Part shown: one piece after another, positions 1 through 35,804 of the stretch
How positions within the stretch are numbered: position 1 is the stretch's first letter
Layout: every line of letters starts with the position of its first letter
Assembly (NCBI GenBank): GCA_026992355.1
Contig: JALXAE010000295.1
Coordinates: 1-35,804 of the forward strand
Direction of reading: 5' to 3'
DNA length: 35,804 nt
DNA from: Syntrophobacterales bacterium
Lineage (GTDB): Bacteria > Desulfobacterota > Syntrophobacteria > Syntrophobacterales > Thermodesulforhabdaceae
Translations under genes and position numbers: made by a program
The notes under the pieces: generated by a model
Told to the model about the DNA's origin: nothing
Database searches by the model: none
The model's input: the letters and a program-made list of their open reading frames with translations, nothing else

Positions 1-319
1 GAACATACCTGCGAACCGTGGATTCAGAACCTTGATAACCATGCTCCTCCACCAACCGGTGGTAAACACGTCTTGCCGTATGCCGTTGCTTGATAGGGCG
101 TTCTTTGTCCTCCTCAAGCCATGAGTCAATGATATCCATGAAAGGATCAAGGACAGGAAACCACTGCGCTGCTCGCCTCGAATATCCAGTATATTCACCC
201 CTCAGAACCTTGCGGATCGTATTCCGAGAATGGCCAGTCTCCCGCGCAAGTTCCTTGATCGATTTGCCGTATACCCTGTGCGCTATCCGTATGTATTCAT
301 ATTGATCCACCTTCAGCAT
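1..319 (-). CDS. istA: IstA-like transposase, N-terminal part (runs off the window)
   Basis: About 106 codons of the N-terminus of an IS21-family transposase that cuts and joins DNA together with the IstB ATPase. The protein starts MLKVDQYEYIR and shows a helix-turn-helix typical of IstA (SIKELARETGHSRNTIRKVL), then R/K-rich sequence with RPIKQRHTARRVYHRL. The ATG at 319 is preceded by a strong GGAGG 8 nt upstream, which supports this start. The DDE catalytic core lies beyond position 1, so activity cannot be judged. The frame is open to the window edge. Confidence 0.85.
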   Translation of the reverse strand, partial: MLKVDQYEYIRIAHRVYGKSIKELARETGHSRNTIRKVLRGEYTGYSRRAAQWFPVLDPFMDIIDSWLEEDKERPIKQRHTARRVYHRLVEEHGYQGSESTVRRYV

Positions 320-434
320 CCTCCTTACCTCCATACCAGGTGTTTATCTCACACCCAATATGGAGTCTCTCCTGAGGGGGGTCAATTTTACGTTATCACA
401 ACCCCCTAAAAGGGGTCAGTTTTACGTTATCACA
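1..434 (-). mobile_element. IS21-family insertion sequence, end fragment
   Basis: The end of an IS21-type element: the start of an istA-like transposase gene on the minus strand, preceded by a terminal region with two near-identical 24-bp repeats. The outer tip reads TGTGATAACG on the minus strand, the 5'-TG expected of IS21-family ends, and lies at about 434. The rest of the IS, including the istB helper ATPase gene, lies left of the window. It is inserted inside hsdS. The target-site duplication cannot be checked because the other end is missing. Confidence 0.8.
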
Positions 435-435
435 A
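378..435. repeat. IS21 terminal direct repeats
   Basis: Two 24-bp copies at 378-401 and 412-435, each GGGGTCA-A/G-TTTTACG followed by TTATCACAA, with one mismatch and 34 bp start to start. Multiple terminal repeats of this kind are transposase-binding sites in IS21-family ends. Confidence 0.75.
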
Positions 436-958
436 TCAATGGGAGGGGGATTAGAAGTCGTTTCAACTTTTGCGCATTGAAGTTGGGCTTGGCAGCGCCT
501 CTTGTTATGATTTGATCCCAATAAGAGGAAGAATAAAAGAAATACTCCAGGTATTGTGTCAAAACGTATGTGATGTTTGGAATAATCCTTATAAGATATG
601 ATGCAAAAACAACTTCATTATCAGGCAGGTCTTTAATTCTAAATGTTTTCCCTGTAGTTGAACCTGTTCGTGCAAAAACAAGATCATTGATCCCGACTTC
701 GAAGTCCTTTAATCTAGATTTATCTATAGTCACATAAGGCACTGTATCCCATTTCACTTCATTGTTTTGTATATCAGTAATTCTCAAAAACTTCACGCCT
801 GTGCGTGTTTTCGTTGCACTCGCAGTGTATCCATACTGAGGATTTTTCGATAATAACTTCCCCAACCTAACCCAATTCCAGCCCTTTGGGAGTTTATAGG
901 GGCCTTCCTCCTGTGGCAGGGATTTCCAATCAGTCTCGGGGTGAGTTTTTTGGGCCAT
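435..958 (-). pseudogene. hsdS: Type I restriction specificity subunit, broken by the IS
   Basis: This is the N-terminal half of HsdS, the subunit that chooses the DNA target of a type I restriction-modification complex. The product opens with MAQKTHPETDWKSLP and the family signature LPKGWNWVRLG, continues through one target-recognition domain, and stops at the conserved IPLPL segment where the IS21 end begins. About 174 native codons remain out of a usual 380-450, so the second recognition domain is absent from this reading frame. It lies 22 bp downstream of hsdM and has its own SD (AGAGAGG). The missing half could lie beyond the IS. A half-HsdS can sometimes dimerise and work, so loss of function is likely but not certain. 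Confidence 0.85.
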
Positions 959-980
959 TGATTGCCTCTCTTTTCTGTTT

Positions 981-2531
981 TCACAAAACCTCTTTGATCG
1001 ATTTTATGAGCTTGCCGATCTCATAATCAATTACTTCAATTTCATTGAGGAGTTCCCTGGGGTCTATGAACTGAAATTCTTCCTTCTTGTTCGGGTTCTT
1101 GGGAGTGAGGTCATAGTTATTCTCAATAATCTCTTCAACAGGCACAACCCAGCTGTTGTCTGATATCTCTCTATCCTTAATCTTCTTCAATGCATCTTCA
1201 AAGTGTTTGTCCTTTATTGTTTTCTTCTTCGTAAACTTTCCCCCCAGTTCATAGAACCATATCTCTTTCGTTTTGCTTCCGTCTTTCTGGAAAAACAGCA
1301 GACAGGTTTTTACACCCGCCCCCATCGAGGTAAATACTCCCTGCGGGAGGGAAACAATTGCAGTGACATTAAACTTCTCTAGGAGTTCTTTCCTGATCTC
1401 CATGAATTTCCCGCCCCCGAACAATATCTGTCCTTCAGGCAGCACCATACCGACCTTTCCGTCGTCGGCGAGTTTTCTCATAATGTATTGCAGGGCGAGC
1501 GCTTCAGTCGCCTGGATGGGATAGGGAAAGTTGTTCTGAACACTCTTGTTTTCCTCTCCACCGAACGGCGGGTTTGTGAGTATCACTGAATATTTGCTTT
1601 CCTCGGGAACATTGTGCACATCCTCCTCTAGCGTATTCGTTCTGATAGTATTAGGTCTTGATAGCCCGTGAAGTATGAGGTTCATCGTGCCCATTAGGTA
1701 GGGCAGCGGTTTCTTTTCAATTCCGAAGAAGGTCGAGTTCTGGAGCTTTTCAGACTGCTTTTTGGTCGGAGCACCTCCGAGCTTTTCAAGTATGTGTTTA
1801 TAGGATTCTATCAGGAATCCGCCAGATCCTAAGAAGGGGTCAAGGATTTTGTCGTCAATATCAGGATCCACAGCCCTGACGATAAATCTTACAACAGGTC
1901 TTGGGGTGTAAAATTCTCCTGTCCACCCTGCCTCATTGCCCATGTTGAGAAGCAGTTCCTCATAAAACTGGGACAGAATATGGGTGTCTTCATAATTTTC
2001 AGGGTCAATTTTTGTTATCCTATCGATAACATCCATCAGATTATAGGGAGATCGTACCTTGTTACCCGGGATTTCAGCAAAAAGCTGGGCAATTCTTTCC
2101 TTCTCAACAGAACCTCTCAGGCCTCTCAAATAGGGGAAGAGAATGTTATCTATAAAGTAGATAAGAGCGTTGTCCTGCTTCCCAAGAACTTTCAGAATGT
2201 TGTCAACGTCCTCCCCTTCGTCTACAAATTCTTTTAGCGATTCCCGGGGCTTTCCAATCCAGTCTTTAGTAGTCCAGTTACTCCAGTGAAACTTGGGTTC
2301 AATAACAGGGTCATACTTCTCCCCCATTAATAGCGCTATTTCCTCCTGCTGTTTTTCGATACCTTCAAACATTTTTAGGAACAGTAGCCAGGACAACTGT
2401 TCCATGTAGTCATTTGCAGAAGAGGTTCCGTCATCCCTCCTTAAAATGTCGCAGGCTGTCTTGACCTCAGACTTGACATTGACGGTTTTGGCCTCATTTT
2501 TCTTTTTCTGCTTTCCCTTAGCTTTCCCCAT
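981..2531 (-). CDS. hsdM: Type I restriction-modification DNA methyltransferase subunit
   Basis: HsdM transfers a methyl group from S-adenosylmethionine to adenine in the target set by HsdS. The protein (516 aa from the ATG at 2531) has the HsdM N-terminal helical domain (about 20-170, beginning SEVKTACDILRRDDG), then the N6-methyltransferase domain with the AdoMet loop DPFLGSGGFL (about 230-240) and catalytic NPPFGG (about 323-328). A GTG two codons upstream is possible, but AGGTG sits at good spacing for the ATG. Length is normal for the family. Its partner hsdS is interrupted and no hsdR is seen in the window, so the restriction side of this system is missing or lies to the left. Confidence 0.95.
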   Translation of the reverse strand: MGKAKGKQKKKNEAKTVNVKSEVKTACDILRRDDGTSSANDYMEQLSWLLFLKMFEGIEKQQEEIALLMGEKYDPVIEPKFHWSNWTTKDWIGKPRESLKEFVDEGEDVDNILKVLGKQDNALIYFIDNILFPYLRGLRGSVEKERIAQLFAEIPGNKVRSPYNLMDVIDRITKIDPENYEDTHILSQFYEELLLNMGNEAGWTGEFYTPRPVVRFIVRAVDPDIDDKILDPFLGSGGFLIESYKHILEKLGGAPTKKQSEKLQNSTFFGIEKKPLPYLMGTMNLILHGLSRPNTIRTNTLEEDVHNVPEESKYSVILTNPPFGGEENKSVQNNFPYPIQATEALALQYIMRKLADDGKVGMVLPEGQILFGGGKFMEIRKELLEKFNVTAIVSLPQGVFTSMGAGVKTCLLFFQKDGSKTKEIWFYELGGKFTKKKTIKDKHFEDALKKIKDREISDNSWVVPVEEIIENNYDLTPKNPNKKEEFQFIDPRELLNEIEVIDYEIGKLIKSIKEVL

Positions 2532-2687
2532 ACTCACACCTGCTCATTATCAATGATTTTCATGCCAGCAACACTGTGGTTCAAGGTTGGAATTTAAACA
2601 ATATAATGTTAACGCCAAGTGGTCAGAGCACGGAGGTCTTGCATCAATTCTGATAGGCCTAACAGGACATCCTCTATGCTCGAAAAC

Positions 2688-3902
2688 CTATTTGTTCTGT
2701 TCGGGCCAAGCAGGGTCTAATCCTAAGAACTCGTTTGCACTCTTACCTTCAAGGTGGACAAGTCCCTTTTTAGCATCGATCATCTTCTGGGGCAAAGGTA
2801 AAACATCATGTCCCAGGGGCTTGTAAGCCCAGGGGTTATGCCATAGTAGTGGTGTCTGATCTTCCCTAGCCATGTTCCAGGGATCTAAATTTCGTACAAT
2901 TAAAGCAGCGCTCACCTTTCTGTTACGAGGACCATTCGGGCCAAAGAATGCAGATTCAAGACGAACTGGGGATTCGTTAAACTCGATATTCCCATCAGGA
3001 AGTTTAGCATAATTTTCAATAACTATCTTCCCTCCGAATAACACATCTCTGATTTCTACATCCCTTATGGGGAACTCGTTCACCACATTTATGCCAACTA
3101 TGTAAGGAAGGCCAAGGTTACCATATGCTCTGTTTTTCTCATGGATTGAGGTTACAATCCCTTTCGGATGTCCTAGCCACTCCCACTCGGAGGAAATGAT
3201 CCCGAGGGGACGCCTGTTGTGTCTTCCTCTCGCTTCAAGTTTTTTTGGTATAGCGGAAAAAGTGATTTTCCAGCCATTATATTCCCACTCCCAATTAGGA
3301 AAGGATTTAAAACCATCTTCTTTGCTTTCTTCATATTGATTTGTTACTAAATCAGGGTCCAGTTTAGATACCTTGTTTTCCAAGAACTTAAGGACTTTGC
3401 GTCCTGAGGGACTGGCTGATGATACCTCGTGAACTTGAAGGTCAATGAAGAAATTGGGCGTATGCAGCTTGTTCAAAGTGTCATAAAATTGATTGACTCT
3501 GGCTTTCGATCCTGCCTCTTGATCAGAGATAGCAGATAATGTCAACTCCAGATAAAACAAGGGTGTATCATCCTTAAGCACTTTGAAATCCGGATGTCGT
3601 GAGGAGTCTTCCACTTTTGGATGTAACTCCACGATAAAACCCATGCCAGTAAGGAGGTGGTACATATATATTTCAAAAAAAGCGCTCAGGTGTTGCCTTG
3701 AGTCTCTGGATCGAAAGCGTTTGCGAACGTCTGCTTTACCTTCGGGTGGGTAGTTTTGAAACCAGCTTTCTAAACGATTTCGGATTGCCTCAACTGAAGG
3801 GCGAGCAGAGCGGTTGAGGTACTCAAATTTGGACTCTCCATAAGTTTTGGGTCCCATATAATCGCGCTTTCTTATATCAAAAAGTCTGCCCCTTCTTCCC
3901 AT
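2688..3902 (-). CDS. Hypothetical protein with a possible PD-(D/E)XK-like nuclease region
   Basis: A 404-aa protein I do not recognise by family. Residues about 70-150 look like a restriction-endonuclease fold: a helix with conserved Glu (SAFFEIYMYHLL), a Gly turn (TGMGF), then HPDFKV and a strand YLELTL. That gives a D...ExT core in place of the usual D...ExK, so catalysis is uncertain. The remaining 250 residues are soluble, with no membrane helix. The ATG at 3902 was chosen because AGAGGG lies 7 nt upstream. It sits on the same strand between the SIR2-Argonaute pair and hsdM, 150-170 bp from each, so it could belong to either or act alone. The defence role is inferred only from location. 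Confidence 0.6.
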   Translation of the reverse strand: MGRRGRLFDIRKRDYMGPKTYGESKFEYLNRSARPSVEAIRNRLESWFQNYPPEGKADVRKRFRSRDSRQHLSAFFEIYMYHLLTGMGFIVELHPKVEDSSRHPDFKVLKDDTPLFYLELTLSAISDQEAGSKARVNQFYDTLNKLHTPNFFIDLQVHEVSSASPSGRKVLKFLENKVSKLDPDLVTNQYEESKEDGFKSFPNWEWEYNGWKITFSAIPKKLEARGRHNRRPLGIISSEWEWLGHPKGIVTSIHEKNRAYGNLGLPYIVGINVVNEFPIRDVEIRDVLFGGKIVIENYAKLPDGNIEFNESPVRLESAFFGPNGPRNRKVSAALIVRNLDPWNMAREDQTPLLWHNPWAYKPLGHDVLPLPQKMIDAKKGLVHLEGKSANEFLGLDPAWPEQNK

Positions 3903-4070
3903 GTTCAAACCCTCTATTGCTTTGTTGAAAAGAGTTCAATAAAAAGTCGTGTTGAAGTTTCTTGAAAACACAGAATTTATTCATCCAGATCTAACAAAGT
4001 TCTGACAGTATTATGTTCCGTAAGCATTTTCCCTAGGAAGTATAGTTTTTAATTGCGCCGATACTGGATG

Positions 4071-5117
4071 TTATATGTATATGTCGTCATTGTCTGTTCT
4101 TCCAAGCTGGTCCCATAAAGTGGAAACAGAAAACTGTTCAAAGAATTCTTTGGCACCTTTATTCAAAGCAATGACCTGCTGTTTATGACAAGATAGTGCT
4201 TTGTGAATCGCCTCTGCTTGCTTTTCTGCCTTTGGAGAAACTACAACTACTTTTTTGTCGCGTTCCTTTTGAAGTGCCTGCTCAATGATTCCATTTATGT
4301 GTTCATCTCTGAAGCTGTAGCCAATGGTGAGAATGACACCCGCTTCCAGAGAGTATCTACGGAGTTCATACGCATAAAAGAGGTAGGGATCGACATATTG
4401 CAACTTGTAGTTGGTGCCGAATATCAGATCTGGATTTTTGGATGGATGAGCAGTCTGTCTGATTATATTGGTTTTTCTGGGGTCCCTTTCCCAATCGATT
4501 GATCCATGCATTTTATACAAGTAAACATCTGGCTCGAACGCCTCCTTACGCTGAAAGCGTTTCCAGTCCCAGGCCTTTGTTTTTTCGTCAAATCCTATTT
4601 CCAGGTTCTTGTCTTCGGGCTTATTTCTCTCCACGCAGAGGTCATAGTTCAAAGTGAAAACCCTGAGGGAAAAGTTATACTCGGTCTGGAATTTATATAA
4701 TCCTTTGTAGTAGGCTGATTTATCGTAATCCTGTATAGTGACCCAAGATAGGAGCTGTGTAAGAATATCTTGTTTGAACTTTTTAATAATATCAAAATCA
4801 TAACCAGCAAGTTCAATGAGTCTTTGGTTCCAACTGCCTATGAACGGATACAATTCAGCGGTTTCTCTTTTTTCAAGCTCACTCAATATGTTGACTAAAC
4901 GCTCAATGTCAAAGTTATTTTCGAATTTCCCCAAGATGCCATCTGCATAGAGTATGGAACTCTTCATAAAATAATACAGGTCTTCATAATCATTCCAAGT
5001 CTTCTCATGCCTGAGAAGGGACTCCAGTTCCTCTATCATTTTCTTGGAATGAGGTATCCCGGCTTGTACACTGCTTCCCGCACCAAGCAAGACAATGACT
5101 TCATCTTCTCGGAACAT
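4071..5117 (-). CDS. SIR2-domain NADase effector paired with Argonaute
   Basis: A 348-aa stand-alone SIR2-like protein. Visible motifs are the NAD-binding GAGSSVQAGIP (about 12-22), NYD in the FTLNYDLCVERN segment (about 155-166), the catalytic-His motif KMHGSIDW (about 203-210), and the late GYSFRDEHIN. Proteins of this type hydrolyse NAD+ when their partner senses invading nucleic acid, killing or stalling the cell. It follows the Argonaute gene by only 21 bp on the same strand, so the two form one operon. It has no obvious APAZ extension, unlike SPARSA proteins of about 570 aa. That makes it closer in layout to the SIR2 partner of inactive long-B Argonautes (AgaS type). NADase activity is inferred from motifs. 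Confidence 0.88.
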   Translation of the reverse strand: MFREDEVIVLLGAGSSVQAGIPHSKKMIEELESLLRHEKTWNDYEDLYYFMKSSILYADGILGKFENNFDIERLVNILSELEKRETAELYPFIGSWNQRLIELAGYDFDIIKKFKQDILTQLLSWVTIQDYDKSAYYKGLYKFQTEYNFSLRVFTLNYDLCVERNKPEDKNLEIGFDEKTKAWDWKRFQRKEAFEPDVYLYKMHGSIDWERDPRKTNIIRQTAHPSKNPDLIFGTNYKLQYVDPYLFYAYELRRYSLEAGVILTIGYSFRDEHINGIIEQALQKERDKKVVVVSPKAEKQAEAIHKALSCHKQQVIALNKGAKEFFEQFSVSTLWDQLGRTDNDDIYI

Positions 5118-5138
5118 TTTGCAACACTCTCTTTTAGT

Positions 5139-7061
5139 TTATAGGAACCAGGGGTTTGAAATATCATCAAGATTTTCGAGTTCCCCCGGAAATTCTTTTA
5201 AAAATCTTGCAATAAGCTGACAGTAATATATAGATATCGGAAGATTCTTGGCGTTGAATCCTCGCCAGTTCGCTCCTGAAAGGTTTAGAACATCTTGGAG
5301 ATATTTTATCCTCTCCTCCTTGTTTAAACTCCTGTTTGCCCAATAAAACTCAACCAGTATGGGACCGGGAATCCTTTTGTAGATCGCACCTCTGTGATAC
5401 TGGAGACCTTCAAACCATATTAGATAAGAGAAAGTTGGCGTAGCCGTAAGCGTCAGGTAGGTGCTCTCAAAGGGAATTAGACTGTTTGTGTGGGCATATC
5501 CGAAATACTTGTTATCCGGTTCAACCCGTATTACTACAAAGTCTGTGTTTCCACTGCCAGCATCGGAGGATAGTTGTTTTATTGCCTCGTTGATCTCTCT
5601 GAGCTCTGCACGTTTTAATCTGAAAGGGATATGAAGGACATATTTATTGTAGCCATTATCGAGATGTTCGCTAATCGTAGCGAGGATGTTTTTCCTCAAC
5701 TGCTTCAGATAGAGTTTTTCATTGTCAGATTTGCCAAGCACAGATATTTTCTTGTAGAGACCGCTGGAATCAGTGCAGACCGAATATGCAAAGTATTTCT
5801 CTATGTGCCCATCGACTTTTTGATGAGCTTGACCAATGCCGAAAATAATGCTTTTTTCATGGCTTGGCACGACTTTCCAAGGCTTCCCTCCCAGCTTGGC
5901 CAATAGCGCAAGGGCTATATTTGAAACTGCCCACTTAAAGTAGTTCCTACTCATAATTAACTGGCGAGTCACATTTTGAAGAGGAATGTTCTCTTTGAGG
6001 AGCTGGTATTTCATGTAATAATAGGTTTCACTATCATCTTTGTCACAAATAAGGATGGGCATAATCTTAGAAGTGGGATATTTTTTGACAAGAGATTTGA
6101 CCTGCTTAATGACTTTTTCACGCTCTCTCTCAGAAAAATGTTTGACACGGATCTTTTCAGGCTTCTTAACTCTGAGTTTCATGACGTGTTCAATGCCCTT
6201 AAACATAACATCCCTGAAATTGCCTTGTAGCGCCTGGAAGAGATTAGATGCATGATATCTATCTTCTTCAGTATATATAAATACAAGCACAACCTCTTCC
6301 TTCACTGGTTCTAGAGGGCCATTATCAGATAAGCCACGGAATTGGGATGTATCCGTTCTGTCTCCGTGGAAAACATACGTTTTCGTACGCAGGTGGGCTG
6401 TTGGAACTTCCTGTAGTTCACTCTCAATGGACAGGCTCACGGATCCGCTTAGGGGGAAAATCTTATTCTTATATTGTTTTAAAAATACCCTGAGTTTGTC
6501 ATATTTATCAAGGTAGTAATTCCTGTTGCTCCTATATTTGCTATCCAAGCTGAGGCTCAATCGTTGAACCTCTTTCGTGAATGGTACTTCAGGATCTTTG
6601 ATGAATTTGAAGTCTGCTAAAAAACCGAATTTTCCTCCGGTTTGGAGTTGCAAATAGTATGGTTCAAGCCACACGGTTTCTTTACCTTCTTTATGATCCT
6701 TTAAAACAAAAAAGAGCCGCCTTCGAAATTCCCTCCTTGTAAATACACAATCATCGTGATTGCTTTGGGAAATCTTCATTACAGCGTTCTGGAGGAGATG
6801 ATATAGATAGGTCACTGCTAACTTGTGGTTCGAATCCTGTTTGCACAGGTATTCGTCAAACCCTTTACGGGGCTCAAAGGAAATCCAATAGCCTTGTCGG
6901 TCTTCTGGGTCTTGATCAACGGGGAGGGTGTAGCGATAGAGATCGCTAAAGGGGCCTTCCTTTCTCTCACCTCGGTATTCCTTTCTCCATACCCTGAATC
7001 TGAATTCCTGAGGCACAAGTGGGTAGAAATTCAGGCGAATGAGTTCGCGTTGTTCGTTCAT
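5139..7061 (-). CDS. Prokaryotic Argonaute, catalytically inactive, apparently lacking PAZ
   Basis: A 640-aa Argonaute. Residues 1-240 resemble N and linker domains. MID follows GLSDNGPLEP (about 243-252) and contains a 5'-phosphate pocket of the Y-x3-K...Q type (Y347, K351, Q362). PIWI includes the hallmark ALLAKLGGKPW (about 385-395) and the C-terminal LPISIYYCQLIARF. Cleavage residues are gone: the first Asp position reads FGIGQA, and the usual H-RDG region reads LHIPFRL. Only about 245 residues precede the MID linker, too few for N, L1 and a full PAZ, so PAZ is missing or very reduced. The protein should bind a guide and target without cutting and signal to the SIR2 partner encoded 21 bp downstream. 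It is intermediate in length between short (about 450-500 aa) and long (about 700+ aa) forms. Confidence 0.88.
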   Translation of the reverse strand: MNEQRELIRLNFYPLVPQEFRFRVWRKEYRGERKEGPFSDLYRYTLPVDQDPEDRQGYWISFEPRKGFDEYLCKQDSNHKLAVTYLYHLLQNAVMKISQSNHDDCVFTRREFRRRLFFVLKDHKEGKETVWLEPYYLQLQTGGKFGFLADFKFIKDPEVPFTKEVQRLSLSLDSKYRSNRNYYLDKYDKLRVFLKQYKNKIFPLSGSVSLSIESELQEVPTAHLRTKTYVFHGDRTDTSQFRGLSDNGPLEPVKEEVVLVFIYTEEDRYHASNLFQALQGNFRDVMFKGIEHVMKLRVKKPEKIRVKHFSEREREKVIKQVKSLVKKYPTSKIMPILICDKDDSETYYYMKYQLLKENIPLQNVTRQLIMSRNYFKWAVSNIALALLAKLGGKPWKVVPSHEKSIIFGIGQAHQKVDGHIEKYFAYSVCTDSSGLYKKISVLGKSDNEKLYLKQLRKNILATISEHLDNGYNKYVLHIPFRLKRAELREINEAIKQLSSDAGSGNTDFVVIRVEPDNKYFGYAHTNSLIPFESTYLTLTATPTFSYLIWFEGLQYHRGAIYKRIPGPILVEFYWANRSLNKEERIKYLQDVLNLSGANWRGFNAKNLPISIYYCQLIARFLKEFPGELENLDDISNPWFL

Positions 7062-7137
7062 ATTTCTCAGCCCTTGAATTCTGGGGTTACGTGCATCTTG
7101 GAGCGCACTTTGATTTATCTCTACATAACATATTCGT

Positions 7138-7163
7138 ATTCTATATGATCATTCTATATGATC
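7138..7163. repeat. Perfect tandem 13-bp repeat in the Argonaute promoter region
   Basis: ATTCTATATGATC occurs twice back to back, 77-102 bp upstream of the Argonaute start. It is flanked by CGTATT, CGTATTC, CGTAT and CGTATTT units between 7135 and 7195. The repeat contains TATA-like and TGATCA sequence. It could be an operator or promoter for the divergent strand; function is inferred only from position. Confidence 0.5.
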
Positions 7164-7199
7164 ATATTCTACGTATTCCACGTATCTCGTATTTCGGGT

Positions 7200-7554
7200 T
7201 GTGTCAGGTTCTGCACTGATTGTTTAGAATAATACAGAAACAATTAAAAAGGCAAAGGTAAACATTTTGGCCTTCAGAACATGAATATCAAAAAAGCAAG
7301 CGGATGCTAAGGTAAAGTATGGGATTAATGCCCATAGAGATTCTATGGGTGGTGACAAGTGTCGTTTTGGTTAACGGTTAACAGCACAATCGATTAACGG
7401 CTCATCGGCGATAATGGGGGAAGAATAGGGATTATGGCCAGCGAGAATTGATTATGTTTTATTTTATGGCCATAATTGAGTATTTGTGGAGGCTGGCGAT
7501 TTAATTCTTTTATTTATGGAGTTGAGCGATAATAAATAAGGTCAGAAAAACAGC
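7200..7554. other. Non-coding stretch with short repeats and an inverted repeat
   Basis: No convincing gene lies between the Argonaute start and the zinc-ribbon gene. The stretch holds repeated short units (GGTTAAC and TTAACGG near 7368-7400; GGCGATAAT, GGCGATTTA and GCGATAATA near 7407-7534). It also holds a perfect inverted repeat ATTATGGCCA / TGGCCATAAT at 7431-7440 and 7467-7476 with a 26-bp spacer. AT-rich DNA with repeats could be a regulatory, partition or origin region. Nothing in the sequence decides between these. Confidence 0.45.
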
Positions 7555-7563
7555 ATTTAAAAC
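7555..7563 (+). promoter_or_regulatory. Archaeal-type TATA box candidate for the zinc-ribbon gene
   Basis: ATTTAAAAC is centred about 33 bp before the ATG at 7592, placing a start of transcription only a few bases before the start codon. No clear Shine-Dalgarno precedes the gene. This fits a short-leader archaeal promoter, though AT-rich context makes chance matches possible. Confidence 0.45.
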
Positions 7564-7591
7564 CTTAATCCATAATATACCCAGTGATTTC

Positions 7592-7903
7592 ATGGCAGGA
7601 GGCAACCTCGGCAGGAAAGGCGAAATGATTCTGGAATGCCCGTTCTGTCACAAAGGGAAGATCAGGGTTTTCCATAAGGAAGGCTATCTGCAGCCAAAAG
7701 TATCGAGGATATCAGCAGGCGCAAAGACGACGTACCACAGGGTCCCGGACACCTATCAGGTCCTTGAGGACTGCCCGAATTGCGGGAAAAGCAAGAAAGA
7801 CATAGAGCTGAAGTTTGAAGGCAAGTACGTGGACAAGGAGAAACTCAAAAAGCGCATGGAACAGCTGAAAAAGCAGGGCATACCCACGAAGATAGAGTTT
7901 TAA
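7592..7903 (+). CDS. Small archaeal-style zinc-ribbon protein
   Basis: A 103-aa protein with two CxxC knuckles, CPFC (about 16-19) and CPNC (about 69-72), separated by basic and beta-strand-like sequence (VSRISAGAKTTYHRVPDTYQVL), and ending in a charged helix rich in Lys. The pair of CxxC motifs should hold one zinc ion. I recognise this type as common in uncultured archaea, where it has no assigned function. DNA or RNA binding is a guess from the basic composition. It is a single-gene unit on the plus strand between two defence genes and seems to have its own TATA-type promoter. Confidence 0.85.
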   Translation: MAGGNLGRKGEMILECPFCHKGKIRVFHKEGYLQPKVSRISAGAKTTYHRVPDTYQVLEDCPNCGKSKKDIELKFEGKYVDKEKLKKRMEQLKKQGIPTKIEF

Positions 7904-7934
7904 GGCAGATTCAGGTGTTCAAAAGGTATGACTG

Positions 7935-8235
7935 TTAAAGGGCCAAATTCCTTTTAACATCATAGGGAATGTACGCCCCGCATTTTTTGCATATGGAGCC
8001 GATACTCTTGTTTACTAACGACTTAAGTGGTTTCCTACATACAGGGCACAAATATGGATTTGTATTGAAGCGCCTATGCATCTGGGCCTTTTTCTTCGCA
8101 GGCATGGCCGTGATTTTTTGAGCACATTTGCCACTATGTGTAGAAATTTTCGTGCCTTTGCGGGTCTCTGCCCCGCATACCGGGCATTTAGTATATTCAA
8201 CTCTTCTGGCTGCAATTAGATCTAATACATAACAT
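7935..8235 (-). pseudogene. Degenerate or frameshifted zinc-ribbon gene
   Basis: The minus frame ending at 7935 encodes about 90 residues with four CxxC/CxxxC-type sites (TKCPVCG, SGKC, YLCPVC, ICKKCG) and a basic middle, a convincing double zinc ribbon. It has no in-frame ATG at its beginning; upstream codons are ATT, CTA, GTA and ATA. A strong GGAGGAG and ATG do exist at 8235, but in the neighbouring frame, giving only 12 codons before a stop. The simplest reading is a one-base frameshift, either a real mutation or a sequence error; a non-AUG start near 8216 is the alternative. Programmed frameshifting is not indicated by any slippery site I can see. Confidence 0.4.
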
Positions 8236-8442
8236 ATGCTCCTCCACAGTAACTCTAGGGCACTGATACTTCCACCGATTTGATATTATTTTCTTTATTC
8301 TTCAGCGTTTGCCGAGGCCATGATGTAGGAAACAGGTACCCGAAAACAAATTCTTGAATATTACTATGAAAGTCCACATAATAAGGGGATGAATACCCCA
8401 ACCATTAAATGCTTTCCTTCCCACTACTAAGGAGGTGGTCTT

Positions 8443-10086
8443 GTGTTTATCGGTTCAATCACCGTACATAATTTCAGGTCAGTAGCCCACCAGACAGTAA
8501 AATTCCAAAAATACACAACTCTGATTGGCCCGAACAATTCGGGGAAGTCAAACATAATAGCAGCGCTCTTATTCTTCTATGACCAAATAAAGCTTAAGGA
8601 GAGTGACTTCTTCGAGTGCAGAGAGTGTAAAGAAAAGGAGCTTTACGTTGACGTGGAATTCAGAGAAATGCCAGAAGAGATATATAATTCCCTGCCAGAT
8701 CAGTACAAATTGCCGGGCAACCGCATGAAGGTGAGGAGATATGCCAAAATCGGAGAAAAAGCAGTGTATAGAGGATTCACTTTGAATAATGGTCAAGAAA
8801 TTCTCCATGAATCTGATTTCTTTGGAGCCAAGGGTGTTGGTAAGGGGAAACTCGGTGACGTGATTTACATCCCGGCGTTAAAAAATGTAACAGATGAATT
8901 GAAAACAACAGGGTATTCGACAATGTCAAAGCTCATTAAGGAAATCATTGGGCCAAGTATCCGTGACACCAAAGAGTATGGAGCTTTTTCTACTGCTGTA
9001 AGAAATCTATCGGACAAGATAAAAGGAACGCCCGTTGATAGCATTGACGATTGGGACTTCAAGAGTATGGCAGGTGTGGAAAGTTTTCTCGGAAAGGAAT
9101 TAGACTCATGGAACTGCAAAGTAAGAATAGACATGGAACCCTTGGATCCCGCAAAGCTTGCTCAACAGACAGTTAACGTGTTGATTGAGGAGAAAAATCA
9201 TGTCCCTTTTCCTGTTGAAAGTAAAGGACATGGGTTACAGAGGGCACTCGAAGTTGCACTGGTAAAGCTCTGGTCAGAGATGGAGCGTAAAAAGGCAAAG
9301 GCTAATCTTACAGGCAGAAAAAAGAAGCTGTTTCATCCGGAGTTTATCCTTTTGTTGATTGAAGAACCAGAGACTTTTCAGCATCCCCAACAACAGTATA
9401 AGTTTTATGAAGATCTGAAAGAAATCTCAGAAGGCGAACATCATCAAGTTATTGCGACTACACATTCCCCGTACTTCCTCACACCTCAAGCAGAGCATCT
9501 GGCGAGTATTATCAAAGTTGTTAAACATGATAACAGGACAAAAACTGTAACGGTATCTGATGATTTTCTCAAGAATCTGCCGACTGATATCGAGAGAAGG
9601 GGATTCTCCTTCCCTCTGTGGTTAAACCCTGACAGGAACGTTCTATTTTTTTCTGATCTCGTGGTCTTGGTGGAAGGCGCTACTGAAAAAGTGCTGTGCA
9701 ATTGGATTATTAATGACTATGCCGGGTTATCTCCTTCTCAGAGGGGGAAGTGCTTTGTGGTGGATTGTGGGGGAAAGTTTCAAATAGATAAATTTATGAA
9801 GCTGATGGAGCAATTTGAAATCCCACACATAGTGTTGCATGATAGAGACGATGAGAATAAAGAGAAGCATAGAAAGGCAAATAAAAATATTAAAGATTCT
9901 TCGAATGCTTTTACAAGGGAGATAAAAATTTTTGAACCGGATCTGGAACGCCATGTTGGGATTGAGCTTCCAAAAAGAGGGAGTGAGAAACCCGCTGCAA
10001 TGAAGGACTGGATTGATAATAAAAAATATGAAAAGAATAAAACAATCGACGAATTGTGCGAACTTATAAGACGGCATTTGGAATAG
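8443..10086 (+). CDS. OLD-family AAA ATPase with TOPRIM nuclease domain
   Basis: A 547-aa protein of the overcoming-lysogenisation-defect family: an ABC-type ATPase joined to a metal-dependent nickase/nuclease. Visible are Walker A GPNNSGKSN (about 29-37), the signature region SKGHGLQRAL (about 259-268), Walker B LLLIEEPETFQHP (about 305-315), the His switch ATTHSPYF, then the TOPRIM motif VVLVEGATEK (about 407-416) and DRDD (about 467-470). The GTG start has GGAGGT 6 nt upstream. In Gabija systems such a protein is followed by a UvrD-like helicase; here the next genes are convergent and unrelated, so this is a solo OLD protein. Phage defence is the likely role but is inferred. Confidence 0.9.
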   Translation: MFIGSITVHNFRSVAHQTVKFQKYTTLIGPNNSGKSNIIAALLFFYDQIKLKESDFFECRECKEKELYVDVEFREMPEEIYNSLPDQYKLPGNRMKVRRYAKIGEKAVYRGFTLNNGQEILHESDFFGAKGVGKGKLGDVIYIPALKNVTDELKTTGYSTMSKLIKEIIGPSIRDTKEYGAFSTAVRNLSDKIKGTPVDSIDDWDFKSMAGVESFLGKELDSWNCKVRIDMEPLDPAKLAQQTVNVLIEEKNHVPFPVESKGHGLQRALEVALVKLWSEMERKKAKANLTGRKKKLFHPEFILLLIEEPETFQHPQQQYKFYEDLKEISEGEHHQVIATTHSPYFLTPQAEHLASIIKVVKHDNRTKTVTVSDDFLKNLPTDIERRGFSFPLWLNPDRNVLFFSDLVVLVEGATEKVLCNWIINDYAGLSPSQRGKCFVVDCGGKFQIDKFMKLMEQFEIPHIVLHDRDDENKEKHRKANKNIKDSSNAFTREIKIFEPDLERHVGIELPKRGSEKPAAMKDWIDNKKYEKNKTIDELCELIRRHLE

Positions 10087-10114
10087 ACAAGCTAAAACGG
10101 CATAAGGTCATATG

Positions 10115-10528
10115 CTATTCCACCTCAACCCTGAACCCCCTCTCCCTGTACATCTCAAAATCCTCGCGGGAGATTGTACCAAGGCCTATCGAAACATGGA
10201 AGTCGCCGAGTTCGCCCTCAGGGCACGCCTCGCTGTAGTTTCTGGCGAACCTGAAATAGCGCATGTGCGGTTCGCGGTAAAGGTCAAGCAGGTACAGGCC
10301 TTCATCTTCATAAAGCTCTCCGTACTTCCTGATATTCTCCCCCACAATCTTCTCAACGTCCAGTATCTCGTGGAATACCGGGAAGCCATAGCCCGAATCG
10401 CTCACAACAATGTCCCCTGTTTTGTATCGGGCCTGCTCTGGTGTTACCCTGGCGTCAGCAGCTTCGCGCGCACGGCGCTCGGCTTCAAAAAGCTCTTCAA
10501 GGGAATCGTAAAATGTTATCTCCACCAT
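10115..10528 (-). CDS. Hypothetical acidic protein, element backbone
   Basis: A 137-aa soluble protein with no family I can name. It is rich in Glu, Arg and Tyr, with a central segment KTGDIVVSDSGYGFPVFHE that resembles a small beta-barrel with a DNA- or nucleotide-processing feel, but no catalytic motif stands out. The ATG at 10528 is chosen over an in-frame GTG three codons upstream because AGGTGATT sits at SD distance before it. Arginine is mostly AGG/CGG, like the other genes of this minus-strand set (10.1-12.8 kb). It is the last gene of that row, convergent with the OLD gene 28 bp away. Confidence 0.65.
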   Translation of the reverse strand: MVEITFYDSLEELFEAERRAREAADARVTPEQARYKTGDIVVSDSGYGFPVFHEILDVEKIVGENIRKYGELYEDEGLYLLDLYREPHMRYFRFARNYSEACPEGELGDFHVSIGLGTISREDFEMYRERGFRVEVE

Positions 10529-10562
10529 TGGAATCACCTCATGTTTTCAGGAAAGGGAAAGA

Positions 10563-10883
10563 TCAGAACCACGAGGCAAAGAGGGGCTCTTCTTGGGTTT
10601 CGAGATAGCGGTCAACGATTTTCTTGGCGACCTTGTATTCGGCCATGTAGCCCTTGTGATAGTGTCTGTTTCTAATAGCATCCCTGAGGCATCGCCTGGC
10701 GTCGCCCTTGTAGCAGTGGTCAACCCACTCGCAGTAGTTTAGCCTGCCATCCCGGCCGTCGAGACCAATCTGCGCGGCCCTTGTGGGCGTGGCGTAGCCG
10801 AGGCTCTCGGCTATTATGTGGGCGGTCACGCGGGGGTAGCGCCTGATGAACTCGTCAGGTGTTTCCGGTCTTTTCCTTGCCAT
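10563..10883 (-). CDS. Hypothetical small basic protein
   Basis: A 106-aa protein starting MARKRPETPDEFIRRYP. Its first part looks helical and could be a helix-turn-helix (AHIIAESLGYATPTRAAQIG). A Cys-containing middle follows (NYCEWVDHCYKGDARRC) and then a Tyr/Lys-rich helix. The start at 10883 is supported by GGGGGAGG 8 nt upstream; a longer reading to 10985 would sit wholly inside the upstream gene. It overlaps the end of the OB-fold gene by 29 bp, so the two are translationally linked. A regulatory role is possible from the helix-turn-helix-like region, but this is weak. Confidence 0.6.
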   Translation of the reverse strand: MARKRPETPDEFIRRYPRVTAHIIAESLGYATPTRAAQIGLDGRDGRLNYCEWVDHCYKGDARRCLRDAIRNRHYHKGYMAEYKVAKKIVDRYLETQEEPLFASWF

Positions 10884-11274
10884 AAGTATCGCCTCCCCCA
10901 TCTTCACCGGAGACGTACCTCTCGAATCTCCGGGCAATGTCCAGGGCTTTCTCTGCCTTTTCGTCCGGCTCAAAATAGAGGCCATGGAGGATCTCCGAGG
11001 CAGAGCGGAGGCATGACATGCGGATTATTTCCATGGACTTTCTGTCAGAGTGGTAGGGTTCGCTGCCCTGATTGTTGCCGATTCTCTGGAGGGAAGTGAT
11101 TTTCTTGAAGTTGCCCGATTTCTTCCAGTCGTACTCGACCTGCGAGCCTTCGGTGATCCCCTCCATCAACGTGCTGTCCCAAACCGAGTACTTCTCCCCG
11201 CCTATCTCCACGACATGATACCTCTTGTTGTTCTGGGTCTTGTTCTCCCATATCTTCTCAACAACGCCCTGCAT
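10855..11274 (-). CDS. OB-fold single-strand nucleic-acid-binding-like protein
   Basis: A 139-aa protein. The N-terminal 60 residues read like an OB-fold barrel: MQGVVEKIWENK, then RYHVVEIGGEKYSVWDS and a closing strand VEYDWKKSGNFKKI. Such domains occur on mobile elements and bind single-stranded DNA. The C-terminal half is helical (MEIIRMSCLRSASEILHGL ... ALDIARRFERYV) and may mediate oligomerisation or partner contacts. The ATG at 11274 is preceded by GGTGA; the longer frame to 11373 has no supporting start. In context it could serve replication or transfer of the element alongside the Orc1/Cdc6 and HerA-like proteins. ssDNA binding is inferred from fold-like pattern only. Confidence 0.65.
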   Translation of the reverse strand: MQGVVEKIWENKTQNNKRYHVVEIGGEKYSVWDSTLMEGITEGSQVEYDWKKSGNFKKITSLQRIGNNQGSEPYHSDRKSMEIIRMSCLRSASEILHGLYFEPDEKAEKALDIARRFERYVSGEDGGGDTYGKEKTGNT

Positions 11275-11391
11275 GATGTCACCGGGTGAGTTTTGGAGCA
11301 GGGGTTTATAGGCATGGTGTCCGTGGCTTGCAGACCTTGCGCTTAATCCGGGAAAAAAAGAAACAGAGAACAAGTGGTGCCCTGTTTGCCC

Positions 11392-11544
11392 TCATTTTTT
11401 CCTGTGCCTGAGCCGCACAAGGGCAACACCGCAGCGGAGACACACAGGTACGGAGTCGTTCAACTCGTCCTTGTAGAATTCATAGACCTGCATGCACTTC
11501 GGGCAGATATAGCGGCTCTTGCGGAGTCCGGCGTCCTTATCCAT
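11392..11544 (-). CDS. 50-aa zinc-ribbon miniprotein
   Basis: MDKDAGLRKSRYICPKC begins a 50-residue protein with two zinc knuckles, CPKC (14-17) and CLRC (36-39), ending in a basic tail LVRLRHRKK. GGTGAG lies just before the ATG at good SD distance. It sits between the archaeal-type integrase gene (31 bp away, same strand) and the OB-fold gene, so it could be co-transcribed with the integrase and might act as a recombination directionality factor or transcription factor. That role is a guess from size and position. Confidence 0.7.
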   Translation of the reverse strand: MDKDAGLRKSRYICPKCMQVYEFYKDELNDSVPVCLRCGVALVRLRHRKK

Positions 11545-11574
11545 CAGCTCACCGGAAAGAAGTTAGTGCGGGAT

Positions 11575-12831
11575 TTATTGGGCCTTGCGAAGACGGTGTG
11601 CGAAGCTTGCTTCTGATGGTGCCGGTGGACTTAGCAGGTCGATGGGCTGGGTGGAGAGCCGACGGATCTTCATGGTCATGAAATCCCTGAACTCCTGATC
11701 CTCCATGAGCCTTTCCATAAGCCTGTCCATTCTCGTGCGCTCGTTCTCCCGCTGGATGACCTCGATGGCGGCCTCCTCGCTCAACGGAGCACCACAAAGA
11801 CCGCAGAATTTGAAGGTGGGCGGGTTATTCTGGCCGCACCTGGAGCATTGTAAGGGAGAGAAGCCGTCTTTCTCCTCGCCCCGTGGCTTTTCTATCCCAT
11901 AGACCTTGGTGAGCAGAGCGTTATCAACATCCCTGCCGCTCAGGTGGATGTAAACCGAGGCCATGTCAGAACCCTGAACCCAGCCGAAATACTCCTTCAT
12001 CTGGGCGTCCGTGAGGTGGTTGGCAAGGTGAGTGGCCCGCGCATGCCTGAAGGAGTGGGGATTCACTTTCTTCTTCACCTTCGCCCGCTTCGCCGTCTGT
12101 TGAAGCATTGACCGGACAGTGGTATAGCGAAGAACATCGCCCTTTTGCGACACCCACACATATGCGTCTGGTTCATCCTTGTGAGGGTGATAGTTGAGGG
12201 CCTCCTTCAGAAACGGTACAGATGTGATGAGCCTTACTCTCCGTGGTCCGGTCTTCCCATCAACCCTGACAAGGGCCCCATATTTGTCAAATTCTATGTG
12301 TTTCATTCGGATGAAAAGAATCTCCCCAATTCTGCACCCACTCTCATAGAGAACAGAAATGAAGGCCCTGTTTCTTGGATTCCTGGCATGGTCAATCATT
12401 CTCTTGATCTCCTCCTGCGTCAGGATTTCCTCGGGCATTTTCACTTTGTTATTGGACTGTCCAGCACGGGGCTTTAGCCATCTCACTATCTCGGGATATT
12501 CCTCGGAATCTTCCAGCCATTTGTAGAGCTTCTTAATGTAAATCTTGAGCTCTGCTTTCGTGTACGGAACATAATCACTCGCTTCGATGCGTGCCACAAG
12601 CCGCTTGATATCCTCTTTCTTTGCCTGATCAAAATCCTTGCCCAACCACTTTGCAAGCATGCCGAGATAGTACATATACTTTGCAATCCTTGCCTTGCTC
12701 ATCCCATTGGTGAAACACTCATCCCTAAATCTGAGAATAAATTGCTTATTTTTCTCAGTGATGTTAGAGTGCTTTATCTTGTTAATTGCTGCTTCAAGGC
12801 GCTTGCTGTAGTCATGGATTGTTTCTCTCAT
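11575..12831 (-). CDS. Archaeal-type tyrosine recombinase with C-terminal zinc ribbon
   Basis: A 418-aa site-specific recombinase. A SAM-like N-terminal DNA-binding domain (about 1-110) is followed by the catalytic domain with Arg I in YESGCRIGEIL (about 170), HSFRHARATHL carrying H-x-x-R (about 250-260) and the tyrosine in ASVYIHLSGRDVD (about 290). The C-terminus adds a zinc ribbon CSRCGQN...FCGLCG (about 325-345) and a helical tail. This arrangement, including YIHLSGRDVD, is the form I know from methanogens and haloarchaea. The ATG at 12831 is preferred over a TTG seven codons upstream because a TATA-like GATATAAATT lies 25 bp before it with no SD, as for a leaderless transcript. It is unrelated in detail to the second integrase at 31.3 kb. 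Confidence 0.9.
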   Translation of the reverse strand: MRETIHDYSKRLEAAINKIKHSNITEKNKQFILRFRDECFTNGMSKARIAKYMYYLGMLAKWLGKDFDQAKKEDIKRLVARIEASDYVPYTKAELKIYIKKLYKWLEDSEEYPEIVRWLKPRAGQSNNKVKMPEEILTQEEIKRMIDHARNPRNRAFISVLYESGCRIGEILFIRMKHIEFDKYGALVRVDGKTGPRRVRLITSVPFLKEALNYHPHKDEPDAYVWVSQKGDVLRYTTVRSMLQQTAKRAKVKKKVNPHSFRHARATHLANHLTDAQMKEYFGWVQGSDMASVYIHLSGRDVDNALLTKVYGIEKPRGEEKDGFSPLQCSRCGQNNPPTFKFCGLCGAPLSEEAAIEVIQRENERTRMDRLMERLMEDQEFRDFMTMKIRRLSTQPIDLLSPPAPSEASFAHRLRKAQ

Positions 12832-12850
12832 AGTACCAGGGTAGATTTGC

Positions 12851-12860
12851 AATTTATATC
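12851..12860 (-). promoter_or_regulatory. TATA-like box of the archaeal-type integrase gene
   Basis: GATATAAATT on the minus strand, centred about 25 bp before the ATG at 12831, with no Shine-Dalgarno between. The spacing predicts transcription starting at or next to the start codon, the arrangement of leaderless archaeal genes. Confidence 0.55.
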
Positions 12861-12867
12861 CCCTGGC

Positions 12868-12946
12868 ATTGCACTTTACACACTATGCTCCTGGCGAGAC
12901 AGGGGATGAAATAACAGTCCAGATGGACTTATATTGCACTTTATAC
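12868..12946. repeat. Direct repeat upstream of the integrase promoter
   Basis: ATTGCACTTTACAC at 12868-12881 and ATTGCACTTTATAC at 12933-12946 differ by one base and are 65 bp apart. Between them is the short dyad GTCC-AGAT-GGAC near 12917-12928. The copies flank the likely control region of the integrase gene and could be operator or recombinase-binding sites. Confidence 0.45.
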
Positions 12947-12953
12947 TTTTGTT

Positions 12954-12964
12954 ACTTATAAAAT
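12954..12964 (+). promoter_or_regulatory. TATA-like box facing right
   Basis: CTTATAAAATT on the plus strand would start transcripts at about 12980-12990. The only downstream plus-strand genes are two miniproteins starting 13228 and 13349, so a long leader or a separate RNA would precede them. Confidence 0.4.
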
Positions 12965-12984
12965 TAACCCCATGCCAACCGGGT

Positions 12985-13210
12985 AGAAACAAAGGACTTC
13001 GGGCCTCGATAGCTCACCGCTTATTCTGCCCGTCCCCATTGCAGGGCTTATCGCCGAATGGCTGAAAAGCACAAGACTCGCTGGGAAGCTCGTTCTTTGT
13101 CCTTTTCGCCCTCGAGCCCCGCACAGAACAACGAAGGCTTCGGGCACGCCACTGTGACGGACTCGTAACTCGAAAAACAGGATGGCTTCGGAAACGGAGT
13201 CAGACTAAAG
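12985..13210 (+). ncRNA. Candidate structured RNA or long leader
   Basis: About 225 bp of GC-richer sequence with no convincing gene, downstream of a TATA-like box and followed by an AT-rich region. Complementary blocks are visible: CGGGCCTCGA near 13000 against TCGAGCCCCG near 13112 (one mismatch), and a local hairpin CGAAG-G-CTTCG near 13132. A 36-codon frame (13058-13168, MAEKHKTRWEARS) lacks an SD and has a composition unlike a folded protein. A structured RNA is plausible but unproven; it matches no RNA family I can name (not tRNA, RNase P or a known riboswitch). Confidence 0.3.
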
Positions 13211-13227
13211 TCATCGGAGGTGGAAAA

Positions 13228-13335
13228 ATGAACATCTGCCAGAGTTGCGGGGCTCCGATACAGGATTTCCGCGCTGTGTGCGAATCCTGCTATGAACGGG
13301 AGAGGGAACTGCTCTCCCCCGAGCTGGAGATATGA
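13228..13335 (+). CDS. 35-aa zinc-knuckle miniprotein
   Basis: MNICQSCGAPIQDFRAVC starts a 35-residue peptide with two CxxC pairs (C4-C7 and C18-C21), enough for one zinc site, and an acidic tail. GGAGGTGG ends about 7 nt before the ATG, a strong SD. It is followed 13 bp later by another miniprotein gene. Function unknown; small zinc proteins are common in this element. Confidence 0.65.
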   Translation: MNICQSCGAPIQDFRAVCESCYERERELLSPELEI

Positions 13336-13348
13336 AAAAGGTGAGACC

Positions 13349-13459
13349 ATGAACAGAAATCTTCCTACGGGCTGGGAAATCCTGGAGACGCTCAGAAAAT
13401 ACCTCGCTGGCGAAGACCTCAGCGACTGGGAGCTCTGGATTGTGCACAACTATTTCTAG
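13349..13459 (+). CDS. 36-aa miniprotein of unknown function
   Basis: A short frame with SD (AAGGTGAG, about 5 nt before the ATG) encoding MNRNLPTGWEILETLRKYL and an acidic, Trp-rich end (DWELWIVHNYF). It looks like two short helices. It lies 13 bp after the zinc-knuckle miniprotein and is followed by a terminator-like hairpin, which supports a real two-gene unit. Confidence 0.5.
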   Translation: MNRNLPTGWEILETLRKYLAGEDLSDWELWIVHNYF

Positions 13460-13688
13460 ATTTTTGGGGGCTGGATAAATAACAGCCCCTCTTTTAATAC
13501 TTGAAAAATATCATCTTCAGGAACTATAGAAGCCTAAATAATCAGTTCCCCATTCTAAACTCCCTGATGAATAAATTGACGAAACCTAAATATCCCGCTA
13601 AAAATGTTAACATTCGCAATTATATTTTTAAGTATGTTAAGTAATTTTTGATTAATATCGTGATTATACTTACTAATACGGAGTAAAG
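13460..13688. other. AT-rich spacer before the SNF2-GHKL operon
   Basis: Beyond the hairpin, the stretch is very AT-rich and holds no gene. It should contain the promoter of the defence operon; several TATA-like candidates exist (for example TTTTTAAG near 13625), and none can be singled out. Confidence 0.5.
13466..13496 (+). terminator. Terminator-like hairpin
   Basis: GGGGCTG (13467-13473) pairs with CAGCCCC (13483-13489) around a 9-nt AT-rich loop and is followed by TCTTTT. It starts 7 bp after the stop codon of the 36-aa gene. Confidence 0.65.
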
Positions 13689-16600
13689 ATGAAAGAGAAA
13701 AATAGGAAGTTTGAGGTCGGGGATATTGTTGAACTGAAGGCGGACCCAACAAGGAAAGGTCCCGTTATCGAGATACTCCCTGAAGTCCATGGTCAGCACA
13801 GATACAAGGTCTTTCACGGCCAAAATAATATACAGGAGTACCTCGAGAATCAGCTTGTTCTATGTACAAAACCAAGTGATATGGTATACCCCAAGGAGCC
13901 AATTAAACCCGAAGAATTCATGGCTCGCCTCAATGCCCTCAGATTAAGCTATCCCCAAGTAGATTCGATATATTCACTGCACGCCGCCAGAATTCAGTTC
14001 ATACCCTTCCAGTTTAAACCCTTGATAAGGTTTCTCAGGTCTGAAGAACCAAGGCTACTGATTGCAGACGAGGTTGGTGTTGGAAAAACAATAGAGGCAG
14101 GGCTAATTCTAAGGGAACTGCAGAGTAGGCAAGAGCTCAAAAACGTATTGATAGTTTGCCCAAAGGCTTTGGTAACGAAATGGCGCGCTGAGATGAGACG
14201 CTTTGATGAAGATTTCCATCCCCTGACAGCTGAAACGCTCAGATATTGCTTGAAAGAGACATATCTAGACGGTGCATGGCCGAGCCAATACTCCAAAGCA
14301 ATTGTTCACCTTGAGATATTACGACGTGAGGACTACTTGGAGAGTCAACCAGAATTGAATAGATTTGGGTTACTGGATATCGACCCACCCCCGGAGTTTG
14401 ATCTAGTTATAGTGGATGAGGCCCACCACTTGAGAACTCCTGATACAAACACCAACAAACTGGCTAGATTTCTTTCTAACAATGCAGAGGCAATGCTATT
14501 CCTGACGGCTACTCCTATACAGTTAGGGTCCACAAATCTTTACACCTTGTTAAACCTTCTAAGGCCTGATCGTTTCATTGATGAGGCTTTATTTAATGAA
14601 ATGGTGGAACCAAACAAATACATAAATGAGGCAATCCGGAGTGTACGCACAAAGATGCCTGAGGAGTCATGGTTACCAAATGCTTTGGAAGCACTTGATA
14701 AGGCAAAGAACACTTCATGGGGATATAAAATCCTGAAAGACGATGCATTATTCATGAGGTGGTATAGTAAAATTCAAAGCTCCAGTGACCTCTCAGATGA
14801 AGAGCGCATTGAATTCATAAGAGATATGGAAGAGGTCAATACCCTATCACACGTAATGAACAGGACGAGACGGAGGGATATAGGCAATTTCACGATACGA
14901 GAACCTATCACTATTCAGGTAGATTTTACTCCCGAGCAAAAGAAATTTTATGAAAGCATTCTCTCATTTAGAAAGGAAATGCTGTTGTTGGAATATGATC
15001 CAATTGTCATTCGTTTGATAATGGATACACTTGAGAGACAGGCGGCGAGCTGTCTTCCTGGCTTGCTTCCACTCCTTGACACATTTATTCGGACTGGCAA
15101 ATTTTCTCCAGACGAGGTCACCGATATTGCCGAAGAAGAGGCTGAACAGAAGTTACCCAAGGTGATTAGTGAAAAAGCAAAAGCCCTAAAGGCAATGGCC
15201 AAATCCCTGCCCGAGACAGACCCCAAGCTTAACGAACTCCTAAAAATTGTTTCAGATACAATTGCTGACAAAAAAGGACCAGGGAAAGTTCTCGTTTTTT
15301 CCTATTTCCTGCATACGCTCTCGTATCTGCAGAAAAAATTGAAAGAAAATGGATTCCGCGTGGCAGTAGTCAGCGGAAAAGTACCGGACTATGAAAGAGA
15401 AATAATAAGAGAAAGATTCAGAAAGAAGAAGAGTGAAAAAGATGCAATAGATGTCCTGTTATCATCTGAAGTCGGATGTGAAGGCCTTGATTACGAATTT
15501 TGTAGCAGGCTTGTTAACTATGACTTGCCATGGAACCCAATGAGGATAGAACAGCGAATAGGCCGAATTGACCGATTTGGGCAGGTGAGTGAAAAAATTC
15601 AGATTTACAACTTCATCACACCCGGTACTGTAGAAGAGCGAATATTCTTCAGGTGTTTCGATAGAATCGGCATATTTAAACAGACAATAGGTGACATGGA
15701 AGAAATCCTCGGGGAATTAACGGAGGCATTAACTAAAACCGCACTAGATCCTTCACTAACACCCAGTCAGGCAGAGGAGAAAGCACGTCAGCTAACGGAC
15801 AACGCACTCCGAAAGGTCGAGGAACAGAGACGACTAGAAGAGCAAAGCACAGAATTGCTCGGCCTCGATGAACTCATCCAAGAGGAGATCGGTAAGATCG
15901 AGGCTGAGGGGCGTTTTGTTACCGCGGATGATTTATACCAGCTTATTGATCTTTACCTTAAGTCAAGGTTCAAGAACGCCCGTATCACTGTGGATAAAAA
16001 ATCAAAAATAGCAAAATTATACGCAAGTAAAGAGGATAAGGATTTGTTTTACAAGGATCTCAAAAAACTGAGGAGACAAGATAGACAAACTAAAGACTTA
16101 TCAACATGGATCAATGGAAGTTCAAAATCACTCACATTGACCTTCGATCAGGCAGTGGCATTGGAAGACAGAAGCATACCTTTCATTACGCCTGTTCATC
16201 CTTTAACAAAAATGGCTATTGCATTCTGGAATGCAGCACCGAAAGAACTGAGCACGCACGTGGAGGTCGAAAATGGAGATATCCCTGAAGGTACATATGT
16301 CTTCGGCTACTACTTATGGGAGACCATTGCATTAAGAGGGGGAATCCGTCTCATACCTGTACTGTGGCATGTAGAAAAAAATGCAGTTGAATGGGACATC
16401 TCAGTAAACCTGAACAAACTCTTGAGAAATGCAAGATTGTCAAGCAAACCTGTTGCATTGTCACAGGAAAATTTCGAAATGGCCTTGCACCGACTTGATG
16501 AGGCAATACAGGAAAAGCGTTTCTCTGAACTGAAGAAGATAAAAGAAGTTAACGACAAGATTGTGGAGCAGCGTTTGCTCAGTCTAGAGCGCCACTATCA

Positions 16601-16790
16601 GCGAAGATTGGCCAGGGTGGAAGAGGAATTAAGATCCGCTGTCGACGAACGAATACGGAGGATGAAAGAGTCACAAAGAGACAGGATAAAGCGTGAATGG
16701 GACTCAAAGAAATCATCAATAGAGAAACGCAGGAACAGTGACATAGTCAGCAAAAGGGTGGCCATTGGAATTATGGAGGTCAAAGCATGA
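13689..16790 (+). CDS. SNF2-family helicase/translocase of a two-gene operon
   Basis: A 1033-aa superfamily-2 motor. Residues 1-60 look like an SH3/KOW-like barrel (KFEVGDIVELKADP). The ATPase core carries DEVGVGKTIEAGL (Walker A, about 128-139), VDEAHHLR (about 242-249), LTATPIQLG (about 273-281), and in the second lobe GCEGLDY...VNYDLPWNPMRIEQRIGRIDRFGQ (about 597-632). A long charged helical C-terminus follows (690-1033). This pattern belongs to RapA/HepA-like SNF2 proteins that move on duplex DNA. GGAG before the ATG supports the start, and its end overlaps the next gene by ATGA, so both are made together. It resembles DISARM DrmD in class but lacks DrmA, DrmB, DrmC and the methyltransferase around it. 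Confidence 0.93.
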   Translation: MKEKNRKFEVGDIVELKADPTRKGPVIEILPEVHGQHRYKVFHGQNNIQEYLENQLVLCTKPSDMVYPKEPIKPEEFMARLNALRLSYPQVDSIYSLHAARIQFIPFQFKPLIRFLRSEEPRLLIADEVGVGKTIEAGLILRELQSRQELKNVLIVCPKALVTKWRAEMRRFDEDFHPLTAETLRYCLKETYLDGAWPSQYSKAIVHLEILRREDYLESQPELNRFGLLDIDPPPEFDLVIVDEAHHLRTPDTNTNKLARFLSNNAEAMLFLTATPIQLGSTNLYTLLNLLRPDRFIDEALFNEMVEPNKYINEAIRSVRTKMPEESWLPNALEALDKAKNTSWGYKILKDDALFMRWYSKIQSSSDLSDEERIEFIRDMEEVNTLSHVMNRTRRRDIGNFTIREPITIQVDFTPEQKKFYESILSFRKEMLLLEYDPIVIRLIMDTLERQAASCLPGLLPLLDTFIRTGKFSPDEVTDIAEEEAEQKLPKVISEKAKALKAMAKSLPETDPKLNELLKIVSDTIADKKGPGKVLVFSYFLHTLSYLQKKLKENGFRVAVVSGKVPDYEREIIRERFRKKKSEKDAIDVLLSSEVGCEGLDYEFCSRLVNYDLPWNPMRIEQRIGRIDRFGQVSEKIQIYNFITPGTVEERIFFRCFDRIGIFKQTIGDMEEILGELTEALTKTALDPSLTPSQAEEKARQLTDNALRKVEEQRRLEEQSTELLGLDELIQEEIGKIEAEGRFVTADDLYQLIDLYLKSRFKNARITVDKKSKIAKLYASKEDKDLFYKDLKKLRRQDRQTKDLSTWINGSSKSLTLTFDQAVALEDRSIPFITPVHPLTKMAIAFWNAAPKELSTHVEVENGDIPEGTYVFGYYLWETIALRGGIRLIPVLWHVEKNAVEWDISVNLNKLLRNARLSSKPVALSQENFEMALHRLDEAIQEKRFSELKKIKEVNDKIVEQRLLSLERHYQRRLARVEEELRSAVDERIRRMKESQRDRIKREWDSKKSSIEKRRNSDIVSKRVAIGIMEVKA

Positions 16791-19700
16791 GCAAGAGGGC
16801 TCCCAAGATGACTGAAGAAGAACTCAGATACTTTGAAAAACTCAAAAAAGAGAGAGCAGGTGCTGCAACATATTTCAAGAAATCGTTTCTGAAGGGAATT
16901 TGGAGGAGTATTACAGAGAAGTACTCTGAGCAGGCACATTTTGTCTATGAACTTCTTCAGAACGCGGACGATGCCAAAGCCACTAAAGCCCGTTTTGTAT
17001 TGTCAGAAAGCGGACTAATTTTCGCTCATAATGGTAAAGTGCATTTTTCAATTACCAATCCTGATTCTGAGAGGGAGGAGAAAGACAGGATTAGGGGAAA
17101 GCTTGGACACATCAATTCCATAACATCAATCGGTAGCAGTTCGAAATCAGCGGATGAAATAGGGAAGTTTGGGATTGGTTTCAAGTCTGTGTTTCAATAT
17201 ACCGACACTCCTCATATCTATGATCCCCCATATACCTTCAAGATAAATGATTATATTGTTCCCCAGTTACTGGAAAAAGACCATCCGCTACGGAGAAAAG
17301 GGGAGACGTTATTCTGGCTCCCTTTTAATTCTGAGAACAAACTTCCTGAGAATGCTTTCAGCGAGACGAGAAATAGACTCCAGAAATTAGAAAATCCATT
17401 GTTGTTTCTTAGAAACTTACGCGAGATTGAATGGAATATTTCGACTGGAGACGAAGGTTTTTATATTAAAGAAAGTGACAAAAAAGGCGACACCTCACAA
17501 ATCAAATTACTGCATATGGTAAACGACTGGGAAAACGAGCAGTCGTTCAAGGTGTTCGAGAAGAAGATAGTACTTACTGAAAACAATAAAGAATTATACA
17601 TTCATATTGCCTTTAAGTTAGATGAAAAAGGCAAGATAGTATATATTGAAAAGCATCCTTGTTACTGCTTTTTCCCCACCAAAGAGCATACGGGTTTACG
17701 CTTTATCATACAAGCTCCCTTTATGCTTACAGACAGTAGAGACCTCCTCAAAGAAGAAGACCCTGTCAATAACAGATTAATTAAGCTTCTTGCCCAGTTC
17801 ATGGTAGAAGTCCTACCTAGACTCAAGGAAGATGGCAAACTAGATATTTCATTACTTAAAGCACTTCCTATATACGAGGAAACAGCGGAGAAGTTCAAGC
17901 CACTGTATGACAGTGTACTCGAAGAATTAAGGAACGGGGCTGAGCTTTTGCCTGCTGAAGATGGCAGTTACGTCGGCTGCACATCGGCTTTATTGGCAAG
18001 GGGTAGAGAGCTAGTGAAGTTATTAAACAGCGAACAACTCTCTCTCCTATTCGAAAAACCAGGTACAAAATGGATTTCTTCTGAGGTTACTGAAAACAGC
18101 GAGTTGTGGGATTATCTCAAGGACAAGTTGGGCATAGAAGTTATAAGGCCCGAAGACATCGTGGAGAGACTCTCCGAAAGTTTCTTAAAAGCTCAAACTG
18201 ATAATTGGCTTGTTGACCTGTATAAATTCCTGCGCAAGAGACGTGACTTGTGGAATAAGTTGAAAAAAAGACCTTTCATTAGACTCTCTGATAATTCACA
18301 TGTTACACCGTTCAACAGTGCTGGAGAACTACAAGCATTTCTGCCAACCGATAACGATTCACCCTATCCTACTGTAAAGAGAACTATTGTAGAAGACAAA
18401 GAAGTGAGAGCGTTTTTGGAAAATCTTGGTTTGCACCCGCCAGATGAAATCGCTGAAATTACAAAATTCATCCTTCCAAAGTACAGAGCTTCTCAAGATA
18501 TCCCAGAAGCCGAAAACCTCGAAGATGTCCGTAAGATAAATAAAACGCTCAAAAAAACCGACGATCACAGCTTCTTAGAGCAGCTAGCTGACACCCCCTT
18601 TTTGGCAGCAGATAACTGTGCAACCGGTAGAACCGAATACAAGAAACCCACTGAGATATATCTCACTCAAGATTTTACGAAAAACAAAGACATTGAAATC
18701 TATTTTGAAGGAAATCCTGATGCTTATCTTCTAAATAGAAGATATAGAGAATTTGATAGTAGCTTTTTTAGAAAGTTAGGATGCTCTGACAGGATCAAAG
18801 TATTCTGCCGCAAACCCAATTGGTCAGGTTACGTCCCCATCGTAGACTACCATTCCCACCATAAAAGGGGAAGAGAGGGTTTCGATCCTGGTTGCAATAT
18901 AGACGGGCTGGAACACGCGCTGAAAAACATTAATCTAGATAAGGCCCATATAATCTGGAATCTTCTACTGAAGTACTGGAAAAGCATTAAAGGGGAAGTC
19001 GAATTCAGTACGAGGCAGGATTATGTTGACTCTGAAATAGAAAACCAGCTTTCAACTATGGGTAGGCTTGTGCGAGAACACCGGTGGTTGCCTGACAAAG
19101 ACGGAAAATTCCATCACAGATTTGAAATCCGACTGGAGGATCTCCATGAAAAACTGGAGAAAAACAGCCTAGAAGCACAAATGGTAGCAAGGAATATTGG
19201 CCTCAAGACAGATATCGATGAGGAAGTCGTAAATAAATTGCCTTCCAACGTAAGAAGGATACTCGAGGTTTTTAAACCATTTGGACATTTGCTTGATGAG
19301 GAAGAGATCCTCGAAGAAATGAAGTCCCTGTTGGCAGATAAAGACAAGGCCTACAGAAAGACAGTGAAAGAAGAACCAGCTGATAGTTTTAGCTACCAAG
19401 AAGAGTTCAGAAAGGCATTTTCTAAACGACAGATAGGATCCTCGCGTGAGCATATTCCCCCTAGTGAACTCCCCAACCCTGAGAGAAGAATTGCGGGAAT
19501 TAAAGAGGAAATTAACATTAGCAAAACAAATGAACCACTGGTCATTGAGAGATTCAAGAGAGTACCTATAAAAAAATGGGAGCAAAAGAATTTTGAAGCA
19601 AGGACTTTTCTGAAAGAACAATATGGCGGCAGGTGTCAAATATGCAATTACTCTTTTGATAAGAGAGATGGAGAGCCCTATTTTGAAGGTGTTTACTTAG

Positions 19701-19969
19701 TCTCAAGAACAAAGGCAAGATGGATAGATAGACCGGGGAACATCCTCTGTTTATGCGCCAATTGCTGCGCAAAATTCACACATGGAACTGTGGAAGCACC
19801 TGATATTTTGGACCAGATAGAAAACATACGAATAGATCACGCAGAAGAAGATGAGTTATCTTTGAAAATAATACTTTGCGGAAAAGAAGAGACCATTAAA
19901 TTCACGAAGAGACATATGCTAGATCTACATGCTATAATTCAATCTGAAAACCAAGAAAGAGAAGCCTAA
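16787..19969 (+). CDS. GHKL (Hsp90/sacsin-like) ATPase with a degenerate HNH-like zinc domain
   Basis: A 1060-aa protein. The N-terminus holds a GHKL ATP-binding fold: N-box YELLQNADDAKA (about 53-64), GRIGSSSK-like lid sequence SITSIGSSSKSADEIGK (about 110-126) and the G-box FGIGFKSVF (about 127-135). This is the sacsin/Hsp90 type. The middle 600 residues are unrecognised. Residues about 947-1000 form a zinc module with CQIC and CANCC that aligns with the HNH scheme. The catalytic His pair is replaced (FEGVYLV where EAHHI is expected, NCC where NCH is expected), so it is probably structural or DNA-binding. Start overlaps the helicase gene by four bases. Together they should form an ATP-driven sensor or effector; I know no named system with exactly this pair. 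Confidence 0.88.
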   Translation: MSKRAPKMTEEELRYFEKLKKERAGAATYFKKSFLKGIWRSITEKYSEQAHFVYELLQNADDAKATKARFVLSESGLIFAHNGKVHFSITNPDSEREEKDRIRGKLGHINSITSIGSSSKSADEIGKFGIGFKSVFQYTDTPHIYDPPYTFKINDYIVPQLLEKDHPLRRKGETLFWLPFNSENKLPENAFSETRNRLQKLENPLLFLRNLREIEWNISTGDEGFYIKESDKKGDTSQIKLLHMVNDWENEQSFKVFEKKIVLTENNKELYIHIAFKLDEKGKIVYIEKHPCYCFFPTKEHTGLRFIIQAPFMLTDSRDLLKEEDPVNNRLIKLLAQFMVEVLPRLKEDGKLDISLLKALPIYEETAEKFKPLYDSVLEELRNGAELLPAEDGSYVGCTSALLARGRELVKLLNSEQLSLLFEKPGTKWISSEVTENSELWDYLKDKLGIEVIRPEDIVERLSESFLKAQTDNWLVDLYKFLRKRRDLWNKLKKRPFIRLSDNSHVTPFNSAGELQAFLPTDNDSPYPTVKRTIVEDKEVRAFLENLGLHPPDEIAEITKFILPKYRASQDIPEAENLEDVRKINKTLKKTDDHSFLEQLADTPFLAADNCATGRTEYKKPTEIYLTQDFTKNKDIEIYFEGNPDAYLLNRRYREFDSSFFRKLGCSDRIKVFCRKPNWSGYVPIVDYHSHHKRGREGFDPGCNIDGLEHALKNINLDKAHIIWNLLLKYWKSIKGEVEFSTRQDYVDSEIENQLSTMGRLVREHRWLPDKDGKFHHRFEIRLEDLHEKLEKNSLEAQMVARNIGLKTDIDEEVVNKLPSNVRRILEVFKPFGHLLDEEEILEEMKSLLADKDKAYRKTVKEEPADSFSYQEEFRKAFSKRQIGSSREHIPPSELPNPERRIAGIKEEINISKTNEPLVIERFKRVPIKKWEQKNFEARTFLKEQYGGRCQICNYSFDKRDGEPYFEGVYLVSRTKARWIDRPGNILCLCANCCAKFTHGTVEAPDILDQIENIRIDHAEEDELSLKIILCGKEETIKFTKRHMLDLHAIIQSENQEREA

Positions 19970-19984
19970 TTTGAGTTACCAATT

Positions 19985-21028
19985 TTACTCCCAAACCCTG
20001 AAAGCATGCACCCTTCCCTTAACCCTCGCTCTCTCTGCCTTCACAAGCTTCAGCTCCGTCATCCTCTTCATGTATAAGGAATAGGTCCTGCTCGCTACAG
20101 GTTTCCAGTTGTTGGCCTCGCACCTCTGGAGATAGGCCTGATAAAGCTCGGGAGACGAAATCCCCGGGTTCTCTTCGATAATGCTGTACAGCAACCTGTG
20201 GTGCTCGGTGAGCCTTTTCAGCTCATACGTGCGCCGCAGCCCACCTGTGTCATTGTAGCCCTTCTCTATGTGCTCTGGCATAATCCTCTCACAGCCTTCG
20301 GACTGGGCATAAGAAGCCGCGTTCCTCAGCGTCTGGATAGCAACCCTCGCATCTCCCCCAGCAATCTCAGCCACGAGCTCAAGCGTTCTTTTGTCCCATG
20401 CTCTGGGGTGCAGCGCCCCCGCAGCCCTCTGGGTGAGTATCTCCACCAGCTCATCAACTGTGTAGGGCCTGAACTCAAGGGTGTAGGGGTTCAACCTCGA
20501 GCGCACCCGGTCCTCCAGAGCAAGTATGGGGTACCTGCTCTCACTTATCAGAATAAGCCCGACGTTCCCGACGTTTGAGAGATTGTATATCATGGTGTTT
20601 CTCTCCTTGAGGGGCACGACATCGATCTCATCGAGTATGATTATGAATGGCCTGTCTTTCACGAGCCGCTCAAATTGGACGAGTTTAACCCTCTTGTCCC
20701 TCGCATCTCCAAAACCCCTCCTCAGCTCGCCGAGTATGTACTCCAGCACAGCATAAAAGGTGTTGTGCTTCCAGCAGTTCACATACACGCCGGGGATGCC
20801 TTTCTCCCTGTTCAGCTCCCTGAGCATGTGGCTTGCAATAGTGGTCTTCCCGGTCCCTGGACATCCGTAGAGCCACACTGAACGTGGCTTTCTCCCTGAA
20901 AACACAGGGGCAAGACAGGTACTGAGCTCGTTCACATGCGTATTTCTGGCAGAAATTATATGCGGTATATGGGTCTCGCTCAAAATAGCGTCATCGAGAA
21001 TCAGGCCCGGGTCGTTTTGTTTATACAT
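19985..21028 (-). CDS. cdc6: Orc1/Cdc6-type replication initiator
   Basis: A 347-aa AAA+ ATPase of the archaeal Orc1/Cdc6 family, which binds origins and recruits the MCM helicase. It shows Walker A GCPGTGKTT (55-63), Walker B FIIILDEID (about 127-135), sensor 1 LILISESRYP, the arginine-bearing EDRVRSRL, sensor 2 in GGDARVAIQTLRNA, and a C-terminal winged helix (about 270-347). It is a little shorter than chromosomal copies (380-420 aa), as on plasmids. The ATG at 21028 (MYKQNDPG) is chosen because a TATA-like stretch lies 25-30 bp before it and no SD is present; the frame extends 41 codons further but that part runs into the divergent promoter. A bacterial host would not supply archaeal MCM, making the presence of this gene beside a bacterial tRNA notable. 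Confidence 0.9.
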   Translation of the reverse strand: MYKQNDPGLILDDAILSETHIPHIISARNTHVNELSTCLAPVFSGRKPRSVWLYGCPGTGKTTIASHMLRELNREKGIPGVYVNCWKHNTFYAVLEYILGELRRGFGDARDKRVKLVQFERLVKDRPFIIILDEIDVVPLKERNTMIYNLSNVGNVGLILISESRYPILALEDRVRSRLNPYTLEFRPYTVDELVEILTQRAAGALHPRAWDKRTLELVAEIAGGDARVAIQTLRNAASYAQSEGCERIMPEHIEKGYNDTGGLRRTYELKRLTEHHRLLYSIIEENPGISSPELYQAYLQRCEANNWKPVASRTYSLYMKRMTELKLVKAERARVKGRVHAFRVWE

Positions 21029-21160
21029 ATTTAGCGATAAGATATACGGGCTTAAAAAACCATATACGTGGGATTTGCGGTCTTTGCGGATAATGTCTAC
21101 GAAGAGAAACAAGGCGGAAGATCCCTCGAAATTTATAAGCCTCCGAAACAATTCAATACC
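21029..21160. promoter_or_regulatory. Divergent leaderless promoters, possible replication origin
   Basis: This 132-bp gap separates two start codons facing away from each other. On the minus strand a T-run TTTTTTAAG (about 21050-21058) is spaced for the cdc6 ATG at 21028. On the plus strand TTTATAAG (21132-21139) is centred about 25 bp before the ATG at 21161. A pair of ATATACG-G/T-G units flanks the minus box (21041-21048 and 21062-21069). Archaeal origins usually lie beside cdc6, so this is the place to look for one, but I see no canonical origin-recognition box. Confidence 0.5.
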
Positions 21161-21337
21161 ATGAGGGAACTAGAAAAGAGGCTTGTTCGCGGTCTCTTAT
21201 ATGCCGTGGCAGCGCTCTCGGCAGGTCTGCTGGTCTACACGACTTTATTGCACATAGATCCCCCGAATGCCGTGCCCATAGTTTTCTACTTCGCACTTTT
21301 CTCGATATGCCTTTATGTGCATGAACGTTATTTCTGA
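21161..21337 (+). CDS. Small two-helix membrane protein
   Basis: A 58-aa protein starting MRELEKRLVRGLLYAVAAL with two hydrophobic segments (about 10-28 and 36-52) joined by a short polar turn (LHIDPPNA). It would sit in the membrane as a hairpin. The start is supported by TTTATAAG 25 bp upstream and by the hydrophobic domain beginning soon after it; the longer frame from 21068 overlaps promoter sequence. It is divergent from cdc6. Function unknown; a partner for the membrane-anchored Cas4-like proteins next door is possible. Confidence 0.6.
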   Translation: MRELEKRLVRGLLYAVAALSAGLLVYTTLLHIDPPNAVPIVFYFALFSICLYVHERYF

Positions 21338-21464
21338 GGGGATCGCTCGTGTCAAGAGAAACGAAAACGGAGCGAGGCGGCCGCAGACTCTGCACCCGGG
21401 GAGGGACGGGAGATAAACGGCGGGCGGCATGGCCTTCCTCAGGGATTCCCTCGCCACCCATGGC

Positions 21465-21992
21465 CTATCCAATCCTTGCAGGGCAGTTATCCTTGAAAGA
21501 GCAAGCCTCGCACTTCGCCCGGCTCTCATGATTTCTCTCAACAGGCCCTTCGGCTTGGATATCCATATCCCTCATCTCCTGCATGGTTTCCATCAACCTT
21601 TCCCGGAGCCTTTCATCAAACTCAATCCTGAACTGTTTCCTGTCTCCATACACAAGGTAACCGTAGGGGACCCGGGTACTGTATTTTTCTTCGACAAGGA
21701 GACAGTAAGCTGCAAGCTGGAGCACATGGTTCTCAAAGGGTGTGTCTGCAAGGGTGTTCTTTATCTCCACGGGGATAACATCACCGTTTTGCCTCACTAT
21801 GTAATCCGGCTTCCCGACAAGGCGATATCTGGAAGAAAACAGCGGCTTTTCCACTTTTTCAGGGTTCAGGTCGGAATACATGACATCTCCGTCCACAATC
21901 CCATGTGCCTGCACAGTCCGTGATGCCGCCTTCGACATCATCCATGCGACGACAATCAAAGCGATTCCCATTATGATGACAACGGTTATCAT
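21465..21992 (-). CDS. Membrane-anchored Cas4-like nuclease, C-terminal chain
   Basis: A 175-aa protein starting MITVVIIMGIALIVVAW, a transmembrane helix, followed by the core of a Cas4/RecB-like PD-(D/E)XK nuclease: GKPDYIV (D63), VEIKNT (E76, K78), QLAAY (Q92-x3-Y96), and three cysteines CEACSFKDNC (C161, C164, C170) that normally help hold a 4Fe-4S cluster. The fourth cysteine and the G-x3-H motif are missing here but present in the chain encoded just upstream. The ATG at 21992 overlaps the stop of that gene (ATGA), so translation is coupled. The expected activity is exonuclease/end resection on DNA at the membrane. No cas1 or cas2 is nearby, so a CRISPR role is unlikely. Confidence 0.8.
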   Translation of the reverse strand: MITVVIIMGIALIVVAWMMSKAASRTVQAHGIVDGDVMYSDLNPEKVEKPLFSSRYRLVGKPDYIVRQNGDVIPVEIKNTLADTPFENHVLQLAAYCLLVEEKYSTRVPYGYLVYGDRKQFRIEFDERLRERLMETMQEMRDMDIQAEGPVERNHESRAKCEACSFKDNCPARIG

Positions 21993-22258
21993 GCCAACCA
22001 CATCACAACTCCTATAAGCGCAAGAAATATCATCAAAAGCCCGATCCATAGCAGAATTCTGGAAGTCCTTTTCATCCTCCCCGCCTTCTCAAGCCCATCT
22101 CCAATCTCCACGTGTCTCTTCCTCCCAGCGAGAATCAAGGGGCTTTCTGGGGTGTAACCTCTCTTTTGCAAAAACCACGCTACTGAACAGAACTTGTATT
22201 GTCCGATTTCAGACGCTTTTATTATTCCCTGCTTTCCTCTCCGTGCATCGTTGCTCAT
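21989..22258 (-). CDS. Membrane-anchored Cas4-like nuclease, N-terminal chain
   Basis: An 89-aa protein carrying the N-terminal Cas4 motifs: IKASEIGQYKFCSVAWFL (cluster cysteine C24) and AGRKRHVEIGD (G45-x3-H49), then a transmembrane helix (about 66-88) that ends at the stop codon. The stop overlaps the start of the next gene, which begins with another transmembrane helix and continues the Cas4 fold. In a one-piece protein these would be two helices of a membrane hairpin inserted in the nuclease; here the chain is cut in that hairpin. A TATA-like box about 27 bp before the ATG and no SD suggest a leaderless start. A fission, rather than a frameshift error, is favoured by the tidy ATGA overlap. 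Confidence 0.75.
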   Translation of the reverse strand: MSNDARRGKQGIIKASEIGQYKFCSVAWFLQKRGYTPESPLILAGRKRHVEIGDGLEKAGRMKRTSRILLWIGLLMIFLALIGVVMWLA

Positions 22259-22280
22259 TATGGCACCCGCGGTGTTCCCA

Positions 22281-22290
22281 ATGTTTAATA
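22281..22290 (-). promoter_or_regulatory. TATA-like box of the split Cas4-like operon
   Basis: TATTAAACAT on the minus strand centred about 27 bp before the ATG at 22258, with no Shine-Dalgarno in between. Confidence 0.45.
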
Positions 22291-22327
22291 CTTAACGTAC
22301 CAATTTTAATCTTTGTCAGGTTCCCTC

Positions 22328-24250
22328 TCAAACCCTGACCCCCCAAACCTCATCAAACCCCGCGTCCAGGCACTTCTTCATGTTGTAGGCCACATTGCTC
22401 TTCCCTGTCTCGATTTCCACAGCCACTTTCCTCCCGTCCCTGAACAAAGCCAGGTCAACTGTTCTGCCCCCGCCTATTGGATACTCCTCAACAACGCGCC
22501 AGCCCTCAGACCTATACTTCTCTGCGAGCCTTTTCTTCGCAAGCTCATGCTCCACGCCGCCGCCTCTGTGCGACTTTCCAGGCTGTACACCCATGCTTTT
22601 CAGGGCATCCCTGGCCTTCTCCGTCAATTCAAGTACCTTGAGCCTTGCCCTGCTGGCCTTGACATCCCTCACAGTCACATAGCCCCTGGAAATGAGACCC
22701 TCCTTCGCCTTGTTTCCCTGATAAACATTGAGCCCCAACCTCTCGTACCGCTCTGTGACAGGGGAAACCGGGTATTCATGGATGTCCCGAAGCAAAATCT
22801 CCTCGTTTTTCGTCAAGGTCACGGGACCTGATTCGGACATTTTCAGGACATTTTCAGGTCTTTTCAGGACATGGCCATATACCTTCTCCTTACCAAATGC
22901 CTTAAACCCCGCCCTCTCCATTCGCTCCGCTATGTCCTCATCCGTGACCTGACCTTTCCTGACCTTGACCAGCGGGAACTTCACAAGAAACGGCTCGAAC
23001 CAGCGGCCCTGCAGCTTGACCATCGCAAAGCCTGTCTCCAGCTTCCCAAGGTATCTGGCCTGCTTCGCCTCGATGAGCAAGGAATCAGCGATCATTGAGA
23101 TGTCGCTCCTGTGCTTCAGGTTCATCGCGATGGTGGTGTATGTGTTCCCGAGGGCCGGCTTGCTTATCAGGCTCGGGTGCTGGTCAATGAGAACCACTGC
23201 CTCGCCGAGCTCCCTGATCTCCCTCAAAATGATATCTGTGATGGCTTCCTCGCCCGAGGCTTCCTGCTTCTTCCTCAAAAGTATGTGGTGGGCTTCCTCA
23301 ATGATGAGGGCATGCCTAAACTCCTCCCTGCCCTGCTGACCAAGCCTGTAGTGGTGTATCCATAAAAGCAAGCTCTCGATGAGAAAGGTCTTGTCCGAAT
23401 TGGTGAGGCTGTCCAATTCCAGAACAACATTTCTCTCAAGGAGGCCTGCCAGATTCACAGCATCCCTGCGGTTGATTACACGCGACACCTCGCCGAAGCA
23501 AAGCACCCCCACGGCCCTGAGAGCAGACTCCATCCACGAAGCTTCCCTTCCCCGGGCTTTATATCTCTCCAGCCATTCCCTGACATCCATGAAGGTCGGC
23601 CACTCATGCTTGTTCCCGGAGTAAACGCCGAACTCCCTGTACACGCTGTCCATGGCCTTTTGCAGAAGATAGGCAACGCCCTCGCCAAGGAAATACGCAT
23701 GGCAGAGTATCTCTATCAGCTTTTTCAGCCACACCGCTGGCAGCGTTCCGTCAGGTGGTATGAGGGGGTTGAACGAGAATGGAGACACTGGCCTGCCAAC
23801 AGTGAAAACCAGTATCTCCCTGTCCGGTACCAAAGCGAGCAAATCCCTGTAGTTCCTCTTCCAGTCAAAAACAAGAAAGGGCTTCCCCCTGGCGAGGAGA
23901 TTCAGTACAATCAGAAAAGCGGTGTTCGTCTTGCCGGAACCCGAGCGGCCAAAGACCCCGACGTGCTGGACCCACTCCCTTTCTCTCAAACCGAACCAGC
24001 CGAAGATCTGCCTGCCGTAGACCACGAGCCCCAAAGGGTATTCTCCCGAAGCTATGTCCTCAGCAGGCGGTTCGAGCAGGACCTCCTTTTCCTCAAATGT
24101 TGCCTTAAGCCTCCGCGCAAGGCTTATGCGCAAGGAATTTTCGATGGCTTTTCTGCCGCCGCTGTCAGAAAGGATGTACTCAGCCCACAGCCTGGCCATG
24201 TCCATACCGGACACGGGTTTGAGCTTCCTGAAAACATCCTCGATTCTCAT
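22328..24250 (-). CDS. HerA-like DNA-pumping ATPase with winged helix and C-terminal nuclease-like domain
   Basis: A 640-aa FtsK/HerA-class ATPase. Walker A GRSGSGKTN (101-109), a DWKRNYRDLL segment (about 124-133), Walker B HALIIEEAHHILL (about 308-320) and the arginine/Gln sensor region VLIDQHPS are visible. After the motor comes a winged-helix region (about 450-545, ending in LELTEKARDALKSMG), then a restriction-endonuclease-like end (about 560-640) with TVDLALFRDG and VAVEIETGKSN. HerA proteins form hexamers that pump double-stranded DNA and work with nucleases such as NurA; here the Cas4-like chains are neighbours on the same strand. The ATG has GGGGAGAGG directly before it. It shares its C-terminal module with the ATPase at 27.7-29.7 kb. 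A role in transfer, end processing or segregation of the element is inferred. Confidence 0.88.
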   Translation of the reverse strand: MRIEDVFRKLKPVSGMDMARLWAEYILSDSGGRKAIENSLRISLARRLKATFEEKEVLLEPPAEDIASGEYPLGLVVYGRQIFGWFGLREREWVQHVGVFGRSGSGKTNTAFLIVLNLLARGKPFLVFDWKRNYRDLLALVPDREILVFTVGRPVSPFSFNPLIPPDGTLPAVWLKKLIEILCHAYFLGEGVAYLLQKAMDSVYREFGVYSGNKHEWPTFMDVREWLERYKARGREASWMESALRAVGVLCFGEVSRVINRRDAVNLAGLLERNVVLELDSLTNSDKTFLIESLLLWIHHYRLGQQGREEFRHALIIEEAHHILLRKKQEASGEEAITDIILREIRELGEAVVLIDQHPSLISKPALGNTYTTIAMNLKHRSDISMIADSLLIEAKQARYLGKLETGFAMVKLQGRWFEPFLVKFPLVKVRKGQVTDEDIAERMERAGFKAFGKEKVYGHVLKRPENVLKMSESGPVTLTKNEEILLRDIHEYPVSPVTERYERLGLNVYQGNKAKEGLISRGYVTVRDVKASRARLKVLELTEKARDALKSMGVQPGKSHRGGGVEHELAKKRLAEKYRSEGWRVVEEYPIGGGRTVDLALFRDGRKVAVEIETGKSNVAYNMKKCLDAGFDEVWGVRV

Positions 24251-24313
24251 CCTCTCCCCTATTTATCTGAAGTCCGAATAGCCCTAAACACCTCCGGGAG
24301 GGCTTAAAAGCGC

Positions 24314-24820
24314 CTATTTCTTCTCCCCGCGGCCTAACACCCCGCTCTCAAGCACCTCAGCCGTCGCCTTCAGGGTTTTGTACTCCATCTCCAGTTTTCT
24401 CCGCTCCCTCTTCAAACTCAGAAGATCTGAGAAGGCTTGCCTTTTCTCTGCCCTCGCCTCGCGGTACAAAGACAAAAGCTCCCTCTCGAGCGCGGTCCTC
24501 CTGCTGTCCACTGATGGCCGATACCCCGGGGAAAAGTGTTCGATCTCCATCAAAAGCCGTGAGACCTCGCGCCTCAATTCCCTGAGCGAAATCTGGAAAA
24601 CCTCGCTGACAGCAGATCTCAGACCTATCTCAGTGTCTATCTCCTCGAGGGCGTCGCGCAACACCGAAAGTCTGGAACCGAGACTGCTAGCAAGCGTATC
24701 GCCTGTCTCCCCATGCTCTTCAGGTCCCAGCAAATCATTGAGGGAGAGACCGTCGTCTAGGAATTCCGCGAAATCTTCAGGCCACTCCTCGAACCCCGGC
24801 AGGCGCTTTTTCTCTTTCAT
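24314..24820 (-). CDS. Coiled-coil protein upstream of the HerA-like gene
   Basis: A 168-aa protein with an acidic, Pro/Gly-containing first third (EEWPEDFAEFLDDGLSLNDL) and a long heptad-patterned helical remainder (about 50-165) rich in Leu, Glu, Arg and Lys. No enzyme motif and no membrane segment. It lies 63 bp upstream of the HerA-like gene on the same strand and is likely transcribed with it. It may be an adaptor or scaffold for the ATPase. A TATA-like GTTTATTTTT precedes the ATG by about 30 bp. The other coiled-coil protein of the element (26.96-27.66 kb) also sits directly upstream of a pumping ATPase, so the pairing is repeated. Confidence 0.7.
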   Translation of the reverse strand: MKEKKRLPGFEEWPEDFAEFLDDGLSLNDLLGPEEHGETGDTLASSLGSRLSVLRDALEEIDTEIGLRSAVSEVFQISLRELRREVSRLLMEIEHFSPGYRPSVDSRRTALERELLSLYREARAEKRQAFSDLLSLKRERRKLEMEYKTLKATAEVLESGVLGRGEKK

Positions 24821-24936
24821 GTTCAGGGCTTGAGTCTATTGGGAAGGAAAAATAAACGCTCTCCAGAGAAGGGATGCGGATTTTACGGGAGAGCAAAGAC
24901 AAGAAAAAGCAGACGGGGCAACAGACCCCGCCTCAA

Positions 24937-25080
24937 TCAGTTGTTCTCGAAGTCGTACTGGTGCCTGAGTGTGTTTTTTCTGTGGTTCTTTATGGCCTGC
25001 ATCTGCAGCTCATACAGAGTGTTGAGAATTTCTATGGCCTTCTCGATTCTTTTTATTTCAGCTTGTTTCTTTTCGTCCAT
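24937..25080 (-). CDS. 47-aa helical miniprotein
   Basis: MDEKKQAEIKRIEKAIEIL begins a 47-residue, highly charged, probably single-helix protein ending HRKNTLRHQYDFENN. AGGAGGT ends 6 nt before the ATG, a strong SD, and fixes the start; upstream in-frame codons would run through a palindromic operator candidate. Size and charge fit a small regulator or anti-factor, but nothing specific is recognisable. Confidence 0.6.
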   Translation of the reverse strand: MDEKKQAEIKRIEKAIEILNTLYELQMQAIKNHRKNTLRHQYDFENN

Positions 25081-25103
25081 AGTTGGACCTCCTGTTTTTA
25101 GAA

Positions 25104-25128
25104 GAGAAAGTTTCCCGGGAAATTTCTC
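25104..25128. promoter_or_regulatory. Palindromic operator candidate
   Basis: The 12-bp perfect palindrome TTTCCCGGGAAA (25111-25122) is flanked by GAGAAA and TTTCTC, extending the dyad to 25 bp with one extra base. It lies 24-48 bp upstream of the 47-aa gene, a natural place for a dimeric repressor. Confidence 0.5.
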
Positions 25129-25456
25129 TCTACTATATGGCCGAAATTCTATCAAAAAAAATCTTTGTTTGGAACTTTGGATGCCCCTTTGCCCAGCACT
25201 TTCATCGCTTTAATTGCTTGATTATTCGCTTTGTTTGCTGACACCTTAAAACGCTTTCAATTTGCTTTGTCAGTTCACTGTGCAACTTCAATATTATGAA
25301 TCATACATAACTTTGCTGTGCTAAGCCTGTTGGCTTGCACAGTTTGCTTTACCAAAACATGTGAGAAAATCCCTTCTATTCCCGCACACATAGGCTGATT
25401 TTAATTTTTTTCTCAAATTTCTAATTTTTCCCCTTGACTTCCTGAAAAAATGTGTT
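25129..25456. other. AT-rich intergenic region with no gene
   Basis: This stretch between the divergent 47-aa and SorC-like genes has no open frame of note. It contains recurring GCTTTG/TTTGCTTT/TTGCTT units (for example near 25207, 25226, 25262 and 25344) and a partial inverted pair TGTGCTAAGCC / GGCTTGCACA (25317-25342). These may be binding sites; nothing is diagnostic. Confidence 0.45.
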
Positions 25457-25492
25457 ATTTAGTTAATCAAATAATTATTCGGATAACTAAAT
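25457..25492. promoter_or_regulatory. Inverted-repeat operator candidate before the SorC-like gene
   Basis: ATTTAGTTA (25457-25465) and TAACTAAAT (25484-25492) are perfect 9-bp arms with an 18-bp spacer, ending 32 bp before the ATG of the SorC-like regulator. Spacing of about three helical turns centre to centre suits a dimer or tetramer regulator. Autoregulation is likely. Confidence 0.55.
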
Positions 25493-25524
25493 TTTTATTC
25501 GCTGGTACGAGTTAAAGGTTGGCA

Positions 25525-26466
25525 ATGCGACGACGAGACATTTACTACGATCACAATACGATGTACATGGTCCTTCATTACAAATTCGTAGAAGACCTCA
25601 AGAATTATCAAATTGCAAAGGAGGTTGGCATCTCCCCCAGCACTGTAGCGGAATATCTGGACATTGCCAGGGAACTGGAGTTTTACAAAGTCTTTATAGA
25701 CTTTGCTCCAGAAAGCAAGGCAGCAAAAGAATTAATGCTGACTTTTGGCCTCAGAAATGTTGTTGTCTCTCCGTCAGAATTCGGCCTGCACGAACTGGCC
25801 CTGCTTGGAGCGCGGTTCCTCGTAAAAGAGGTTATCAGAGATGATATATCCATAACAGTGGGGGGTGGCACAAACATCTGGAAAATGGTGTGCTCCCTGC
25901 CAACGCTCGCCAAAGAAAGAGTCCAGATTTATTCCATGTGCGTCGGAGATCACTTCCTGGCTGAGATTTCATCCAGCATGGTGGCGAATGTCTTGTTTTA
26001 TCGCCTTTACGAATACGGTGGAAAGCTTCACGTATTCCCGGCTTTTGCCAATCTAAACGCTGATCCGCCAGACAGAAACTGCGAGGTGTACAGCAATGCC
26101 GCAAACGCGGATGTTTTCCTTGTTCCCTTCGGTAGCATCGAAGAGGGTACAGGCGGAAGAGTCGTCAAACAGGAGTTTCGTTTGGATATAGCCAATCTCA
26201 GGAAGAATAACGTTGTCGGCTTTTGCGGCTACCACCTCATCACTGGAGATGGAGAACACTATCCGTCCAAAGAGATTGAGGAAAGAGTGTTTAGCATTGA
26301 CCTTGAATCTCTCAGGAAGGCATCATTCACTGAAGGCAAGTATGTAATCGGTGTTGCGTTTGGAGAACAAAAGACGCACGTGGTCAAAGCAGCGCTTCGA
26401 AAAGGGTACATAAACACACTGTTCATCGATGACAAACTGGCCAGGGCCCTTCTCGAGGACGAGTGA
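25525..26466 (+). CDS. SorC/DeoR-like transcriptional regulator with sugar-binding-type domain
   Basis: A 313-aa regulator. The N-terminal helix-turn-helix (about 20-48: DLKNYQIAKEVGISPSTVAEYLDIA) is followed by a SorC-type effector domain with the glycine-rich TVGGGTNIWKMV (about 115-126), VPFGSIEEGTGG (about 200-211) and a C-terminal VIGVAFGEQKTHVVKAAL...INTLFIDDKLARALL, the SorC signature of effector site and dimer interface. Such regulators respond to sugar phosphates in bacteria, but here it heads a cluster with no sugar genes. The ATG at 25525 follows AAAGGT at SD distance. SorC is bacterial in distribution and contrasts with the archaeal-type genes on the left. It probably controls the 26.5-31.3 kb genes and itself through the inverted repeat upstream. 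Confidence 0.85.
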   Translation: MRRRDIYYDHNTMYMVLHYKFVEDLKNYQIAKEVGISPSTVAEYLDIARELEFYKVFIDFAPESKAAKELMLTFGLRNVVVSPSEFGLHELALLGARFLVKEVIRDDISITVGGGTNIWKMVCSLPTLAKERVQIYSMCVGDHFLAEISSSMVANVLFYRLYEYGGKLHVFPAFANLNADPPDRNCEVYSNAANADVFLVPFGSIEEGTGGRVVKQEFRLDIANLRKNNVVGFCGYHLITGDGEHYPSKEIEERVFSIDLESLRKASFTEGKYVIGVAFGEQKTHVVKAALRKGYINTLFIDDKLARALLEDE

Positions 26467-26489
26467 ACCTCAAACAAAGGAGATGTCAG

Positions 26490-26642
26490 ATGGAAAAGAC
26501 AACAAGATTGCTTTCCTCCCAAAGAGGCCTGAGCCTCTTCAGATATACCATAAGAAGTAGGTCTAATGAGAGAGGAGTACAGGATGGGAAACAAAGGAAA
26601 GAAAAATGGCGGGTACCAAAGAAGGGAATGCCCTATCCTTAG
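26490..26642 (+). CDS. Possible short leader frame (doubtful)
   Basis: A 50-codon frame beginning MEKTTRLLSSQRGLSLF with a good SD (AAAGGAG, 8 nt before the ATG). It contains a perfect 7-bp hairpin AAGAGGC-CTGA-GCCTCTT (26522-26539) and overlaps the next gene in another frame for 59 bp. The protein is basic and has no family. It may be a leader peptide with a regulatory hairpin rather than a functional protein, or chance. Confidence 0.3.
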   Translation: MEKTTRLLSSQRGLSLFRYTIRSRSNERGVQDGKQRKEKWRVPKKGMPYP

Positions 26643-26787
26643 AAAGAGGGTGTTTGACACCATGGGCAAAAAGGAGATGGTGTTCATCTGCAAGGGATGC
26701 AAGCTTAAATGCCCAATCCATGTTGTCGAATTCAAGGAAATCTACATCGAATGTAAAGTATGCCCGCATAAACTCAAAATAGCATAG
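26584..26787 (+). CDS. Small Cys-rich zinc protein
   Basis: A 67-aa protein with six cysteines: C16, C36, C39, C43, C57 and C60 (ECPIL, FICKGCKLKC, ECKVC), and a Lys-rich N-terminus (MGNKGKKNGGYQRR). One or two zinc sites are likely. GGAG about 9 nt before the ATG at 26584 supports this start; an ATG six codons earlier is less well placed. It follows the regulator on the same strand and is closed by an intrinsic terminator, so it belongs to the regulator's transcript. The motif order CP...(I/V)CKxC recalls the Cys modules at 30.2 and 30.5 kb, but similarity is slight. Confidence 0.65.
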   Translation: MGNKGKKNGGYQRRECPILRKRVFDTMGKKEMVFICKGCKLKCPIHVVEFKEIYIECKVCPHKLKIA

Positions 26788-26833
26788 ATTTTCAGCTTTA
26801 ATAGTTCAAGAGGCCAGAGGCCTAAGAGTCCAG

Positions 26834-26868
26834 AGCCCCGTTTCTTTAAGGAACGGGGCTTTTTTATT
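26834..26868 (+). terminator. Intrinsic terminator
   Basis: AGCCCCGTT (26834-26842) pairs perfectly with AACGGGGCT (26852-26860) around a 9-nt loop and is followed directly by TTTTTTATT. A short hairpin AGGCC-AGA-GGCCT precedes it at 26811-26823. It separates the regulator unit from the ATPase operon that starts at 26958. Confidence 0.85.
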
Positions 26869-26957
26869 CACCGCAAAACCCATGGAGAGGAGGTGATGCC
26901 TATGATTGCCCAGAGTTGCATAGCCCGATCACAAAAAAATGAAAGGAGGGATGTCAA

Positions 26958-27659
26958 ATGCTTAGAGACAAAAAGTCAGGCGGCAATGGCGACGGATTCG
27001 CGGCTGAGGAGAGCAGTTTTTCCTCACTTCTTGACAGGGCATCGATCGATGACGATCCCGTGGTCAAGGAGGCCATGGATTTGGCCAAAAACATTGTGAG
27101 GGAAGTCTCGAAAATTGCAAGTCTTGTTGTTGGTGAGACTCTCGAGACAGTGAAACCCCATATTGAGAAGTACCGCCCAGAGCACATGTCGCAGGCAGAG
27201 ATCGCGAAGGAGAAAATCCGGAGCGATAGCGAGAAGCACAAAGCTGAACTTGAGTTTCAGGCGAAGATGAGACAATTGGAGATCGAGTTCATGAAAGCCA
27301 ACGCTGAACTGTCTCTCAAAGCGGTGAATGAGAAGATGAAGATAATTGATAAAGTCCTGATGACACCGTTGGAGAAGATGAAAATGCGCGAGAATATCAG
27401 GAAGGAAGCGCTGGAGAGAACCACGGATCTCATGAGGAACAGGTTCGGCTTTATAAGTAACGCCAAGAAGCAGCTCGCGAAGTTCTACGCTGATTTGGAA
27501 GTTGAGAACCATATGAGGAAACTCGAGGAGGAACAGCAGCGATATATCCACAACATCAGGGGCTTACTGAGCAGTGACTTGCTCACTTCATCTCCAGCGA
27601 AGCTTGCACGCCCAAAGACAAACCTGCTCCAGATTCTCGACAATGATGAGGAGGAGTGA
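26958..27659 (+). CDS. Coiled-coil protein paired with the second ATPase
   Basis: A 233-aa protein. After a polar, Ser/Asp-rich start (1-35) and a helix VVKEAMDLAKNIVREVSKIASLVV (about 35-58), residues 80-190 form a long charged coiled coil rich in Glu, Lys and Met. The tail is acidic (LQILDNDEEE). No transmembrane segment of full length, no enzyme motif. AAGGAGG lies 12 nt before the ATG. Its stop codon is immediately followed by the GTG start of the ATPase, so the two are tightly coupled and probably form a complex. The pattern copies the coiled-coil/HerA-like pair at 22.3-24.8 kb. Confidence 0.8.
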   Translation: MLRDKKSGGNGDGFAAEESSFSSLLDRASIDDDPVVKEAMDLAKNIVREVSKIASLVVGETLETVKPHIEKYRPEHMSQAEIAKEKIRSDSEKHKAELEFQAKMRQLEIEFMKANAELSLKAVNEKMKIIDKVLMTPLEKMKMRENIRKEALERTTDLMRNRFGFISNAKKQLAKFYADLEVENHMRKLEEEQQRYIHNIRGLLSSDLLTSSPAKLARPKTNLLQILDNDEEE

Positions 27660-29684
27660 GTGAGAACAGGGCTGGCCTCATTGAGGAGAAAAGCGAATTG
27701 CATCGCGCGAAGATTTCCGAGATTTTCGTATCCGGAGGTCAAAAAGCTTCTCTACGATGAGATCCAGCCCCTCCTCCCAACCACAAGGTTCAGGCACTTT
27801 GAGACACTTCTCGCAAAGGCGAGGATCAACAGCAACCAGAGGCTGCTGAATTCCATAGGCGTGGAGCTCATGCTCATCAAACACAGCAACAGGGAAAAGC
27901 CGCCGTTTGAGAAGCTTGAGTACCCGACGCTGCACCCGTCATCGCACATTCTCAAGACAGGCACGACGGGCTCAGGGAAAACGAAGTCTTCAAACATAGA
28001 TGTCATAAGAACCGCCCTTGAATACCCGGAGACAACCCAGATCGTCATAGATGTTGAGGGCGACAGGGGGCCGGATATCATTTCAAAGCTCGAGGAGAAC
28101 GGCTACCACGACTGGTGGTACTTCGATCATACAAGCATCAGGGAATGCATGTTCGAGCTCCAGAGATGCAGCGAAATATGGTTTTCGTGGCTCGCAAGGG
28201 TGTTTCTTGAGGCCGCTATGTTTGGGGACATCGGAATGAAAACAATCCTTGACGGTTTCGAAGCCTCCAATTCCCCGGAATTGATGGCGAGGAGAGGAGG
28301 CTACCCCACATACGAGGAGTTCGTGGGTGATTTCTCAAAGATGAAGGCTAGAAAGGGCAGCAAAAGAGAGGGGTACAATGAAGTGGCCCATGAGAGGTTC
28401 AAGATGTTTCTCTACTCAATAGGTCCGCTTTTCAACTCCCGCAGAAGCTTCCCATGGGAAAAGCTGAGCGGCGTTGTGATATACGACCTGACAGCGGTTC
28501 CGCACGACGGACAGATTTTCTTCCAGAACTACATGGCCACAAAGATGCTGTTCATAAGAACCTTCCTGACGGATGACAGAGCGCCGATAATCTACGACCT
28601 CGATGAAATGAGCCAGTTCTGGTCAGCCGCGGACCTGTCATTGAGGCGGGGTTCCATAGAGATGCCCATAATAATCTTCCTCGCGAGGAGATCGAGAAAA
28701 AGAGGTATCTTCATATCCTACAAGGACCAGATGAGAAAGACAGTCCCTGAGGAGATATCGAGCCAGTGCGGAGCGCAGTTCATTTTCAGACACACCGGCC
28801 AAAGCGATTTGAGACAGATAGGCGACGAGCTTAACCTGAACACGGATCAGCTCAGGTTCATAGCGAGGATGCCTGACAGGCAGTGCGTTTTCATTCTCCC
28901 CGGGATGATTCAGCCAGCGGTGGCAGAGGTGCCGTATCTTGATACGAGCAGCAACATGTCACTTGATGAGATAAATGAAATCATGTGGGCGAAGCTCAAA
29001 ATCATGGAGCACGAGGAAAGCGGGTCACAGGAAAGGGTTCTGCTGGTCGATGACGAAGACGGGCAATCCCATGACAGGGAAGAGATAAGCGAGAGCGAAA
29101 AGCTGGCTGATATCCTCAACATCGTTGCCAGATATCAGGGCCACCCTCTGAGTAGGGCTGAGCAAAGCTCAGAGATGGATTACCACGAATTCTGGGCTGG
29201 AATCGAAAAACTCGAGCAGCTTGGCCTCATAAGAAAGGAAAAAATCAGCCTTGGGTTTCCCGGGAGACCTCCCTGGTTTGCAGAGATAACTGAGAAGGGA
29301 GCGGAGTTTCTTGGCGTCCCCCATGAAACCCTGAAAATGCAGGGTAAAAACAAAACACTCAAGGCAAAGGTCATGTGCTTCATGGTTGCCGAGAAACTGA
29401 AGGAAGGGGGATGCATCCCGGTGATGGAATTCAGCGGAGCCGACATTGCGGTTTGCGACAGCGGCGGCAGGATTGAGTGTTTCGAAATCGAGACATCGGC
29501 GAACCAGCACATCGCTGAAAACATAAGGCGGGATATCTGCGACATAGGGGCTGAGAGCTGCACAGTGATAATGACATCGAGAAACCTCGTGGATAAAGCG
29601 AGGAAGATGTGCGAGAGCGGGCTGGAATCCGAGGTCATGCAAAAAACCCGCTTTGTGACACTGAGGGGTTTCATTAACCCATAA
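27660..29684 (+). CDS. TraG/HerA-class ATPase with C-terminal nuclease-like domain
   Basis: A 674-aa ATPase starting with GTG directly after the preceding stop; GGAGGAG provides the SD. Walker A is GTTGSGKTK (101-109), followed by IVIDVEGDRG; Walker B is PIIYDLDEMSQF (about 310-321); a sensor region reads FIFRHTGQSDLRQIGDEL. This is the layout of coupling/pumping ATPases (VirD4/TraG, HerA). A winged-helix region follows (about 480-560), then an end with GADIAVCDSG and IECFEIETSANQ (about 590-615) that parallels DLALFRDG...VEIETGKSN of the HerA-like protein: a probable restriction-endonuclease-like fold with D...E-x-E. It has no membrane helix. DNA transfer or packaging is inferred from class; no relaxase or pilus gene is visible in the window. 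Confidence 0.85.
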   Translation: MRTGLASLRRKANCIARRFPRFSYPEVKKLLYDEIQPLLPTTRFRHFETLLAKARINSNQRLLNSIGVELMLIKHSNREKPPFEKLEYPTLHPSSHILKTGTTGSGKTKSSNIDVIRTALEYPETTQIVIDVEGDRGPDIISKLEENGYHDWWYFDHTSIRECMFELQRCSEIWFSWLARVFLEAAMFGDIGMKTILDGFEASNSPELMARRGGYPTYEEFVGDFSKMKARKGSKREGYNEVAHERFKMFLYSIGPLFNSRRSFPWEKLSGVVIYDLTAVPHDGQIFFQNYMATKMLFIRTFLTDDRAPIIYDLDEMSQFWSAADLSLRRGSIEMPIIIFLARRSRKRGIFISYKDQMRKTVPEEISSQCGAQFIFRHTGQSDLRQIGDELNLNTDQLRFIARMPDRQCVFILPGMIQPAVAEVPYLDTSSNMSLDEINEIMWAKLKIMEHEESGSQERVLLVDDEDGQSHDREEISESEKLADILNIVARYQGHPLSRAEQSSEMDYHEFWAGIEKLEQLGLIRKEKISLGFPGRPPWFAEITEKGAEFLGVPHETLKMQGKNKTLKAKVMCFMVAEKLKEGGCIPVMEFSGADIAVCDSGGRIECFEIETSANQHIAENIRRDICDIGAESCTVIMTSRNLVDKARKMCESGLESEVMQKTRFVTLRGFINP

Positions 29685-29710
29685 ACCCAAAAAGAGAAGG
29701 AGGAACAGTC

Positions 29711-30334
29711 ATGCCAGATCCGGATACCTTTTTACAGCTATCAGCAGGGCACCATCAAAACACCGTGAATAAACCATCGCAGGGAGACATGCTTGACAGT
29801 CTTGAGCGCTCGATTGAATCGAACCCGCATCTTCCACATGTTCCGCCGCACGAGCCAAGGGAGTCAAGGATTCTGAGCGCTGTGGAAAACCACACAATGG
29901 GATACAACCCACAGTCTCCACTTGCTCCGAATCCAGTGGTCCCTGACCCTGTTTCCATTGATCCGAACCCATCGCCTCCGGGAGCCACGAAGTACAACCC
30001 ATTCCAGGAAAAGGTTTTCGTCGATCCCGCGGTGGCTGATGACAGGTTCAGACACGGTTCCTTCCCATCCCCAAAGGTCGAGGGCTACGCATGGAAGGAG
30101 CAAAGGATTTTCTACAGGGAACCGCCGGTCCCAAAGCCAAGGTTGGGGAGCACCCCGAAGATGAGGTTGTCGGACGACAAAAGCATGACATACTGCCCGA
30201 AGAGAAAAGAGCATGTGAAGATAGAAAAGGTCTGCAAGAAATGTCCGGAGTATGACCCGAACCTTGGCATCTACGACAACTGCAAGCTGAAAAAGAAGCA
30301 GGCAAACAAGCTTGCAAAAGCATCCAGAAAGTGA
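29711..30334 (+). CDS. Proline-rich protein with C-terminal Cys module
   Basis: A 207-aa protein. Residues 1-150 are rich in Pro, Asn and His and look unstructured (HLPHVPPHEPRESR; NPSPPGATKYNPFQEK). The last 55 residues form a Cys module: TYCPKRKEHV, VCKKCPEYDPN, GIYDNCKLKKKQANKL. That makes C-x(n)-CxxC...C, likely one zinc site, with a Lys-rich end. The same module makes up most of the next protein. AAGGAGGA precedes the ATG at good distance. It lies 26 bp after the ATPase gene in the same operon. The disordered arm plus zinc tip suggests a tether or adaptor, for example between the ATPase and DNA; this is inference. Confidence 0.75.
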   Translation: MPDPDTFLQLSAGHHQNTVNKPSQGDMLDSLERSIESNPHLPHVPPHEPRESRILSAVENHTMGYNPQSPLAPNPVVPDPVSIDPNPSPPGATKYNPFQEKVFVDPAVADDRFRHGSFPSPKVEGYAWKEQRIFYREPPVPKPRLGSTPKMRLSDDKSMTYCPKRKEHVKIEKVCKKCPEYDPNLGIYDNCKLKKKQANKLAKASRK

Positions 30335-30349
30335 TGGAGAGGTCGGAAG

Positions 30350-30574
30350 ATGAGTAGCCCGAGAAACACGTCAAAAAGGCCCATGAACATCCATCCGGGT
30401 ATGCTGAGGAGAAATATATCAGTCAGGGAGCCCGGGGACGTCTACTGCCCGGAAAGAGCTGATTATGTGGACTATAAGTCGGTCTGCAAGAAGTGCCCTG
30501 AATTTGACGAAGACCTCGTCATTTACTACAATTGCAGGCTGAAAAAGAAGGAGTCAAACAAGCTTTCCGCATAA
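30350..30574 (+). CDS. Small protein with the same Cys module
   Basis: A 74-aa protein with a basic N-terminus (MSSPRNTSKRPMNIHPGML) and the module VYCPERADYV, VCKKCPEFDED, IYYNCRLKKKESNKL. It is a paralogue of the C-terminus of the preceding gene: the spacing of the four cysteines and the L-x-IY-x-NC-x-LKKK-x-x-NKL end are shared. Start 15 bp after the upstream stop, SD GGAGAGG. Tandem duplication inside the operon is the likely origin. Function unknown. Confidence 0.75.
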   Translation: MSSPRNTSKRPMNIHPGMLRRNISVREPGDVYCPERADYVDYKSVCKKCPEFDEDLVIYYNCRLKKKESNKLSA

Positions 30575-30599
30575 TCAGCACAGGGCAGGAGAGGAGCTT

Positions 30600-31271
30600 A
30601 TGGGTGGAAAAAAGGAGGAGAACCTTCAGCCAACATGGAAACCGACAAAATTTGCATGGGCGATGATCTTTTGTACTGCATTGGTGATGCTCTTTCTGGT
30701 CGTGTACTTCATAAACAGATACCGACCGGAGTGGTTACAGGGGAGCCATAAGCAGAGTAATATCCAAGTGGTCCGGGAAACTCCTGGAACGCATTATCCA
30801 GAGCCATCAAAGGAAGAAAACGAGAAATTAGAACTTCTGTCAAACCTTGCGAACGTGCCATTTGTGGTTGAGAAGTCTTTTATCGTTGAAAAATCTGATG
30901 AGAATGAAAGTGGTGACAGAAAATATATCAAACTTTTTCTTAAATCAAAAACAGCAGACTGCAGGGTGATTCTCACAATTGATGCATGGGATGAAATAGA
31001 CATGGGTAGAATTCAATATATGCAATGGAAGGATGAGCGTATCAAATCTTTTTTGAAAAGGTTAAAGGGATGTTGCATTTATTTTGCGAGAATTTCTATT
31101 AAACATATAAATCCGGAGCATGATGATTGTATGTGCAAAGCCATGTTTGAAGGCGCGTCTCCTTCTTTGGAGAGGGAAAACGGAAAGCTTATTGGCTATG
31201 CAAGCGGCCAAGCTGATGATTTCACATGGGTTTATCTAAAACCGATTGAGATTGAAAACCCAAAAAAATGA
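30600..31271 (+). CDS. Single-pass membrane protein of unknown function
   Basis: A 223-aa protein: a short Lys-rich cytoplasmic start, a transmembrane helix (about 19-40, WAMIFCTALVMLFLVVYFI), a polar linker, and a soluble domain (about 75-223) with alternating strand-like segments (YIKLFLKSKTADCRVILTI; DFTWVYLKPIEIE) and three cysteines. Not a recognised family. The strong positive charge before the helix suggests the large domain faces outward. AGGAGAGGAG precedes the ATG. It is the last gene of the 26.96-31.27 kb operon and the only membrane protein there, so it could anchor the machine to the envelope. Confidence 0.7.
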   Translation: MGGKKEENLQPTWKPTKFAWAMIFCTALVMLFLVVYFINRYRPEWLQGSHKQSNIQVVRETPGTHYPEPSKEENEKLELLSNLANVPFVVEKSFIVEKSDENESGDRKYIKLFLKSKTADCRVILTIDAWDEIDMGRIQYMQWKDERIKSFLKRLKGCCIYFARISIKHINPEHDDCMCKAMFEGASPSLERENGKLIGYASGQADDFTWVYLKPIEIENPKK

Positions 31272-31313
31272 CTAAACCATTTGCTCTTTACATCATGATT
31301 CGCAGAGGTTATT

Positions 31314-32510
31314 ATGCCGCCCGTAGCGATACCACTACAAGACAGGATAGGTTTCTGCATGAAGGGCGGCATCTATGCCTACAGAGAAAAGTGCCCGATC
31401 TGCGGCAGTTCTTTCAAAGACAACGGCCGAAACGCCTTAGTTTGTCCCAACCATCCGAATCAGAAAGCGACGAGATTTCAGGTCAAATTCGGCAAAATCT
31501 GCCACAGATTCAAAAGCTACGAAGCCGCGAGCAGGTTTCTCACAGGCCTGAGATACAAAACAGATGAGGGCTCTTTCGATGAAAGGGATTACAGGAAGGA
31601 CCTCCCCTTAAGCTTCCAGAACCTCGCCGAGAAATGGCTCAGGGTAAAAAAAGAGAGCGTCAGGCCGAAAACATACCGAAACCTCAGGAACGATATCGGC
31701 AAGGCAATAGCGTGCTGGGGCCACAGGAACATAAAGGAGATCGGGTACGCGGAGATAGAGGATTTCATCCTTGAGCAGAATGTCTCGCAAAAAACAAGGC
31801 ACAACATCTGCTCGTGCCTTCACGATTTCTGGACATGGCTCCTCAAGCGGAGGGTCATAAAGCTCCACGAGTTCCCGGAGTTCCCTGAGATAAAATACGA
31901 GCTCAGGTACCGGAGGGTCATAGACAAGGAAACCCAGGAAAGGGTTCTTGATGAGATATGGGGAATAAGCCACAAGGTTAATCCGAAGATATGGCTCGGC
32001 ATCAAGTGGCTCTGCACGTACATATCAATACGGCCGGGGGAGCTGATAAAGATCAACGAGGAGCACATAGACCTGAAAAACGGGTACCTCTTCATCCCCA
32101 CCCCGAAGGAAAAGAAAGCCAAAAATGTTCCGCTGTTAGAGGAAGACATAAAAATACTGGAAGCGCTGCCGAGGGGATTCCCAAAAATGCCATTTTTCAG
32201 GCACGAAAAGGGGAACGGAGCCGCAAAGCCGGGGAGCAGGTTTGGCAAGGACTATCTCTACAAATGGTGGAAAAGGGCCTGCAAAAACCTGGGAATCGAG
32301 GGGGTCGATCTCTACGGCGGAACAAGGCACAGCTCGGCAATGGCCCTGAGAAAATACAGAACGCCTGAGGAAATCAAGCGCGCGACAATGCACTCCACGA
32401 ACAAGGCATTCGAGAGATACTTCCAAATTGAGGGAGATGAGCTGAGGAAGGTCTACTCGGATTCAAAGCCCTCAAGATCTTCTGGGAAGATATTCAAGAT
32501 CCCCGGATAA
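31314..32510 (+). CDS. Tyrosine recombinase with N-terminal zinc ribbon, next to tRNA-Leu
   Basis: A 398-aa integrase. An N-terminal zinc ribbon (KCPICG...VCPNHP, about 26-50) and the RFLTGLRYKTDEG segment are followed by a SAM-like core-binding domain (about 95-195) and a catalytic domain with Arg I in YISIRPGELI (about 240), HSSA in YGGTRHSSAMAL (about 338-349, giving R-H) and Tyr in AFERYFQIEG (about 374). This is the form I know from deltaproteobacterial genomic islands. It is transcribed toward the tRNA and ends about 115 bp from its 3' end, the classic position of an integrase at its own attachment site. Arginine codons are mostly AGG/AGA and many isoleucines are ATA, unlike the host genes to the right. 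A start at 31359 is also possible. Confidence 0.9.
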   Translation: MPPVAIPLQDRIGFCMKGGIYAYREKCPICGSSFKDNGRNALVCPNHPNQKATRFQVKFGKICHRFKSYEAASRFLTGLRYKTDEGSFDERDYRKDLPLSFQNLAEKWLRVKKESVRPKTYRNLRNDIGKAIACWGHRNIKEIGYAEIEDFILEQNVSQKTRHNICSCLHDFWTWLLKRRVIKLHEFPEFPEIKYELRYRRVIDKETQERVLDEIWGISHKVNPKIWLGIKWLCTYISIRPGELIKINEEHIDLKNGYLFIPTPKEKKAKNVPLLEEDIKILEALPRGFPKMPFFRHEKGNGAAKPGSRFGKDYLYKWWKRACKNLGIEGVDLYGGTRHSSAMALRKYRTPEEIKRATMHSTNKAFERYFQIEGDELRKVYSDSKPSRSSGKIFKIPG

Positions 32511-32547
32511 CACATCATCCAGCCAGCGAAATGAAGGCCTTTCACAC

Positions 32548-32572
32548 TGCTACAGTGCTACTCCAATGCTAC
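32548..32572. repeat. Three TGCTAC repeats near the attachment site
   Basis: TGCTAC occurs at 32548-32553, 32556-32561 and 32567-32572, spaced 8 and 11 bp apart between the integrase stop and the tRNA. Short direct repeats in this place are often arm-type integrase-binding sites. Confidence 0.45.
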
Positions 32573-32575
32573 TCT

Positions 32576-32616
32576 TTTCAGGGGTGCTTCAGATTCGCAA
32601 CCCCCTGAAATCAGGG
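32576..32616. repeat. Inverted repeat between integrase and tRNA
   Basis: TTTCAGGGG (32576-32584) and CCCCTGAAA (32602-32610) are perfect arms with a 17-bp spacer; the right arm also forms CCCTGA-AA-TCAGGG (32603-32616). It could terminate transcription of the integrase or of the tRNA, or act as part of the recombination site. Confidence 0.5.
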
Positions 32617-32624
32617 CAAAAAAA

Positions 32625-32711
32625 TGGTGCCGAAGGCCGGACTCGAACCGGCACGGGTCTCCCCACCACCCCCTCAAGATGGCGTGTCTACCAGATTCCA
32701 CCACTTCGGCA
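32625..32711 (-). tRNA. tRNA-Leu (anticodon GAG), CCA encoded; likely attachment site
   Basis: The minus strand gives an 87-nt leucine tRNA with a long variable arm. The acceptor stem TGCCGAA/TTCGGCA is perfect, the T arm contains GGTTCGAGTCC, the anticodon stem CCATC/GGTGG encloses TTGAGGG (anticodon GAG), and CCA is encoded at 32627-32625. Its 3' end faces the integrase, so the element was probably inserted into the 3' part of this gene, which remained whole. The expected second copy of the 3' end is not seen in the window. Confidence 0.93.
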
Positions 32712-32718
32712 CTCAAAT

Positions 32719-33195
32719 TTATTTTTTATGTGGTTCGGCTGCCTTGCCACCAGCCGATGCGTTCGCGCCGGCATGAACCGGAGCACTGTTTGTAGCTTTT
32801 GTTGCCGGCGATGAAGCCTGTTTTGCCTGCTGGTTTTCCTTTACTTCCCGGCCTTGAGCAGCCGGCGCTGTTTTTCCCGGTTCAGTGGCAGCCTGTTTCT
32901 GCTGCGTTTGCTGAACCGGTGCACTCTGGGTTGCCTTTGTTTTTTTCATGATGGACGTTGTTCCCGGCTTCGTTGAAAAATAGGCCAGGAGCAAACAGGT
33001 CATCATGAAAACCGTTGCAACGCCAATTGTTAACTTGTTAAAAAAGGTGTTGCCACCAGTGGAACCAAACAGAGTCTGGGTGGATGTACCACCAAAAGCT
33101 GCCCCGATATCAGCACCTTTTCCCGTCTGCAAAAGAACTATCAGGATCAAAAAGAAACAGACAATAACGTGTATTATTAAAATAGCACTAATCAT
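32719..33195 (-). CDS. secG: Preprotein translocase subunit SecG
   Basis: SecG is the small accessory subunit of the bacterial SecYEG channel and assists SecA-driven export. The 158-aa protein has two transmembrane helices (about 2-22 and 55-74) linked by the family loop LQTGKGADIGAAFGGTSTQTLFG (pattern QxGKGAxxGAxFGG). The C-terminus is unusually long: about 80 residues rich in Ala, Gln, Lys and Thr (QQTQQKQAATEPG), low-complexity and probably disordered. GAGGG precedes the ATG. It ends 7 bp before the tRNA-Leu gene and follows tpiA by 16 bp, so it belongs to the gap-pgk-tpiA operon. SecG is restricted to bacteria and fixes the domain of the host segment. Confidence 0.95.
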   Translation of the reverse strand: MISAILIIHVIVCFFLILIVLLQTGKGADIGAAFGGTSTQTLFGSTGGNTFFNKLTIGVATVFMMTCLLLAYFSTKPGTTSIMKKTKATQSAPVQQTQQKQAATEPGKTAPAAQGREVKENQQAKQASSPATKATNSAPVHAGANASAGGKAAEPHKK

Positions 33196-33211
33196 AAAAA
33201 AATCAACCCTC

Positions 33212-33973
33212 TTAAGCCTCGAATCGGACTATTCGCAAGAATGAATCGACTTCCAGACTTGCACCCCCTACCAGCGCACCATCAATATCATTTTCACTCA
33301 TCAACGAATCGGCATTATTCGGTTTTACACTTCCACCATACAAAATTCGAATTTCGTTTGCAACGCTTTTATTTGTCAACATTGCCAGGTGCTCTCTTAT
33401 AAAAGCGTGTACCTCCTGCGCCTGCTGCGGACTTGCCGTTTTACCGGTCCCGATAGCCCATACAGGTTCGTAAGCTATCACCACCTTGGCCACGTCCACG
33501 GAATCCAGGCCATCGAGTCCGCCGTCTATTTGGGACTTTATTACTTCGAACGTTTTTCCGGCCTCACGCTCTTCGAGCCTTTCTCCCACGCAGAAGATGG
33601 GTCTTATACCAACTTTTATCAAGGCTTTCAACTTTTTATTTATATCTTCGTTTTTTTCTCCGAAATATTGTCTGCGCTCCGAATGCCCGACAATTGTATA
33701 CGAACATCCGACGTCTTTCAACATCACAGGAGAAATTTCCCCCGTGTACGCGCCTTTTTCTTCCCAGAAGCAATTTTGAGCCGACAGAGAAAGCCACGAG
33801 GGACTCACAAGATCCTTTAAGGGATAAAGTGCCGTAAACGGTGGCGCAATAACAACTTCGCGATCTTCCAGGGTATCAATTTTTTCGGTTAGTCTTTTTA
33901 CAAATTCCACTGCTTCATCGACCGTTTTATACATCTTCCAGTTTGCGGCAATACAAGCAATCCTTGTTGACAT
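33212..33973 (-). CDS. tpiA: Triose-phosphate isomerase
   Basis: TpiA interconverts dihydroxyacetone phosphate and glyceraldehyde 3-phosphate in glycolysis and gluconeogenesis. The 253-aa barrel enzyme shows AANWKMYK (catalytic Lys about 13), the catalytic-His motif VGHSERR (about 97-103), the catalytic-Glu and flexible-loop region AYEPVWAIGTGKTA (about 168-181) and the phosphate-binding YGGSVKPNNA. The ATG at 33973 is preceded by GGAGGAGG; an extension of ten codons upstream has no support. It starts 17 bp after the end of pgk and is co-transcribed with it. It is of the bacterial full-length type, not the shorter archaeal form (about 225 aa). Confidence 0.97.
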   Translation of the reverse strand: MSTRIACIAANWKMYKTVDEAVEFVKRLTEKIDTLEDREVVIAPPFTALYPLKDLVSPSWLSLSAQNCFWEEKGAYTGEISPVMLKDVGCSYTIVGHSERRQYFGEKNEDINKKLKALIKVGIRPIFCVGERLEEREAGKTFEVIKSQIDGGLDGLDSVDVAKVVIAYEPVWAIGTGKTASPQQAQEVHAFIREHLAMLTNKSVANEIRILYGGSVKPNNADSLMSENDIDGALVGGASLEVDSFLRIVRFEA

Positions 33974-33990
33974 GGTTTCCTCCTCCGCCT

Positions 33991-35178
33991 TTATTTGCTG
34001 CAATTCTCAAGAGCCTCGAGCGCCGGCAACTTCTTCCCTTCGAGCAGTTTCAAGAAGGCACCGCCTCCCGTGGAAATGTAAGAGACTTTATCTTCAACTC
34101 CGGCGTGTTTCAAAGCAGCCGCAGTGTCCCCACCGCCCACCACCGTAAGTGAATCAAGATTCGCCAGGCACCTTGCTATCCCGACGGTGCCGCGATCAAA
34201 CGGACTGGTCTCAAAGGCTCCAAGTGGCCCATTCCAGATAATCGTAGCACATTCTTTAAGCTCATCCGAGTACTTTTCAACAGTTCCGGGACCCACATCC
34301 ACGATCTGCCATTCTTCCGGTACATTGTGAATGTCTACCTCTTTACATTCGGCACCCGTCTCCAGCCGTCGGGCAACGACCACATCCGTGGGCAAAAACA
34401 GGGAAACACCCCTTTTCTCAGCTTCCCTGATCAGTTTGCCGGCGGTATCGACCATATCTTCTTCAACCAGAGACTTACCCACGTTGTATCCCTGGCTGAC
34501 CAGAAACGTATTTGCCATGGCTCCACCAACAAAAAGCTTGTCAACTTTTTGAATCAAATTCTGCAACGCTCCCAGCTTGCTCGAAATCTTGACGCCTCCC
34601 ACGATAACACCCAGTGGATGCCTGGGAGATTCGAGGGCCTTTTCGTAGTAATGAAGCTCATTTTTTATGAGAAACCCCGCGCCACATTCCTCCACAAAAT
34701 CGGTAATGGCGTAAACGGACGCATTTTTTCTATGACAGACAGCGAAAGCATCATTTATGTACACATCTTCCAGTGCGGCCAGTTTCCTGGCAAATTCAGG
34801 CTCATTGTCCGTTTCTTCTTTATGGAAACGCAAATTTTCCAGCATAATAACGTCTCCGGGTTTCATGGCCGCCACCATTCTGGCAACTTCGGGACCAATA
34901 CAATCTGGAGCAAGCTTAACGTCTTTTTTTAACAATTCTTCCAATCTTCTTGCCACGGGTTTCATGCTGAACTTCGGGTTTCTCTGCCCTTTGGGTCTGC
35001 CGAGGTGCGATGCCAGTATCACGGACGCTCCTTTTTGAAGAGCGAACTCGATTGTGGGCAACGCAGCCCTGATCCTGTTATCGTCGGTAATATTTTGATC
35101 CTCATCCAGGGGTACGTTGAAATCCACCCTGATAAACAGCCTTTTCCCCGAAACATCAATTTCGTCTATATATCGCAT
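33991..35178 (-). CDS. pgk: Phosphoglycerate kinase
   Basis: Pgk transfers phosphate from 1,3-bisphosphoglycerate to ADP, making ATP. The 395-aa protein has the N-terminal substrate motif RVDFNVPLD (about 17-25), SHLGRPKG (about 57-64), the interdomain VGGAMANTFL, the nucleotide-binding NGPLGAFE (about 315-322) and the C-terminal VGGGDTAAAL (about 353-362). Length is normal. GGGAGGGAG lies a few bases before the ATG. It is the middle gene of a gap-pgk-tpiA-secG row on the minus strand, a bacterial arrangement common in Desulfobacterota and others. Confidence 0.97.
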   Translation of the reverse strand: MRYIDEIDVSGKRLFIRVDFNVPLDEDQNITDDNRIRAALPTIEFALQKGASVILASHLGRPKGQRNPKFSMKPVARRLEELLKKDVKLAPDCIGPEVARMVAAMKPGDVIMLENLRFHKEETDNEPEFARKLAALEDVYINDAFAVCHRKNASVYAITDFVEECGAGFLIKNELHYYEKALESPRHPLGVIVGGVKISSKLGALQNLIQKVDKLFVGGAMANTFLVSQGYNVGKSLVEEDMVDTAGKLIREAEKRGVSLFLPTDVVVARRLETGAECKEVDIHNVPEEWQIVDVGPGTVEKYSDELKECATIIWNGPLGAFETSPFDRGTVGIARCLANLDSLTVVGGGDTAAALKHAGVEDKVSYISTGGGAFLKLLEGKKLPALEALENCSK

Positions 35179-35509
35179 AGCACTCCCTCCCTTAAACCTC
35201 AGATAAACGCTTTACCTCTGCCTGCCTTTTTAAACTACCCTCGCCACCCACCGAACCTGTGTGGCACGAATCTGGCAAGTCCTTCTTAAAGGCAACCGGA
35301 AAAAACGAACATCGATGCGGAAAATTCCTGTGCCCCCGAGTGTTCAAAAAGACCCGGCAGCGAATTCTTCTGATCCGGACCTGCAAGGAGCAGGTCTCGG
35401 AAACGTTCCATGATCAGAATTATGGCTCTCGCTTTCGCGAACGAGCCTACAGCCCCGCTCGCTTAACATCCGGGAAAGGTTGCAGGGTACTAATGCTTTC
35501 CACCCTGCA
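35179..35509. other. gap-pgk spacer with hairpin
   Basis: There is no gene in these 331 bp. The perfect 7-bp hairpin GACCTGC-AAGGA-GCAGGTC at 35378-35396 lies about 115 bp after the gap stop; it is not followed by a clear T-run on the minus strand, so whether it ends or tunes transcription between gap and pgk is open. Large gap-pgk spacers often allow different expression of the two genes. Confidence 0.5.
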
Positions 35510-35804
35510 TCAAAAATGCTTGGCCATCAACAGCGCAAGGTCCGCGAGCCTGTTAGAATAACCGTACTCGTTATCGTACCAGGAAAGTACTTTTACCAGC
35601 CTTTTATCGACAACGGAAGTCAATGCGGCATCAACAATCGACGAATACGGACTGTGATTATAATCAACGGAAACGAGAGGTTCTGTGGAATAGTAAAGGA
35701 TTCCCTTGAGGCGTGTTTCAGAAGCTTCTTTCAAGGCAGCGTTAATTTCCTCTTCGGTAACATCCTTGTCCACCTGGCAAACGAAATCCACCAGGGATAC
35801 GTTC
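35510..35804 (-). CDS. gap: Glyceraldehyde-3-phosphate dehydrogenase, C-terminal part (runs off the window)
   Basis: The last 97 codons of the NAD(P)-dependent enzyme that makes 1,3-bisphosphoglycerate. Recognisable are DFVCQVDKDVTEEEINAALK, LKGILYYSTEPLVSVDYNH (substrate/interface loop) and the terminal VKVLSWYDNEYGYSNRLADL, a strong family signature containing WYDNE. The catalytic cysteine (SCTTN) and Rossmann domain lie to the right of the window. The bacterial type I enzyme is clearly indicated; archaeal GAPDH lacks this WYDNEYGYS end. Confidence 0.95.
   Translation of the reverse strand, partial: NVSLVDFVCQVDKDVTEEEINAALKEASETRLKGILYYSTEPLVSVDYNHSPYSSIVDAALTSVVDKRLVKVLSWYDNEYGYSNRLADLALLMAKHF

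Follow-up and report, generated by a model that had tools for sequence, protein, structure and literature searches.

A duplicated Cys4 module without recognised relatives in the integrase operon of a predicted tRNA-Leu integrative element

The operon and its ATPase

The DNA analysed here, referred to as the window, is a stretch of 35,804 nucleotides (positions 1 to 35,804, forward strand) of contig JALXAE010000295.1, from an assembly attributed to a Syntrophobacterales bacterium (GCA_026992355.1). Towards its right end, genes for a coiled-coil-like protein, an ATPase, the proteins P1 and P2, a protein with one transmembrane helix and a tyrosine integrase follow one another on the same strand (Table 1). 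The gaps between them are 0, 26, 15, 25 and 42 bp, and SD-like sites are present. No convincing same-strand terminator was found between 26958 and 32510, and the genes are likely to be co-transcribed. The original prediction had placed two copies of a VCKKCPE module within the operon. This arrangement is borne out: the run is compact and the ATPase gene lies directly 5' of P1.

Table 1. Features of the window discussed in the text
Feature	Position	Strand	Remarks
Defence-type genes	8443-10086, 13689-19969, 981-2537	+, +, -	OLD-like, DrmD-like helicase, TmtA/Sacsin-like, type I methyltransferase
SIR2-like protein and class II prokaryotic Argonaute	4071-7061	-	adjoining
Orc1/Cdc6-like AAA+	19985-21151	-	
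Cas4-like nuclease	21465-22049	-	
Second HerA ATPase	22328-24250	-	
Intrinsic-terminator-like hairpin	26832-26862	+	strong, 14 bp; just upstream of operon
Coiled-coil-like protein, 233 aa	26958-27659	+	no family; first operon gene, abuts ATPase start
HerA/TraG-like P-loop ATPase, 674 aa	27660-29684	+	wHTH-like and PD-(D/E)XK-like C-terminal region, residues ~478-672
P1, 207 aa	29711-30334	+	Pro-rich arm, then C-terminal Cys4 module; SD-like GGAGGA upstream
Module copy 1, in P1	30191-30313	+	YCPKRKEHVKIEKVCKKCPEYDPNLGIYDNCKLKKKQANKL
Direct repeat D1, copy 1, 114 nt	30229-30342	+	extends beyond P1 stop codon into leader of next gene
P2, 74 aa	30350-30574	+	~30 residues, then Cys4 module; SD-like GGAGAGG upstream
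Module copy 2, in P2	30440-30565	+	VYCPERADYVDYKSVCKKCPEFDEDLVIYYNCRLKKKESNKL
Direct repeat D1, copy 2, 114 nt	30481-30594	+	74% to copy 1, spacing 252
223-aa protein	30600-31271	+	single N-terminal hydrophobic helix (by inspection); no family
Tyrosine integrase	31314-32510	+	N-terminal zinc-ribbon-like region; family of Desulfobacterota elements
Right att	32623-32650	+	28-bp repeat of tRNA 3' end; second copy on contig C53, 6429-6456 (L011)
tRNA-Leu(GAG)	32625-32710	-	integration site; integrase ends beside its 3' end
Chromosomal end	32711-35804		secG, tpiA, pgk, gap

On sequence criteria the ATPase is a member of the FtsK-HerA superfamily, with Walker A (GTTGSGKT) and Walker B (IIYDLDE) motifs read by eye and a HerA-type core. 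It matches the HerA/terminase-type profiles PHROG 7035 (E 1.8e-7) and PHROG 2666 (E 1.1e-5) as well as the PADLOC HerA profile (E 6e-6), while the Pfam match is below cut-off. The AlphaFold model of the ATPase alone (pLDDT 36) is too poor for a check of the fold. Its C-terminal part resembles a HerA-associated wHTH/PD-(D/E)XK part in a genome of the same phylum (G087, L010), the only genome with such a match, and no relatives were found in plasmids or phages. On contig C48 of G087 (L046, 9883-12729), the neighbours of a HerA-like ATPase are a separate protein of the wHTH/PD-(D/E)XK type and one small Cys protein. A homologous operon was not found in the phylum genomes, viral contigs, plasmids or phages searched.

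HerA-like proteins of arCOG00280 occur in archaeal dark-matter islands, and such ATPases are often found in integrated elements with an integrase (PMC4158269). The ATPase beside P1 resembles them in its HerA/terminase-type matches and in sharing an integrated element with an integrase gene. The second HerA ATPase of the window has a CedD-like match (E 3.5e-24, below cut-off), so that the likeness to CedD (PMC11868833) belongs to this protein and not to the neighbour of P1 and P2. A duplicated Cys4 module beside an FtsK-HerA ATPase is not described in the available parts of either account (PMC4158269, PMC11868833).

The integrative element and its origin

The 28-bp end of the tRNA gene, AATGGTGCCGAAGGCCGGACTCGAACCG, is exactly repeated on contig C53, there without a tRNA gene. 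An integrase beside a tRNA gene and a repeat at the far boundary together identify, at the level of sequence, an integrative element at tRNA-Leu. The last gene of the operon, the integrase, adjoins the att site in the tRNA gene, so that the operon belongs to the machinery end of this mobile element. To the right of its att copy, C53 correlates in tetranucleotide composition with the window at 20-25 kb and 26.5-32.5 kb (r 0.87-0.90), and to the left it resembles the chromosomal end of the window instead (0.68). An hsdS gene is split between the two contigs: C53 ends with hsdR and one part of hsdS, and the window starts with the other part and hsdM. The break is flanked on both sides by a 7-bp duplication, AATGGGA, and by IS21-like terminal sequences; the insertion that splits hsdS is one that we take to be of the IS21 family. 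The termini, the duplication on both sides and the split gene argue that, but for the IS copy, C53 continues directly into the window. The predicted element consists of window positions 1-32650 and C53 (L011 6429-20000, L012), at least 52.5 kb.

The integrase belongs to the same family as that of Desulfofustis glycolicus (L014, 58%), and a Cys-rich N-terminal stretch, CMKGGIYS..CP.C...C, is conserved in several relatives. The ATPase, P1 and P2 were absent from the vicinity of relatives at 15 genome and 9 viral loci; the integrase family loci compared were L014, L015, L016, L019, L021, L025 and L028. As a route to sister operons the integrase relatives were rejected, as the neighbours differ at the loci fetched. 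Pfam, NCBIfam, PHROG and PADLOC scans of C53 and of the larger window ORFs, outside the IS-covered gap, recognised no genes for a relaxase, VirB4, T4SS or pilus; no complete transfer system is thus evident.

The gap-pgk-tpiA-secG-tRNA-Leu arrangement is present twice in the bin, at the chromosomal end of the window and on contig C159 (L013). The C159 copy is the family's own, with a Pgk 64% identical to that of genome G037. The Pgk of the window is 50-53% identical to those of the bin's family and at best 58-60% among 198 phylum genomes. By this comparison the chromosomal end of the window is not from the main organism of the bin, and as its copy of these genes is not that of the bin's family, the contig most likely stems from another bacterium and contaminates the bin.

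The element also carries genes of other kinds. An archaeal-type set (Cdc6, Cas4, HerA) lies inside this bacterial element at 19985-24250, the Orc1/Cdc6-like protein matching Cdc6_lid with E 1.8e-15. Cdc6 is absent from 394 other phylum genomes and was therefore rejected as a route to sister elements. The SIR2-like protein and the Argonaute match PADLOC Aga_SIR2 (E 3e-131) and pAgo_II (E 4e-202), and further defence-type genes are OLD-like, DrmD-like helicase, TmtA/Sacsin-like and type I methyltransferase genes.

A tandemly duplicated Cys4 module

P1 and P2 end in copies of the same module, as had been predicted. The two copies align without gaps, with 25/43 residues identical and 35/43 similar (BLASTP E 2e-17). 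In 2000 shuffles that kept the cysteines in place, the P1-P2 alignment score was never reached (observed 152; shuffle mean 32, maximum 80). Both have one CxxC, four conserved cysteines in the spacing C-x12-C-x2-C-x12-C and no conserved His, and the basic C-terminal stretch NC[KR]LKKKxxNKL is conserved across them. The contrast expected between a copy on a long Pro-rich arm and one almost alone is also seen: the module of P1 is preceded by an arm (residues 1-157; 157 aa, 17% Pro) that is probably disordered, that of P2 by ~30 residues. Both proteins have a pI of 9.2, and the net charge of the module is +10 in P1 and 0 in P2. From the four conserved cysteines alone we infer that the module would bind metal (zinc). 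An AlphaFold model of P2 with P1 (pLDDT 52) was too poor to interpret, and a PDB fold search with the P2 model gave no match.

At the DNA level the modules share 90/123 bases (73%) across 41 aligned codons. They overlap D1, the only long direct repeat that a DNA repeat finder detected in the window, and its extension beyond the stop codon into the next leader is the footprint of a tandem duplication. Such a repeat, passing the stop codon into the next ribosome-binding region, is what simple tandem duplication predicts, and P2 could on that basis be a non-functional by-product that arose when the 3' end of P1 was duplicated in tandem together with its leader. We consider this very unlikely: P2 begins at a start codon of its own behind an SD-like site, there is no frameshift despite a dS of ~0.8, and dN/dS also speaks against it. 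Between the copies dN is 0.26 and dS 0.82 (41 codons, only 22 synonymous sites), and the resulting dN/dS of ~0.31 indicates that both copies are kept under selection, at least on average. P1 and P2, as judged from these comparisons, are a paralogous pair that arose by tandem partial duplication and has been under purifying selection on average.

Neither protein had a family match at a meaningful level in Pfam, NCBIfam, PHROGs or PDB. The sole PHROG match, to PHROG 4501, had an E of 0.2, and this family was rejected as a parent because 0/56 class genomes match. Relatives of the module were absent from 395 phylum genomes searched directly, a result that carries less weight than appears given the probable contaminant origin of the window. 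A module profile found none in 75 further genomes of other classes either (~450 genomes searched directly overall), where a match of E 0.008 over 16 residues was chance-like. In a collection of ~85,000 species genomes, strict patterns gave 276 matches with none confirmed as a relative, although these patterns derive from two sequences only and divergent relatives would escape them. Viral contigs and phage and plasmid records also yielded no relative. A Cys-rich ORF at 26566-26784 was rejected as a third copy, since its score is not significant: 139/2000 Cys-fixed shuffles do as well against P1 and 214/2000 against P2 (hhalign probability 3%).

Likeness to known proteins was limited to short or weak matches. 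The literal octapeptide CKKCPEFD of the module recurred only in unrelated small phage proteins (L050-L060, viral contigs), but their cysteines are placed as ICKKCPEFDKRWRSCKVCKC...CP and the likeness ends within 10-19 residues; the octapeptide in these proteins appears to be a convergent motif, neither a sign of relationship nor diagnostic. The bL32 zinc-ribbon proteins are also small and Cys-rich, but the best profile match (E 0.06) is not significant. Classical zinc ribbons or knuckles have two CxxC (or CxxH) knuckles, whereas the module has one. The lack of both family matches and relatives argues that the module is an orphan, without known relatives, and not a common domain. The check set for the original prediction, whether the module is a widespread domain whose role is unrelated, did not refute it, since no family matched in the profile search. 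What stands is that an apparently orphan Cys4 module, carried by a predicted integrative element, has been duplicated in tandem and both copies conserved.

Possible roles of P1 and P2

Adjacency, likely co-transcription, a constrained duplication and the conserved basic stretch point to docking of P1 and P2 on a common partner, the ATPase or DNA. The reading that we favour, at less than even confidence, is that they are accessory docking proteins of the ATPase, with a metal-stabilised module and a common partner. The two paralogues would serve as accessory proteins in a single DNA-processing operon, located where the integrase lies in a large tRNA-Leu element. The Cys4 module would form a small, metal-stabilised docking fold, and the basic stretch NC[KR]LKKKxxNKL would contact the same partner in both proteins, most likely the adjoining HerA/TraG-like ATPase-nuclease or the DNA close to that enzyme. 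The Pro-rich arm of P1 may tether a further partner, P2 being the untethered subunit. We thus infer a common partner, association with the ATPase and a role in mobilisation or maintenance of the element. Against the proposal speak the uncharged P2 module, the different neighbours of the integrase relatives and the failure of the searches to find a second operon in which ATPase and module are linked; the structure models do not help, nor is a complete transfer system evident. Competition between the tethered and the free copy, as originally suggested, is possible and would be compatible with docking.

The basic character of the proteins can be read differently. Small proteins of pI 9.2 beside an integrase, with a conserved basic stretch and a module charge of +10 in P1, might be DNA-binding regulators of the element, acting in operon autoregulation or excision control through a zinc-stabilised DNA-binding domain. 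We regard this as somewhat unlikely. The net charge of 0 for the P2 module, set against that of P1, weakens a simple DNA-binding reading; P1 and P2 match no HTH, ribbon-helix-helix or known zinc-finger profile, and a long Pro-rich arm is atypical of a phage-type regulator.

The company that the operon keeps suggests a further reading, in which it is anti-phage defence or nuclease cargo made up of a HerA-like ATPase-nuclease and small sensors or adaptors. The element is defence-rich, with type I RM, class II pAgo with SIR2, OLD-like and DrmD-like/TmtA-like genes, and the ATPase matches the HerA defence profile, if weakly. This seems unlikely, as the operon includes the integrase and sits at the integrase end, PADLOC recognised no system around it, and the ATPase gives weak matches only, of a kind expected of any HerA superfamily member.

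Under the docking proposal, a broader reading is that the module founds a new family of metal-binding adaptors for a HerA/TraG-like translocase-nuclease, with tethered and free paralogues serving one partner, in an archaeal-type Cdc6/HerA/Cas4 element within a bacterial chromosome; we think this decidedly improbable. The context, an island rich in defence genes that has archaeal-type Cdc6, HerA and Cas4-like genes and sits in a bacterial tRNA gene, is arguably more interesting than the module itself. Little is known of the accessory proteins that work with element-borne HerA/TraG-like ATPases, and the duplicated Cys4 module may offer a small, expressible handle on the recruitment or regulation of such a pump.
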